Below, one piece after another: positions 1 to 64,000 of a stretch of 64,000 bases of DNA. Numbering within the stretch: the stretch's first letter is position 1; the number at the start of each line of letters is the position of its first letter. The DNA is taken from contig NZ_BLZO01000064.1 of the NCBI RefSeq assembly GCF_014132355.1, forward strand, positions 1 through 64,000, given 5' to 3'. The position numbers and the translations under genes were made by a program. The DNA comes from Okeania sp. KiyG1. GTDB lineage: Bacteria; Cyanobacteriota; Cyanobacteriia; Cyanobacteriales; Microcoleaceae. Under the pieces are notes generated by a model. That model was not told where the DNA came from. It saw nothing but the letters and a program-made list of their open reading frames with translations, and made no database searches.

Positions 1-139
1 ACTCACATCTTGCACCAACAAAAGTTGATATGAAGAACAATAACTGAAATACTTATCTGATCGGAGGTGGGAGTTAGTTATCTCTTCTCAATAGAGAACT
101 ATAATGAAGAAGTAATAAAAACCAGAGGGTAAATTAATC

Positions 140-613
140 TTACTCTACCCGATGACCTGCTTTTTCTTCATCGGGATATAAATCTAACCAACTTTCATAA
201 AGTGCTTCGATAGCTGAAGTTAATTGCTCAATTTTACCTCTTCTAATCACAGCATTCACTCCATCTATATGTGCTTGACTTCCTGCTTTTCCTAAATGTT
301 TAAAACGCGAAAATTCCCCTTTTTTATTACTTTTTGGGAAAACAGATCTAGACCCTTTGAGTTGATAATACCAATAATGATATTTTTGCCCTTTGGCTTG
401 ATACCGTGCTACATAACAATCAGCAGGAGCAACCCATCCTGAAGCTTCAATTTCTGATTTTTCACGTTTTAAAGCAGCTATAGCTTCTCTAATACGGTCT
501 GCTCGCTCTGCTATTTCTAGATTACTGTTGATTTTAGCCATTTTTTGAGCTTTTTGATTATGGAATATGTTATTATAGTTCTCTATTTTAAACAGAGAAC
601 TATGTTGCCTCAC
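140..613 (-). CDS. IS-associated accessory protein, function unknown
   Basis: This is a basic protein of 157 residues if read from the GTG at 613. The ATG at 541 (MAKINSNLE, about 133 residues) is a more natural start and leaves room for the divergent transposase promoter. It has a coiled-coil-prone N-terminal half (EIAERADRIREAIAALKREK), then a motif rich in Tyr/Trp (KGQKYHYWYYQLKGS) and a conserved LGKAGSQAHIDGVNAV segment. A homologue lies at 48910-49337 inside a different IS, also divergent from its transposase, so the gene travels with transposons. It could be a DNA-binding partner or regulator of transposition. No function is established from sequence. Confidence 0.6.
   Translation of the reverse strand: MRQHSSLFKIENYNNIFHNQKAQKMAKINSNLEIAERADRIREAIAALKREKSEIEASGWVAPADCYVARYQAKGQKYHYWYYQLKGSRSVFPKSNKKGEFSRFKHLGKAGSQAHIDGVNAVIRRGKIEQLTSAIEALYESWLDLYPDEEKAGHRVE
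577..601. promoter_or_regulatory. Palindromic operator-like site between divergent IS genes
   Basis: An 8-bp inverted repeat (AGTTCTCT ... AGAGAACT, 577-584 and 594-601) sits in the gap between the accessory gene start at 541 and the transposase start at 602. The AGAGAACT half-site also occurs near 91-98. A palindrome between divergent promoters is a plausible binding site for the accessory protein, but this is inference from position and symmetry alone. Confidence 0.35.
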
Positions 614-1725
614 CCCATTTTATCCCAAGTTGACGAATTACTCTGCTCTTTAAAAGAATTAATGCCCACAATTTATCAAAAGAAACTCTAGAATCTGTTT
701 TAGGCTTGTTTCTACATAGTCAAGGAAATGCTGTTCCTCATCATTGTCAAACCAAATCAGAAAGTGCTATTAGTCGCTTCTTAAATCATTATAATTGGTC
801 AACTCGTTCTCTGATACGCACTGTTCGTTCTTTCATTCTCAACTTAGTTTTATCTGAAAGAATAAAAGGACGAAAACTCATTTTACAAGTTATTCTAGAT
901 TTAACAACTCTTGAAAAAGTAGGGAAGTTTGTTCATCTAAAAGAATTAGTTAGAGTTTATAATCATAAAAAAGGTTTACACATCGTTGTTCTTTACTTAG
1001 TTATAGGTAATTGGCGATTTCCTTGGAGTTTTCGTGTATATAGAGGCAAAGGAACCTCATCACCTTCTCAACTGGCTTTAAAATTACTGAATACATTGCC
1101 TTCTATTTTGACAAAATCTTTCCCAATTTATGTTTTAGGAGATACAGCCTTTGGGACAATTAAATTCATTGAAAAACTCCGTGACAGTTCTTTTAATCAT
1201 CATGGAATTCTTGGCATCCCTAATACCAGAAAATTAACTGATGGACGTAAAGTGTCTGAACTAAAAACTCGTGGACAACAAGTTTATCTAAACGGCTTAA
1301 ATTTTCCTGTCTTCTTATCATGGGTTTGGCTAAAACGAGATGGAAAAAGAGTTAAGCGATTTGTTATTTCAACTAAACCTATGAAGGGAAAAACTATCGT
1401 CCGTTGGGGAAAACGTAGATGGCAGATTGAAGGTTTCTTTAAAACGGCCAAACATCAATTTAGTCTCCATCGTTTTGGACAAAAAACTTTATTAGGGGTT
1501 TATCGTTGGTTAATTCTTTCTCTCGTCTCTTATTTATTAGCTTATTGGATTTATTTACATAATGGTTATTTTGATGATTTAGATTGGTATGATTCAGCCG
1601 AAAAAGCCTTAGTTTTGCTCTTACCTCAGATTTTACTCCTTTCCCTTATCAAAAAATTAAAGTTACTAAATCCTTGGTTTTATAAACACGGTTTGGAACT
1701 TTGTCTTGTCAGGTGCAAGATGTGA
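602..1725 (+). pseudogene. IS transposase (DDE, IS4-superfamily-like), one frameshift
   Basis: The reading frame opens at ATG 602 (MLPHPILSQVDELL...), then hits a stop just after 687. The main frame (GLFLHSQGNAVPHHC...) continues to 1725, about 339 residues. One extra A in the A4 run near 678-681 would join the two into a protein of about 374 residues. Likely DDE residues are the Asp of LDLTTLEKVG, the Asp of GDTAFG and the Glu of the C-terminal RRWQIEGFFKTAKH motif, typical of IS4-like transposases. A -1 slip at AAAAG is an alternative explanation, but many genes in this window show the same one-base homopolymer shortfall, so sequencing error is favoured. The last codons run into the right terminal repeat. 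Confidence 0.75.
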
Positions 1726-1726
1726 G

Positions 1727-1797
1727 CAGAGAAATATTTCTCTAATATAGTTAGCGTAATATTTACGCTAACTGTTTTCTTTTTGTCTAAAGTCCAA
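1727..1797 (+). repeat. Right-end fragment of the IS found intact at 48806-50986
   Basis: This 71-bp stretch matches the right end of the other IS (about 50914-50986) almost base for base, including the GAGAAATATTTCTCT palindrome, the GTTAGCGTAA..TTACGCTAAC palindrome and the terminal GTC(T/C)AAAGTCCAA. It is the only part of that element left here, which suggests the IS at 2-1726 inserted into an older copy. Confidence 0.75.
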
Positions 1798-1927
1798 TAG
1801 CTTAAATTGTTCAAGTTATTTTTACACGGCTACTTAGAATTGAGCCAGACTTTTTTCATGGTGAATGGAATTATATGATTAAGCCGAGAACAATAGCTTA
1901 AATTGTTCAAGTTATTTTTACACGGCT
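1797..1927 (+). repeat. Two tandem end-fragments of the ISAzo13-type element
   Basis: About 85 bp at 1843-1927 are the reverse complement of the left end of the ISAzo13-type IS at 30296-30379, including the transposase C-terminal codons and the terminal AGCCGTGTAAAAATAACTTG. Just before it, 1797-1834 is a second copy of the extreme end. The arrangement looks like debris from repeated insertion and deletion of the same IS. Confidence 0.75.
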
Positions 1928-1972
1928 ACTACTACTCCTAATGATGTGAGGTTGCCTGTAGCATAGATTGAC

Positions 1973-2026
1973 TTTTGTGGGAAGCGATCGCTTGCTTTTG
2001 GATAAAGGCGATCGCTTCCCACAAAA
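1973..2026. terminator. Strong 19-bp hairpin containing two HIP1 sites
   Basis: A perfect 19-bp inverted repeat (1973-1991 and 2008-2026) with a 16-base loop. Each arm contains GCGATCGC, and the outer part is TTTTGTGGGAA / TTCCCACAAAA. It lies downstream of the last NRPS gene on the minus strand, about 460 bp past its stop. It could act as a bidirectional terminator or be a small mobile repeat. There is no coding sequence across it. Confidence 0.45.
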
Positions 2027-2173
2027 TCCAGCATATTAACCTAGTATTGTAATGCCACGGTGCTTGAAAGCTTTCCTGACAGCCACTTGAGCAAATCTGA
2101 TGTAGACCACTTCTTGAAATAAGTCCAACCCATACTGCTTGAAAGAACTACAGATGGACTTGAGAGATGAATT

Positions 2174-2290
2174 TCAAGCCACCAGATATCCCAAAAGACC
2201 GAAAAGACCTATAGCTAATGTCCAAAGTAACTCTAGCGGAACTGGTGTGGCAACAGCAAGAAGTAGGAGAGGGTAGGCGATGCCAGATCA
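2174..2290 (-). other. Fragment encoding a hydrophobic C-terminal tail (PEP-CTERM-like)
   Basis: A short minus-strand open stretch of about 38 codons ends at a TGA at 2174-2176. It encodes a Pro-containing segment followed by a membrane helix (PVPLELLWTLAIGLFGLLGY) ending in LVA. This resembles the C-terminal sorting tails seen on exported cyanobacterial proteins, but the terminal basic cluster of a true PEP-CTERM tail is missing and there is no start codon. It is best read as the 3' end of a lost gene. The rest of 1928-2463 shows no gene apart from the hairpin and the 25-bp repeat. Confidence 0.25.
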
Positions 2291-2387
2291 TCAAACTAAT
2301 ACTCTGTAGTACGACTTTGAGTTGGTAGAGCCCGTAGATAACGGGTCGGAGTAATTAAACATTTGTCCATATTACCATATATTGTCA

Positions 2388-2412
2388 TCTCCCCCGATTT
2401 TTTTCACTCTCC
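2388..2412. repeat. 25-bp repeat, left member of an inverted pair bracketing the biosynthetic region
   Basis: The 25 bases here are the exact reverse complement of 38044-38068. The pair encloses both the PKS/NRPS operon and the lanthipeptide synthetase block, about 35.6 kb. The core is CTCCCCCGATTTTTTTCAC. Confidence 0.6.
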
Positions 2413-2463
2413 AAACTCCAGTTACATCCTTTAAACCCTTATACAACAATAGCTGTGAGCTGC

Positions 2464-2478
2464 TTGTCACCCCGTGAG
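2464..2478. repeat. Solo terminal repeat of the IS4-like family
   Basis: TTGTCACCCCGTGAG matches the ends of the IS4-like elements at 30145/32216 and 38335/39973. A diverged second copy (TTGTCACTCCCTGAG) follows immediately and overlaps the last codons of the NRPS gene ending at 2488. The gene's C-terminus may therefore have been set by an IS remnant. Confidence 0.6.
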
Positions 2479-2487
2479 CTTTGCTTG

Positions 2488-5400
2488 TCACTCCCTGAGG
2501 CTAAGACAGGATTGCAGAATTTTTGCTAAAGTTAGGACATGAGGGGGGGTCAGCATGGTAATGTGATTGCCCGGAACGTCATAAATCTGGATCGGGTGTG
2601 TGGTTAATTCTCTCCAACCCAAGGCTGGTTTAGTAAAACTCTCAGCAAATACGCCTCTCCTATCTGTAGCTACAGTTTCAGATGCTTGCAGTAGGGTAAT
2701 TTTTCCATCATAAATTTGGGGAATATAGTTCAATAAGGCTTGATGAGAGGCTTTTTGCAGAGCCAGAAGACAACATATCAGGGATTCTCCTGCATCTGGA
2801 GGGATGACATTAGCTTGTCGCAATTTTCCTAAAAAGTAATTAAATTGCTCCTGGGGAGCTAGTTTTTCGAGTTCCTCCAAAGAAACATAGAGAGATTTGC
2901 AAAAAAAACGCTCTAACACTTCCGCTCGCTTGAATAACCACATTGCGTCATCAATTTCCTCATCGATAATACCATTCAGAGGAGCTGGTGTATCCATAAT
3001 GACTAATAATGCCACGGCTCGATCGCGCTGTTGACTTTGTTGAGCCATTTCAAAAGCCACCAATCCGCCAAAAGAATGACCGCCTAAACAGTAAGGAGTT
3101 TCCTTCGGAAAAACTTGCGCTAATACATCCAGATAGTAAGTCGCTAAATCGGGGATATTTTGGTAAGGAGATTGTCCGGTTTCAAGTCCTGGTGCTTGTA
3201 AGCCATAAAAGGACTGTTCCGGGGCTAAATGACGGGCTAAATCCGCATATCCTAAAACATTGCCACCAATAGGATGAACACAGAAAAAAGGCTGTTGGGA
3301 TTTGCCATTTTTAATCCTGACTAAGGGCGACCAAGGACGAGATTGAGGTGCAGAACGAATAATTGTCGCTAAATTCTCAATGGTTCCCTCTTGAAATAGG
3401 GTGGAGAGTGGGAGAATACTTCCTAACCGTTCTTCAATCAGTGCCATTAAACGAACAGCTAACAGAGAATGACCGCCAATTTCAAAAAAATTATCGGTGA
3501 TGCTAATCGGTCGATGGCGGAGAACGTTTTCCCAAATGTTTAATAGTTCTAGTTCGACGTTATCCCTTGGTTGTACGCTGTCTGCACTCGACTGAGTAAT
3601 ACTTGGACTCGGTAAAGCACGGCGATCGATTTTTCCATTGGCATTTAAGGGTAAGGAGTCCAGTTTAATAAACTGGGCAGGAATCATATAAGCGGGTAAA
3701 TATTGCCTTAAATAAACTCTAATATCTGAGGTTTCTAGATCGGGAGATACTACATAAGCGACTAAACTTTTTTCCTCTCCCTCTACGATTAACTCCACAA
3801 TACCGGTTAACACTTGGGGATGTTGGTTTAAAATAGCTTCTATTTCTCGGATTTCTAGGCGAAACCCCCTAATTTTAACCTGACGATCTCGACGACCTAA
3901 AAACTCTATTTGTCCGTCTGGGAGGTAACGAGCTAAATCCCCGGTTTTGTATAATTTTTTTGAGGATGACTCCGCAAACGGATTGGGAATAAAAGACTGT
4001 GTGGTTAAATCCTCTTTTTTGTGATAACATCGAGCAATTCCGACTCCCCCAAGATACATTTCTCCGGGAATACCCACAGGAACGGGTTGAAGATGGTGAT
4101 CCAGAATATAGACTTGAGTATTGGCGATTGGACGACCGATGGAAACGCGATGGGGAGATTGACTCGGCTCCCATTTACCGATGGTAGCACAGACTGTGGC
4201 TTCTGTTGGTCCGTAAGCGTTAAAAAGCTCCCGATTGGATGACCAACGTTTGACAACATCTAGGGAAGGAGTTTCCCCCGCGAGAATTAGACTTTTTAAG
4301 TGAGGTAATTGAGCGGTGGGAAGAACAGCTAAGACAGATGGAGGTAAGGTGACAACGGTAATCTCTAATTCGTCTAAACAGCGAATTAAGGTTTCTCCAA
4401 CTAATAAGGTTTCTGATTTCACTAAACAAAGGGTTCCCCCCGCGATCCAAGTCATAAAAATTTCGCTGACAGACGCATCAAAATTAAAGGATGCAAATTG
4501 AAGTACCCGACTTTCTTTGTTAACATGAAATGCTTGACTTTGGGCGATCGCCAGATTGAGCAATCCTCGATGTTCGACTTCAACTCCCTTGGGTTTGCCT
4601 GTAGAACCGGAAGTATAGAGAATATAAGCTAAATGAGTAGGTTGAATTTGACAATCTGGGTTGTCTTGATTTTCTCTTGCTAAACTTTCTAAGGACGCAT
4701 CAAGACACAAGACTTGTGGATGAGAAAGAGGGAATTTTTCCTGTGCTAAGTTCACCACCATCTCTAAAGAAGCATCTAACCCATCCTGAGTTAACACTAA
4801 GGATACATCCCCATCTGCTAGCATAAAGCTTAATCTTTCTTGAGGATAAGCAGGAGCTAAGGGAATATAGGCTCCTCCTGCTTTGAAAACACCCAATAAG
4901 GCGATTAATATCAGAGGCGATCGCTTTAAATAAATCCCTACCTTCACCTCTGGTGCAACTCCTTGTTTTTGTAAATAATGAGCTAGTTGGTTCGCTTTTT
5001 GATTTAATTGGGCATAAGTTAGAGTTTGCCCTTCAAATTCTAAAGTGATCGCGTCGGGAGTTTCTCTTGCTTGACGTTCAAATTGTTGGTGAATACACCG
5101 TTGTTGGGGATAATCTCGAGCCGTCTGATTCCACTCCCACAGGAGTTGTTTTTGTTCCCTTGGAGTTAACAAAGGTAACTTATCAAGTGACTGTTGAGGA
5201 TTAGCTGTAATTCCTTCTAGCAGATTTTCCCAGTGACCTAATAACCGAATAATTGTCGCTTCTGTAAATAAATCCCGGCTATACTCGATCCAACCTTGTA
5301 ATTCCTTACCGTTGGGTCTTAAAGATAGAGTTAAATCTAGTTTAGAGGTACTGCTATCAAAGTTTAATGGAGTAACGGTCAATCCCTCTAAGCTTAATTC

Positions 5401-6705
5401 TTCCCTCGGTTCTGGATAAAACGCAAATCCCACCTGAAATAACGGAGAATGGCTGAGATTTCTGTGTGGTTGTAAGGCTTCTACTAATTGCTCAAAGGGA
5501 ACATCCTGATAATTATAGCTCTCTAGGGCGACCTGTTTAACTCGTTCTAACAGAGTAACAAAGGAAGGATTGCCAGATAAATTGTTTCTGAGGACAAGGG
5601 TGTTCACAAAACAGCCAAACAGCGGCGCTAAATTAGGGTCTGTTCTGCCAGCGATCGCTGTTCCTACTAACAGATCGGTTTCCTCTGTATAACGATAGAG
5701 TAAGGTTAAATAAGCTGCCAACAAAAGCATAAACAGAGTTACCCCTTGTTTCTGGCTCAAGGTTTTCAGTTTTTCCGCTAAAGATACTGATAAACGAAAG
5801 GGATAACGGTGACCTTGAAAGCTAGGAACTAGAGGACGAGGATAATCACTCGGAAGTTGTAAGATGGGTAAGGGATCTCCTAATTGTTGTTTCCAATAGG
5901 CGAGCTGAGAGGCTAAACGTTCCTCTGACAAGGTTTGGCGTTGCCAAATAGCGAAATCCGCATACTGAAGCGGTAATTCTGGTAGGGATGAGAGTTTTTG
6001 TCTTTTAAAAGCGGAATAAAGTGTGGTTAATTCTTTGATTAGTACATCCATTGACCAAGCATCAAAGATAATATGATGAATGACCAAACTGAGAATATGC
6101 TCTGAGGGGGTGAGTTGGAGTAATAGGGGGCGCAATAAGGGAGCTTTGGTTAAATCGAAGGGTTGAGACGCTTCTTCTTGAATTAATTGCTGAATTTGAA
6201 TGGAACGCTCAGAAATAGACAGGTTTGTGAGGTCAATTTTCCTTAGAGTAATGCTTAATTCAGGAATAATGACTTGAATGGGGTTTCCGTCTTCAACTGT
6301 AAAGACTGTGCGAAAAATTTCATGGCGCTTTACGATCTGATTGAGACTATTTTCCAAAGAGGGACAGTCTAACTTCCCTTCAAGTTGCAGCACCCCAGGC
6401 ATATTATAGACACTGGTATTAGGGTTTAATTGTTCTAAAAACCACAACCGTTGTTGGGCAAAAGAGAGGGGAAGTTTCTCAGGGCGGGCAATTTTTTTGA
6501 TAGGTTGTAAGTCTGGGGATGTTTCACCTTTTTGAGCAGCATTTTGACGTAAAAATTGAATTATTTCTGCTTTATTTTCAACTAAATTAGCTTTTAATTC
6601 TGGAGTTAAGGTATCTGAAGGTGCGCTATATCGCAGACGCTCGCCCTCAAGCCAGAGTTTGATATTAAGGCGACGTATTTGAGATAATAAGTCTATTAAA
6701 TTCAC
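2488..6705 (-). CDS. NRPS termination module: docking-C-A(Tyr/Phe)-T-TE
   Basis: The 1405-residue protein starts with a TubC-type docking domain (about 1-60, IDLLSQIRRLNIKLWLEGERL), then C (about 75-510), A (about 530-1040), thiolation (FFEIGGHSLLAVRL, Ser of GGHS) and thioesterase (about 1150-1400, GHSFGG nucleophile elbow, late His in GNHITML). The A-domain pocket reads DASTIAAVCK by alignment to GrsA Phe (DAWTIAAICK). It differs at one position from a published Tyr code (DASTVAAVCK), so Tyr or Phe is predicted. The C domain has HHIIFDAWS, with Ala in place of the usual Gly after the catalytic Asp. It overlaps the preceding NRPS gene by 4 bp (ATGA), implying translational coupling. The TE would release the peptide as a linear or cyclic product. 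Confidence 0.92.
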   Translation of the reverse strand: MNLIDLLSQIRRLNIKLWLEGERLRYSAPSDTLTPELKANLVENKAEIIQFLRQNAAQKGETSPDLQPIKKIARPEKLPLSFAQQRLWFLEQLNPNTSVYNMPGVLQLEGKLDCPSLENSLNQIVKRHEIFRTVFTVEDGNPIQVIIPELSITLRKIDLTNLSISERSIQIQQLIQEEASQPFDLTKAPLLRPLLLQLTPSEHILSLVIHHIIFDAWSMDVLIKELTTLYSAFKRQKLSSLPELPLQYADFAIWQRQTLSEERLASQLAYWKQQLGDPLPILQLPSDYPRPLVPSFQGHRYPFRLSVSLAEKLKTLSQKQGVTLFMLLLAAYLTLLYRYTEETDLLVGTAIAGRTDPNLAPLFGCFVNTLVLRNNLSGNPSFVTLLERVKQVALESYNYQDVPFEQLVEALQPHRNLSHSPLFQVGFAFYPEPREELSLEGLTVTPLNFDSSTSKLDLTLSLRPNGKELQGWIEYSRDLFTEATIIRLLGHWENLLEGITANPQQSLDKLPLLTPREQKQLLWEWNQTARDYPQQRCIHQQFERQARETPDAITLEFEGQTLTYAQLNQKANQLAHYLQKQGVAPEVKVGIYLKRSPLILIALLGVFKAGGAYIPLAPAYPQERLSFMLADGDVSLVLTQDGLDASLEMVVNLAQEKFPLSHPQVLCLDASLESLARENQDNPDCQIQPTHLAYILYTSGSTGKPKGVEVEHRGLLNLAIAQSQAFHVNKESRVLQFASFNFDASVSEIFMTWIAGGTLCLVKSETLLVGETLIRCLDELEITVVTLPPSVLAVLPTAQLPHLKSLILAGETPSLDVVKRWSSNRELFNAYGPTEATVCATIGKWEPSQSPHRVSIGRPIANTQVYILDHHLQPVPVGIPGEMYLGGVGIARCYHKKEDLTTQSFIPNPFAESSSKKLYKTGDLARYLPDGQIEFLGRRDRQVKIRGFRLEIREIEAILNQHPQVLTGIVELIVEGEEKSLVAYVVSPDLETSDIRVYLRQYLPAYMIPAQFIKLDSLPLNANGKIDRRALPSPSITQSSADSVQPRDNVELELLNIWENVLRHRPISITDNFFEIGGHSLLAVRLMALIEERLGSILPLSTLFQEGTIENLATIIRSAPQSRPWSPLVRIKNGKSQQPFFCVHPIGGNVLGYADLARHLAPEQSFYGLQAPGLETGQSPYQNIPDLATYYLDVLAQVFPKETPYCLGGHSFGGLVAFEMAQQSQQRDRAVALLVIMDTPAPLNGIIDEEIDDAMWLFKRAEVLERFFCKSLYVSLEELEKLAPQEQFNYFLGKLRQANVIPPDAGESLICCLLALQKASHQALLNYIPQIYDGKITLLQASETVATDRRGVFAESFTKPALGWRELTTHPIQIYDVPGNHITMLTPPHVLTLAKILQSCLSLRE

Positions 6706-8581
6706 AGTTCTCCCTCCTCCATGATGTCAGTCCCTGTAACATTAGTTGCAGAGCTTTTTTGTAGCCAGATTAAGGTGTCAATTGAATCTGCCATCTTAGT
6801 TAAGGTAGGAGACTCAAATAAAGTTTTTATAGGAATTTTAATTTGAAATCCTAAATCAATACTGGACATTAACTGAGTGATTAACAAAGAATGCCCTCCC
6901 AAAGCAAAGAAGTTGTCCTCAATACTGATGGGAGTCACATCTAAGACTTTTTGCCAAATTTTGACTAATTCTACTTCTATGGGGGTTCGCGGTGCAATTA
7001 AGGGACGGTTTTGTTGTTGGAGTTGGGGTTCAGGTAGCGATCGCCTATCTATCTTTCCACTAACAGTCTTGGGGAAACTTTCGAGTTGCTGAAATATAGT
7101 TGGAATCATAGCTTCTGGCAATCTATCTAATAAAAATTCCCTAATTTCGCTAGTATCTAAGGTTTTGGTTCCTATTAAATAAGCACAAAGATAGAGATTT
7201 TCTTGTCGATCTTTCCAAGCTAAAACTACACTTTCTCTAATTAGAGGATGCTGCTGTAGTGTATTTTCAATTTCGGCTAATTCAATGCGAATACCTCGAA
7301 TTTTTACCTGTCGATCTTTACGGCCTAGATATTCAAAATTCCCATCAGCAAGAATTCTTCCTAAATCCCCTGTTTTATAAACAATATCATTGATTTTATC
7401 GCTAAAAGGATTTTGAATAAAAACTTCTTTTGTTAATTCAGGTTGCTGATAATAACCCAAGGTTCTATAGGGAGTTCGGATATAAATTTCTCCTACCATA
7501 CCTGGAGGGCAAACTTTACCAGCTTTGTCAACAATAATGGCTGTGCTACCTGGCATTGGTTTACCAATAGGAATTGTTTTTTTCTCTCCATCTGAAGGTT
7601 TAACAAGGTAGAAAAATTTAGTCATAGTTGTTTCCGAGGCACCATAAAGATTAACCAATTGGATGCGTTTTCCATAACGCTGAATCCAGCGTTCAACATC
7701 AGCTTGTAACAATGGTTCCCCGGACAATAAAATATATTTTAGTGCTGAAAATTGGTTCGGTGGAGATTCTGGCAGTAGCAAAGAACGGAATAAAGAAGGA
7801 ACACAATGAATCAGATTAATTTGTTGTTTATCGATCCAATTTACAAGTTTTCTTCCATCAATAATTGTTTCTAGATTTTCAGGAATACAAACTACTCCCC
7901 CTGAACACAAAGGAACAAAAATATCTCTCAAAAAGGCGTCAAAAGCAGGATTTATTAGTTGACTGACTCGAAAACCCTGTTCAATTTTTAGAGTATTAAT
8001 TTCCCAGTCAATAAAATGAGAAATTGCTTTCAACCTACCAGTAATAGCCTTGGGTGTTCCCGTTGAACCTGATGTAAAATAGAGATAACACATTTCATCA
8101 AGTTCTCGCTCTATATTAACTGATTCAGGATTCCAAAAGTCTTGATATTCTTTTGTCTTATTGTTTTTAAGTGAGGTAATAAAATCGGGATTTTTATTAA
8201 CAATAACTTGGAGATTTTGAGACAGATCGAGGGATTCAAGAATACCCACCACCGAATGATCGGCAATTAGCCAATTTGGAGGAATTTGTAACAGTATATT
8301 TTTGAGTTTTTCGCCAGGGATTTTATGACTCAAGGGAACAAAAACTCCCCCCGCTTTTAAAGTCGCTAAAATTGCTGTGATAATAGCGATCGTATCATCA
8401 GTAATTATGTAAACAAAGTGATCTTTTTAAGATCATTTAGAATGAGAAAATTAGCTAGATTATTACTTTTTTCCTCAAGTTGTTTGTAGGTTATTTGTTG
8501 CTCACCACAAAAGAGAGCAATTTGTTCACCAAACTGTTTAGCTGTCTCAGAAAACCAAGTGTGAATAGGAGGATATTTCAT
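6702..8581 (-). pseudogene. NRPS A-T protein, single frameshift in the adenylation domain
   Basis: From ATG 8581 the frame reads MKYPPIHTWFSETAKQFGEQ... and stops. The rest of the A domain (TDDTIAIITAILATLKAGGV..., core A2) continues in another frame to 6702. One extra A in the A5 run at 8424-8428 restores about 626 residues: A (1-535) and T (about 545-615, FFALGGHSLL). Core motifs include YFTSGSTGTPKAI, YGASETT and YKTGDLGR. The pocket by GrsA alignment reads DARHLSLMTK, which I cannot assign to an amino acid. There is no C domain. It is probably supplied by the C domain that ends the upstream NRPS (9020-15097). A 438-bp repeat-rich gap precedes this gene. Confidence 0.82.
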
Positions 8582-9019
8582 AGGTATTGTTTTAAGTTTT
8601 GAGCAATTAATATTAATGGAGCTAAAAACTTGTATAGCAGGGAACAGGGAACAGGGAACAGGGAATAGTTAGAAAAACATTTCCTAGTCAGGACTTACGC
8701 AAAGAAACCCGGTTAAGAAAGTAAATCATTGTTTTTGACAATAGACATCTCCAAAAATAAAAAATAAAATCAATTACCGGGCAGAAACCATCAATTCTTT
8801 TCTCCTACTCCCTACTCCCTACTCCCTACTCCCTCTTTTCTGGAGAAGTCTAATAAGCATCTACGAGAAACCGGGTTTCTGGGTTCGCATGGCTTTAGTC
8901 CTGGTAGTCTTAGATTCATTATCAGTAATTGTCAAGAGCCAACTCTTTCTTAGCTATAATTTGCATCATCATCAGACAAAACTATAAAATGGAAGCGGAC
9001 AGTCTTTTTTTGAGCTGAT
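8582..9019. repeat. Intergenic short tandem repeats within the NRPS operon
   Basis: No gene is visible. The gap contains a GGGAACA heptamer array (about 8639-8670), a TACTCCC heptamer array (about 8806-8834), a CAGGACTTACGCAAAG repeat (8691-8706) also seen near 32355, 33429 and 38116, and ACCGGGTTTCT-type repeats. Heptamer arrays of this kind are typical of cyanobacteria. A gap this long and repetitive is unusual inside an otherwise tightly packed operon, so a secondary promoter here is possible. Confidence 0.6.
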
Positions 9020-12000
9020 TCAATCAAGTTCCGCATTAAAACTATCCAGTAACTTTCGGGTTTCTTGAGTTGAAGTTAAGGGAATTTGTGAGAGGCGATC
9101 GCTAGCATAATGGGATAAATTTTCCATGAGATTTTGTAACTGCTGGAGAAGTTGGCGAATCGCCATAACCTTAAATAGCTCTGGATCGTAAGTCATCACT
9201 ACCAACAGACTCGAATCTAACTCAACGGTGACACTAAGGGGATAATTAGTACGAGAAAAAGAGCGTACTTCCAAAATTTTGAGCTTACCCTCCCCTAATG
9301 ATATCGGTATAGGGTAATTTTCCACTGCGATAAAACTTTCAAATAACTGGTTTCCCTGTGCTACATCACTCCATTGTTGAATCTGCACCAAGGAATTATA
9401 CTGATATTCCAGTCGCTCTATCTGTTGCTGTTGAAGCTGTTGTAACCAGTCGAGTAAAGACGCATCAGGATCGACAATAATTCTTACTGGTACGGTATTA
9501 ATTAACAATCCTACCATAGACTCTACCCCAGACAGTTCTGGAGGTCTCCCGGAAACCGTAGTGCCAAAAATAACATCATCTTCTCCACTATAACGACTCA
9601 ATAACAGGGCAAAACTTCCCTGTATTAAACTATTTATAGTTAAATGATGGGATTTTGCCCAAGTGTTTAAGTTTGTTGTAGTCTCTGCTGAAAGTTGCAA
9701 CTCTTCCTGACAGTATTCTCGGCGATCGCCATTTAATGCCCTAACTGTTTGTTCAATTCCCCATTTTGTCGGCGCTTTTACACCTTTTAGAGCTTGTTTC
9801 CAGAAATTTTGAGCTGCAACTTCATTTTTCTGGTTTAACCAAGCAATATAATTCTTATAAGGTGGACTAGGGGGTAAATTTGGCTCTTTACCATCACACA
9901 AAGTTTGATAAACCTTGAAGACTTCTTGCATAATTATCCCATTACACCAACCATCTAACAGAAGATGATGATGACTCCAAACGAGGTAATATTGAGCCTT
10001 AGATACTTGAAATAAAGCCATTCTCATTAAAGGTGCATTAGAAAGAGAAAATCCTTGCTCTAAATCGTTTTTCAGATAATTAGCTAATTCTTCCTCTTGC
10101 TGAGGAGAGGATAAATGACACCAGTTTTCCTCGCGCCAAGGTAAAGCGATCGCCGATCGTACTACTTGCAGAGGAGTAGCTAATTTCTCCCAAATAAAGG
10201 CAGTTTTGAGACTATCGTGACGATTAATAACTATTTCCCAAGCTTGTCGAAAGGCTACTTGATTTAAGGAGGCAGCGAGGGTGAAGACTTTTTGTTGACA
10301 GTATAGATTAGATTCTGCACTGTAGAGACTGTGAAAAAGTAACCCTTGTTGCAGAGGAGAGAGGGGATAAATATCCGCAATGTTACTAAACTCTTGACTA
10401 ATGCTATCTAGTTGAGACTGAGTTAAGTTAGCTAAGGGGAAGTCAGAGGGAGCATAACTTCTCTCACTTTCGAGACATTCATTAATCAGGGTTTTGAGGG
10501 ACTTGATGAAATCATCCGCCAAAGTTTCAATAGTTTCCCGTTGATATAAATCGGGATTGTAGTTCCATTCCAACCGAGTACGACCTTCAATCACCATCGC
10601 ATCAATGGTAATGCTGGGTGTGTGTTTTCCGATCCCACTCTTTTCTCTTCCTCGATTTTCCATCGACAAAGGAAAAATTGAGTTTTCTTGAGTAAATTGT
10701 CCTACATAATTAAAACAAACTTCTGCTTGAGGTAAACGGCTTAACTTTTCTCGAATTTCTGGGCGCTGACTCAGATAGCGTAAGACACCATAACCAATAC
10801 CCCGATTGGGAATCTGTCGTAGGGTTTCTTTAACTACTTGTAACGCCTGAGATGGTGAAACTGATGCCTCACAGGATAATAACAGAGGAAAACGAGTGGT
10901 AAACCAGCCTAAACTGCGGGAGATATCCACATCCTCAAACATATCCTCTCTACCATGTCCTTCTAATTCTACCAATAAGTGGTTTTCTCCTGTCCATCGT
11001 TGGCAGGTTTGGAGTAACCCACAAAGTAGCAACTCGTTCATTTGCGTATGATGAAGTCGGGAGACTTTATGTAATGCGACTTGAGTTTCGGTAGTCTCCA
11101 AAAAGACTGTAACTGTTTCTGTAGATACAACGGAATTTAAATCAGTAGATGGGGTTTGAGGAAGGGAAGACGGGAAAGGTTGACGTTGAGCTAACCAATA
11201 GTCTAATTCTTGCACAAGGGTATCCGATTGAGCATAATCAGTTAATTTTTGCGCCCAATACTTAAAGGATGTAGTTTTCTTGGGTAACTCGAACCCCGCA
11301 TTTCTCTGTTGTAGTTGCGTGTAAGCAGTCCGAAAATCCTCTAACCAAATGCGCCAAGAAACCCCATCCATAAGTAAATGGTGTATGATCGCTAATAAAC
11401 GTCCAGTGCGTTCTTTTCCTAAGTCAAACCAGACGAACCTAAGTAAGGGTGGCGCGGCTAAATTTAAACTACTTTGATGTTTCGTGCCTTCTACTGCTAA
11501 AATCTCAGAAAGTTCGCGATCGCCAACTTCAGAGAGATCCACCTTAACACAAGATATTTTTTCCCCAACCTCCCCATAGCTTTGTATCCAGCCAACTTCC
11601 CCTAACTCAAAAGACAGTCTTAAGGTATCGTGGTGTTCAATTAAGTGTTGAATCGCCGTCTCCAAATGTTCCTGTTGTAACTGAGGGGGAGTTTCCAGAA
11701 GAATAGACATATTCCAGTGGTGGGGATTAGGGAGAGATTGCTCAAAAAACCAGTGTTGTATCGGTGTTAAAGGAACTTGCCCCCTAGTTTCTCCTGCTTG
11801 TGGCTTAAATTCTACTGTCTGGATAACTTTTAACAAGTCTGTAATGGTTGAATGCTGAAATAGTTGAATTGGTTTAAATCCTAATCCTGCTGCTTTAGCT
11901 CTAGCAACAATCTGAATACTCAGAATTGAATCCCCTCCCAACTCAAAGAAATTATCCTCTATTCCTACCTGTTCAACATTAAGAACATCAGCCCAGATTT

Positions 12001-15000
12001 TCGCTAAAATTTTCTCTTGGTGTGTTTTAGGAGCTATATAAGAAGTTTCTAATCTGGGATCAGTTGTTTCTGCATCAAGTAACTTTCGTCGATCTAATTT
12101 CCCATTGGGGTTTAAAGGAAAACGATTCAAGAACACAAACCTTGAGGGAATCATAAATTCCGGTAAGGTTTCCTGTAAATAATGGCGCAATTCTGAGACT
12201 TTGGGAGCAGGTCTTACTCTGGGAACAACATAAGCAACCAAACGCTTGTATTCAGTATTTTTTTCTGAGAGTAGCACTACTGTTTCCCTCACAGAAGGAT
12301 GGTTGTTTAAGCGGGTTTCGATTTCGCCTAACTCAATGCGAAAACCATGCAATTTTACCTGATTGTCAATTCGCCCTAAAAATTCAATATTCCCGTCTGG
12401 AAGATAACGCGCTAAATCTCCTGTACGATATAGCCGTTCTGAAAAGCTAAATTTCCGTTTTTTCGGTTCTAAACTTTCGAGTTCTTTAGTTTTAATCTTA
12501 AATTTAGCCTCTCTATTAAACCATTGTCCTCTCGTAATTTTGAGTTTTAATTTGTGATTTTTGACTTTAACGCTTAATTTCTGATTAAAAGGATTAGTTT
12601 GAAAACGATCTTGCTTTAAAGAAGATTGATTTAGATAACCCCGCGCTAAATTATCCCCTCCGATATATAACTCACCAGGAAACCCAACCGGAACCGGGCG
12701 TAATTGCTTATCGAGCAAGAAAATTTGTGTATTAGGCAAGGGACGACCCAATGGAACAGTAGCTGCTCCTATATTCTGAGATGCTTGTGTTACTTTATAA
12801 ATGAGAACCCCTACTGTTGCTTCTGTTGGTCCATAATGATTAATAATCTGGCAATTTGGAGTAAATTTTTGCACCTGTTCCACCAATTCCCAGGGTGTAG
12901 TTTCTCCTCCCAAGACTAAGCATTTTTTGGGGAGAATTTGAACTGGATTAGTAATTTCAGTCATTAAAGCTCGCAAATGACTAGGAACAATCTTTAAACA
13001 GTCAATTCCTCCCTGTTTGGCGAAATAATCACCTAAAGCAGTTGGATCTGTCGTATGTTCTTGAGAAATAATATGTAAAGAACCGCCCCCACATAAAGCG
13101 GGAAAAATGACTGTATTACCTAAATCTGCTGCAAAAGTGGAAATTAGTGCATAATTTGCTCCCGATGGCAAATTGAGACGTGGTGTAATTCCCTGAATAT
13201 AGTTCAACAGTTGCCGATGTTCGATCGCCACTCCTTTTGGAGTTCCTGTGGAACCAGAAGTATAGATCGCGTAGGCTAAATTTTGGGGTCTTACATCAGT
13301 ATTTATATTGGTTTCACTCTGTTGTACGATCGCCTCTCTATCTCTTTCTAAAACGACTATTTTTCCTAAATAAGCAGGAATTATGGAGGTAAGATAGTCT
13401 TTGGTGATGAGAATCTCAGCTTGAGAATCTTCTAACATAAATTTGAGTCGTTCTTGGGGTAAAACTGGGTCTAGAGGTACATAAGCACCTCCCGCTTTCA
13501 AAATTCCTAATAATCCCACTATCATCAACGGCGATCGCCCGACACAAATTCCCACTCGATCATCCGGTTGTACACCTAATTTTTGCAAATGACGAGCTAA
13601 CTGATTAGCACGAGCATTAAGCTGATGATAGGTTAATGTTTGACCTTCACCCACCACTGCAATTTGTTGTGGGTTTTGTTGTGCTTGGGTTTCAATTAGA
13701 TGATGAACACAGTTCCGGTGAAAGGTATTTGCCAGGGAATCGCTGCTTAAACTGGAATTAAACTGGAATAAAATCTGTTCTTTTTCTTCATCGCCGAGAA
13801 TATCTAAGTCTTCTATCCTTTGAGTAGGGTTTTCTGCTGCGTTAATTAATAATATGTGATAATGTTTCAGCCAACCTTCGATTACTTCTACTTCAAAACA
13901 ATTAACATTATAGTGAAATTCAATTTCAAGTTGGTTAGAATATTGAACGCAACAGACATTTAATTTGTGAGCTTGAAGACAGGAAAACTCTTTAAACAAT
14001 GACCAACTTATGCCAGCTACAGTAATTGTTTTATTAATTTGTAAATCAGTTTCAAAACTAATTCCATTGCCAACGAATTCTGCGATTTGTGGAGTAAAAT
14101 AGTCTTGCCATTTTGCTAATTCTTGGGATTTTTGAGAAATTTCTTGACAGAAAGTGGCAAAATTCAAGGAAGAATCTAAAGTAGTTGATAGGGGTAAATA
14201 TTTGGTCATCAATCCAATACTTTGCCCTAATTCTTCATATTGACGATTATCAGACCCTAATTCCAGACTTACCTCTGATTGATTGGTCATTCTTCCCAGT
14301 AATATTAAAAAGCAACTGAGAAAAAAGTCTTGAAGTGAAATATTATATTGATGAGCAACTTTTTTGATCTTTTGGTTTACTTCATCATCCAAATTCAAAA
14401 ACAATAAATTTGTGTCAAAATTAGTTGTTAATTTTTTATTATTTGAACTTGATAGTGGTAGCTTCAAGGAAGTATTAAAAAGTAATTTTTCTTGCTGCCA
14501 ATAGTCTCTTCCTTCTTCCGTTTCTTCCCCATTTAATAACTCATTTTGCCATTCAGAAAAATCTACATATTGAAAAGGTTCATTATCCTCTTCATCCCTT
14601 TCCATTTTTGCATAAGTATTACTTATTTCCGTCATTAAATGATGTAAAGAAAAGCGATCGCTACATAATCCCGGTAAACTAATAATTAAAATTAATTCAT
14701 CAGGGGATAACTGCACCCAAGACAATTGCAAAATAGGTGATTTTTGCAGATTAAATGGTTGCTGCAACATTGACTGAAAAATCGTTTCTAGTTTCTCTAA
14801 TTGCTTTAATGAAGAAATTTGTTGCAAGTCATACTGTTCAAGAGAAATCAAATCATTATCCCCAATTACTTGTAGGGGAACATCCATTTCAGGTAATTGA
14901 TAAAAAGTTGTCCGCAGAATTTCTTGAAGTTTAACTGTATTTTGTAAAGCCTTAGTTAACCGTTCTTTTTCTAATGCCCCTTTTATTAAAAATGCACCTT

Positions 15001-15097
15001 GAGTTCGGTAATAGGAACTAGGATTTTTCTGTTGTAATAACCACAGATTTTTTTGTTGTGGTGAGAGACAAAATCCTTCTATTTGTTCAGTTTTCAT
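9020..15097 (-). CDS. NRPS: C*-A(Asp)-T-E-C
   Basis: The 2025-residue protein has an N-terminal C-type domain whose HHxxxDG motif is replaced by SLPGLCSDRFS (about 140-150), so it is probably not a normal condensation catalyst. It then has an A domain (about 460-985), thiolation (FFELGGDSILSIQIV), epimerisation (HHLLMDGVSWRI, NYVGQFTQ) and a C-terminal C domain (HHHLLLDGW). The A pocket by GrsA alignment reads DLTKVGHVGK, one change from the published Asp code DLTKVGHIGK, so L-Asp is predicted, converted to D-Asp by the E domain. A Lys-rich insert of about 45 residues lies just before the YRTGDL core (12447-12585). The TauD-type hydroxylase at 16013-17071 fits beta-hydroxylation of this residue, as SyrP does for Asp on its carrier. 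Confidence 0.92.
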   Translation of the reverse strand: MKTEQIEGFCLSPQQKNLWLLQQKNPSSYYRTQGAFLIKGALEKERLTKALQNTVKLQEILRTTFYQLPEMDVPLQVIGDNDLISLEQYDLQQISSLKQLEKLETIFQSMLQQPFNLQKSPILQLSWVQLSPDELILIISLPGLCSDRFSLHHLMTEISNTYAKMERDEEDNEPFQYVDFSEWQNELLNGEETEEGRDYWQQEKLLFNTSLKLPLSSSNNKKLTTNFDTNLLFLNLDDEVNQKIKKVAHQYNISLQDFFLSCFLILLGRMTNQSEVSLELGSDNRQYEELGQSIGLMTKYLPLSTTLDSSLNFATFCQEISQKSQELAKWQDYFTPQIAEFVGNGISFETDLQINKTITVAGISWSLFKEFSCLQAHKLNVCCVQYSNQLEIEFHYNVNCFEVEVIEGWLKHYHILLINAAENPTQRIEDLDILGDEEKEQILFQFNSSLSSDSLANTFHRNCVHHLIETQAQQNPQQIAVVGEGQTLTYHQLNARANQLARHLQKLGVQPDDRVGICVGRSPLMIVGLLGILKAGGAYVPLDPVLPQERLKFMLEDSQAEILITKDYLTSIIPAYLGKIVVLERDREAIVQQSETNINTDVRPQNLAYAIYTSGSTGTPKGVAIEHRQLLNYIQGITPRLNLPSGANYALISTFAADLGNTVIFPALCGGGSLHIISQEHTTDPTALGDYFAKQGGIDCLKIVPSHLRALMTEITNPVQILPKKCLVLGGETTPWELVEQVQKFTPNCQIINHYGPTEATVGVLIYKVTQASQNIGAATVPLGRPLPNTQIFLLDKQLRPVPVGFPGELYIGGDNLARGYLNQSSLKQDRFQTNPFNQKLSVKVKNHKLKLKITRGQWFNREAKFKIKTKELESLEPKKRKFSFSERLYRTGDLARYLPDGNIEFLGRIDNQVKLHGFRIELGEIETRLNNHPSVRETVVLLSEKNTEYKRLVAYVVPRVRPAPKVSELRHYLQETLPEFMIPSRFVFLNRFPLNPNGKLDRRKLLDAETTDPRLETSYIAPKTHQEKILAKIWADVLNVEQVGIEDNFFELGGDSILSIQIVARAKAAGLGFKPIQLFQHSTITDLLKVIQTVEFKPQAGETRGQVPLTPIQHWFFEQSLPNPHHWNMSILLETPPQLQQEHLETAIQHLIEHHDTLRLSFELGEVGWIQSYGEVGEKISCVKVDLSEVGDRELSEILAVEGTKHQSSLNLAAPPLLRFVWFDLGKERTGRLLAIIHHLLMDGVSWRIWLEDFRTAYTQLQQRNAGFELPKKTTSFKYWAQKLTDYAQSDTLVQELDYWLAQRQPFPSSLPQTPSTDLNSVVSTETVTVFLETTETQVALHKVSRLHHTQMNELLLCGLLQTCQRWTGENHLLVELEGHGREDMFEDVDISRSLGWFTTRFPLLLSCEASVSPSQALQVVKETLRQIPNRGIGYGVLRYLSQRPEIREKLSRLPQAEVCFNYVGQFTQENSIFPLSMENRGREKSGIGKHTPSITIDAMVIEGRTRLEWNYNPDLYQRETIETLADDFIKSLKTLINECLESERSYAPSDFPLANLTQSQLDSISQEFSNIADIYPLSPLQQGLLFHSLYSAESNLYCQQKVFTLAASLNQVAFRQAWEIVINRHDSLKTAFIWEKLATPLQVVRSAIALPWREENWCHLSSPQQEEELANYLKNDLEQGFSLSNAPLMRMALFQVSKAQYYLVWSHHHLLLDGWCNGIIMQEVFKVYQTLCDGKEPNLPPSPPYKNYIAWLNQKNEVAAQNFWKQALKGVKAPTKWGIEQTVRALNGDRREYCQEELQLSAETTTNLNTWAKSHHLTINSLIQGSFALLLSRYSGEDDVIFGTTVSGRPPELSGVESMVGLLINTVPVRIIVDPDASLLDWLQQLQQQQIERLEYQYNSLVQIQQWSDVAQGNQLFESFIAVENYPIPISLGEGKLKILEVRSFSRTNYPLSVTVELDSSLLVVMTYDPELFKVMAIRQLLQQLQNLMENLSHYASDRLSQIPLTSTQETRKLLDSFNAELD
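12447..12585 (-). other. Lys-rich insertion within the Asp adenylation domain
   Basis: Between FQTNPF and ERLYRTGDL, where related A domains have about 5-8 residues, this one carries about 45 extra residues rich in Lys, Leu and Thr (for example VKVKNHKLKLKITRG). The reading frame is kept and the domain continues normally. The insert sits on the surface near the hinge to the C-terminal subdomain in known A-domain structures. Its origin (captured repeat or a real loop) is unknown. Confidence 0.6.
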
Positions 15098-15155
15098 ATT
15101 TCTAGTTTAGCAATAAATCATAATAGCCGAGAATTACATTTATCAAATTCAAAAC

Positions 15156-15977
15156 CTACCTACTTTTAACTCCAATAATAAATTTTTGGTCATCTTGAGA
15201 GAGGGCTAAAAATCCGCCAATGGTAATGCGGGTTTTGTTGCCGGAAATCTCAGCAACTTTGTGCATAATGTTACCCCCTTTAAAAATAATCATATCACCT
15301 GTTTCTGGAACAATTTTTCTTTGGGGACACGAATCGAGGTGTTGCTTAGCTAGTCTGATCTTTTCGGGATCGGTTTCCTGCTTACTCATATGCTCTGGAG
15401 GGAGATAAAAAAGCACTAATTCTCCCCCTTCTTCTGGCTTACTAATCACAATAAAATAACTCAGTCCATTAACTACTTTACCGATACTTTTTAGGTAATC
15501 GTAAGCTGAATCATGTAGAAATTCATTGCCAGTATGGGCAGGAAGTCCCCCTTTTTTCGGTTGTGCAAAGCGAATCGTAGCTGGACTATATGCTTGTCCA
15601 TTTTCTTTTGGTAATTCAATGTTCCGACCTCCTGACATCTGACTAAAAATGTTCTCAAGTTTAGTTTCAAAGTCAATTTTAAAGATGGTTGTCAGCCCTT
15701 CTCTAAAGCGTTGAGCGTTTTGTAAATACTCTGAGCGATCTTTGCCAATTTCGATGATAACTTGACCTAACGTTTGTCCATAGCGAACCTCATGAGTTGC
15801 TAACTTTTGCATCTCCAATTGCTGTTGAACATTGAGCATTTCTTCTAAGGAGAAGACTTGTTTAATAACAATCCCTTCTAATTCTTCTTGATAAATCTGA
15901 TTAATTCCATCAGGATATTGATTTATTGAATCAGCAGCTACGGTAATCCATTTGTTTTTAGTTACTTGTGTAGTCAT
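15156..15977 (-). CDS. WelO5-like Fe(II)/2OG halogenase-type enzyme (HxG motif)
   Basis: A 273-residue jelly-roll Fe(II)/2-oxoglutarate enzyme. The metal site reads His148-Thr-Gly150-Asn-Glu-Phe with distal His239 (IMHKVAEI) and 2OG-binding Arg250. In ordinary hydroxylases the position of Gly150 is Asp or Glu. In WelO5 it is Gly166 (with His164 and His259), which opens a site for chloride. The N-terminal INQYPDGINQIYQEELEGIV segment and the LSYF..PEEGGEL and TRITIGGFLALS segments also fit the WelO5 family as I recall it. It sits 58 bp upstream of the Asp-loading NRPS, so it may act on the peptide or the acyl chain. Halogenation is predicted, not shown; some family members could hydroxylate. 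Confidence 0.75.
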   Translation of the reverse strand: MTTQVTKNKWITVAADSINQYPDGINQIYQEELEGIVIKQVFSLEEMLNVQQQLEMQKLATHEVRYGQTLGQVIIEIGKDRSEYLQNAQRFREGLTTIFKIDFETKLENIFSQMSGGRNIELPKENGQAYSPATIRFAQPKKGGLPAHTGNEFLHDSAYDYLKSIGKVVNGLSYFIVISKPEEGGELVLFYLPPEHMSKQETDPEKIRLAKQHLDSCPQRKIVPETGDMIIFKGGNIMHKVAEISGNKTRITIGGFLALSQDDQKFIIGVKSR

Positions 15978-16012
15978 AATCGTTGATACGTCCTCAAAGA
16001 TTTAATAAGAGT

Positions 16013-17071
16013 TTAGTTAGAGTAAAGTTGTCCCATTCCCACAACGACTTGTCGTTGCCCAACATAAGGCATTCGTCCATGACAAGTTAACATATTATCT
16101 AACATGAGAATATCCCCTGATTGCCAAGGAAAAATAGTCATTTCTTGTTGATAACAGTGACGAATTTCAGCGACGGTCGAGGAGTCAATAGCAGTTCCAT
16201 CACCGTAATAAGCATTACGGGGTAATTCTTCGGACTGATACTCACTCAAGAACAAGTCTCGGACTTTTGGTTCTAAGCTGGATATATGGAATAAATGCGC
16301 CTGATTAAACCAAATTTTGTCCCTAGTTTGGGGATGAATAGCGATCGCTTGACAGACTTGACGAGTTTTTAAGCGATCACCTTCTTTCCATTCCCAATCA
16401 ATTCCCTGCTGACGACAGTAATTTTCCACAACTGATTTCTGGTTTGTCTGGAAGACATTTTGCCAGCTTAAATCTAAACCATCCCCATAGTTTCGCACAT
16501 ACATAATCTTTTTTTCCTCAAATCGTGAAACAATTTGAGGATCGAGTCGTTTTAAAACCAGGCGACTGTCTGCTATTGGCGTAGCACCACCTTTTGAGGC
16601 TGCTTTTCGGCAAAAAAAAGCGATTTTTAGTGGCCAGTTGCGACTGTAGGCCATTTCATTATGCAGGGGAATAGTTTGATGGGCCGGATATTCTGTTGAG
16701 GTGTGAATTTTCCCCCTAACTTGCGATCGTGGAGTGGAACGATAGGTATAATCTAATAAGTCTCCCCAGATTCCCTGAATTAATTGCTCAAATTTTGCTA
16801 TGTCTTGGAGTCCAAAATTACGCCATAAAATGGCTCCATATTGATCTAAATTCTTCTCAATAAATTCTCTATTTTTTTCTACCCAACTGACTAAATTTAA
16901 GCCTTCTACCCTTGGTTTCACCACTAGAGGAAGAGATTGCTTTGAGGGCAGAAAATGAGAGGTTTCAATTAGGCTATCCTGGTTAATTTTAACAGGTTTA
17001 CGTTTGACAAGTGGTTTTTTTTTCGGTTCTAATTTTGTAATTGTTTTTTGGTTCATTTTTGTTTTTGTCAA
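16013..17071 (-). CDS. TauD/SyrP-like Fe(II)/2OG hydroxylase, probable Asp beta-hydroxylase
   Basis: A 352-residue TauD-family protein with an intact facial triad: His137-Asn-Glu139 (IPLHNEMAYS) and distal His331 (TCHGRMPY), with Arg340 well placed for the 2OG carboxylate. It therefore keeps the carboxylate that the halogenase-like enzymes of this locus lack, and should hydroxylate. SyrP-type members act on Asp bound to an NRPS carrier domain, and the next NRPS downstream carries an Asp code, so beta-hydroxy-Asp is the natural prediction. The first 45 residues are basic and low in complexity (KKKPLVKRKPVK), and the true start could be further in. It lies 35 bp upstream of the halogenase-like gene, in the same operon. 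Confidence 0.82.
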   Translation of the reverse strand: MTKTKMNQKTITKLEPKKKPLVKRKPVKINQDSLIETSHFLPSKQSLPLVVKPRVEGLNLVSWVEKNREFIEKNLDQYGAILWRNFGLQDIAKFEQLIQGIWGDLLDYTYRSTPRSQVRGKIHTSTEYPAHQTIPLHNEMAYSRNWPLKIAFFCRKAASKGGATPIADSRLVLKRLDPQIVSRFEEKKIMYVRNYGDGLDLSWQNVFQTNQKSVVENYCRQQGIDWEWKEGDRLKTRQVCQAIAIHPQTRDKIWFNQAHLFHISSLEPKVRDLFLSEYQSEELPRNAYYGDGTAIDSSTVAEIRHCYQQEMTIFPWQSGDILMLDNMLTCHGRMPYVGQRQVVVGMGQLYSN

Positions 17072-17134
17072 TCGCTGGATTGTTAGGTAAATTCATCGTT
17101 AATAATAACTACTGCTTATAACACTATTTAGTTA

Positions 17135-17683
17135 TTACTTAGATATAATTTTTTTTTGAACTTCTGTTTTTACTTGCTCTGGTATATGCTTGAGAACTTT
17201 ACGATAACCAAATTGGTAAACATATAGATAAAGTCCTATTTTCCTCCAAAGCCAATGCAACCTATCAAATTCTTCGAGTAAATTAGCCATATCCAAGATA
17301 ATTAGATTTAGCCATTGAGGATAATTAATCATTATTTTTTCATTGGTAAAACGATTAATAATAGGAATTTTATCATCGGGAACAACACGCTTTTGAAAAT
17401 ACTTTCTTCGTTGTGAAATGCAGTATAAATAAACAATTTCTTCTGCTTCTTCGCCAATTGCTTTCTGTAACTCATCCCTTTGCGAAAAGTTCAAAACATG
17501 CTTTTTTCCAGTTCCATCCGTACCATAAAAAGAATGAAAATATCCAGCCAAACAAAGATTTTTGTGGCATTTCCAAGTTTCTAATAAATTTCCTGTTCCC
17601 ACTAAATGATCGTACAAAGTTACCTGAGTATGAGGGATGGTATTGGTTTGATAAGATTTCAGCAAATTCAAAATATTTTTCAT
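17135..17683 (-). CDS. DUF6817-like protein
   Basis: A 182-residue protein with the pattern LYDHLVGTGNLLETWKCHKN..CLAGYFHSFYGTDG. This resembles the HD-like DUF6817 family, in which paired His residues (here DHL and FHSFYG) may bind metal. No enzymatic role is established. It lies between the PKS (59 bp away) and the TauD hydroxylase (63 bp away) on the same strand, so it belongs to the operon and is probably a tailoring or accessory protein. The family assignment rests on remembered motif similarity. Confidence 0.6.
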   Translation of the reverse strand: MKNILNLLKSYQTNTIPHTQVTLYDHLVGTGNLLETWKCHKNLCLAGYFHSFYGTDGTGKKHVLNFSQRDELQKAIGEEAEEIVYLYCISQRRKYFQKRVVPDDKIPIINRFTNEKIMINYPQWLNLIILDMANLLEEFDRLHWLWRKIGLYLYVYQFGYRKVLKHIPEQVKTEVQKKIISK

Positions 17684-17742
17684 AATTGATAATTTCTATA
17701 AAACTAACTACTATAGCTACTACATAACCTGCTTTCTTAATA

Positions 17743-20700
17743 TTAATTTACCTCATCCTGCTTCAATGTTTTTCGTTGGACTCGTTTTAACTTTTGTTGC
17801 GCAATTGCTTGGAATTTTTCTGCTTTTTTCTGTTGTGTTTGCTGCTCCAGTTCCTTAAAATGTTGGGATATATCATCTAAAGAAATGTCTGGTTGTTGTA
17901 CCACAATTGGCAGAATAGTAGTAAATTTAGCTATCCAATTATCAATCGTTTTTGATTTAAATAAATCAGCATTATAAGTGGCAGTCAACCTCAACTCACC
18001 CTTAGTTTCAGCTAAATTCCAAGTTAAATCTCGTCGGGCTGCTCCAGAGAAATTTAGGACTGGGTTAACTTCAATATTGGCAAAATTTAATCCTTCTCCA
18101 AATTTATCTAAATTAAATTGAACATGAATTAACGGTGGCCGACTAGGATCTCGTTTTAGGTTCAATTTTTGGAGTAATTGGGAACAGGGATAACTTTGAT
18201 GTTCGTAAGAATTTAATAACTCTTGCTTAACAGTTTTTAGATATTCAGAAAATGTCTCTTTTTGGCTACGAAAACGCACAGGCAAGACATTAACACAATA
18301 GCCTACCAGATTTTTCCACCCCCAAGCCAGTTGTCCAGCAGCAGAAATCCCGATCGTAATATCATTTTCTTGAGATAAATGACGTAAAAGTAGGGTAAAA
18401 ACTGCCAACAAAGTCATAAATAAAGTACAACCTTGCTGATTACTTAATTTTTCCAGTTTATCCTTGATTTTAGCCTCAATTAGACAATCTTGCTGTTGAC
18501 CTCGATAGGTTTGGATCTTAGGGCGAGGAAAATCAGTAGGTAAATCTAACTCGGGAATTGTATCGCTAAATTGCTTTAACCAATAAACCTCATCTTGTTC
18601 GAGCTTAGGGTTAATTTCGCCCATAATCTTTACATAATGGCTAAATTGTCTTGGTTTCCCCAATTTAAGCTCAATTCCTTGGGTTTGAGCATTATAAAAC
18701 CTTGCCAACTCATTGACAATCACATCAACTGACCATCCATCAGAAATAATATGATGGATGGTTAAAACTAACCAATGAACTTCTGAGGCGATTTTGACAA
18801 TTTGTACCCGTAATAGGGGAGAATTGCTGATTTGAAAAGGTTCACAGACGGTTTTATCCAACCAAGCAGCGATCTCCTCTTGCTCTGTGTCAGTAAAATC
18901 CAAATAAGGGATATCCATTTCCCATCTTGGCAAAATTTCCTGCTTTTCTCCGCGATCGTCAATTAAAATGCGTAAAGCTTCATGGCGATTAATAACTATC
19001 TGAATAGCTTGATTTAGAGCAGAAATATCTAACTTTCCTTTAAATTCCAACCGTAGAGATTCATTGTAAGCAATTGATCCCTCCTCTTGAAGTTGAGCTA
19101 GTGTCCAAAGTTGTTTTTGAGCTTGAGTTAAGGGAATTTTATGGGGATAACGGGCGATAATAACAGCTTGTTGATTAATTATTGGGTTATTTTCTCCTGG
19201 CAAGGCAACTATATCGGTAAAACCCGTTTCTTGTAGAATGTTTTGCCATTTTTCCACTGATAAGAGAGGATAAGCAGGACGCAATTCCAGATCGGAAAAT
19301 TTCCACCATCCTTCCGTTAAACCAAAAATTAAATCTAACCAGCGTTGGGGAGATGTACCTTCCATTAAAATTACCATTTCCCCTGGAATTAATAGCTGCT
19401 GAATGTTTTGTAAGGTCTGATGGAGATTAGCGGTACTATGGACAACATTAGCTGCAATAATAATGTGATATTGTGCTTTTCCCAGTTTCTGGACAGCGGG
19501 AGCTTGTTCAATGTTTAAACTGTCATATTCTACAAAAGGATAGTCTTGAAACTTCTGTTTTGCCCGATTCAGAAACAGGGGAGAGAGATCGGTAAAATAA
19601 TATTTAACTAATTCTGGGGGTAGCTCGGGTAAAACATAAGCGCTTGTCCCCCCTGTACCTGCACCAATCTCTAAAATTTTCACGATTTCACCCTCAGAAA
19701 CCGATTCTAAGGCAAGGGAAACGGTTTTCTGTACTAGAGTATTTAAGAAACGCGCCACCGTTGAGGTTTGATATAATTCTGTTGCTAAGGTAAAGTCTCC
19801 TTGGGGAAAAATTAACTGAAGGGGATTAATTTTTCCTTGTAATACCTCTGCTAAGGCTGAAGCGCAACGATTCAGTAGAGTCAATTCTGCTTTTAAAGAG
19901 GGATATTGCGCCAAAATTGTCTCTGCTAACCTTTGAGGGTTCATTGATTCTGGTGAGTTAATAACTTCCCAATGATGGGGAGTAAGCCTTAAGATATCTT
20001 CCTCTACCATAATTTGTAGCAAACGCTTTAATAGGGAATAATGTTGAGGAATTATCCCTAAGTTTTGAGCGATCGCCTCATGGGTAAATTGCTCTCCTGG
20101 GCGAAATTTAACCCCTAATTTAGCAAAAGCAGCGATAACATAGGCAAAACTCAACTTCTCCAGTTCAAAAAATCCTAGACAGTAATTTTCTAACTCATAC
20201 TGTTTACAGAGATTTTCCATCTCAGGGAGCAAGCGAGTATTAATAACTTTAGGGGTTAATAAATTAACGCTGGATTCAGAAATAATCGGTTGAGCAGTCT
20301 TTACAGAGGGAAAAAAACCTCCTTGTCGCAATTCCATCACACTTTCTTGAATTGCTCCAATCAAGAAATCAATATCTTCATCGCTGTGGGCTGTAGAGAG
20401 GAAACAATTACGCCCTTCCCAAATATAAACCCCTTTCTCTAATAAATGATAATATAGTAAATCTATATTCGCACTGGAAGCAAAACGAAACAATGAGCCA
20501 AAATAGACAATCTCTAAGGGAATTTGTTCAGTTTCAAAATAATGATTTAAGGTATCGGCTAATCTAGCAGTACGCTCATTTAACTCTTGTTGGAGGGTTT
20601 GCCCCTCTTTTTTGAGATATTGTAAAACACCACGAGCCGCAGCCATTCCTAGATGATTTTTGTTGAAAGTTCCCGCAAAAAAAGTTTTTTCGGCCCTAGG

Positions 20701-23700
20701 ATAAGAATTATCCCCATAATTCCACTCCCCACCATCAAGGGCATCCAGATAACGCCCTTTTCCAGCCACAACCCCAATTGGTAATCCTCCTCCCACAATT
20801 TTCCCATAGGTAACTATGTCTGCTTCAATTTCAAACCATTTTTGAGCGCCCCCTGGATGGATGCGAAACCCTAGCAACACCTCATCAAAAATCAGTGGTA
20901 TCTGGGCTGCTTCAGTAAAAGCACGTAATTTTTGCAAAAAGGCTGTCGGTTTTACACTAGGGTTGCGACTTGGTATCGGCTCAACTAAAACCCCCGCTAA
21001 TTCCTCTGCGTTACGGGATAAAATCTCTAGGCTATCGGGATTATTATAATCTAACACCAGCAAGTCTTTGACGGCATTCTCAGCAATTCCAGCAGCCATA
21101 GGTACAGCTTCAGTTGTCCCTGAGACTCCCAGGGCTAAAACCCCATCAAAATGTCCATGATAGGCACCCGCAAATAAAGCAATTTTACTCTTTCCAGTGA
21201 CAGTACGGGCTAATCTTAGAGCTGTCATCACAGCTTCTGTACCAGAATTACAAAATGTTACCCTTTGTACTCCGGTTAAATCTTGAATTAAATGGGCAAC
21301 TTCAGCTACTAAATTAGATTGAGGACCAATTTGTAAACCTTTCTCTAGCTGTGCAGTGACGGCTTGAGTAATAATAGGAGCATTGTGACCAAATAACAAT
21401 ACCCCAAACCCCATCGTAATGTCGAGATATTTGTTGCCATCGATATCCCAAAAGTGAGATCCTTGCGCCCTTTCTCCCACAATAGGATAAAGCATTTCTT
21501 TGATTGAGGGTCTAAATCCAGCTACTGCTCGACTATCTGCAAGAATAGGACGTGATGAAGCAGCTCTTGCTTTTGATTTCAGTGTTTTTACACTATAACG
21601 GCTAATTAAATCATCAAGATGCTGTTGTTGTTTAGCAGTCAAATTTTGGGGCTGAGTTAGCTTACGAGGAGATGTTTTTTTTTCCGTTTCTTCTCTTTTC
21701 CCATAGGAAAAACTGTTCATATCTCGCGCCGGAGGTATTGGGGAAGGCTGAGATGCTGTTAGCGGTTTACCTTGGAGTAACGCTAATTGCTCAGACATAA
21801 CTTGTAATTGTTGGCTGATAATTCTCTCTAGAGCCGTTTCTGCTAAAGTATTATGATTGACAGGAGAAAGAGAAGTATCGGGAATTAGAGGTTTCTTCTC
21901 GCTAATTTCTGGGGTAGGAGTATCTGTTGGGGGTGAAGTTGGTAATTGTTGAGCTATATGGCTTCCTAATCCTTCTATCGTCGGCCAAACTTCAAATAAT
22001 TGATTAACCTGAATTTTCAGTCCGTACTTATTTTCGATCACTTGTATTAAATCCAATAAAACGAGGGAATCAGCACCCATTTCTAGGAAAGGCGCGGTAC
22101 AGTCCACCTCAGCTATGGGAATTTTCAGGAAATCACTTACCAAAGTCGATAATTCTTTGATTATCTGTTGCTGATAGCCATTGTTGAGAGCAGTCTGATC
22201 TATAGTCGGGTTTGAGCTGTGGTTTTCTAACATAACATTTTCGGAATCTTCAAGCCAGTAAGGTTGACGTTGGAAGGGATAGGTCGGTAACGATAAGCGA
22301 TGACGAGAATAATCGCTGTCCCAACCTTTCCAGTTGACAGCGACTCCCTCAATGTATAACTTTCCTAAACTGGAGGCTAAAATTTGCCAATCTTCTTGTC
22401 CCTCTACCAGAGAGGGTAGCCAAGTTCCTTCTCCCCTGCGTTGACCTAGTTTGGAGAGAATCGGTTTTGAGCCAATTTCTACAAATAATCGGTATTTTTG
22501 CTGGAATAAGGTATCTATTCCCTCTTTGAAGCGTACTGGATTTCGGGTTTGTTGTCGCCAATAATTGCCTTCGGGAATTTTGTCATCGGGGAAAAATTCT
22601 CCGGTTAAGTTAGAAATCAGAGAGATTTGGGGCTTCTTAAAGGAAATTCCCTCGATGCTTTCTTGCCATTGTTCCAACATCGGTTCAATTAAGGGGGAAT
22701 GAAAGCCATGGGAAACATTTAAGGGGCGGTTTCTAAAGCCTTTTTGTTCTAAAATCTCAACTACTTTTTCAACTGCCTGTTTTTCCCCAGAAATAACTGT
22801 ATTTTCGTCACTGTTTAAGGTGGCGATCGCTACTCTTGAAGAAGCTACCTGAGCTAATACTGCTTTTACTTGGTCTTCTTTGGCAAAAATAGCTACCATT
22901 TTGCCCTTCTGGGGTAAATTATCCATTAACTTCGCCCTAGTGGCTATCAATTTTAATCCGTCTTCCAGACTAAACACCCCAGCCACACAAGCAGCCACAT
23001 ATTCCCCTAAACTATGACCGATAACTGCATCTGGTTTAATCCCCCAAGAAATCCACAGTTGAGCTAGGGCGTATTCCAGAGCAAACAAAGCTGGCTGAGT
23101 GTAAGCTGTTTGATGAATGATATTTGCCTCTGAATCAGCCGAATCAAGTATTTTGATTAAAGATTTACCCAAATAAGGGAACAAAATTTCATCACATTGC
23201 TCCAGAAGCTGGCGAAATCTGGGTTGAGTTTCGTACAGTTCTTTACCCATTCCACTGTACTGAGAACCTTGTCCAGTAAAGAGAAAAACAATCTTTGGCG
23301 GTTTACGGCGAGAAAACTTCCCTTGAATCAAACCCGGGCTTTCTTGTTTGTTACTGAATTTTTGCAGTAATTCCTGAATTTGGTTACTATTTTCGCCCCA
23401 AAGAGCCAATCGATGGGGAAAATGTGAGCGTCCGGTATTGGCAGTAAAACAAATATCCCCTAGACTCAGATGGGGCTTTTCTTGCAACCAAGAATAATAA
23501 CGTTGGGCTAAGACTTGTAATGCGGGTTCGCTTTTTGCCGATAGGCTCAATAAGTGTTGGTTACGGTCAGGAAAACTTGATAAAGTTGCCTTTTCTGGTG
23601 CTTCTTCAAGAATAATATGACAATTTGTTCCTCCAAAGCTGAAACTACTCACCCCTGCTACCCGTTTTCCAAGTATGGGGTTCCAAGGTAGATTTTTTGT

Positions 23701-24905
23701 AGGGATAAAAAAGGGCGTATCAGCAATTTCTATGTAAGGATTTAACTTATTTAAGTGTAAGTTGGGAAAAATCTGCCGTTTTTGTAGAGATAGAATCACT
23801 TTAATAATTCCCGCAATTCCCGCAGCATTTTCTAAATGCCCGATATTGGTCTTAACTGAGCCGACAGCGCATTTATTTTCCGGTGTTCGTCCTTCTGTCA
23901 AGACAGCTTGAATGGCTCTTATTTCCACAGGATCTCCTAATGGAGTACCTGTCCCGTGTGCCTCTATATAACTGACTGTTTGAGGAGAAATTCCCGCTCC
24001 CTTTAAGGCTTCGCTGATCACTGATTGCTGGGCAAAACCGTTCGGTGCTGTTAGTCCATTACTAAATCCGTCATGATTCACTGCTGAACCTCTGATGACG
24101 GCTAAAATTCGATCGCCAGATTCCACCGCTTCAGATAATCGTTTGAGGACAATCATCCCACAGCCTTCTCCTCGCACATAACCGTCAGCTTTCTCATCAA
24201 AGGTTTTACACCGTCCTGACCCTGACATCATTCTGGTCTGAGAGAAAGTAATCGTCATATCTGGTAAAATCATCAAACTGACTCCCCCAGCCAAAGCGAG
24301 ATTGCTCTCTCTGTTTTGCAAACTTTGACAGGCTAAATGAACAGCTACTAGGGAAGAAGAACAAGCAGTTTCCACTGCTAAGGATGGCCCATGAAAATCC
24401 AGAAAATAGGAAACACGGTTAGCTGCAAGGCTTAAGGTTAACCCCGTCCCGTTATAAGCATTAATTTTCTCCCAATCTCGACATAATAATCGCCCATAAT
24501 CAAAATTACCAATGCCGACAAAAACCCCTGTTTTACTACCTTTGAGGGAATTTGGGTTCACCCCTGCATCTTCCAAAGACTCCCAAGACACCTCCATTAC
24601 TAAGCGTTGTTGAGGATCGATGCGAGGTGCTTCCTTGGGGAAATATTGAAAAATGCTGGATCGAATTCTGCCACTTGCTCTAAAAACCCCCCCCACCGCG
24701 TATTCATTTTACCAGGGGTTTGTGGATCTTGATGGTAGAATTGAGCCACTGACCACCTCTTGGCTGGGACTTCGGTAATGGCATCAACTCCATTGACCAA
24801 AAGTTGCTCAAAGGTGGCAGGATCGGGAGACTTGGGAAAGCGACACCCCATCCCGATGATAGCAATAGGTTCTCTAGAGAGTTTCTGACTCATGGCTTCG
24901 ATCAT
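17743..24905 (-). CDS. Hybrid PKS: KS-AT-ACP-aminotransferase-methyltransferase-C (one frameshift)
   Basis: The start frame (24905, MIEAMSQKLSREPIAIIGMG; an internal ATG at 24893 is equally good) breaks at NISPR, and the rest (EAPRIDPQQRL...) continues in another frame to 17743. One extra G at 24633-24634 restores about 2387 residues. Domains: KS (about 10-430; TACSSS, HGTGTPLGD, NIGHLENAAG), malonyl-type AT (about 540-840; GHSLGEY, SHGFHS), ACP (MGADSL), class III PLP aminotransferase (about 1110-1530; DEVLLGF, YGKIVGGG), C-methyltransferase (EIGAGTGGT), C domain (HHIISDGWS). There is no KR or DH, so the beta-keto group should be transaminated to a beta-amine, as in microcystin and microginin synthetases. 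It starts 11 bp after the Hal-ACP gene. Confidence 0.9.
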
Positions 24906-24916
24906 TGAACAGTAGC

Positions 24917-26350
24917 TTATTGAGCTAATTTAGAGGAAAATGTGGCAATGTTAGGATATTCATAAATTAAGGCGGGATTGAGGGTAGTTCCTAACCAATC
25001 TCCCAGGTCGCCAATCATCCCAACTCCTTCTGCTGAGGATAATCCATAGCTTTGAAAAGAACTCTCAAGGTCTATTTCCTCTGCCTCTAGATCTAAGAGT
25101 TCCGCTAAATAGGAAATCAACCAAGCTTCAATGTCAGAAGTCGTAATTTTTTTCTGATCCCCAGAAATTTGACTATTTGATTCTACAGAGGTATTTTTGC
25201 GTTTAAATGTCTCTACAAGTTGACTGTATCGTGTCATTGCTTCTTCTGCACTCAGGCCACGATATTGATTCCAAGCTTCCCACTGTATATACTTGCGAGG
25301 ATGAAGGATTGGGTTAGGCTTGCTTTGATCACAATCTCCTGTGATAGACTGTTTTTCTAACCCGTAAATTTCTAGTTGTCGCTCGTCTTCTGGAATATTA
25401 ACCTGACCAAACCGGACTTGATTTAAACTGTTTTGAAATTGAACTTCCGTGTCGCTTAAATCATGGGAGTCTCTCACCAAATTATGTCCATAATCATCTT
25501 TTCCTGACACCAATATACAATAATGTCGTTTAATATTATGTCCGTTTTCATCAATGAATTCTCCTTGCCAACGGTAGGGGTAAACTTGAGTGCTAGGACG
25601 CACATAACGCCCAATAATTCCTAAACGACGACGTTGTGAACGGTTAGGAAAAGAACTGTGCATCACTTTCTCGGTAAAAATAATTGCTTTTCCTGCTTCC
25701 ACCGGAACTGTTTCCAAATCCCAATCATTCTCATCAAAATCGTAGTCAAGGGAATATTTTTGTTCCCTCTGCCAAACTGTTTTATGAGCACTAATTCCGG
25801 CAAAAACTCCCTCTTCCGCTGGGCGACTACCTGCTAACATTTTAAATAGTTTCTGATGGGAACCATTAGCAAACCGCATACAGCCATTTTCTATATCTGC
25901 ATCGTCCAAGGCTACCCAAACTGTTAAATTTATCGGTTCTTCATCATCTTGATAAACTAGGGTTTTTTTCTGATAATCAATGTCACTAGAAGTGTAATAT
26001 TCTTTTGCTTGATGCCATTTTATTTCTCCTTGACCAGGCAATTTACAAAAGATATTGGTGTACCACAATAACAAATCCTCTCCAGCAATTTGTTGAATAT
26101 GTTTAATCAGTTCTGTGTCTTCAAATAATTCCCTAATTGGTTGATGAAATAGATGGTGATCTCTAGGGGTTTCCAGATTAAATACATTATTATAAAAACC
26201 GAGAATTTCCTGCCCGTTTGCTTCAACAATTAAACGGCTGTTGGCTTCTAAACACGCTTTAACAGCAGCAATTTTTTCCGGTGAAAATATCTCTAAAGGA
26301 CCTACCCATCCCTTTCGAGCAAAATGGTTAAGCTGTTCTGATGTTAGCAT
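24917..26350 (-). CDS. SyrB2/HctB-like halogenase-ACP fusion (HxA motif)
   Basis: A 477-residue protein. Residues 1-300 are of the phytanoyl-CoA dioxygenase (PhyH) fold. The metal motif is Trp-His113-Gln-Ala115, with distal His231 (KVMHSSFPN) and a cluster of Arg at 240-242. In PhyH hydroxylases the motif is HxD. Ala at the third position is the hallmark of SyrB2-type Fe/2OG halogenases (His116, Ala118, His235 in SyrB2). Residues 405-477 are an ACP of the FAAL-partner type (SYGLSSAEGV, with Ser439 the likely Ppant site and Ser in place of the usual Asp before it). This halogenase-ACP layout is that of HctB from hectochlorin biosynthesis, which chlorinates a tethered fatty acyl chain. It overlaps the upstream FAAL gene by 23 bp. 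Confidence 0.82.
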   Translation of the reverse strand: MLTSEQLNHFARKGWVGPLEIFSPEKIAAVKACLEANSRLIVEANGQEILGFYNNVFNLETPRDHHLFHQPIRELFEDTELIKHIQQIAGEDLLLWYTNIFCKLPGQGEIKWHQAKEYYTSSDIDYQKKTLVYQDDEEPINLTVWVALDDADIENGCMRFANGSHQKLFKMLAGSRPAEEGVFAGISAHKTVWQREQKYSLDYDFDENDWDLETVPVEAGKAIIFTEKVMHSSFPNRSQRRRLGIIGRYVRPSTQVYPYRWQGEFIDENGHNIKRHYCILVSGKDDYGHNLVRDSHDLSDTEVQFQNSLNQVRFGQVNIPEDERQLEIYGLEKQSITGDCDQSKPNPILHPRKYIQWEAWNQYRGLSAEEAMTRYSQLVETFKRKNTSVESNSQISGDQKKITTSDIEAWLISYLAELLDLEAEEIDLESSFQSYGLSSAEGVGMIGDLGDWLGTTLNPALIYEYPNIATFSSKLAQ

Positions 26351-28964
26351 CTTGTAATTTCGTCTCTGGTGATTTTATAGAGGAAGTAAACAAATTTAAC
26401 TGATTATTGAGAAATTGCTGGCGACAGTTTTGACGCTGAATTTTACCACTAGAGGTTTTGCTTATAGTTCCGTGTCTGATTAAAGCCATCTGATATACTC
26501 GTAAATCATGTTCAACAGCCACTGCTTCCTTAATTTTCTGCTCTACTGTTGCTAGATCCAAATTTTGCCCATAACTACGTTCTACTTCTTGGACAATCAC
26601 TAGACGTTCCTCTCCCTTTACCTCCACTGAAAATGCTGCACCACATCCCGAACGCAATGCCGGATGGCTGTTTTCCACAGTCAGTTCAATATCTTGGGGA
26701 TAATGATTGCGGCCTTCTATAATAATCAAGTCTTTCAGTCGTCCAGTCACAAATAATTGTCCCTTGTAGAGAAAGCCTAAATCTCCTGTTCTCAAAAATG
26801 GTCCTTCTCCTGTATCCCTAAGATAAGCTTGAAAGGTTTCACCAGTGGCCACCGGATTATTCCAGTAACCTTGGGCTACTGTCATTCCACTAACCCAAAT
26901 TTCTCCAATTTCTGTGGGGTTACAGGGGGTTAAACTCTCAGGATTGATAATTTTGACTTGGGTATCAATTTCACTGTATCCACATCCCACTTGGATTTGT
27001 GACTTTAAACACCTATTTTCGGCTATTACTAGGCGATTTTCGGACAATGCTGCTGATTCAATCTCTATGGATATGGGTGCATCCTGTTGCCTTACCGCAG
27101 CTACTTTTAATGTGGCTTCAGCTAATCCATAACCAGGACAAAAGACTTGTTTTTTGAAGCCGTAGGGAGCAAATGTTTTGGAAAATTTCTCTATTGTCTC
27201 GGCTCTTACTGGTTGCGCTCCGTTTAGTGCCATTTTCCAGTTTTTTAGGTCTAATCCCTTCCCTTGTTCTGGTTTAAACTTGCGCACACATAAGTCATAG
27301 GCAAAATTAGGCGCAGCACTATGGGTTGCCTGGTAACGAGAAATTATTTTCAACCAGTTTAAGGGTTTCAACAAGAAAGATAGGGGAGACATCAAATAAC
27401 AACTACACCCTACTAATAAAGGAGTCAAAATCCCATACACTAATCCCAGATCGTGAAAAGTAGGCAACCAAGAGACAATTTTACTATCCCGAGCGTGATT
27501 CCAACCTACAGCTAGATCCCTACAATTAACAAGTAGATTTTCATGGCTAACCATCACCCCTTTGGGATTACCTGTTGATCCCGATGTGTACTGTAGTAAG
27601 GCTAAGGTATCTTGATTGATTTTAGGCGGTTGCCAATCCTTTCGAGGGACACTGGAAATGCTGCTGGTGTCCAACCACTTTAATTGAGCAAAATCAGGAT
27701 TTTGATCCTGCCAACGAGCTTTTTGTTGCCATAAAGCTGTGGTTGTCAGGGCAAAAGTCGCCTCAGCATCCTTGATAATAGACTCTAATCGATTTAGGGA
27801 TTGATTAGGACGGGGAGGATACCCAGGAACAGCTATCATTCCTGCTGCCAGACAGCCGAAAAAGCCAATTATAAAGTCTAAACCAGGAGGATATAACAAC
27901 AATACTCGCTCCCCAGGAGAACCTAACTGTTGTAATTGTGTCGCGATCGCCTGAGACTGCTGGAGTAAATCTTGGTAACTGAGACTTCCAGATACAGTTA
28001 CATCATCCTGAAGAAAGGTATAAGCCTTCCGATCAGGATTTTCTGTCGCTCTTTGGTGTAAAATATCTAATAAAGTGGACAAAGCTGCTTTCCTCAAACT
28101 TTGCTTAACTCCAGTAATAAACTTGTTCCCGATTTTGAGAAAACGCCACAAACCCCCAATGGTGATGCGACGACGAGAACCTTTGACAGTGGAAACCCGA
28201 TGTAAAATGCGACCGTCATCAAAGATGATTAAACTACCTGCCTTGGGCTTAACCCGCATTTGTGCATAATCTTCCATGACATCAGCAATTAATTTGCCGT
28301 TCACTGTTCCATTTCTCTTGCGTCCACCGTTTTCTGTGTCTGTCCACTCAGTTTCATCCCACTCTAAATCATAAAGGATTAACTCCCCGCCGATTTCTGC
28401 TTCACTTAGAGTTAGATTATAACCGAGATGTGCCTCTTTGTTGATTTGATTTCCTAAGTGTTTGTAACCAGGGGTGCAGTATACAAACTGATTGCCAAAA
28501 TGCCAGCCCATAAATTGTCCTTCTTCTAAGACTCGAATGGTGCTAGGGGTGTAATCAGAGCCATTTGCTGCTTTGGGTATTGTAACTTCTCTTCCCCCAG
28601 ACATCATCCCTAACACTTCTTCCAAGCGTGTCTCGAAGTCTGTTCCCCCCTGAAAAATATGGCGACAGTATTCCCGATATTCAATCGCTTCTTGGCAATA
28701 TTTTTCGATGTTGGTTTCGGAAACATACAATGCTGGTCCGTAAATCAGAATCTCTCCGAAGGGAGACCCTTCAAATGGTCCTTTTTGATTGAGTTGACTC
28801 ACCACTTGGTCAACATCTTCTTGAGAAAGAAAGTTTTCGATGATTAAACCATCAATTTTGCGTTCACAGATATCTTTAATGCCATCGGGATAGTGACGAG
28901 CCAGATCCTGAGCATCTATTTCTACTAAATTGTAGAGGGTTTTTGAAGCTGCAATTGTCATCAT
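26328..28964 (-). CDS. WelO5-like halogenase-type domain fused to fatty acyl-AMP ligase
   Basis: An 878-residue fusion. Residues 1-285 are an Fe(II)/2OG enzyme with His155-Phe-Gly157-Asn-Gln-Phe, distal His255 (ILHRVSTV) and Arg264-266 then ITIGG. The carboxylate ligand is replaced by Gly, as in WelO5. Residues about 297-870 are a FAAL: YTSGSTGNPKGVMVSHENL (ATP binding), SWLPTFHDLGLVYGI and LRTGDLGF, with the FAAL-typical YPPGLDFIIGFFGC and VPGYPPRP. The FAAL should activate a free fatty acid and pass it to the ACP of the next gene. Fusing the two activities suggests that halogenation acts at chain loading. The start at 28964 (two Met codons) has no strong ribosome binding site. Confidence 0.87.
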   Translation of the reverse strand: MMTIAASKTLYNLVEIDAQDLARHYPDGIKDICERKIDGLIIENFLSQEDVDQVVSQLNQKGPFEGSPFGEILIYGPALYVSETNIEKYCQEAIEYREYCRHIFQGGTDFETRLEEVLGMMSGGREVTIPKAANGSDYTPSTIRVLEEGQFMGWHFGNQFVYCTPGYKHLGNQINKEAHLGYNLTLSEAEIGGELILYDLEWDETEWTDTENGGRKRNGTVNGKLIADVMEDYAQMRVKPKAGSLIIFDDGRILHRVSTVKGSRRRITIGGLWRFLKIGNKFITGVKQSLRKAALSTLLDILHQRATENPDRKAYTFLQDDVTVSGSLSYQDLLQQSQAIATQLQQLGSPGERVLLLYPPGLDFIIGFFGCLAAGMIAVPGYPPRPNQSLNRLESIIKDAEATFALTTTALWQQKARWQDQNPDFAQLKWLDTSSISSVPRKDWQPPKINQDTLALLQYTSGSTGNPKGVMVSHENLLVNCRDLAVGWNHARDSKIVSWLPTFHDLGLVYGILTPLLVGCSCYLMSPLSFLLKPLNWLKIISRYQATHSAAPNFAYDLCVRKFKPEQGKGLDLKNWKMALNGAQPVRAETIEKFSKTFAPYGFKKQVFCPGYGLAEATLKVAAVRQQDAPISIEIESAALSENRLVIAENRCLKSQIQVGCGYSEIDTQVKIINPESLTPCNPTEIGEIWVSGMTVAQGYWNNPVATGETFQAYLRDTGEGPFLRTGDLGFLYKGQLFVTGRLKDLIIIEGRNHYPQDIELTVENSHPALRSGCGAAFSVEVKGEERLVIVQEVERSYGQNLDLATVEQKIKEAVAVEHDLRVYQMALIRHGTISKTSSGKIQRQNCRQQFLNNQLNLFTSSIKSPETKLQDANIRTA

Positions 28965-28997
28965 TTTGTTGAAAAATTAAGTAGTATAGAAATACCT

Positions 28998-29024
28998 GCT
29001 CCCCACTCTATTTTTTAGGGGAGC
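28998..29024 (-). other. Hairpin between the small peptide gene and the FAAL gene
   Basis: A 7-bp perfect stem (GCTCCCC at 28998-29004, GGGGAGC at 29018-29024) with a 13-base loop lies in the 123-bp gap. No T-run follows on the minus strand, so it is more likely an RNA processing or partial attenuation site than a full terminator. Such a site would let the small upstream gene be expressed at a higher level than the operon. Confidence 0.3.
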
Positions 29025-29087
29025 TAAGTATTTGAGGCCATCAAAAACCTCTTAATGATCCTTCTTATTAATGGTTCTTCTTAAGAC

Positions 29088-29411
29088 CTACTTCTTACCA
29101 ACAACAGACCCTAAGTGACAAGTAGTGTTACAATAGGCATCCATCATGGAAGTATACATTGGATCGCTTTCATATTTAGCTTTCATTTCTCGTACATATT
29201 GCTTAACATCATCAAATGTTACATCAAATCCTTGACTTCTTGCTGCTTCAACCAGTTTATCCATCACAGCCATTCCTTTAGCTTCTCCTGATAAGGAACG
29301 GTCATAACCTGCAACAATTCCCGCCACAGCAGGATTAGACTTTTTAGCAGATTTGCCTTTTGGTGCTGTGGTAATGCTTTGGATAAAATCGTTAAATGCT
29401 TGAACAGACAT
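29088..29411 (-). CDS. Small Nif11-like peptide, candidate RiPP precursor
   Basis: 107 residues. The N-terminus (SVQAFNDFIQSI) and central helix plus turn (VMDKLVEAARSQGFDVTFDDVKQYV) resemble Nif11-type leader peptides, though a Gly/Lys/Ser-rich insert of about 35 residues separates the two halves. The C-terminus holds the only two Cys residues, in YCNTTCHLGSVVGKK, with Thr/Ser beside them, as expected for a lanthionine-forming core. There is no GG cleavage motif. A GAGGGAAC ribosome site lies just upstream. It is the first gene of the PKS/NRPS strand, and a class II lanthipeptide synthetase lies at 34586-37865. It could instead be an unrelated small operon protein. Confidence 0.5.
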   Translation of the reverse strand: MSVQAFNDFIQSITTAPKGKSAKKSNPAVAGIVAGYDRSLSGEAKGMAVMDKLVEAARSQGFDVTFDDVKQYVREMKAKYESDPMYTSMMDAYCNTTCHLGSVVGKK

Positions 29412-30135
29412 AAGCTTGTTCCCTCGGTTATTTATAAGTTTACAGGTATCCCTGTCTAGTAAGAGAGTATTGCACGTAGTAGAGAGTGATTTATATAGTT
29501 TTGTAGAATGGATATCTTCAACCTATTATATTTTTATTCACTATAGCACTATAGTAGTAGGCAAAGATTACTACACTACCTATATTTATTTACTTATTCT
29601 ACATTTTAGCAATACTCTTCATAGTATAAATGTTTACTAACGGATTGTCAATCGTCATCTACCAGATTTGGGGCTGATGCACTACCGATGAGTTTTACCC
29701 TTCTGACCAGGCGATAGGAATTGGTGGTCTGACTGGCTAGAACTTGCAGTAGGTTTTTCTGTCTTGGCGACAGGATTATGGATTGAGCTTTGGGGATAGG
29801 CATTCATTCATGGGGTTGACTAGGCTGATTGATTGGGCTTCCACAAATTCTAGTTTACTTCATAGAATCACTTTTTTTAGTGGTCACTTTTTGGGGCTGG
29901 CCTCTCCGATGCGATCGCACCTCTGAGTATTCTATCTCAGGAAGAGGGCATTGCTCTTACTGGTCACTTATTTCTGCCATCCTGCACTAGGAAAACCTTT
30001 TATCTTAATAATTTTTCCTGATTCTAATTCCAACTCATTCCATTTTTATTCTTCCAATTTTTGGTATTTTTTTATACCCACACTATCGTCTACTAAACGA
30101 TATAAAAATATATGCTATTTTCAATTATAATAATA
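29412..30135. other. Intergenic region upstream of the biosynthetic operon
   Basis: About 720 bp with no convincing gene on either strand. The part next to 29411 should hold the main promoter of the operon, but I see no unambiguous -35/-10 pair. One HIP1-like site (TGCGATCGCA) is at about 29910. Confidence 0.4.
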
Positions 30136-30295
30136 CCAGACAACCTCACGGGGTGACAATAGCCTCAAAAGTATTGCTAACAATGGTTTAAAGGATTAAA
30201 GTGACTCTTGAAAATTACGCTCAATAGTGAAAATAATAATTATTATTAGTAAGGGGCTCGGCGATCGCTGCACATCAGCATCCCCAATCTTAGTA

Positions 30296-31625
30296 GCCGT
30301 GTAAAAATAACTTGAACAATTTAAGCTATTGTTCTCGGCTTAATCATATAATTCCATTCACCATGAAAAAAGTCTGGCTCAATTCTAATGGCATTAAATT
30401 CTTCGCGACTTACTTTAATTCCTGTTTCGTAAAAATTTTCGTCTAGGTGAGCAACTACATTCAATCCTTGTGTGGTAGTAGTATTGTTAATAAGATTAAT
30501 CACGACTTGCAAGCTACTTAGGGGTCTGCCACGCCAGTTTTGGGTGATCTGGCAAAACAAGCGATGTTCAATTTTGTTCCATTTACTGGTACCGGGAGGG
30601 AAATGACACACATGAATAGTTCGATTAATCTCGTCAGCAAATTCTTGTAGTTCTAACTTCCATAGTCGGGAGCGATAACTATTACTACCACCACAGTCAG
30701 CTGTAATCATTATCTTTTGACTATCTGGATAAAGTTCTTCACCCATTGAGTACCACCAATGGCGAATCGACTCCACTGCAAAGCAGGCTGTGTCGTGGTC
30801 AATGCCAACATTCACCCATCCAGTATTCAAAGTTAAGTCATAAATTCCATAGGGAATTGCTTTACCCAATTTCGGGTCAGCAAAGTCGTGCATTCGTACT
30901 TCTATTGGTTGTCCATGAACACACCATTCATGACCAGAGTTCTTAAAATCCCCAATTAATTCTTTTTTCTTGGTATCAACAGAAATGACTGGTTGATTTT
31001 CAGATTGGAAATATCTAACTTGTTGAGCAATATGTAAAAACTGAGCATCTCGATCTGGGTGAGATGAGCGATCGCGAGTCTTACGATTTGATTGTAGGCT
31101 GTAACCAAGAGACTCCAGTAAATTATAAACACTTTTAGGGCTGATTCTGTGTCCCCCTTGATTCAATCCTGCTGCTAATTTAGCTACACTTTTTGAGGTC
31201 CATTTCAGAGGAGATTCTGGGTCTCCTAAAGTCGCGGGTTCAATCAGTAATTCCAAATCTGTTAACAGAGTTGGGTCTTTTTCCTCTAGTAGTTTACGGC
31301 CACCACCAAATTCACGAATTCGATCGCTGTAGTCCGATCTTGTTGTTCCATCTGATTTACAGAGATTATCTATACCAGCATGAATTGTTGTCCGCGAAAG
31401 TCCAGTTGCTTTGGCCACCAAGGTGAGACCTCCCCAACCCAGGCTTTGAGCTTCAATAGCTGCCCATATACGTCGTGTTTTTTCGTTTAAGTAAGGCCAC
31501 AACAATTCATACTTGTCTTGAATAGTTTTGACTACAGAGTTATCAGACATATTACCCAACAATAAACGTGATACTTTTATTATTTAGCTTTGGAGGTAAT
31601 TTGTTCAAGTTATTTTTACACGGCT
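30296..31625 (-). mobile_element. ISAzo13-type insertion sequence
   Basis: Ends AGCCGTGTAAAAATAACTTG (from about 30297) and its reverse complement ending at about 31624 enclose a single transposase gene. The element sits inside an older IS4-like element. End fragments of the same IS lie at 1797-1927. Confidence 0.85.
30321..31562 (-). CDS. ISAzo13 family transposase
   Basis: 413 residues, apparently intact. Features of the family are an N-terminal helix-turn-helix (LVAKATGLSRTTIHAGI), the ISVDTKKKELIGDFKNSG segment with the first catalytic Asp, ITADCGGSNSYRSR with the second, and WNKIEHRLF with the Glu. The C-terminal codons run to within about 25 bp of the IS end, as usual for these compact elements. 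It catalyses DDE transposition of its own IS. Confidence 0.9.
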   Translation of the reverse strand: MLGNMSDNSVVKTIQDKYELLWPYLNEKTRRIWAAIEAQSLGWGGLTLVAKATGLSRTTIHAGIDNLCKSDGTTRSDYSDRIREFGGGRKLLEEKDPTLLTDLELLIEPATLGDPESPLKWTSKSVAKLAAGLNQGGHRISPKSVYNLLESLGYSLQSNRKTRDRSSHPDRDAQFLHIAQQVRYFQSENQPVISVDTKKKELIGDFKNSGHEWCVHGQPIEVRMHDFADPKLGKAIPYGIYDLTLNTGWVNVGIDHDTACFAVESIRHWWYSMGEELYPDSQKIMITADCGGSNSYRSRLWKLELQEFADEINRTIHVCHFPPGTSKWNKIEHRLFCQITQNWRGRPLSSLQVVINLINNTTTTQGLNVVAHLDENFYETGIKVSREEFNAIRIEPDFFHGEWNYMIKPRTIA

Positions 31626-31720
31626 CCTAAGTTGACTTTTATGTCAATTGTTAATGGTAGCCATAAGTCACATTTTATGGTAAAAAAAGTCGTTCCTCTT
31701 ACAGAAATAGACCGACCAAA

Positions 31721-31996
31721 ATGCAATTTTTATCATTGTATGAGTCATATTTTAAACAATCTTTGACCAATACTCAACTTCAAACTTTTAAAATTTTAGT
31801 TTTGTTAATTACTGTCCAAAAAACTGTTAAAATAGAAAGGTTAGCTGCTTGTTTTCCTCTGCCCATTAAATATGAAAGTCGTCAGTATGATGAATCTATC
31901 ACCTCAGAAAAAGCTCTATTATCAAAGAGGATTAAAAGCGATGTCTATGTTATTAGATTAAGTATTTGTACTTTCAAGAATTCACAGTTTATCTAA
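31721..31996 (+). pseudogene. N-terminal fragment of IS4-like transposase
   Basis: About 90 residues. The first 55 (LYESYFKQSLTNTQLQTFKI, then VQKTVKIERLAACFPLPIKY) align with the N-terminus of the transposase at 38728-39724. After that the frame drifts and stops, and the catalytic domain is gone. It is the residue of the transposase of the split IS4-like element. Confidence 0.75.
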
Positions 31997-32462
31997 TAAC
32001 TAAAAATAATTTTTAGTGGGCTGATATAAATTTTGTTAGTGGTATTGAGTTGAAATAAAAATCAACCTAATGTGGGGTTGTAATTGAGCGATCGCTTAAC
32101 TACAACCTCCACTAATAATAATAATTATTTTCACTATTGAGCGTAATTTTCAAGAATCACTTTAATCCTTTAAACCATTGTTAGCAATACTTTTGAGGCC
32201 ATTGTCACCCCGTGAGCCAGACAACCTAAAATATACTCAATCTAATTTTTCATTTCAGTTAATGATAATTTTGTGGCTCTGGCAATCGCTAAGAGGAACT
32301 TAGTTTAGATAGCAAATGTATAGAGAACCTTAAGGGTTAACACTATATGTAGTGCCCTTGCGTAAGTCCTGCCTATAATAATATACTAGGGTCAACTTGT
32401 TTTATCTAGGGACAAGTGAGCTAGTAAACAAATCCTCGATCAGTTAGGACAATTTAAGGAAA

Positions 32463-33257
32463 TTGGACATGGAACAGAAATGGATTACAACTGATATTAA
32501 TTCTCTAGGGAATTATTCTGACGGGATTAATCAAATTTACCAAGGTAACATTGATGGGATACATATTAAGCAGGTTTTTTCTCTAACAGAGATGGAGGTA
32601 GTTAAAGAAAATTTAACTCAAAAACAAGCATCTTTTAAGCATTTACTCTCCACTCAAAAGTATGGAAAATTACTTGGAGCTATTCTCCCCGCCAGTGGCA
32701 ACGATCGGAGCGAATATTTTCAAGACGCAGTTTTGCTCAGGAAGGTGTTAAAGGAGGTTTTTGAGCCGCCGGGTTACGAAGCAACAATTAAAAGCGTTTT
32801 TACGAAGCTCTCAAATAATCGAAAAGTTGCTCCTGCTCACCAAAACGGGAATATTTATTCACCTGCTCTAGTGCGATTTACTTATCCCAATCAAGGAGGA
32901 ATATCCTTACATAAAGGTAATGAATTTATCGACATGGAGGGATTTGAAGGGTTGCACAAAATTGTGAAACTTAAAGATTGTCTAAGTTATTTTCTGGTAA
33001 TTGACCCGCCAGAAGCAGGAGGAGAGTTGATTTTATATGATGGTTTACCAGCAGAATTGACTACTCCTAAAAAAGAATTAGACTTGGAAAACTGTCAGCA
33101 AAGACGTTATCATCCCCAGGCGGGAGATTTAACTATTTTTCATGGAGCCTGTATCTGGCACGCGATTTCGGAAGTTAAAGGAAATAAGATTCGTTACAGT
33201 ATTGGAGGATTTGTGGGTTTGTCTCACGAGGATGATACTATCTATTATTGGGCATAA
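32463..33257 (+). CDS. WelO5-like Fe(II)/2OG halogenase-type enzyme (HxG motif)
   Basis: 264 residues with His150-Lys-Gly152-Asn-Glu-Phe, distal His233 (IWHAISEVKG) and Arg244, so again no carboxylate ligand to iron. The protein ends DTIYYWA, and WelO5 as I recall it ends in a near-identical IYYWS. It shares the YSDGINQIYQGNIDG start motif and the CLSYF...PEAGGEL core with the enzymes at 15156 and 26328. An AAGGA ribosome site precedes ATG 32463. It is on the opposite strand from the PKS/NRPS operon and reads toward the lanthipeptide synthetase, so its substrate could be either product. Halogenase activity is inferred. Confidence 0.73.
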   Translation: MDMEQKWITTDINSLGNYSDGINQIYQGNIDGIHIKQVFSLTEMEVVKENLTQKQASFKHLLSTQKYGKLLGAILPASGNDRSEYFQDAVLLRKVLKEVFEPPGYEATIKSVFTKLSNNRKVAPAHQNGNIYSPALVRFTYPNQGGISLHKGNEFIDMEGFEGLHKIVKLKDCLSYFLVIDPPEAGGELILYDGLPAELTTPKKELDLENCQQRRYHPQAGDLTIFHGACIWHAISEVKGNKIRYSIGGFVGLSHEDDTIYYWA

Positions 33258-33428
33258 AACTGTCAAATTAATCAAAGAGAAGATGAGCTGAACATAGTCT
33301 GAAAAATTAGTTTATAGTAGTCGAATATTGGGCGCGGACATTTCTAAATCCTGAAACTCTTTAACATTTTACTATTCCCTCCATACCTATTCCCTAGCGC
33401 TATATACAGTGCTTTCCGTTGTTATGAA

Positions 33429-33524
33429 CAGGACTTACGCAGAGAGAGCTACCATATCTAGTAGGAGTTAACCGCAGTTAACCCCTACAGGTGGTGTATA
33501 ATTTAGTATCTTGCCTAAGTCCTG
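33429..33524. repeat. MITE-like element, 96 bp
   Basis: Imperfect terminal inverted repeats CAGGACTTACGC (33429-33440) and GCCTAAGTCCTG (33513-33524). Inside is another short palindrome (GTTAACCGCAGTTAAC). The end sequence recurs at 8691, 32355 (inverted) and 38116, so it is a dispersed family. No coding capacity. Confidence 0.6.
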
Positions 33525-33570
33525 TGTAAATATAGTAGCAATCCGTGCATAGGTTGTAAGATTTGAACGT

Positions 33571-33622
33571 AGGGGTTTTGTCTCCAAATCTCTTAGCGCT
33601 TTGGTTGAGAGACAAAACCCCT
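33571..33622. repeat. 14-bp hairpin repeat
   Basis: A perfect 14-bp inverted repeat, AGGGGTTTTGTCTC (33571-33584) and GAGACAAAACCCCT (33609-33622). It lies about 70 bp before the next gene start, so it could act as a terminator for the halogenase-like gene or be a small mobile repeat. Confidence 0.5.
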
Positions 33623-33691
33623 CAGCTTTTGATCGCGAATGATTTCATATTGCTGCTATAGATGATTAGCTGTTAACTTTTTGAGAGAATT

Positions 33692-34150
33692 ATGAATCAG
33701 ATAAGTAAATTTAAAGTGTTGCCAAAGTTGGTAGGAACTTGGGAGGGAAACTGGATAGCTTTAGATCCGACAGGAAAAGAGCGTTATCAGTTTACCAGTA
33801 TATTAAAACAAAAAATTGCAAACAATCAATGGGTACAAACTAACGAAAATACTTATTCTGATGGGAGACAAGAAACGCTTCATTTTTTTGGTAAAGCAGT
33901 TGGAGAAAATACCTTGCTATTGGAAAGCCCAGATATCCATTATTATGACTTTCTTATGTTGGTATCAGAATTAGGTGAAAATCTGATTATTATTAATGTC
34001 ACCCATAAAATAACGGGGATACAATTAACAGCAGAAACTATTAACTTAGTAAGTCCAAATGAACGCATCCGTACCTTACAACAATTTAATACTTCTGATG
34101 GTAAATTACGAGGTTTTACCCTTGTTATAGAGAAAAAAATAAGTAATTAA
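33692..34150 (+). CDS. Small protein of unknown function, possible lipocalin-like fold
   Basis: 152 residues. A GTWEGNW motif near the N-terminus (residues 14-20) followed by alternating beta-strand-like segments is reminiscent of lipocalin-fold cyanobacterial proteins such as DUF3598 members, but the match is too weak to name. There is no signal peptide and no Cys residue. It sits between the halogenase-like gene and the lanthipeptide synthetase on the same strand and may be an accessory protein of that block. Confidence 0.5.
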   Translation: MNQISKFKVLPKLVGTWEGNWIALDPTGKERYQFTSILKQKIANNQWVQTNENTYSDGRQETLHFFGKAVGENTLLLESPDIHYYDFLMLVSELGENLIIINVTHKITGIQLTAETINLVSPNERIRTLQQFNTSDGKLRGFTLVIEKKISN

Positions 34151-34585
34151 GTAGTAAGGATTCAGGTATCTCAAACCCAGTTATAGAGAGAACTCTGAAA
34201 ATGGCTAACTCAGCAATTTAATAGTCTCATTCTCAATAATGACGAAAATAAAGGTTTGTAGCCATTTCTAATTGATAATATAATTTGGGATATAATTGCC
34301 TGAAATGCTTATCAATCAAGATTTATAGGCTTTTCCATAGAATATGAATCCTTACATTAAGTAGGAAGATAAAATTAATTATAAAATGGTGATGACAAGG
34401 GAATAGGGAATAGGTAACAGTAAGAACTCATAACTCCTATTTTAATTTTATTTATACCCAGCTAATTAAATTCATTTATGAGTTACTTATGAAACTGTTT
34501 GTTAGAGATATATTAAGATAATATTGAGTATTAATTGCTGGGGAAACTGAAAATAAAAACTGTCACATTTTTACTATAAAAAATT
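34151..34585. other. Intergenic region before the lanthipeptide synthetase
   Basis: About 435 bp, very AT-rich. I searched both strands for a short Cys/Ser/Thr-rich precursor peptide and found none. It presumably holds the synthetase promoter. Confidence 0.35.
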
Positions 34586-37500
34586 ATGATAATTGAAACC
34601 AATATATTATCAGAAATTAGTTTAAAAGCAAGCTCATTATCAGAAAGATTGAATCAGTTAAGCTCTTGTTTTATATTGTCAAGTAATGAAACAGAAATCA
34701 TTAATCAACGCTTAGAACATTGGTGTCAAATAATCGGGGATGGAGATTGGAGAAAATTGAAAAAACGCCTTGAGTGGGATAATTTAACCCTGGAAGAAAT
34801 CAAACCATTCCTAGAAAATGGAAAAATTAGTACAGAATTTTCTCTTCCGCCTTGGACAGAAATTTTAACCCTTTGGGTAGAAACAACAGCAAAGTTTAAT
34901 TTGAAGCGAGTTACAGAGCAGTTTCCTTCCTTCCCCATCGATCCGAATAATCCCCTTCCCTTTGAAGAAATTTGGTTCTCTGCAGTTATTGTCGCCCGGA
35001 AAAAACTCTGTGAACGTCTAGCCATACCTACTATATCTTTTGAGCAAATTCCCTTCACCTTACTCTCTGCCAGGGCCTACCAAAACCTAGAGAGAATGTT
35101 GCTTCAACGGCTAGTTAACATGGGAGGAAAAACTCTTTACCATGAATTTTGCCAATTTCGCCCGCCAATCTACAATGGACTGAATTTCTTTCTAGAACAA
35201 TTCGATTTATTGACGCAATTAGACCTTACGCCTCCCGAAACAACTTATTATCAAGCTTTTGTTAAAAACTTCTTACAAGATGGCTTACTGACTTTATGGA
35301 AAAACTATCCTGTTTTAGCCCGATTAATGGTAACAACCCTAAATTTTTGGGTAGAAGCTACAGCAGAATTTATCCTTCGTTTGAAGGACGATCGTAGTAC
35401 AGTACCTCAACTGCAAGGTAAAATTAAAGAAATTCAAGGTTCCCTCTCCGATTTTCATAATCGGGGACGTTCCGTATTCATTTTAACCTTGGAATCGGGG
35501 CAAAAAATAATCTATAAACCCAAAAACATCGGTTTAGAAGTGGCTTACAATCAACTGCTAACCTGGTGTAATCAACAGCAGTTTCCTCTCCCCTTTAAAA
35601 CTATCGATCACTGCGATAGCGATACTTATGGCTGGGTGTTAGACTATATAGAACAAGAACCCTGTGCTGATGCTGCAGCAGCACAGCGCTTTTATCAGCG
35701 AGGGGAATGCTACTTTGCTTGCTGTATGTCTTGGGAGGTAATGACTGTCATTATGAGAATTTAATCGCTCATGGCGAACATTTAGTCCTAATCGATCTCG
35801 AAACCTTGATGCACCCCCAGGCAAAAACAATCCCCGGTTCTATCCAAGAGAGCATTGATGGCGATCGCCAGTTATGGGATTCAGTATTGCGAACAGGTTT
35901 GTTACCTCGTTGGGATTTTAGCCCAGATAACGCGATTGCTTACGATATTAGTGGGTTAGGGAGTATCACTGCTCAAAAAGCCCCTTATTCTTTACCCAGA
36001 TGGAAATTTATCAACACAGATGAAGTTTATCTCCTTGAAGAACGGGGAACTTTAGCTGAACAAGCTAACATTCCTCAATTAAATGGAGTAGCATTAGCTC
36101 CCGAAGACTATGAAGCGGATTTAATCACGGGATTTACCCAAATGTATCAGTTTTTAGGGAAAATAAGCAAGCACTCTTAGATCAAAAAGGATTACAAACC
36201 ACTCTTCAGTTTCAGAAAGTAAGATTTATTTTCCGTGCTACCTACGTTTATGAAGCACTACTGCAAAAAACCCTCGCACCTGAGTTCCTGAAAAATGGGG
36301 TAGATCGTAGCATTGAAATTGATATTTTGAGCCGTACCTTTCTTAATGGGGAGGAAAAACCGACAGCTTGGCCAATCTTATCTGCAGAATTAGCTGCTAT
36401 GGAACAACTTGATATTCCCTATTTTGGTAGCACAGCTAGCAGTCACGCCTTAACGGTGGGAGTCAGACAACCTATTAAAGACTACCTCAGCCCCAGCTAT
36501 GAGCGATTTATAGAGCGCTTACAAGCCTTAAGCGATTTGGATTTAAGACAGCAAGTTGCTATGATTCGGGGAAGTTTTGCAGCAAGATTTGCCAAAAATA
36601 AACCATTATCCTCCATACCCTCTTTACCTTCTCCCTCTTTACCTTGTTTAACTTCTGACCAGTTTCTGAATGCAGCAAGGCAAATCGCTACTGAGATATG
36701 CGAGCGCTCCATAGTAGATCGATTTGGGAATGCTCGCTGGTTAGGGTTAAGCTATGTTGACCATAGTAATCGCTTTCAATTTCAACCATTAGGGTACAGT
36801 CTTTATGATGGCAATTGTGGGATCGCCTTATTCTTGAGTGCGTTATTCCAAATAACTAGAGAAGATTCTTTTCGTACTCTAGCACTTCAAGCGTTAACTC
36901 CTTTAAAAGGACTGTTAAATCACTCTAATTCTGCCTTGACTTCAAAATTTGCCCAACAAATCGGAATCGGTGGCGGAACGGGAATTGGTTCTATTATTTA
37001 TGCCTTGGTTAAGATTAGCAAATTTTTAGGAGATGAAACTGTTTTAGAAGATGGGGTTAAAATGGCTCATTTTCTCACCTCGGAGAGGATAGAATGCGAT
37101 CGCCAATTAGACATTATCGGTGGAGTTGCGGGAGCTATGTTGGGTTTATTAAACCTTTATCGCGAGACAGGAGCTACTAAGGTTTTACAACAAGCGATTG
37201 ACTGTGGGCAGATTCTTATTAAGAAGCGAATCAGCTTTGAGGGTAAGCCTCTAGCTTGGAAAACTATCACGGAGCAGCCCCTCACAGGCTTTTCCCATGG
37301 TGCGGCAGGGATTGCTTATGCCTTAGTGCGACTGTATGAAGTGACGGAGGAGCCAGAGTATTTAGATATTGCTAGGGAAGGTATAGCCTACGAAAGGTCA
37401 GTTTTTTCCTCTACAGTGCTTAACTGGCCTGATTTTTTAACCATGCCACCTACTTTTAAAGTTATGTGGTGTCATGGGGCTGCTGGTATTGGATTAGCGC

Positions 37501-37865
37501 GATTAGGCGGGTTAAGAATAGAATCGAGTGCAGCTATCCGTCAAGAGCTAGAAATTGCCTTAGAAAATACTCAAAAATACATGGGACAGAGTGTAGATCA
37601 TCTTTGTTGCGGTCATTTTGGTCGTATAGAACTGTTATTAACTGCAGGACTTGTTCTCAAACATCCCCAGTTGATAGACATAGCATGCCAAAAAGCTACT
37701 CATTTAGTGCAACAAGCGCAGCAAAAAGGGAGTTATCAACTTTTGGGTAACCTATCGACTGTCGCCTTTAATCCTGGTTTCTTTCAGGGAATGGCCGGAA
37801 TCGGCTATCAATTACTTCGCCTCGCCTATCCGGCAAGATTTCCAGTTGTCTTGTTGTGGGATTAG
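34586..37865 (+). pseudogene. Class II lanthipeptide synthetase (LanM), ProcM-like, two frameshifts
   Basis: Three overlapping frames together give a full LanM of about 1094 residues. The N-terminal dehydratase (34586-36330) contains GNDCHYENLIAHGEH and LIDLETLMHP. The C-terminal LanC-like cyclase (to 37865) contains FSHGAAGIAYALV, WCHGAAGIG and LCCGHFG. The zinc ligands are thus Cys in WCHG and Cys-Cys in CCG, the three-Cys set typical of ProcM-like cyclases, instead of the usual Cys-His of CHG. The breaks are one missing G in G4 at 35702-35705 and one missing A in the A4 run near 36163. Both are simple homopolymer deletions, so the gene may be intact in the cell. ProcM-like enzymes modify Nif11-type precursors. 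Confidence 0.87.
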
Positions 37866-38043
37866 GTTGTGGGATTAGGGAGAAAGAGAAGAGGTAGAAT
37901 CGATGGTAGTGCATCACCCGGATTTCTCATAAATAGAGCGATCGCTAAAATTGTAAGCCTTGCCAGGGTTGAGTTTTAGGTGTAGTTGCTTGCAAACAAG
38001 AACGCTCATGCTCGCAAACAGAACAATTTACTGCTCACATTAA

Positions 38044-38068
38044 GGAGAGTGAAAAAAATCGGGGGAGA
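38044..38068. repeat. 25-bp repeat, right member of the inverted pair bracketing the biosynthetic region
   Basis: Exact reverse complement of 2388-2412. It lies about 180 bp after the lanthipeptide synthetase and just before a fragment of the IS found at 2-1726. The region 37866-38043 itself has no visible gene and contains one HIP1 site. Confidence 0.6.
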
Positions 38069-38149
38069 TAACAGTATAGAACCCATTTGGTATCTATGTG
38101 GGAAATAAAATATTATCAGGACTTACGCAAAGACACTACATACTCAAAC

Positions 38150-38334
38150 CCATACTCACATCTTGCACCTGACAAGACAAAGTTCCAAACCATGTTCATA
38201 AAACCAGGGATTTAGTAACTTTAATTTTTTGATAAGGGAAAGGAGTAAAATCTGAGGTAAGAGCAAAACCAAGGCTTTTTCGGCTGAATCATACCAATCT
38301 AAATCATCAAAATAACCATTATGTAAATAAATCC
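38150..38334 (-). mobile_element. 3'-end fragment of the IS found at 2-1726, inverted
   Basis: Reverse complement of the last 185 or so bp of the IS at 2-1726: the end repeat ACTCACATCTTGCACCTG, then the codons for the transposase C-terminus (matching the YIYLHNGYFDDLDWYDS region). It is cut off exactly where the IS4-like element begins at 38335. No continuation is found after 39973, so the rest was deleted. Confidence 0.8.
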
Positions 38335-38445
38335 CTCACGGGGTGACAAGGTAGCTGAAAGCTATATATAGAGATGGACTTATCGAATAAGCTGAAGAAT
38401 ACTTCAACTAAAAGAGAACTATTATTGAGAATAGATGGGGGTGTG

Positions 38446-38496
38446 GTGCGTTCGCGGAGCGTTGCGTCAGCAGTATCGCACCACACCCCCCACGGT
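38446..38496. repeat. Dispersed palindrome inside the IS4-like arms (second copy 39817-39871)
   Basis: GGGTGTGGTGCG ... CGCACCACACCC encloses a GC-rich centre (TTCGCGGAGCGTTGCGTCAG). The two copies are inverted relative to each other, one in each arm. The sequence is much more GC-rich than its surroundings and looks like a small repeat that entered the IS arms and was copied with them. Confidence 0.55.
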
Positions 38497-38727
38497 AGGT
38501 TGAACAATAGTTCAACTCAACTTCTAAATTAAGATTATCAAAAAACTCACTTTTATTAATTTTAGTTACTCATAAATAATTAAATATTAAGTAGTTTATT
38601 CATGGCTTTAATTCCATTCATATAACATGGTAATTTATGACGATTAAACCTCATTAAATTTTCTACTAATTTCCTGATAATTTCATCATTTACAATCCAA
38701 TTAACACCGGATAATCCGAGAAAAAAA

Positions 38728-39724
38728 TTACTGTGCCTTCTGTATGTTCTTCTTTTTCATTGATTCTTGATATATATTTTTGAAGACCTTTATTCTTGAT
38801 TTTTGTCCTTGAAATGAATTTATTGTGTATGAAATAGCTATTAATAAAATTAGATTGTTTAGTCTAGTTTGATTGGCCTTGGCTGCTTCTAGGTGATAAC
38901 CACCACTTTTATAATCCTTAAACATTGCTTCAATTCCCATTCTCTGGCTATATATTTTTTAACTTTCTCAATCGATGATAAATTGGTCAAAATATACCAT
39001 TTTTCTGAAACATAGTTGTCGAGATATTTATGTTTTTATATACAAGTAAATTATATGTTCCCACTTTCTTTATTTTAGTATTTTTTTGATTTAATAATAG
39101 TTTAGCTGTACCGATTTTTACTTTTAATTCTGAGAGTTAACAATATTTTTTACCTCGTTTAATGGAGGTAGATTTTCGCTGCCTTAAGACAAAGTAAACC
39201 TGATTTTTCTGAGATTTTTTCAACCAATGGGATAGAAAGATACTGTGGAATTCTCTATCTGCTGTGATGATAATTTTATACCTTTTTAATAATCTTAACA
39301 CAGGACGAATTACTGCTTGCTGCTCTATTAAATTACTAGCCCCTTTATGATCTAAAATCTTCCAATATATGGGTAATGCTCTCTTTTTCCAGGCCACACT
39401 AATCATTAATATATTAGTATTTTGCCATTGAATTCTATCTATAATTAATATTAATTCAGAAGTCAAACTGAATACTTTCTCTACCATAATTCTTACCAAA
39501 GGAAACCAAAATATAGGTAAACTTAATTCCTTAAGGGTTAAAAATTTTTGTATATGTTTGCGCTTACTTTCTGATTGGATTGGCAGAGGAAATAAGCTTG
39601 TTAATTTTGATATTTGTACAGTTTTATATACTGATATTAAATATAATAATATTTGTAATGTTGCTACTTGAGATGGACTCAATTTTTGTTCTATATGGTC
39701 TTGATAAAAGCCTAATCTATTCAC
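38728..39724 (-). pseudogene. IS4-like transposase, decayed
   Basis: The N-terminal two thirds (39137-39724, 195 residues: LIIDRIQWQNTNILM with the first Asp, IITADREFHS with the second) and the C-terminal piece (38728-38940: MGIEAMFKDYKSGGYHLE with the catalytic Glu) are in different frames, with a degenerate stretch between. The arrangement of IDRT-like, ADREF and the Y-(2)-R-(3)-E-like motif is that of IS4-family DDE transposases. Confidence 0.7.
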
Positions 39725-40020
39725 TTTTTATTCTTTTTTATTTATAATTATCAAACCTTTTTTATCATATTTTTAACTGTTTTTAACTTTGTTTGAATAA
39801 ATAATCAACCTACTATGGAGGGTGTGGTGCGATACTGCTGACGCAACGCTCCGCGAACGCACCACACCCCCATCTATTCTCAATAATAGTTCTCTTTCAG
39901 TTGAAGTATTCTTCAGCTTATTCGATAAGTCCACCTCTATATATAGCTTTCATCGACCTTGTCACCCCGTGAGGTTTGCAGGATATGGGAATTCCCATAT
40001 CTTATTTTTAAGGAGTAAAA

Positions 40021-40131
40021 ATGGCTGAAATAATCAAGGTGTTTGAAGACCAAGAAATTACTATAGCTGAGGATGGTATGTGGAATGCTTCAGCAATTAA
40101 TAATTACTCATTCTTAAAAGAATGGGATTGA
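40021..40131 (+). CDS. Very small KilA-N/BRO-like N-terminal peptide, probably a remnant
   Basis: 36 codons after a good ribosome site (AAGGAG). The product MAEIIKVFEDQEITIAEDG continues MWNASAINNYSFLKEWD. The E.ITI.EDG.WNAS pattern resembles the start of KilA-N or antirepressor domains of phage and plasmid proteins, after which the domain is missing. It lies about 300 bp upstream of a complete BRO-type antirepressor. A similar partial string (IIEVFDG, then a stop) occurs after the TnpB element at about 42968. Confidence 0.35.
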   Translation: MAEIIKVFEDQEITIAEDGMWNASAINNYSFLKEWD

Positions 40132-40429
40132 CTAAAAGGAAAAATTTTGATTTTATCCCCTTAAAATGGGAGGCTTTTAAACCTGATTTTTTTAATTATT
40201 AATAGTTAATTATTGCTTAGTAATCATTTAGTAATGGTTTTACCATCATTTTTCAAGGTACATTGTACCCTTTTTTTCTTTATTTCGTGGTGTTCGCAAA
40301 TGAATAAATATGTTATTATAAAAAAATCTAGCGAATTGTTTCCAATACTTTCGCTAGAGATGACAAAGGCCAAATCTACTAACTCGCCAAAGTTATCGGT
40401 AGATTTGGCCACCTAAATCCTATTATACT

Positions 40430-41161
40430 ATGAAAAACAACAATACTCAACTCTCAGTTTTCAACTTCCAAGAGTCAGAAGTTCGTATTGTTATCATTGA
40501 CAATGAGCCTTGTTTTGTGGCCAAAGATTTGTGCAACGTCTTGGGAATCAATAATCATATAGATGCTGTTAGCCGATTAGACGATGATGAAAGGGGGTCG
40601 GTATTAGTGGATACCCCTGGTGGAAATCAAGTAATGTCAATAGTTTCAGAATCCGGAATGTATTCTTTAGTTCTCAAATCTCGCAAGAAACAAGCTAAGG
40701 TTTTCAAAAAATGGATTACCTCTGAAGTCCTGCCATCTATCCGCAAAACTGGTCAATACTCTATTGAACAGAAAATCCCTACAACTGGGGATGTTTTGCA
40801 GGCGATGGTTAGCGCATTTAAGCAACACGAGCAACGCTTATCAGTTATTGAACAGGAAAATATCATACTAAAGCAGCAGCTAGCCGAACAGCAAGAAGTT
40901 GTAGAAAGCGTTGAAATGCTGGCTGAAGCCAACTCTTGTGAGCTAGAACGGTTTAGGAATAGTCATGGTTGCTGGTACAGCGTTGTCGGTTATGCGACGA
41001 AGTACGGCTTAGGCTCGTACTCTGTGAAGACGGCATCAGCGTTAGGCCGGAAGGCTACAGCACTTTGTAAGCGAATGGGGATAGTACCTGAAAAAATTAA
41101 TGATCCTCGTTTTGGAATGGTGAATACTTATCCAGAACATATCTTGGCTAAAATAGTTTAA
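40430..41161 (+). CDS. BRO family N-terminal domain antirepressor
   Basis: 243 residues. A Bro-N domain (about 8-115: FQESEVRIVIIDNEPCFVAK, CNVLGINNHIDAVSRLDDDE, SGMYSLVLKSRKKQAKVFKK, ITSEVLPSIRKTGQY) is followed by a coiled coil (about 125-165, EQENIILKQQLAEQQEVVES). The C-terminal domain (GCWYSVVGYATKYGLGSYSV) is probably a KilA-C/Rha-like DNA-binding segment. Such proteins are typical of prophages and plasmids. The gene is complete and stands alone between mobile elements. Confidence 0.85.
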   Translation: MKNNNTQLSVFNFQESEVRIVIIDNEPCFVAKDLCNVLGINNHIDAVSRLDDDERGSVLVDTPGGNQVMSIVSESGMYSLVLKSRKKQAKVFKKWITSEVLPSIRKTGQYSIEQKIPTTGDVLQAMVSAFKQHEQRLSVIEQENIILKQQLAEQQEVVESVEMLAEANSCELERFRNSHGCWYSVVGYATKYGLGSYSVKTASALGRKATALCKRMGIVPEKINDPRFGMVNTYPEHILAKIV

Positions 41162-41529
41162 TTTAAAAACTTAATAAGGATATGGGCAGCCCATATCCTG
41201 GATTATTCTGCTAACCAGAAGCAGCCAATATTCCTGCCGTTGGGAGGATAGGTTGGAGATGGATAGAGAAGATGAGCGAATCATTCATATTTGTTGAATT
41301 ATTTGACAGCGATCGCTAACGCGAAGACTCTTCGCGTTGTTCCGCGTTTTTATAGCTTACAAGCTTTTTTAATGCCAACTATTATTTCAGTGATTCAGTA
41401 ACTTGTACTGGGTATTTTCTAGTAAAAAGTTAGGATAAATAGGTAAGTTTTTAATTTCAACCTACCTATTTATTTTAACTTAATTTTGGTGTAAATTTAA
41501 GAAACGCTAATCCGAGTTTCTTGTCAAAG
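41162..41529. other. Intergenic region between the BRO gene and the TnpB element
   Basis: About 370 bp. It contains one HIP1 site and a short GC-rich palindrome (AACGCGAAGACTCTTCGCGTT, about 41319-41339). No gene is seen. Confidence 0.35.
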
Positions 41530-42940
41530 CTATATATATCAATTTATTTAAGAAACGCGAATTTTGACCGAAAAAATGGGTCTCAAGCCTCGCCCATAAG
41601 CGGGCGACTTTTTATTGCGGGTTGATTTTTTCAATAAATATGTTAACCTATATGTTAGTTTGATGCGTCAAGTTATGAAAGCTAGATTTAAGTACCGTAT
41701 ATATCCAACGCCGGGACAAAAATACCGATTAGCCAAGCTATTTGGCTGTGTCCGTGTGGCGAGTGAATGATAGTCTAGCTTTCTGCCAACAGAGGTATAG
41801 ATCAGGAGAAAAGAAATCTACTAATTCAGAATTACAAAAGCTTTTTATTACTCAAGCTAAAAAGACTGAAGAAAGAGAATGGTTGTCAGAGGTTTCTAAC
41901 ATACCATTGCAGCAATCATTGAATGACTTAAACCAGGCGTTGCTCTAACTTTTTTAAATCAACTCAAGGGAAGAGAAAAGGTAGACCTGTTAGACCTCCT
42001 AAATTTAAAAGTAGGAAATCAAAGCAAACTGCTAGGTTTAGAAAGGGTGGCTTTAAGATTGGTCAGCATAAAGTTTATTTAGCTAAGATTGGAAAACTAA
42101 AAATAGTTTGGTCAAGGGAGTTACCTGCTGCTCCATCATCAGTAACAGTAATCAAAGATTCCGCCCATAGATATTTCTTGATTTTTGTAGTAGAAATACA
42201 ACCAGAAATCTTACCTCAAACTGATAATTCAGTAGGCATAGATTTAGGTATTAAAACCTTTGCTACATTGAGCGACGGTACAAAGGTTGATGCTCCTAAG
42301 CCACTGAAGAAACGAATTAAGAAGTATATAAAGTTAAGTAAGTCATTATCTCATAAAACTAAAGGGTCTAAAAGGTATGAAAAAGCCAGGGTTAGAGTGG
42401 CTAAATTCCATGCCAAACTGAAAGATACAAGGACAGATTTTCTACATAAATTATCTACTAAAATAATTCGTGAAAACCAAACAATTGTTTTAGAAGATTT
42501 AAACGTTTCTGGAATGGTTAAAAACCGTAAATTATCCAGAGCAATTTCTGATTTAGCTTGGAGAACGTTCAGGACTTTTTTAGAAGGAAAAGCAGAAAAA
42601 TATGGTCGCGATTTCAGAGTAATTAGTCGCCCTTGAGCCAACATCCCAAGTTTGCTCAAATTGTGGCTTTAAAGGTGGGAAGCTAGACCTTCAGGTTCGA
42701 GAATGGGAGTGTCTCAACTGTGGTGCAAAACATGATAGAGACGAGAATGCAGCGATAAATATATTAGTCGCGGGCGGGCAGTCCGAGACATTAAACGGAC
42801 GTGGAGGTAAGCGTAAGACTAGCGTCAAGGTAGCAGCAGCCAGTGTTAGCGGCAGCTATGCGAAGCAAAACGTCAACCCGCCGAGGAGTTACGGCTCGGT
42901 AGGAATCCCCGCGCCTTTAGGCCGGGGAGGATGTCAAAAC
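41530..42940 (+). mobile_element. IS200/IS605-group element carrying tnpB only
   Basis: The left end includes a hairpin (TCGCCCATAAGCGGGCGA, 41590-41607). The right end has the hairpin CCCCGCGCCTTTAGGCCGGGG (about 42909-42929) then AGGATGTCAA, which is the usual 3' end of cyanobacterial TnpB elements and of their guide (omega) RNA. No tnpA is present. Exact ends are uncertain because such elements make no target duplication. Confidence 0.6.
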
Positions 42941-42951
42941 GCTCGGTATTA
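41674..42951 (+). pseudogene. tnpB: RNA-guided endonuclease TnpB, decayed
   Basis: The start frame (MKARFKYRIYPTPGQKYRLA, near 41677), the middle frames (41742-41948 and on to 42636) and the C-terminal frame (from about 42640) add up to a full TnpB but need three frame changes. Visible RuvC motifs are GIDLGIKTFATL (first Asp) and IVLEDLNVSGM (Glu). The zinc ribbon [17 protein letters not shown] and the terminal [12 protein letters not shown] (last Asp) are in the shifted C-terminal frame. The breaks are not simple homopolymer deletions, so this copy is probably truly inactive. Confidence 0.8.
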
Positions 42952-43012
42952 AAGAGTAGTATATGAGTTAAATTATTGAAGTATTTGACGGGTAAGAAAT
43001 TGGTATGATAAA

Positions 43013-43303
43013 ATGAAGAAAATCATCATCGGTGTGATGGGTCCGGGAAGTGGCGCTACTTCATATGACCTGAAAAATGCCTATAAACTTGGTCAATTAA
43101 TTGCTCAAGAATCTTGGGTTTTATTGACGGGTGGGCGAAAGATGGGGGTGATGGATGCTGCTCCTCGAGGTGCGAAGTCCGTTAATGGTTTAACTATTGG
43201 TATTTTGCCTGGGAATAATTTTGATGGTATTTCTGAGGCGGTTGATATTCCCATTGTTACTGATATGGGTAATAGTCGAAATAATATTAGAGACTGTTTG
43301 TAA
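43013..43303 (+). pseudogene. LOG/TIGR00725-like Rossmann-fold protein, 3' truncated
   Basis: 96 residues: IGVMGPGSGATSYDLKNAYKLG, LLTGGRKMGVMDAAPRGAKS and TIGILPGNNFDGISEAVDIP. These are the nucleotide-binding motifs of LOG-like (lysine-decarboxylase-like) phosphoribohydrolases. After SRNNI the sequence departs from the family (RDCL, stop) about 35 bp before the Tn552-like transposon end. The gene has lost its C-terminal third through transposon insertion and adjacent deletion. Confidence 0.75.
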
Positions 43304-43335
43304 AACAAATCTTAAGAACAGCCAGATTTTTTAGC

Positions 43336-43500
43336 TGTAGCAGCCAGCAATAAGATTGTCCTCAACCAGCAATAACGATCATTTTGAGCCAGGATTAATT
43401 GCAACTAGATTGATATTTGAGCCAGAATTAACTGCAACTGAGCCAGGATTATTTGCAACTAGCCAGCAATAACTTTTTTCGGCCAGAATTAACTGCAACT
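43336..43500. repeat. Left transposon end with repeated binding sites (right end 46917-47081)
   Basis: Four variants of GAGCCAG(G/A)ATTAA(T/C)TGCAACT lie in series (about 43387, 43413, 43433 and 43480), with CCAGCAATAAC units between. The right end is an inverted copy with a few substitutions. The ordered arrays resemble TnsB/TniA binding-site arrays of Tn7/Tn5053-like elements. Confidence 0.75.
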
Positions 43501-43580
43501 AGAAGGCCATGATAGGGCATTCTTTAAGCCGTAAAGCTGAAAGAGCCTCAAAGACTGTTGATGTGATGAGTATAAAGTCC

Positions 43581-44570
43581 CTACAAAGGTAATCCAGCAG
43601 CCAACATCTGTTCCTGCAACTCACGGGCGCGACTGGGTTCAAGTTGACCTCGAAACAAAGAACGAATCTCCCCTGGTTTAGCATTAAACTGTTCAGACAG
43701 ACTTTTGACGTTATAGCCATGACGAGTTAAAGTGGGTTCTAACTCATCAATTTGTTTAGAAAGAATTGATTCAATCACCGCTACAGTTACAGGCTTTTCA
43801 CCCAGACGGTAAGCTTGCTCAAAAGCCAAAGATAAGTGCTGTTGAATTTGTAAAGGTGTTCTCAATTTTTGAGCTAGCTCATCAACAGCTTCAGGAACAA
43901 TTAATTCAGAAAGGGGTGTATCTTCTGCCACACATTCTCCCAACAGCCACTGAATGTACTCCCCCTGGCAACCGCCAATACTATCCAAGGAGAAGACGGC
44001 AGTGCGATAGCCGATTTCCTCCATCGTTGGACGACGCAAGTCATTCTTAAGTTTAGGATGACCGCCCAACACAATTGAGAGAGTACCCCCTCCATCTTCT
44101 ACCACCTCAATCAAACGCTTGAGTCCCGTTAAAGTACTATAGTGTAAGTCATGGGCTTCATCGATGAAAAGTGCAACTGGCTTCTTTCCCTTGCGAAAAA
44201 GTTCTCGCAGTTCGCGCTCCCACTTTTCTCCAGAACTAGGAATCTTTACCTGCTTATCTGAAGATAAATCATAGAATAAAGCTGCAATCAAACTGGGTAA
44301 TGTGGTTCGGTTTTTATCCACTGATAAAGATTGAGATACCCAGATTTTGCCTTCTTGCCTCAAAGCTGCCTGTAAACGTCTCATAGTAACAGTCTTACCA
44401 CAGCCTACAACCCCTGTGATGGCAATTAATTTCCCCATACGAATTGCAGCAGAAATCTCTGTGAATAAACGGCGCAGGTGTTCTGTTTCATAGTAGCCCG
44501 CCCGCCGAAATTCCTTGACTAAGCCGAAAAATTGCTGCACTTCAGTCAACATCTTTGTTCCGCCTCCCAC
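43581..44570 (-). CDS. TniB/ExeA-like AAA ATPase of the transposon
   Basis: 329 residues (the start may instead be the ATG at 44552, giving MLTEVQQFFGLVKEF). Walker A is GVVGCGKT and Walker B is ALFIDEAHDL. An AAA+ fold follows, with a GGHPKLKNDLRR sensor segment and a C-terminal helical domain. It is the ATP-dependent target-selection partner of the integrase in Tn552/Tn5053/Tn7-like systems. It overlaps the integrase gene by about 29 bp (or about 11 bp with the later start), so the two are co-translated. Confidence 0.85.
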   Translation of the reverse strand: MGGGTKMLTEVQQFFGLVKEFRRAGYYETEHLRRLFTEISAAIRMGKLIAITGVVGCGKTVTMRRLQAALRQEGKIWVSQSLSVDKNRTTLPSLIAALFYDLSSDKQVKIPSSGEKWERELRELFRKGKKPVALFIDEAHDLHYSTLTGLKRLIEVVEDGGGTLSIVLGGHPKLKNDLRRPTMEEIGYRTAVFSLDSIGGCQGEYIQWLLGECVAEDTPLSELIVPEAVDELAQKLRTPLQIQQHLSLAFEQAYRLGEKPVTVAVIESILSKQIDELEPTLTRHGYNVKSLSEQFNAKPGEIRSLFRGQLEPSRARELQEQMLAAGLPL

Positions 44571-46200
44571 TCTGAAAGTAGTGCTGTACCCTTTCCAGAA
44601 TCACTTGTTTTTCTAAAGTTTCCTCCAACAGTTCGTCGATAAAAGCCCGCTCGACTTCAGATAAACGAGCTAAGGGCAAAGCTAGGTAGTCAGCAATAGC
44701 ACCCTTGGCTGCCAAGACTGTGGGGTAGCTAAACTCTTGGAAGGGGTCGGGGTCAATAAAGGGAACTACAACTAATCCAGGTGCTGTTTGAATTTGAGCC
44801 AAGAACTGGAATTCTCCGTCTCCTTGCCAGGCAGTAGTCGGCAGAACCAATTTTTTTGAGAGAGCTTCAATTCTATCAGCTCGTTGTTGGGTCTTACTTT
44901 TCTTGAATTGGCGATAGCGATGTAGGGGAATGGGGCCATCTACTGGTAAATAAGGGCCATATCTTTTTTCATCCTTTTCCACATACAACTCGTTGTCGAA
45001 TAACCCCCACCAGAGGACAACCATCTCTCCAGCTAAATCTGGGTCTACTTCATAAGCCACTCCTTCAACGGAGATTCGCGCACAACCATCAACTTTTCTC
45101 TGCTCAGGTTCCCTGGCAAAGGTACAAAAGCGTTCCCAGCTACACATTTGCAGTAATCCTGTCTTGGGGAGATGTAGACGCCAGTCTTCAATGCGAGAAT
45201 GGTTTTCTTGACGGTGAGGCTGACTGTTGTAGTTAAGCAAATACTGGTGTAACCAACGGTTGGCTTCAACTTCAGTTTCCGGTTGGTGGAAGTGATAGAG
45301 TGTTTCGTGAGCTTCCTTGATAGTGCGAAAAGGGCGCTCTACTTTGCCTTTAGCTCGTGCTGTAACTCGTCTGCCATCTTTACCGTTAGGTAGGTGGGTT
45401 ACTACTTTTACTCCCAGACAGTCCATCACGTTCTGAAATACTCGACTCTTGGCGATCGGACCGTTATCGGCGTAGAGCATTTGTGGGATGCCTTGAAATG
45501 AAAACCCTTCAATGGTTTTAGCACTCATGGCGTTAAACAAGAACCGTAAAGCAGTTTCCGCGTCTTCGCCATAAGCACAGCGATATTCTTGATAACAAGC
45601 ACCACTGCGGTCATCGACAACACTATAGAGCATTAATTGTGGTTTTCCTCGCCCAGACTGTACCCAAGGGGGTTGCTTGAGATATTTTAAGTCGGAATGG
45701 CTCAAGTCAAAGTGCCAGCATTCATTGCTCTGTTCGGCTTGAAAGCGCACTGCTGGTGGCTGTCGGGTGAGGGATGTGTGGTCGTATCCCCAAGCTTTGA
45801 GATAATAGTTGACTGTACTTTTTTTCAGCAGTTCTTTTGGTGGTTGAATGAAACCGTCTGGGGTTTCTATGCCATATTCTTCTAGTAGTTCAATAGCTCG
45901 TACTGTGGAAAGGTGTCGCCCTTTAGAGTTGTTGGTGCGGATTTTCATCGCTGCTATTACCTCACAGTAATTCTCCATTTCTGAGCGGGTTAGTTTACGA
46001 GGTTTTCCTTTGTCGGAGCGCTGAATGGCTTTGGGCTTTTGTTGTCTTCGCAAGCTACGATATAGAGTATCTACTGACACACCATAGTTGGCAGAGGCTT
46101 CTTCAATTAGTGCGCGACGCTCCCGCGAACGTTCTGGTAGTAATTCCAACCTAGAGCGTAGTTGAACGAGTGCTTCAGAGGGAATTTGTTTGCGACTCAC
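44542..46200 (-). CDS. TniA/TnsB-like DDE transposase (Mu-type integrase)
   Basis: 552 residues. The N-terminal HTH region (EEASANYGVSVDTLYRSLRR) is followed by an rve integrase core: HFDLSHSDL (Asp), MLYADNGP (Asp) and GKVERPFRTIKE (Glu). A C-terminal Mu-type beta-barrel domain follows (VSVEGVAYEVDPDLAGE). It cuts and joins the transposon ends. It overlaps the resolvase gene by 4 bp (ATGA). Confidence 0.87.
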   Translation of the reverse strand: MSRKQIPSEALVQLRSRLELLPERSRERRALIEEASANYGVSVDTLYRSLRRQQKPKAIQRSDKGKPRKLTRSEMENYCEVIAAMKIRTNNSKGRHLSTVRAIELLEEYGIETPDGFIQPPKELLKKSTVNYYLKAWGYDHTSLTRQPPAVRFQAEQSNECWHFDLSHSDLKYLKQPPWVQSGRGKPQLMLYSVVDDRSGACYQEYRCAYGEDAETALRFLFNAMSAKTIEGFSFQGIPQMLYADNGPIAKSRVFQNVMDCLGVKVVTHLPNGKDGRRVTARAKGKVERPFRTIKEAHETLYHFHQPETEVEANRWLHQYLLNYNSQPHRQENHSRIEDWRLHLPKTGLLQMCSWERFCTFAREPEQRKVDGCARISVEGVAYEVDPDLAGEMVVLWWGLFDNELYVEKDEKRYGPYLPVDGPIPLHRYRQFKKSKTQQRADRIEALSKKLVLPTTAWQGDGEFQFLAQIQTAPGLVVVPFIDPDPFQEFSYPTVLAAKGAIADYLALPLARLSEVERAFIDELLEETLEKQVILERVQHYFQSGRRNKDVD

Positions 46201-46759
46201 GTCGTTCCTCTAGCCTCCGCAATGTAGTGGTAAAGCGTTGGCTTGGAGATGCCCATCATCTGACAGATTTCATCAATGGTGTATTGGCTTTCATCGTAAA
46301 GTTTAACTACTAACTGGCGCTGGGCTGGTTTGAGGGTTTTGGGACGACCGCCTTTCCGTCCCCTGGCACGAGCTGCTTTTAAGCCTACTTGGGTTCGTTC
46401 TCTAATCAGGTTACGCTCGAATTCGGCTAAGGCTGCGAATAAGTGGAAGATGAGTTTACCGCTACTAGAGTTTGTAGCAATTACTTCTGTGAGGCTTTGT
46501 AGCTCTATACCTCTTTTTGAAAGAGTTTCTACTATCTCTATCAAATTTTTAGTGATCGCCCGAGTCGGTCTAAACGCCACACAACTAATAAATCTCCGGT
46601 TCGAGCTACTTCAAGAGCTTTTTGTAAACCAGGTCTGGCTGCTGATGCCCCACTAATACGATCTTCATAAATCCGATGGCATCCCGCAGTCCGCAAGGCA
46701 TCTCTTTGCAGGCTTAAGTTTTGGTCATCTGTCGAGACTCGGGCATAACCAATTAGCAT
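46197..46759 (-). pseudogene. Serine resolvase of the transposon, one frameshift
   Basis: The start frame (46759: MLIGYARVSTDDQNLSLQRD, with catalytic Ser in RVSTDDQ; LVVWRLDRLGRSLK) breaks near 46545. The second frame (46197-46580) continues NLIEIVETLSKRGIELQSL...AALAEFERNLIRERTQ and a C-terminal HTH (YTIDEICQMMGISKPTLYHY). One extra A in the A5 run at about 46543-46547 joins them into a standard resolvase of about 187 residues. It would resolve cointegrates of this transposon. Confidence 0.83.
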
Positions 46760-47082
46760 GGGTGGGCCTCAGCCGTAAGGCAAGAAACTCATCACTAATT
46801 ATTATATCTTACCTTAGATAAATTGACTGAGTTTTTTTACTTTTCTAAAGTCCTATTTTCGTATCTGTCATTGCTAAGAGAAAAGAGTAAAAAAAACGAA
46901 CGTTTTCTTTACTTCTAGTTGCAAATAATTCTGGCTCAAAAAAGTTATTGCTGTCTGGTTGCATTTAATCCTGGCTCAGTTGCAGTTAATTCTGGCTCAA
47001 ATATCAATCTAGTTGCAATTAATCCTGGCTCAAAATGATCGTTATTGCTGGTTGAGGACAATCTTATTGCTGGCTGCTACAA

Positions 47083-47537
47083 ATACAGGGCCAGTACGAA
47101 TTGAAATTGAATCAGTAGGCAAAACAGCCGAATATACTGAATCTGAAATAGAAGCTTATGACAGTTTATTCGGTGACGGGCCACCACAAACCGCACCCCA
47201 AACTGAGGAAATAATTACTGAGCAATCCGCATGGGATTTAGAAAATCTTAATGAACCTATTGAATCACCATACTCATCTGAAGCAGAAATAGCTCAATTA
47301 ATTGAAACACATGACCAACTCTCTCAAAGAAATCAACCTACGGAACAAGAAATTTCCGCATGGGATTCTGGACATGAGCAGGTACAATCCGTAGTATTGC
47401 CGATTCAATCCGACGAAGAAGAAAAAATTGCTCTGGTTGAAAAAGTATTGTCAGAACTGGATACTTTTGAATTTTCAAAGACCCGAGGCATTCCTAAGAT
47501 AGTATATATTGTATATACTCCCTGGACATCTTATTGA
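47083..47537 (+). pseudogene. 3' part of a plasmid gene truncated by the transposon
   Basis: An open frame enters from the transposon end and continues to 47537. The part outside the transposon (about 150 residues) is acidic and includes two similar units, ITEQSAWDLENL and PTEQEISAWDSG, and ends SKTRGIPKIVYIVYTPWTSY. I do not recognise the family. It looks like the C-terminal tail of a larger protein whose N-terminus was lost when the transposon landed. Confidence 0.5.
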
Positions 47538-47582
47538 TTTATCTTCAATTGTTTTTATTTCTAAATTTTATTCTTCAAACAT

Positions 47583-47843
47583 TTATTTATGTGGATATTT
47601 AGTTCTACGGTAATTGTCAAATAACTCCTGAATAGAGAGTGCCTCTAAAGCCATATAGACATCTTGATAACTTATTGATTTTCCCGTATCTATATCTCTA
47701 GCTATTTGTAGTATTTTTTCTGCAAATACTCCAGGTACTCGGATTGCTTTTGTTGGGAGGTTTTTCCATTTTTTATTACTACCTGTTTGAAGATTATGTA
47801 CAGATTTTATATTGACTGCCATCTTGATTTTTCTGCTGTACAC
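47583..47843 (-). CDS. Small hypothetical protein
   Basis: 86 residues. The core KAIRVPGVFAEKILQIARDID resembles small cyanobacterial proteins of unknown function that pair a beta-strand start with an amphipathic helix, an antitoxin-like layout. No partner toxin is adjacent. The start may be the internal Met (MAVNIKSVHNL, about 47822). It is convergent with the truncated gene at 47083-47537. Confidence 0.5.
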   Translation of the reverse strand: MYSRKIKMAVNIKSVHNLQTGSNKKWKNLPTKAIRVPGVFAEKILQIARDIDTGKSISYQDVYMALEALSIQELFDNYRRTKYPHK

Positions 47844-48098
47844 CAGAATTATAACATTTAAAGGTGGAATATGTTACGATTTTTTAGATACAGCTTTAGG
47901 AGAGAAGGTCCTACAAAATCAATTTAATAAGTGATAATTAATAGTCTACTGTCTCAGGATATGTATACCACCCTATTATCAATTAAAATCATCAATAGTC
48001 AACGGCATTATTTTGCTGTTTGTTTTTGATTTTTTTAATGTGCGTTATATTATAATTATAATTGATGAAATTGAGCAATTCAACTAAGAGAGGATTTA
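47844..48098. other. Intergenic region upstream of the VapBC-like pair
   Basis: About 255 AT-rich bases. No gene is seen. The promoter of the toxin-antitoxin pair should lie here, close to the TATAATTATAATT stretch at about 48049-48062. Confidence 0.35.
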
Positions 48099-48350
48099 AT
48101 GCAGTCAGCACTAAGGATTGAAACTAAAGTTCTACCAGGCAACAAGATTGAAATTAATCTGCCTGACAATACTCTCTCAACCTCAGTGGGGCAAACCGTT
48201 GAAGTGATTGTCCTGCTACCAGAGCAACCACAATTAGTGCGACAAAATATTCTGGAATGGATTGAGCAGACGCGTAGCAGAGGAACCCTTAGAAGCGCCG
48301 AAGAAATTAACCGTAACCTGCAAGCCGAAAGAGATTCATGGGACAACTAA
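48099..48350 (+). CDS. VapB-like antitoxin
   Basis: 83 residues. A beta-rich N-terminus (LRIETKVLPGNKIEINLPDN) and an amphipathic C-terminal helix (SAEEINRNLQAERDSW) suit an antitoxin that binds its toxin through the C-terminus. The gene overlaps the PIN-domain toxin by 13 bp. A GAGAGGA ribosome site lies just before the start at 48099. Confidence 0.75.
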   Translation: MQSALRIETKVLPGNKIEINLPDNTLSTSVGQTVEVIVLLPEQPQLVRQNILEWIEQTRSRGTLRSAEEINRNLQAERDSWDN

Positions 48351-48784
48351 ATTTACCAGATTCCGCCAGAATTTACATCGACACCTCAGTTGTAATTTAT
48401 ACAATTGAGGTCAATCACAATTATTGGCAATTGCTGCAACCGCTGTGGCAAAAATTTCAAGCAGGACAAGTTGAGTTGATTACTAGCGAACTTACGCTCA
48501 TGGAATCTCTAGTACTCCCATTTAGGCAATCTAACATCAATCTGATTACTACCTATGAGCAGCTACTTCTTTCTTCAGTGCTGCAACTCATCCCAGTTGG
48601 TTTGCCTATTCTGCGTGAAGCAGCTAGACTACGCGCAACTATTCCTTCATTTAAAACACCTGATGCTATTCATGCAGCAACTGCGATCGCTACTGGCTGT
48701 ACCCAGTTTCTCACCAACGATGGACAACTAACGGTAGTCACAGGCTTACCCATTGTAATTCTTGATGAGGTACTGACATCGTAA
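48338..48784 (+). CDS. PIN-domain toxin, VapC-like ribonuclease
   Basis: 148 residues with the PIN acidic residues visible: IYIDTSVVIYTIE (Asp, Glu), TSELTLMESLV (Glu), FKTPDAIHAATAI (Asp) and FLTNDGQL (Asp). These proteins cleave RNA, often tRNA or rRNA, when not held by the antitoxin encoded immediately upstream. On a plasmid-like region such a pair would act in maintenance. Confidence 0.87.
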   Translation: MGQLNLPDSARIYIDTSVVIYTIEVNHNYWQLLQPLWQKFQAGQVELITSELTLMESLVLPFRQSNINLITTYEQLLLSSVLQLIPVGLPILREAARLRATIPSFKTPDAIHAATAIATGCTQFLTNDGQLTVVTGLPIVILDEVLTS

Positions 48785-48909
48785 AAACTATTGATTTTAT
48801 TAGAGTTGGACTTTGGACAAAAAAAAGTAGTTAGCGTAATAGTTACACTAACTACCAAAATTAAGGTTTAAAGACCGAATTCATACTGGAATTATCTTTG
48901 TTTTTGACA

Positions 48910-49337
48910 TTATTTATCATCCCGAAGATCATAGGATGGGTCTGGTTCAATTTCTCCACCAAAACAAATATCTAAATAACTTTCTTGAAGGGAATGAACA
49001 ACTCTCTCCAACTCATCAATAAGATTCCTTCGACTCATTTTTTCAACTGCATCAATATGAGCTTCACTACCCGCTTTGCCTAAATATTTATATTTAGTTT
49101 TTTCTGACTATCAGTAGCCATAGGAAAAATCGGTGAAGCAGATTGTAATTTATAATAATAGTAAAGTTTCTGATTTCTATTGACTTGATAACGGATGATA
49201 TGAACTTCACGAGGAATCACCTCTCCTTCTCGTTCAATTTTCTTAATTTTCTGCTTCATCTGACGGATTAAACCCTGAATTTGTTTCCCTCTAATGGCTG
49301 CAGGTTGAGTGGTTTGCTTGGATTTCGGTGTAGACAT
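48910..49337 (-). pseudogene. IS accessory protein, homologue of the gene at 140-613, one frameshift
   Basis: The start frame (49337: KQIQGLIRQMKQKIKKIERE, VHIIRYQVNRNQKLYYYYKL) ends early at an A6 run near 49100. The next frame continues KYKYLGKAGSEAHIDAVEKM to a stop at 48910. One extra A restores about 142 residues, colinear with the accessory protein of the other IS (shared YYYYKL/YWYYQL and LGKAGSxAHID motifs). The heptamer G AAA AAA is also a possible -1 slippery site. Confidence 0.65.
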
Positions 49338-49413
49338 GAGACTGAATAGTTAAGAAAGGATTTATGTTGGCGTAAAATATACACTAACATTCAGAGGTGT
49401 ATTATTCACAACC

Positions 49414-50859
49414 ATGGAAAATCAAGAAAACAGTCAATCAATCAAGGAGTTCTTATCCTGGAGGCAAAACCTTTATCATGGAGTTAATGCAAGAATTGAA
49501 ACTATTATAGAATTAGTAGATGCCCTTTCATCAAACTCCATCGCAAGTTCGGTAGTAGAATTGTCTGAACATCCTTTATTTCGACGAAATTATAACAGTT
49601 TATATAAAGGAATTCAAGAATTTTTACCTGATAAAAATGATGATAATTACTCACAACAAGTTAATTACTTATTAGAGGCTGCGTCTCAAACAATTCCTAC
49701 TCCAGTTTCCCGACATTTTCATTTATTTGGAATTGATACAACTCCTTGTCCACGTCCTTTTTCAGCTACATTGGCCGACAAAACTTTTATCAATTATCCC
49801 AATCCAATTAAAGGAAATAAACCCATTAGTATTGGCCATTATTATTCAGTTATATGCGCTTTACCAGAGAGAATAGCAACAGGTAATGTACCTTGGGCTG
49901 TTCCCTTATTAGGAGAAAGGGTTCCCTCGTCAGAAAAGGCTACTAACATTGGTAATAAACAACTGGAAAAAATCTTTAAAACTGCTTCTTTCTCTGGAGA
50001 GAAGTTATCAGTTTTAGTTGCTGACAGTTTCTACAGCCAAAGAAATTTTATTGGAGAACAAGTCAAGCATAAAAACTTAATTACCGTGACACGAGTGAGA
50101 AGCAATCGAGTCTTTTACCGTCAATTTATCAGGAAAGAACACCAAGCAATTACTTCAGGACATCCCCGTTGGTATGGAGATAAATTTGACCTGAAAGATG
50201 AGAATACTTGGCATGAACCTACGGAGGTTAGTCAATCCATTTTTACTACTAGAAAAGGTCGTCAATTGACAGTAACAATTTCGGGTTGGAACCAGATGTT
50301 AATGAAAGGAACTCAGAACTATAAAATGAATCGTTATCCTTTTACTTTACTACAAATTAATATTACTGATGAAGTAGGTAATCAGATTGGGAAACCGATG
50401 TGGTTAATTGTTATTGGTTCTCGACGTCAAGAGTTAAGTTTGATTGATTGCTATGAATCTTATCGGCAACGTTATGACATAGAACATCTGTTCCGATTTG
50501 GTAAACAAAGATTATTAATGACAGCTTATTCAACCCCTGATGTTGAACATGAAGAAAATTGGTTCAAATTAACATTAATTGCTTATGTTAATTTATGGGC
50601 TGCTAGGAATTTAGCCATTGTTTTACCCCGTCCTTGGGAACATTATTTGAAGACTAATAAATCAGTTAAAATCACTCCCAGTTTAGTTCAAAGAGATTTT
50701 TATCGAATAATTTCGACTTTGGGTACAATGACGACATCTCCTAAACGTCGAGGTTATTCTACCGGACGGATTAAAGGATATAAAACAACACCACGAACTC
50801 GTCATCAAGTTATCATCAAAGGCAAAAAAAAATCCAAAAAACAACGAAAAGTTTCTTAG
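49414..50859 (+). CDS. IS transposase, NF041680-like DDE family
   Basis: 481 residues, intact. Motifs: LFGIDTTPCPRPFSATLADK (first Asp), LSVLVADSFYSQRNFIG (second Asp) and YRQRYDIEHLFRFGKQRLLM (Glu, with the Y-R-E spacing of IS4-like enzymes). The C-terminal tail is basic (KGKKKSKKQRKVS). It starts 76 bp from the divergent accessory gene. Confidence 0.87.
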   Translation: MENQENSQSIKEFLSWRQNLYHGVNARIETIIELVDALSSNSIASSVVELSEHPLFRRNYNSLYKGIQEFLPDKNDDNYSQQVNYLLEAASQTIPTPVSRHFHLFGIDTTPCPRPFSATLADKTFINYPNPIKGNKPISIGHYYSVICALPERIATGNVPWAVPLLGERVPSSEKATNIGNKQLEKIFKTASFSGEKLSVLVADSFYSQRNFIGEQVKHKNLITVTRVRSNRVFYRQFIRKEHQAITSGHPRWYGDKFDLKDENTWHEPTEVSQSIFTTRKGRQLTVTISGWNQMLMKGTQNYKMNRYPFTLLQINITDEVGNQIGKPMWLIVIGSRRQELSLIDCYESYRQRYDIEHLFRFGKQRLLMTAYSTPDVEHEENWFKLTLIAYVNLWAARNLAIVLPRPWEHYLKTNKSVKITPSLVQRDFYRIISTLGTMTTSPKRRGYSTGRIKGYKTTPRTRHQVIIKGKKKSKKQRKVS

Positions 50860-50999
50860 TAGTGGGCGACAACTCTTAATTATTGCCATTTTTCAGTGAT
50901 TAAATTCACTGGAGACAGAGAAATATTTCTCTAATATAGTTAGCGTAAATATTACGCTAACTGTTTTCTTTTTGTCCAAAGTCCAATTAGAGGTAAATT

Positions 51000-51665
51000 A
51001 TGGGTAAACAGGCTAAGTTAAGAGCGCTAAGAAGAAAGCAAGAACAACAACAATTACAGTGCGCTGAAACAGGGGTTATGTACATTAAAGAAATGGTAGA
51101 GGAAGTACTAAAAAATAATTGGTATGGTGCTATAGCAGTTAACAGACCAGAATCTTTTGTCCATATTCAAACTATGATATGCAGTCTCGACATTGACTTA
51201 AAAAAACAAGTAGGTTGGAAAGTTTATACACTAAAAAAGAATAACGGTTTGTATCCATTCCCTGATTATCCTCGATACATAGAAACTCAATTGGATCTAC
51301 ATAAAACCAATGAAGTATTAGTTATACAAATAGACATACTAGGAGAAAATCTATTGTGTAACTATGTCAATGTAAGAATTGAAAACAATCACATTGAACT
51401 ATGGGGAAAACCTCCTGGTGCGATTAAAGAACATTTAATAAATATTCTCCCAGAACATGAAGATGAAAAAGCAAAAGAAATAGCATATATATTCAATCAA
51501 ACTTGTCTAGTAACCTGTCCTTATTACTGGGATAACTCTATTAAGGATTTATCCATAAGCACTCAGTTAGACAGAATACACAAAGATTGTGAGAGCGGTA
51601 AGGGATACCCAAACGATATAAATCTATCGACTTGGGGAAGTCTAAGGGATATTGCTCATATGTAA
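51000..51665 (+). CDS. Hypothetical protein, first of a tandem pair
   Basis: 221 residues, family not recognised. A basic N-terminus (KQAKLRALRRKQEQQQLQ) is followed by a globular domain with LYPFPDYPRYIETQLDL, VRIENNHIELWGKPPGAIKE, LVTCPYYWDNSIKDL and a conserved end, INLSTWGSLRDIA. The second copy downstream shares every one of these motifs. The start is just after the IS right end (14 bp), so the native promoter may have been displaced by the insertion. Confidence 0.6.
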   Translation: MGKQAKLRALRRKQEQQQLQCAETGVMYIKEMVEEVLKNNWYGAIAVNRPESFVHIQTMICSLDIDLKKQVGWKVYTLKKNNGLYPFPDYPRYIETQLDLHKTNEVLVIQIDILGENLLCNYVNVRIENNHIELWGKPPGAIKEHLINILPEHEDEKAKEIAYIFNQTCLVTCPYYWDNSIKDLSISTQLDRIHKDCESGKGYPNDINLSTWGSLRDIAHM

Positions 51666-51725
51666 CTCAGACAAATCTTTCTTAAACTTGGGCAATTCTA
51701 CAAAAAATAGTTGTAAGCATCAGAA

Positions 51726-52207
51726 AGAAAGAAAATAATTATTTCACATTACCTGATTACCCTAATTTTTTTGAACATGACTTAGACTTAAACACTGTTG
51801 ATGAAATATTAGTAGTGCAAATTAAACCAATTCAAAAAGGATATTTTTGTAGTTATGGTAGTGTCACTGAAGCCAATAATAAGCTAGAAGTTTGGGGAAC
51901 AGTTCCTGGGGCTTTGAAATCACATCTAATCAGTGTTTTTCCTAAGCATGAAGACCAAAAAGTTATGAATATAGCTTATATTTTTAGTCAACTTTGTTTG
52001 AGGACTTGTCCTAATTATTGGGATGAAAATATTACAGACTTATCTATAAGTCATCAGTTAGAAAAAATTTATAATAATTGTACAAATGGTAACAAAGAAC
52101 TACCAGATGACATAAATCTCTCTACCTGGGGAAGTTATTACGATCTAGCGCACACCAACCCACTAACAAAGAGTTGTTCCGAGCTGATTTTGAAAGGCAA
52201 TCCTTAG
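51726..52207 (+). pseudogene. Second copy of the 51000-51665 protein, N-terminally truncated
   Basis: The open frame from about 51726 (YFTLPDYPNFFEHDLDLNTV, VVQIKPIQKGYFCSYGSVTE, LEVWGTVPGALKSHLISVFP, DINLSTWGSYYDLAH) aligns along its length with residues 85-219 of the preceding protein. The N-terminal basic and first globular segments are missing and only a GTG at 51815 could start it. It is a decayed tandem duplicate that has diverged considerably. Confidence 0.65.
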
Positions 52208-52420
52208 CTAAAGAAAACTTCAGCTATTATTTCAAAATCATGGGGAAACCAGTTGCGAATATCTTTGGTAAGCAACTCCCTAAACTGTACAAGTTGCCAG
52301 ACAAACTCCGCGCTGTTTCCACTTACTCTTGATTCATAGCTGCTGCTTTGACAAACCCATAGTCAAAGCAAAGCTGACCTACTATAAGTAGGTGCTTAAT
52401 TTTGAGCTAATTTTGGCCAA

Positions 52421-55400
52421 TTAAATCGGTATTGGTTCCGGTGGTACTAGGGCCTGCTCAAAAATTTCCTGATACTCCTGGGGCAAATACGGTATTAACC
52501 CCAGGATAAAATCCAAAATAGTATCAAGTGATACATAATTCAGGAGATTCAGATTATATTCATCTTTAATTATGTCCAGAGTTGAGATGGCTTCAGCAGG
52601 GATACCCTCATTTTTAAGGAGTTCCTGCACTTCTAAAGGGAAAAAAGTCTCCGCTGCCCACCTGGCATCCTCTGGTAACGCATCCAAAGTCGTTTGGGGA
52701 TTATTCCACCTCCTATAAAAAGTATTATTTAGGCACTGGAATAATTGTAAAGCGCGTTTATAACCTCCTAATTTCTTGAATATCTTGCTAACCCAACTTT
52801 GACTACATCCCATCTCCTTAGCTATTTTCTCCTGGGTTACTTTTTGACCAAAACGTAGTAACTTCATACCCAGTTCAATGGCCATCTTAGTGTCAAGGTC
52901 TCGTCGGGTTGCAGCTTCGGGACATAAATCATAAGCCATCATTTTATTGATTTGGCATCCGGGAAATTTATCTTTTAGCTGCCAAATCAAATGTTCCGAA
53001 TAATCCCCCAGTAGATGAACTTCCTTCTGTTTGTGAGGCTGTAAATGCGCTCTGAGACGACCGACTAACTGTAATTTTTCACTGACCACAGAATGCTGGA
53101 TATACTCCTTAAACTCCTCAGTAGGGTTAGCAGGATTAGCATACTTACCAGTCAAAGTTCTAAAGGAAGCCGCCTTAGCACCTAGATTTGCCGTAGGGTT
53201 GCCTATAGCGATGATTACGTCATAGTCCTGGAGTATATTAGTTCCTCGGTTATCTCGCCACCAATAACCAAAATAATCAATCCCTTGTATATCTTTATAA
53301 TTAGAGAGTTGCCCCTGAAAATCAATCAAAGCTATTTTCGCCTTTTTACCAAGCTGTGCTGTAAGAGATATGGAATCCGCTATAATTTTTTCTACACCTT
53401 TGATTAATCGTTTTGGTAGCGAAGCTTCACTCAATCCCTTTTCTCTCTGTTCCTTACTATCCCGTTGTGCTCCACAACTACCGAAACCACCTACTAATTT
53501 AATAACTAAATTAGTAGCAGCAGGTGTAGCGACTTTATATTCCAGGATATCCTCAGAATCAACACCTATACGCATAGCTATATCTTCAGGTCGTGCTGTT
53601 GCGTCCTTATAGATAATACTCTGAGCATTGAAAAGACTCCGCTTTACATGGTTATCTGACTGAGTTATATAAAACCCATAGCTTTTAGCTTGGATATATC
53701 CCCTACTTCCAGTCAGAACATTTAGTAGTGGAGTAACAAAGTTTAATTTACACTTTTCATCAATCCGTTTTCGTTGGATTTCCCAAGGCAAATTATCATC
53801 CTCAATCAAATTTTCTAAGTTTGGTTTATATACTTCTTTGAGGATTTGAACTACATCTTCAACAGTAGGACTTACATTGACAACCCTAATATCCTTATTT
53901 CCAAATACCCGAACTTCTCCCCAAATATTTGTATCAGTTTTAGTTAAAAATTCAACAGCAGATAAATTCCACAAAGCACGATTAATTAATTTTTCTATCC
54001 ATGAACCTTTAATACTTTTTAATTGAAGTACATCACTGGAATTAGAATTGCCTGATTTAGCTTCTAAAAAAAGCGTTTTTTCTTGCTCTGTAATTAGACC
54101 ATGACTACAATAAAGATCGGCTAACTTCTCAAACATTAAATTAATAAACTCATTATGATTCAATCCATTTTTCTTAATGTTGGGAGTGGAATCTATAAAT
54201 ACCATCATTTCCTTCATTATTTGGATTAAAGGAGAGAGAGCGCGGAAGATAGCATTGCCATAATGCAGGCCATCTACTTGATGCTTTATGAGGTTAGTTC
54301 CTAATTCATAGAAAGCTTCATTTAATGATTCACTACCTACAAATATGTCCTTTGTTGATTTAAGAATCTTGGCAGCTTCATCTACTACTGCAATATCTGT
54401 TTCAGATAGTGTAGAGAGCTGTTGAGGATGAGAACGGATAAATGGTGCGTATTGTTTAGTTTTCCAGCGCCCAACCAGCAGTGGACAAACTACTTTACCG
54501 TCCTCATTCAACAACTTGGGACATCCTTGGCATCCAGCAGAAGCTTTACCGCCGAATAGAGTCCGATTTTTAAATTCGGGGAAATATCTAAATATAGCTT
54601 CTCTGATGCAAGATGCTTCTATAGTAGGCTCTTCCTTACCTTTAGGTCGGCGGATATGAGGGTATCCCAAAGGCGTTTGCTTGGTAGTATCTTCAACTAA
54701 ACCACTATGACGAGATGGCAAAACAACCGAATTACTCTCAATGCTTTCTGTAGTGGGGTTACGCGGGTCGTCACAAATATAGTAGAGAGTAGGGTCGTCT
54801 TCAGATTTTTTTTGTGTATGGGGATTGATTCCCAAATAAGGTGGTAAATTACCTGTGTCATGGCTTTTGCCAGTACCAGTACCACTAGAGTCAAACAAAT
54901 TTTTGATACCGCGTTTGACCATAAGAGCTTCAAAAATATTCCTCATCCCTGGAGGAACTACATAAGCTGGACTACCTTGATTTTTCCAATCTTCAAAGTC
55001 TGTTGGTACATTCCAGTTATTAGGATCATCTCCTAATCTAATTTGAATTTTACCTAATAGTAAAGGCGGTTCCCATTTAACTATTGCTGTAGTAGTTTCT
55101 GCTAAATGTTTTGCTTCTGCAACATTCGCTTGACGAATACGTTGTTTTTCTTTGGGGTGTAGCTCTGGCGCGGGTGGTAGTTTGCCATTCCGACGGAAAT
55201 ACTTATAAGCAGGTCTGGCTACCTTATCTTTAAGATCTTGAGCCAGATTACTGACTGTATCTTTTAGTAGACGTGGGAACTTGTGTTTGAAGTTGTATTC
55301 AGTTTCAGGTATTAATTTAGACTGACTTTGTTTCTGCGGTGGTTTCCACTCCGGCAGTTCTACGCCAGCATCGTCAGCCAACTCTTCAACTATCTCCACA

Positions 55401-55747
55401 AAATCCTTGCCTGTAGGTGTGCCATGCTCACCTTTCAAAAACCAACGATATTGAACAGGATGACCGCCTTCCTGACAACCATGACAATACCAGGAATTGT
55501 CTTTTGTATTTACTTGAAATGCCGTACCGCTAGACCCGTTGTGTTGTGGACAGTAACCAACTAATTTATTGGGCCCATGCTTTTTAAATTGATGCTCGCT
55601 CCAATTATATATATCTTCTGTATTTAGCCTGGGGAGGATGTCCAGCTCTAGGATATCGGCTAAGGAGTCAGCAGTGCTGAGAGTAGGTAAGGCTTGTCTT
55701 TCTAGTTTACGTTGCTCTAAGTACCGCGCGCGTTCTGCCTTTTTCAC
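52421..55747 (-). CDS. Plasmid-type primase/helicase replication protein (C-terminal 1108 residues)
   Basis: CHC2-like zinc site near the N-terminus (Cys66, His69, Cys88, Cys91: YCPQHNGSSG and WYCHGCQEGG). A Walker A motif GTGTGKSH follows (about 289-296), then a long helicase-like domain with YWWRDNRGTN and HSVVSEKLQLVGRLRAHLQP. A helix-turn-helix follows (EKIAKEMGCSQSWVSKIFKK). The frame stays open upstream of the apparent GTG start at 55747. Adding one C in the CCC near 55846 joins it to the PrimPol-like protein at 55825-56400, giving one protein of about 1326 residues. Its general layout recalls cyanobacterial plasmid replication proteins of the CyRepA1 type, but I cannot confirm that family. 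Confidence 0.77.
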   Translation of the reverse strand: MKKAERARYLEQRKLERQALPTLSTADSLADILELDILPRLNTEDIYNWSEHQFKKHGPNKLVGYCPQHNGSSGTAFQVNTKDNSWYCHGCQEGGHPVQYRWFLKGEHGTPTGKDFVEIVEELADDAGVELPEWKPPQKQSQSKLIPETEYNFKHKFPRLLKDTVSNLAQDLKDKVARPAYKYFRRNGKLPPAPELHPKEKQRIRQANVAEAKHLAETTTAIVKWEPPLLLGKIQIRLGDDPNNWNVPTDFEDWKNQGSPAYVVPPGMRNIFEALMVKRGIKNLFDSSGTGTGKSHDTGNLPPYLGINPHTQKKSEDDPTLYYICDDPRNPTTESIESNSVVLPSRHSGLVEDTTKQTPLGYPHIRRPKGKEEPTIEASCIREAIFRYFPEFKNRTLFGGKASAGCQGCPKLLNEDGKVVCPLLVGRWKTKQYAPFIRSHPQQLSTLSETDIAVVDEAAKILKSTKDIFVGSESLNEAFYELGTNLIKHQVDGLHYGNAIFRALSPLIQIMKEMMVFIDSTPNIKKNGLNHNEFINLMFEKLADLYCSHGLITEQEKTLFLEAKSGNSNSSDVLQLKSIKGSWIEKLINRALWNLSAVEFLTKTDTNIWGEVRVFGNKDIRVVNVSPTVEDVVQILKEVYKPNLENLIEDDNLPWEIQRKRIDEKCKLNFVTPLLNVLTGSRGYIQAKSYGFYITQSDNHVKRSLFNAQSIIYKDATARPEDIAMRIGVDSEDILEYKVATPAATNLVIKLVGGFGSCGAQRDSKEQREKGLSEASLPKRLIKGVEKIIADSISLTAQLGKKAKIALIDFQGQLSNYKDIQGIDYFGYWWRDNRGTNILQDYDVIIAIGNPTANLGAKAASFRTLTGKYANPANPTEEFKEYIQHSVVSEKLQLVGRLRAHLQPHKQKEVHLLGDYSEHLIWQLKDKFPGCQINKMMAYDLCPEAATRRDLDTKMAIELGMKLLRFGQKVTQEKIAKEMGCSQSWVSKIFKKLGGYKRALQLFQCLNNTFYRRWNNPQTTLDALPEDARWAAETFFPLEVQELLKNEGIPAEAISTLDIIKDEYNLNLLNYVSLDTILDFILGLIPYLPQEYQEIFEQALVPPEPIPI

Positions 55748-55824
55748 CTCAGCTTCAGTGGTGGCCTTAGCTTCCTTGTCGGCTAGTTCTAGGAGTACAT
55801 CTAGGATAGGTTGTGGGGCAATCG

Positions 55825-56400
55825 CTACTTCTGTATCTGCTGGGAATTTACCCAGCTATATCTACCAGTTGTTGGATGGTAGGAGGGCGGCAGAACGGAC
55901 TGGCAATAATTATAACGAAATTCTAAAAGTTCGTCTGTGTCAGTTTTTAAGCCCTTCCACTCTCGGACTACAGCTCGGGTAAAGTTGGCTAATTTTTCCC
56001 TATACTCCGGCGGGATTTGAAATGCTATTTGATACCGTCCTGGTTTTCCTGATGTCCAACTTACAGATTTAGGTAAATCTGGACAAATAGCCTTGAGAAT
56101 AGGTTCGGCACTAGCGCCATCTACATCTATGGCCAGCAGTCCATCGGATATCTCACCTAGTCTTACCCCATATCCAGAATCAAAAGCTGTATATGGTTTA
56201 CCTTTTTTACTGACTAAATCTTGCCCTTGGGTTATGGCAGTAGTGATCGCTTCCCTACTAACTGGCTCTTCATGTTGCCAGTTACTTCTATAGGGGCGTT
56301 TTTCTCTTACTGGTGTTAATGCCAAGTTAGGAGGGATAATTCCTAAACCTTCTGCTATTTCTGAGGCTCTGGGGTGGCGATTAAATATTTTCCAATCCAT
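55825..56400 (-). CDS. Bifunctional primase/polymerase (PrimPol) domain, N-terminal part of the replication protein
   Basis: 191 residues from ATG 56400, which is preceded by a strong AGGAGG ribosome site. GYGVRLGEISDGLLAIDVDG carries the paired acidic residues of PrimPol domains, and PGRYQIAFQIPPEY and FRYNYCQSVLPPSYHPTTGR are further family motifs. The last residues (QQIQK, stop) are out of frame. In the alternative frame WVNSPADTEVAIAPQP runs directly into the primase/helicase at 55747. The two pieces are therefore probably one gene broken by a single missing base. Confidence 0.77.
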   Translation of the reverse strand: MDWKIFNRHPRASEIAEGLGIIPPNLALTPVREKRPYRSNWQHEEPVSREAITTAITQGQDLVSKKGKPYTAFDSGYGVRLGEISDGLLAIDVDGASAEPILKAICPDLPKSVSWTSGKPGRYQIAFQIPPEYREKLANFTRAVVREWKGLKTDTDELLEFRYNYCQSVLPPSYHPTTGRYSWVNSQQIQK

Positions 56401-56581
56401 TTTACACTTCCTCCTGTAAAGAAGTTTTGACAGCGGAGATTAGGGTAGTAGTTGCAGAATTTTGATGTTTGTGCAATAATTTGTTCATAAGTTTTTTCAT
56501 TTTTGTTTGTTTTCTCTACGGGGGTGTTAGTCCCGTAGTTTTTTTTCTTTTCAAGCCTTATCTTCACACGCGATAGCGTAG

Positions 56582-58250
56582 CTAAACATAGTTATCGCGG
56601 AGCGGAACGGATGTTTGATCGCCAAAAATCATCTTCATGTGGTGTTCAACCCAACCTATGCACTGACCGTCGGCTTTCATCAGGCGGAGTAAATATTTTT
56701 GATACGCAACTTTGTCAGCCACAGTAGGTTGCGAACCAAATATGGCACCGTGCATCCATTTGTAGGGAGGCCAGTATCCATAATGAATTTGGTATTGTTT
56801 ATCTGCCCAATTAGATTTTAGTCCTCGATGGTAAGCTTCTGTGAGCAGTTCATGGTAATGGCGATATTGCTTGACCTTATCTGCCGTGCAGCGTAATAGT
56901 TTGAACTCTTGAGTAGGTAAAAGTTTAGGTAATGGTGCTGCTGGATATTGATAGCCACAACAGCTACACACCTTGTCGAAATTGCGATTTATGGCGTTAC
57001 AACTCGGACAAATTTTTGTGGGAGCTACACCAGTGGGGGTGTTGTCGGATTTCCCCAGGGTAAATATTGTGGTATCCTCAATGAAACCAAATCGTGCGAT
57101 TATCCCTGCTTGGTCTAGAATTAAGAAGTCATGTTTACCCTTAAAGCGTCTTGCTGCACGGCCTATCTGTTGCCATGCCTTAGCCTTAGATTTAGTGGGA
57201 CGACATAATAAAACGCAAGAAATGGCAGGGACATCAAAACCTTCTCCCAATGCCTCACAACTTGCTAAGACTTTGATGAGTCCTGATTGTAATTGTGAAT
57301 AAATTACTTCTCGCATTTTTGTGGGCATGGTGCCGTCTACACTTGCTGCGGGGATGCCAGCTTGATTGAAGGCAGTGGCGATCGCTTTTGCGTGTGCTAC
57401 ATTTACAGCAAAGCCAATGGTTAATCTACCGTTGGCTAATCGCTTCCATTCGGAGACTAGAGTTTCGACGACCTTTGGCACATTGCAACGTACTACTAAC
57501 TCAGAGTTATCATAATCACCTGCTACAGTCCGCACTCCTTTGAGGTCAGCACCATCAACACTGTAGTAAATTGGGGGTGTCAAGTATCCTTTGAGGATAA
57601 GTTCGCCTGGAGTTGGAGCTGCAATGAGGGTATCGAATAGGTCTGACATTGCTTCTCGTTTTGAAAGTCTCCAGGGAGTAGCGGTGAGACCTATAAAGGT
57701 GGTATTGCCAAATTCACCTTGGTAATTTTCTAATTGTCTCTTTACTACTTTGTTCCAGGCGGTTTGATGTGCTTCATCTATTAATACAATGTCAGGAGCA
57801 AACCAATTGATTTTCCTTCGACTGAGAGTTTGTGCGCTGGCTATCTGAACTTTGGCAGAGCGAGTTTCTTTGTAGCCTCCAGCAATGACTCCACATTCAA
57901 TGCCGAAGTTAGCAAATTTATTTAGTGTTTGCTTGATAAGCACATCACGATGAACGATGAACAATATAGTTTTACCACTGGAATATTCTTGATGTATGAA
58001 GGAAGCAGCAATTATAGTTTTCCCTGCTCCAGTAGGGGCGACAATTAATATTCGGCGGTGGTTGTGCTTGATGAACTTGTATAGATCGTCAATAACTTGG
58101 AGCTGGTAATCTCTGAGTTGGGGAATTTGTGATGATGCTATAATGAGGTTTAGAGATAATTGTTGATCTTCTTCCAGGTTTTTGAGTATGCTGCTGTAAC
58201 AATGAGGGTTGCAGCAGTTTTGTTTGAGATGCTACTGATGGTAAATTCAT
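56582..58250 (-). CDS. Superfamily 2 DEAD/DEAH-type helicase with C-terminal zinc ribbon
   Basis: Walker A is in IVAPTGAGKTIIAASF, encoded upstream of 57964, so the protein starts well before that point. Further motifs are LIDEAHQTAW (DEAH box), FIGLTATPWR and the C-terminal QQIGRAARR (motif VI). A zinc ribbon CPSCNAINRNFDKVCSCCGYQ follows. The frame is open back to about 58220 without a clear ATG. ATG 58250 (MNLPSV) is in another frame, and a single indel near 58232 would connect it. It lies about 180 bp downstream of the PrimPol gene on the same strand and probably belongs to the plasmid replication or repair module. Confidence 0.77.
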
Positions 58251-58319
58251 AAGTTTTCAGTGATTAAAAAATTTTCAGAAGTGATGGGTTGTTGTATTAA
58301 GATGTATAATGGTGAAAGT

Positions 58320-59416
58320 CTATGTGGGTGGGGAGTTGTCGCCTTTGATTATTTCTAAAATTTGGCGATGTGGTAGTTTGGCAGCGATCGCACTACTAGC
58401 TGCTCTTACCTTTTTGATCGGACATCCGACTGAGGAGACTACTGCTTTGCCCTTTTTGTACAAAGGTTTACCGTTTTTCCCTTTCTTATGCCAGCAGTAG
58501 TTCCAATACCAGTGTTTAGGATTGTATTGAGAACGTTGACCTTCTTTGACACGGGGATATTCAACAACTCCAGTCTTTGTTTCGATTAATTTTGTGTATT
58601 TATGAAGCCATCCACTGCCCCCAACTGGTTTGTTGGGAGATTTTTCTATAGAGTACTCAGTAGAAACCCTAGAGTCTTTGTTTGGTAAAGTTTTCAGAAG
58701 TTGAGCTTTTTCACAATTAATTGGACTATCAGATAATTGGCCAACAGATGTGGATTTGTTGTTTTTCTACTGCCCCCAACTGGTTTGTTGGGAGATTTTT
58801 CTATAGAGTACTCAGTAGAAACCCTAGAGTCTTTGTTTGGTAAAGTTTTCAGAAGTTGAGCTTTTTCACAATTAATTGGACTATCAGATAATTGGCCAAC
58901 AGATGTGGATTTGTTGTTTTTCTACTGCCCCCAACTGGTTTGTTGGGAGATTTTTCTATAGAGTACTCAGTAGAAACCCTAGAGTCCTGATTAAGTCTGG
59001 TTTGTAGAGTTTCAGATTTTTTGTTTTGGTAGGCCATCTTGAATTAGGCCAGGGATTGTTGATTGATTGAGGCATTCACTGTTTTCTGCTGGTTTGGACT
59101 GTGACAGTTCCCTAGAGTCCTCTGTGGAACCGCTACAATCCTGATGGTGGGTGACTCGTAGGTTTTGAGAAATTGCCTCTGGTTTCGTAGTTACACTTTC
59201 ACTGGATTCCTGGCCATTGTTAAGCAAGCTTGAAAGTTCCTCTAGAGTAAGACTAAAGGGATGGGTTGTTATATGGCCTTCGGGTAGATGCTCGTCACCG
59301 GAAAAGGTGTTATAAGATTTGGTAACGCTATCACTCATACATTGTTGTGATTCTGTTTCTGTCGTGTTGTCGGAATTGTTGTTGACGTTGGTATTGTTAA
59401 TAAAATGTGGATTCAT
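58320..59416 (-). pseudogene. Ser/Thr-rich protein with basic C-terminal domain, disrupted by a 155-bp tandem duplication
   Basis: The N-terminal frame (59416: 134 residues, very rich in Ser, Thr, Asn, Glu) shifts near 59015. The next frame continues SETLQTRLNQDSRVSTEYSI then EKSPNKPVGGS. After the repeats, the same junction GGS leads into a basic domain, WLHKYTKLIETKTGVVEYPR ... YNPKHWYWNYCWHKKGKNGK ... to a stop at 58320. Deleting the extra repeat units would restore a continuous protein. The WYWNYCWHKKGKNGKPL motif resembles the YWYY...KG motif of the IS accessory proteins, possibly a nucleic-acid-binding element. Function unknown. Confidence 0.55.
58615..58988. repeat. 155-bp tandem repeat, about 2.4 copies
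   Basis: Units begin at CTGCCCCCAACTGG at 58615, 58770 and 58925. The first two are complete and essentially identical, and the third runs for about 64 bp before diverging. Because 155 is not a multiple of three, each extra copy changes the reading frame of the gene it lies in. The high identity implies recent duplication or an assembly artefact. Confidence 0.85.
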
Positions 59417-59510
59417 TTGACTTTGGCACTCCTGTTAATAATTAACAATTAGTAATTAACAATTAATAATTATTTTTTTGTTGTTGATTTGATGATTGCG
59501 ATTAAGATTT

Positions 59511-59820
59511 TTATGACTTCAATACAGTCTTGATTAATTGATTTAAAACCTTTTTATTAATGTAATCAGCTTGATGTAATAGCTCTAACCAATATTGCGT
59601 TTCGTTAGCTTCTTTGATGGCAATCCGCAGTTGATGCACAAAGTCAGCACGGCTTTCCGCATATTCAGATTCACGCACTAAAGCACCAATTGCTGTACCA
59701 CTCCGAAGTATTTGTTTTGATAAAACATACTCTTTTTATCCTGGTTTAGATATTGTGATAACTTAACTATTCGTAGTGCAAATTTGAAAGATTTGTTTTG
59801 GATTACATTATTTTTTCCAT
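59511..59820 (-). pseudogene. Four-helix bundle protein (IVS/TIGR02436 type), two frameshifts
   Basis: ATG 59820 begins MEK, then with one extra A at 59811-59816 continues NNVIQNKSFKFALRIVKLSQ. With a second extra A at 59733-59737 it continues EYVLSKQILRSGTAIGALVR, ESEYAESRADFVHQLRIAIK and EANETQYWLELLHQADYINK to a stop at 59511. These are the standard motifs of the small four-helix bundle family (also found as 23S rRNA intervening-sequence proteins). Both breaks are homopolymer shortfalls, so the gene is probably intact. Its cellular function is not known. Confidence 0.75.
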
Positions 59821-59869
59821 GATTTTTAATTCCTAATTATTAATTATTAATTGTTAATTATTAATTGTT
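59821..59869. repeat. AT-rich TTAATTATTAATTGTT repeats flanking the four-helix bundle gene (also 59431-59475)
   Basis: Runs of (TAATTA/TTAATAATTAACAATTAGTAA) occur on both sides of the four-helix bundle gene in roughly inverted arrangement. Such simple repeats are common between cyanobacterial genes. Their low melting stability could also suit a replication origin, but no iterons or DnaA-like boxes are evident. Confidence 0.4.
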
Positions 59870-62800
59870 TTAGAAAGGTATTAAGTCTTCTTGTGTTGCC
59901 GTCTGTTCAGCATTTTGGGAAATAAAGTCTTGCCAACACGCTGTCGCTGCTTTTTCGATGGTGTCGTAGTATGGTCCGAAAACGTTGGGACTGACGTACC
60001 ATTTGCCAAATCCTGCTTTGTTTTTGCTTTTATTGCAAAGGTTGATTTTCCCGCATTTCTGCGTTCCGTTCCAAACTATGTAAGTCTCACTACGGTTAAA
60101 CATTGATGTGTCTTTGAGCCAATGTAGTCTTTCAGGATGTTCTTCTGTATTGGTCTGTGACTGTTCTGTGGTTGTGGATGTGTTCAACTCATCAGAAGTT
60201 TGACTATCAGTAATATCTAAGTAGGCAGCATTATTTAATAAGTCTTGCCAAGTGATAGTATCATTGTTTTTGTGGCTGTCTTTAATTGTTTGCTCCAAAA
60301 CGCTATGGTCAATATAATTATTGATATTAACCTCTTTACCTGTTTCTAAGTCATAACAGACTCGATCTATATCAATACCATATAGTTCTTTCATTTTGTC
60401 GTTCAACTTGACAGTAGGGAAAAGTGTGGAAGTATTATCATCAAAGGTTTTCATTGAACAGGGATAGAGGTTTTCAGACCCACGGTAAAACCAAAGTACG
60501 TTTCCAGAGCGAGAGGTACGGATGCTCTCTAACCCATCAAATACAGCAGTCATTTGGTCGAGCAGGTCTAATGGTAATGGTGAGTTTTCACCTATTTGCT
60601 CTGCGTTATTTTCAGGCTTTTCCTTATTAGGGATAAAATCAAACCGAATTACCCATGCTATTTGTTGGTCGTTACCATCAAAGAATTTGTTGATGAATTC
60701 TGCGCGTGATAGTTCTGGAAAACCTTCTGCTGCTAAGTCAGAAGTGGGTATATCGGCTAATTTTTCTTGGTAAGGTTGATGGGTGAGTTTGATGTAACCA
60801 ACTTGCTTACCACCAACTCGATAGCTTTTCGTTAGTGCAGGGTAGAGAAACTCTCCCGGTCTGGCATTCCAGTCATTAAGGAAGCGTTTGGCGTAGCTAT
60901 CTTTCCACATCCTCCGCGTGACTGTTTTTTGTTCTGATAGTAGCTGTGGTAGGGTTAAACCGAAGCTGATACTTTTGCCATTTACTTGATAGTTTAATTC
61001 CTCTACTGGAGGCTTTTTTGTCATTTTTTGCTCACTGCTAGATTCCTGTTCAGAGGTTTGAAGATCAGAGCGTTCGGTTGTTGGTGTGATGACGACTGGT
61101 TTGAGGTGATAGAACTTATAGGGGATATTAAGATTTACTAAAAATGCTTCTAGGTCGAAGTTATATTTAGCCAGTTCACCAATTAATTTTTGTTCTATTT
61201 CTAGTTCGTTTTCCTCGTTGTGGTGGATGCTACCTACTTTTGTACCGTAATGCCATGCAGTGAGGTCTACCTCATCATGGCTTACCGTAAAACCTTCGAG
61301 CTTTTCGAGTTTTACTTTGATGGCATCCATCCAGGTCAGGTCTTCCCAGATTAGGTCTTCGTTGTCATCAGGAAAGCTAGAAGCAGTAGTATTTTCAACG
61401 ACTTCTGAGTTTTCTTTGTTGGTATTAGTGTTGTTAACAGTAGTTGCTGCTATCAGACCGCCAAATTTCAGTGCAGCAAAGTTTTCTGCTGTGGGTTCAT
61501 CGCTTAATGCTTCAGTGTGAAGGCTGTCATTTTTAGCTGTCTGTTGAGCTGCAATATAACGGAGCAAACCAATGTTTACTTGTTCTGGCACATTATCCCC
61601 GTGGTCTAAGGAGTTCAGCCATTGAATAGTGGCTACTTGTCCATTGACTAACTGTAGTACTCCTTGTAGTCCGCGTCCCTCTTTCCAAGTGGGAGCGACG
61701 ACGCATCCAGGGATAAAGATGGCTGGATTACTTTTGCCAATATGCTCGAATGGGTCTAGTTCAAAGCAATTATCAAGTGATGCGAATTCTATCGATTCAA
61801 TTAAACCTTTGATGTCGATTCCGTAGGAGATTTTGAGGTTTGCTATTAAGCCTTCTTCTGCTACTAATTTATTTGGATTTAGTTCGACAGAACCTAGTCT
61901 GTATTTCTGTTGATAGAAGGTTAATTTGTTGTTGTTTTTTTGAATGTTTAAGTCGGTTTGGTATGATTGGATTGCTGAAAATAATGTGTCTAATTCTTCT
62001 TTTGTTGATTCAATTGTCTGACTGCCATTATTGTTAGGGTTTTTGGGAGAGGGAGTCGGAGTAATGGAGCCTCCATTATTAGTGTCATTATCATCAGTTT
62101 GTTCGGGGTCCTTTTCAAATATTTTTTGATGTTTATGGCGTATAGTTTCTGTCAATTCGTTCCAGGGTGGAGTTGATTCTACAAGTTTATTGAGTAGATT
62201 ATTGGCAGTTTCCAAGTCTTGTTCATTCCAGGTTTCTTTAATTAGTAATTCTTTGATGGGTTCCGAAGTGATGATGTAATTTTCTATTTCAATTGATTGT
62301 TCACCTTTGATAATATCAATGGTTAGTTGATTGAGTAGAAATGAATATTGTTCTAATAGATTATTAATCAACTCTTCGTCTGGTTTGATTTCTAAATCAT
62401 TAACTTTGACGGAGCCTAAGTAATTTTCTAACCATTCTTTACCGTTGTAAGCTTTAAATATTTCTCCTTGACGGATGACGATGAAATTCAAATGATTAGA
62501 GAGGCAGTGGAGTGCATTTTGGAGAGTGTCTAGATGGTTCAATTCTTGTTCTAAACTACTTACTCCTGTTAGATAATCACGATAATTACCTAGCTTTTGT
62601 TTTTCGATGTCTTCGATTAAAGTACCTATGTCGATGCTGTACAAGTCTTCGAGTAGGTGGTATTCGCGTTCTGGAATTTCTAACGTATCATTGCTTTTGA
62701 GAAAGATTGTGCCTAATTGATTTTCTCCCGACAGGATATGAGCTGTGTTTGAGTTTTCTTCCCTAGTTATTTTAAGTAAGTCCGTGTCGTAACTGTTAAT

Positions 62801-64000
62801 GGTGTCCATCAACAATTCAAGGTTGTCAATGATAGGGCAGTCAAACCACCAAGTTGCTCTTTCGATCGCTTCTTCTATCGTCTTGACATCGTTGATAAAT
62901 CGGGTTTCGTGGGAGACTAGGAAGGGGAAGGTTTTCCCATGTTCTGTGTGAGAAATATCAGTTACTTTTACCCAATTACTACTGTTTTGTGTGTCTGATG
63001 AGTAGATAAATATTTGATTATTATCTATGGTTTTTATTACCCAATTTTCTAATAGTAATGGTGTGATTCTTTCTGTGAGTGTTAATGTTTTTTCTACTTC
63101 TTTGGGGTCAACTTCAACTTCAACCTGTGTAGATTCGTTTTTTGTTGGTAACTTTACTTCTCCAAACTGAGAAAATACTTGTCTAAATTTCTCTATATTT
63201 TCTCCCCAATAGACTAGACAATGTGACTGACGTGCGGGTAGTTTTGGTTGGTAATTAACGTCTAGGAATTTAATCCTTCCTTTCCAAAAACAGATGGGTT
63301 GATTCCACAGTGGTTTAAACCATTTAGTATCTGTTGATGCTGGCAAGAGAGCGATCGCTTCTGTGACGTTACTGTCATTAACTTCTGAAATCAGTTTCTC
63401 TATCCATTTACCAGGACAGCTATAGGGTGGGTTGATGAATACTTTCCCAAACCATACACAAGCAAGTCCATCTTCTCTTATGGTTTTGTGGTATTTTGCT
63501 GGTATGTGTTTTCCGTCGTCAGAACAGGGGTCTAGGTCTATTTTTCCTAACACAAGTTCTACTAATTCAACAATCTCTGGTGGTGTGTACCAACAGTCTG
63601 AGGATTTTGGTTTAGCTGTTTCTATTTTTGAAGAATTGGATATTGGTGGCTCTTTTTTTACTAAACCTGTTAAGATTTCAGCAAACTCATGAACATCTCC
63701 CGAATAGTAAACTTTTTCATACCCAGGACGAAAATACCAATAACTACCGTCGTTATAGCCTACTTCAATACTTTCTTGATTTGGGATATAAGAAGTGCCC
63801 AACTTACCTACAGTACAGCTTGAATGACTTTTGACAAACTTACCTCCTACTTTTTCTGGCACATTGTACAATCTCTGTAGAATGGCTTCTACTGCATCGG
63901 GTTTACCTGCTTTGAATTCTTCCCAGATAGCCTCCGCAAATAGTTTAGTAGAGTTATCTGGTTGAATCCAGTTTCCTGAGTTGGTTTTTTGTTTAAACTT
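59870..64000 (-). CDS. Phage-type N6-adenine DNA methyltransferase with C-terminal ASCH-like domain (5' end off window)
   Basis: The frame is open to the window edge (residues such as NWIQPDNSTKLFAEAIWEEF precede position 63871), so the start is outside. Near residue 100 of the visible part, CWYTPPEIVELVELVLGKID, LDPCSD and VFINPPYSCPGKWIEKL match the phage/plasmid Dam family, with NPPY the catalytic motif. Then comes a long region with three or more related segments, each with a CYDLETG/YSIDIGTLIEDIE-like helix. Near the end an ASCH-like segment reads LSEQKTVTRRMWKDSYAKRF. At more than 1375 residues it is several times longer than an ordinary Dam_phage protein, so it is a multidomain fusion, probably protecting or marking plasmid DNA. 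Confidence 0.8.
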   Translation of the reverse strand, partial: KFKQKTNSGNWIQPDNSTKLFAEAIWEEFKAGKPDAVEAILQRLYNVPEKVGGKFVKSHSSCTVGKLGTSYIPNQESIEVGYNDGSYWYFRPGYEKVYYSGDVHEFAEILTGLVKKEPPISNSSKIETAKPKSSDCWYTPPEIVELVELVLGKIDLDPCSDDGKHIPAKYHKTIREDGLACVWFGKVFINPPYSCPGKWIEKLISEVNDSNVTEAIALLPASTDTKWFKPLWNQPICFWKGRIKFLDVNYQPKLPARQSHCLVYWGENIEKFRQVFSQFGEVKLPTKNESTQVEVEVDPKEVEKTLTLTERITPLLLENWVIKTIDNNQIFIYSSDTQNSSNWVKVTDISHTEHGKTFPFLVSHETRFINDVKTIEEAIERATWWFDCPIIDNLELLMDTINSYDTDLLKITREENSNTAHILSGENQLGTIFLKSNDTLEIPEREYHLLEDLYSIDIGTLIEDIEKQKLGNYRDYLTGVSSLEQELNHLDTLQNALHCLSNHLNFIVIRQGEIFKAYNGKEWLENYLGSVKVNDLEIKPDEELINNLLEQYSFLLNQLTIDIIKGEQSIEIENYIITSEPIKELLIKETWNEQDLETANNLLNKLVESTPPWNELTETIRHKHQKIFEKDPEQTDDNDTNNGGSITPTPSPKNPNNNGSQTIESTKEELDTLFSAIQSYQTDLNIQKNNNKLTFYQQKYRLGSVELNPNKLVAEEGLIANLKISYGIDIKGLIESIEFASLDNCFELDPFEHIGKSNPAIFIPGCVVAPTWKEGRGLQGVLQLVNGQVATIQWLNSLDHGDNVPEQVNIGLLRYIAAQQTAKNDSLHTEALSDEPTAENFAALKFGGLIAATTVNNTNTNKENSEVVENTTASSFPDDNEDLIWEDLTWMDAIKVKLEKLEGFTVSHDEVDLTAWHYGTKVGSIHHNEENELEIEQKLIGELAKYNFDLEAFLVNLNIPYKFYHLKPVVITPTTERSDLQTSEQESSSEQKMTKKPPVEELNYQVNGKSISFGLTLPQLLSEQKTVTRRMWKDSYAKRFLNDWNARPGEFLYPALTKSYRVGGKQVGYIKLTHQPYQEKLADIPTSDLAAEGFPELSRAEFINKFFDGNDQQIAWVIRFDFIPNKEKPENNAEQIGENSPLPLDLLDQMTAVFDGLESIRTSRSGNVLWFYRGSENLYPCSMKTFDDNTSTLFPTVKLNDKMKELYGIDIDRVCYDLETGKEVNINNYIDHSVLEQTIKDSHKNNDTITWQDLLNNAAYLDITDSQTSDELNTSTTTEQSQTNTEEHPERLHWLKDTSMFNRSETYIVWNGTQKCGKINLCNKSKNKAGFGKWYVSPNVFGPYYDTIEKAATACWQDFISQNAEQTATQEDLIPF

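Follow-up and report, generated by a model that had tools for sequence, protein, structure and literature searches.

The window analysed here, a 64,000-nucleotide stretch of Okeania sp. KiyG1 DNA, raises the question of whether a WelO5-family Fe/2OG enzyme (W1) is fused to a fatty-acid-AMP ligase (FAAL), as the initial annotation proposed. The open frame behind the proposal is real. It runs for 878 aa on the minus strand (26328-28964), and in a profile scan its residues 14-273 matched the Pfam WelO5 family PF22814 (294.5 bits; cut-off 27 bits) and residues 303-701 matched AMP-binding. A single fusion enzyme is nevertheless unsupported, because the continuity of the frame hangs on a one-base difference in homopolymer length and W1 and FAAL are separate genes both in a second contig of the same assembly (C82) and in all seven other genomes found to carry W1. 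Features of the locus are collected in Table 1.

Table 1. Features of the W1 gene cluster, in window coordinates.
Feature	Position	Strand	Remarks
NRPS C-A-PCP-TE	2488..6705	minus	
NRPS A-PCP piece	6702..8333	minus	
NRPS, three condensation, one adenylation and one carrier domain	9020..15097	minus	
W2, second WelO5-family enzyme (HTG)	15156..15977	minus	PF22814; last residues out of frame in window
TauD-family Fe/2OG enzyme	16013..17071	minus	profile scan
DUF6817 protein	17135..17683	minus	kept in G614, G172 and Mastigocoleus testarum
PKS KS-AT-ACP-aminotransferase-methyltransferase-condensation	17743..24905	minus	two frames in window, one in C82
HctB-like protein: SyrB2/CytC3-type halogenase domain (HxA), then ACBP, carrier protein	24917..26350	minus	Pfam PhyH, ACBP, PP-binding
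FAAL, separate gene	26328..28097	minus	TTG start at 28097, 589 aa as in G614
W1, WelO5-family Fe/2OG enzyme (HxG)	28105..28964	minus	286 aa in C82; window frame broken near 28152-28157
Nif11-like RiPP precursor candidate	29088..29411	minus	107-aa ORF ending YCNTTCHLGSVVGKK, directly upstream of W1
ISAzo13-type transposase (DDE_Tnp_ISAZ013)	30321-31562	minus	between precursor and W3
W3, third WelO5-family enzyme (HKG)	32463..33257	plus	PF22814
LanM lanthipeptide synthetase	34586..37865	plus	three frames in window, 1096 codons in C82

The window contig (C64) and C82 have 47,081 bases in common at 99.97% identity and differ by 2 mismatches and 12 one-base indels. All 12 indels sit in homopolymers 3 to 8 bases long, the run being shorter in C64 at 8 of them and in C82 at 4. 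One of the runs shorter in C64 forms the joint between W1 and FAAL. In C82, W1 has its own stop and FAAL begins shortly 3' in a different frame. This copy of W1 ends ...RRRITIGGFVAFSQNREQVYYWS-stop, aligning with the WelO5 C-terminus. In the window frame, the residues from about 272 to the FAAL start are an out-of-frame reading, and the W1 stop codon is still present in the DNA in another frame. The WelO5 profile scored 330.3 bits on the C82 copy (positions 2-277 of 277) and 297.9 bits on the window copy (2-264). Likewise, the match to the WelO5 structure 5j4r rose from 126.6 bits for the window piece with its out-of-frame tail to 149.3 bits for the C82 copy.

Other frames are affected in the same comparison. 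The PKS is a single frame in C82 (2387 aa; 2396 codons in the frame comparison) and a frame of 2322 codons plus a separate 101-aa frame in C64. At the end of W2 the C64 frame is 3 codons longer, yet the canonical YYWS terminus is found in C82 only. The longer frame is in C64 at 45672 (556 codons, against 388 and 192 in C82) and in C82 at 46550 (191 against 138), whilst at 34139 the two are near equal (158 in C64 and 155 in C82). Since one-base homopolymer indels break frames in both contigs, they are most likely consensus errors on both sides.

Alternatively, a recent one-base deletion in one genomic copy could have joined W1 to FAAL, with the fused protein being made. The long open frame would fit such an event, and C64 and C82 could represent two genuine copies, or two strains, with the shorter run as a strain variant. 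This explanation is highly improbable. Indels outnumber substitutions six to one and every indel lies in a homopolymer, C64 also has interrupted frames at the PKS and LanM and a displaced W2 end, a fusion would make the conserved W1 C-terminus give way to out-of-frame residues, and none of the seven other genomes has one. We are therefore very confident that W1 and FAAL are not fused. In all likelihood the two neighbours were read as one where C64 is a base short, most likely by consensus error, with W1 acting on its own as a tailoring enzyme in a FAAL/HctB/PKS/NRPS pathway. The correction spares the expression work that a spurious fusion would prompt.

A fusion was also looked for elsewhere. 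In a profile search of 386 genomes of the phylum, seven other WelO5 matches lay in frames of more than 400 aa, and none of the seven had an AMP-binding match at E 0.001, in a scan that covered L029 and L031 in part. A weak WelO5-like stretch is present in six of these frames, and in five of the six a RimK-like ATP-grasp match accompanies it. L024, L026, L028, L029 and L030 are about 570-610 aa long and combine a weak RimK-like ATP-grasp match with a weak WelO5-like (2OG oxygenase) stretch at the C-terminus. No WelO5-FAAL fusion was found in the literature searched, a body of text in which subscription papers are thinly represented, and the word 'halogenase' is absent from the text of a FAAL review (PMC11837247).

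W1 itself almost certainly belongs to the WelO5 family. The WelO5 lineage given in the initial annotation was borne out by profile, PDB sequence search, tree and predicted structure, which has the WelO5 fold. The motifs listed there, H155-F-G157-N-Q-F, H255 and RRRITIGG, are all present in the sequence; H155, G157 and H255 align with WelO5, and no carboxylate stands at the ligand position. W1 shares with WelO5 the Pfam family, predicted fold, HxG motif, distal His and C-terminal TIGGF..FS....YYWS. It differs from WelO5 in being only 34% identical, in forming a separate clade, in replacing Ser189 and in having orthologs with a Glu ligand. WelO5 and AmbO5 are hapalindole-type alkaloid halogenases, whereas the W1 cluster is of lipopeptide type. 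His-x-Gly was also said to define WelO5, but it does not do so by itself, as a review gives Ala or Gly at this position for iron halogenases generally (PMC8407142).

Orthologs of W1 were sought in overlapping samples of 386 genomes of the phylum, 389 of the order, 62 of the family and 217 of the family of G638. Seven other genomes carried one, at about 59-91% identity: G614, G172, G629, G638, G789, G774 and M. testarum BC008 (L041), the last counted together with G731, whose contig is the same by length and position. A pattern scan of genome contigs returned 37 stretches with one relative among them, again M. testarum, and a search of the plasmid collection gave no match. In all seven genomes with a W1 ortholog, a separate FAAL begins 3 to 97 bases past the W1 stop and is followed by the HctB-like gene and the PKS. 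In G774, W1 and FAAL are each split over frames.

The orthologs differ at the iron ligand. At the position of WelO5 Gly166, W1 has Gly in this genome and in G614 (91% identical) but Glu in the other six of eight, read in G774 from the second W1 piece. The absence of the carboxylate ligand thus held for two genomes and not for the clade. Elsewhere in this column, Gly is found in WelO5 and most W2/W3 rows, and Glu in the distant G436 row. More distant rows have D (L016), E (L045) or H (L056, L078). Three W2-type rows have Asn there (HKNND; L094:961-1767, L075:8186-9043 and L096:1980-2798).

A first tree included L016, L045, L056 and L078; later trees omitted these four and the two G774 W1 pieces. 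With the Gly166 column left out, the HxG pair grouped with the HxE ortholog of G172 (97/96), M. testarum came next (85/77) and G789, G638 and G629 fell outside (83/90). On this tree a single ligand change suffices for the seven W1 rows, the full set of 33 rows takes four, and at the codon level GAA/GAG to GGC needs two changes. This placement of the HxG pair as sister to G172 suggests that Glu was replaced by Gly. The direction is not proven, because monophyly of the HxE orthologs was not quite rejected (AU test, p = 0.056). Orthologs in the same gene position differ at the residue held to decide between halogenation and hydroxylation. They provide natural pairs, with this genome or G614 on one side and G172, M. 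testarum or others on the other, that could address the question alongside engineered mutants.

In the proposed mechanism, W1 would bind iron through His155 and His255, with Gly157 leaving the third place for halide. Because the iron site is thereby open to halide, the more likely assignment is that W1 of this species and G614 halogenates a pathway intermediate whilst the HxE orthologs of six species hydroxylate theirs. Halogenation by W1 is not safe, however, because the halide site is open but the aid of Ser189 is missing. In WelO5, hydroxylation is prevented by a hydrogen bond from S189 to the hydroxyl once H has been abstracted, according to a QM/MM study cited in PMC13244439. The two HxG orthologs have Gly at the corresponding position, G172 has Ala and the remaining five have Ser; with Gly in place of Ser189, W1 could hydroxylate or do both. 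Hydroxylase or mixed activity despite HxG is thus a serious, if lesser, possibility. Glu in most orthologs is consistent with it, as is the extensive hydroxylation that WelO5* gives with some substrates (PMC8766452). On the other side, the ligand position lacks a carboxylate in two genomes and, here, in both contigs. Overall we judge the chance that W1 halogenates to be about even. Because six of the eight genomes have HxE at the W1 position, the pathway can do without chlorination by W1.

A candidate halogenase also lies on the other side of FAAL. The halogenase domain of the HctB-like protein has HxA when aligned with SyrB2, and HxA was read in all five genomes looked at among the eight. The protein matched the chlorinating enzyme model TIGR01762 at 123.4 bits, below the cut-off of 226.3. 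Its halogenase-ACBP-ACP arrangement is the domain order of HctB as given in PMC6218459. The initial annotation was probably right to place a FAAL next to W1. The FAAL matched AMP-binding at 233.5 bits, its best NCBIfam match was an NRPS/PKS model (first 569 positions, 508 bits, below the curated cut-off), and fatty-acid-AMP ligase models matched at 480, 439 and 423 bits, all below their curated cut-offs. An alternative TTG start is possible at 28082. By domain order, FAAL followed by the three-domain protein resembles HctA/HctB of hectochlorin. The locus differs in the extra WelO5-family gene before FAAL, the aminotransferase in the PKS, W2/W3 and LanM. The aminotransferase is class III, and the PKS domains are alike in G614 and G172.

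Based on these domains, FAAL would activate a fatty acid and load it onto the carrier domain of the HctB-like protein, whose HxA domain would chlorinate the chain as HctB does. The PKS would then extend, aminate and methylate the chain and the NRPSs would add residues. The proposal that W1 is a lipid-directed halogenase loses its main argument because W1 is not covalently joined to FAAL, whilst the conserved adjacency of the two genes remains. An acyl chain as the W1 substrate is possible but doubtful.

A lanthipeptide is also a candidate substrate. The precursor candidate is kept in 7/8 W1 genomes with an invariant C...CH.G end. TIGR03798 (Nif11 leader) scored 19.6 bits on it here and 24.3 in G614 (cut-off 32.3), and Pfam Nif11 scored 23.4 in G614 against a cut-off of 23.8, with no match here or in G629. 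The candidate was found in five of the 389 order genomes, the same five that have W1 orthologs of 60% or more, in a search that scored only 12 candidates in most listed genomes. The telling part of this count is the 384 genomes without a precursor, because the model was built from genomes with W1. LanM lies within the cluster in seven of the eight genomes, and is the sole match above the family cut-off in G614, G172, G638 and G789. That LanM and a dedicated precursor accompany these genes so regularly points to a pathway of mixed RiPP and lipopeptide character.

W1-W3 might then act on the LanM peptide and not on a lipid or NRPS product. We consider this unlikely, though the precursor adjoins W1 and shares its distribution and LanM is nearly always present, since M. 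testarum has W1, W2 and W3, yet its assembly, given as 38% contaminated, yielded no hit for the precursor model, and LanM is missing from the stretch read, the LanM matches of this genome being located on other contigs. Lipolanthines and goadvionin are RiPP-lipid hybrids, and there too lipid-making and lanthipeptide genes occur together. Unlike in those systems, LanM and a Nif11-like precursor here stand beside FAAL, PKS and NRPS genes, which may serve a single product. A more elaborate reading, which we regard as rather unlikely, is a conserved hybrid in which a LanM/Nif11-like lanthipeptide would be joined to a halogenated FAAL/HctB/PKS/NRPS chain with three WelO5-family enzymes, Glu having given way to Gly at the W1 ligand position inside the clade and a halogenase having been remade from a hydroxylase in place.

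Further WelO5-family genes were recorded. L097, L098, L099 and L103 are 49-61% identical to WelO5, and L098 and L099 adjoin NRPS genes. G789, whose W1 is HxE, also has a gene (L101:7470-8342) that matches the WelO5 PDB chain without a difference in the part compared. Because of this identity, a welwitindolinone-type producer seems to carry a W1-type cluster.
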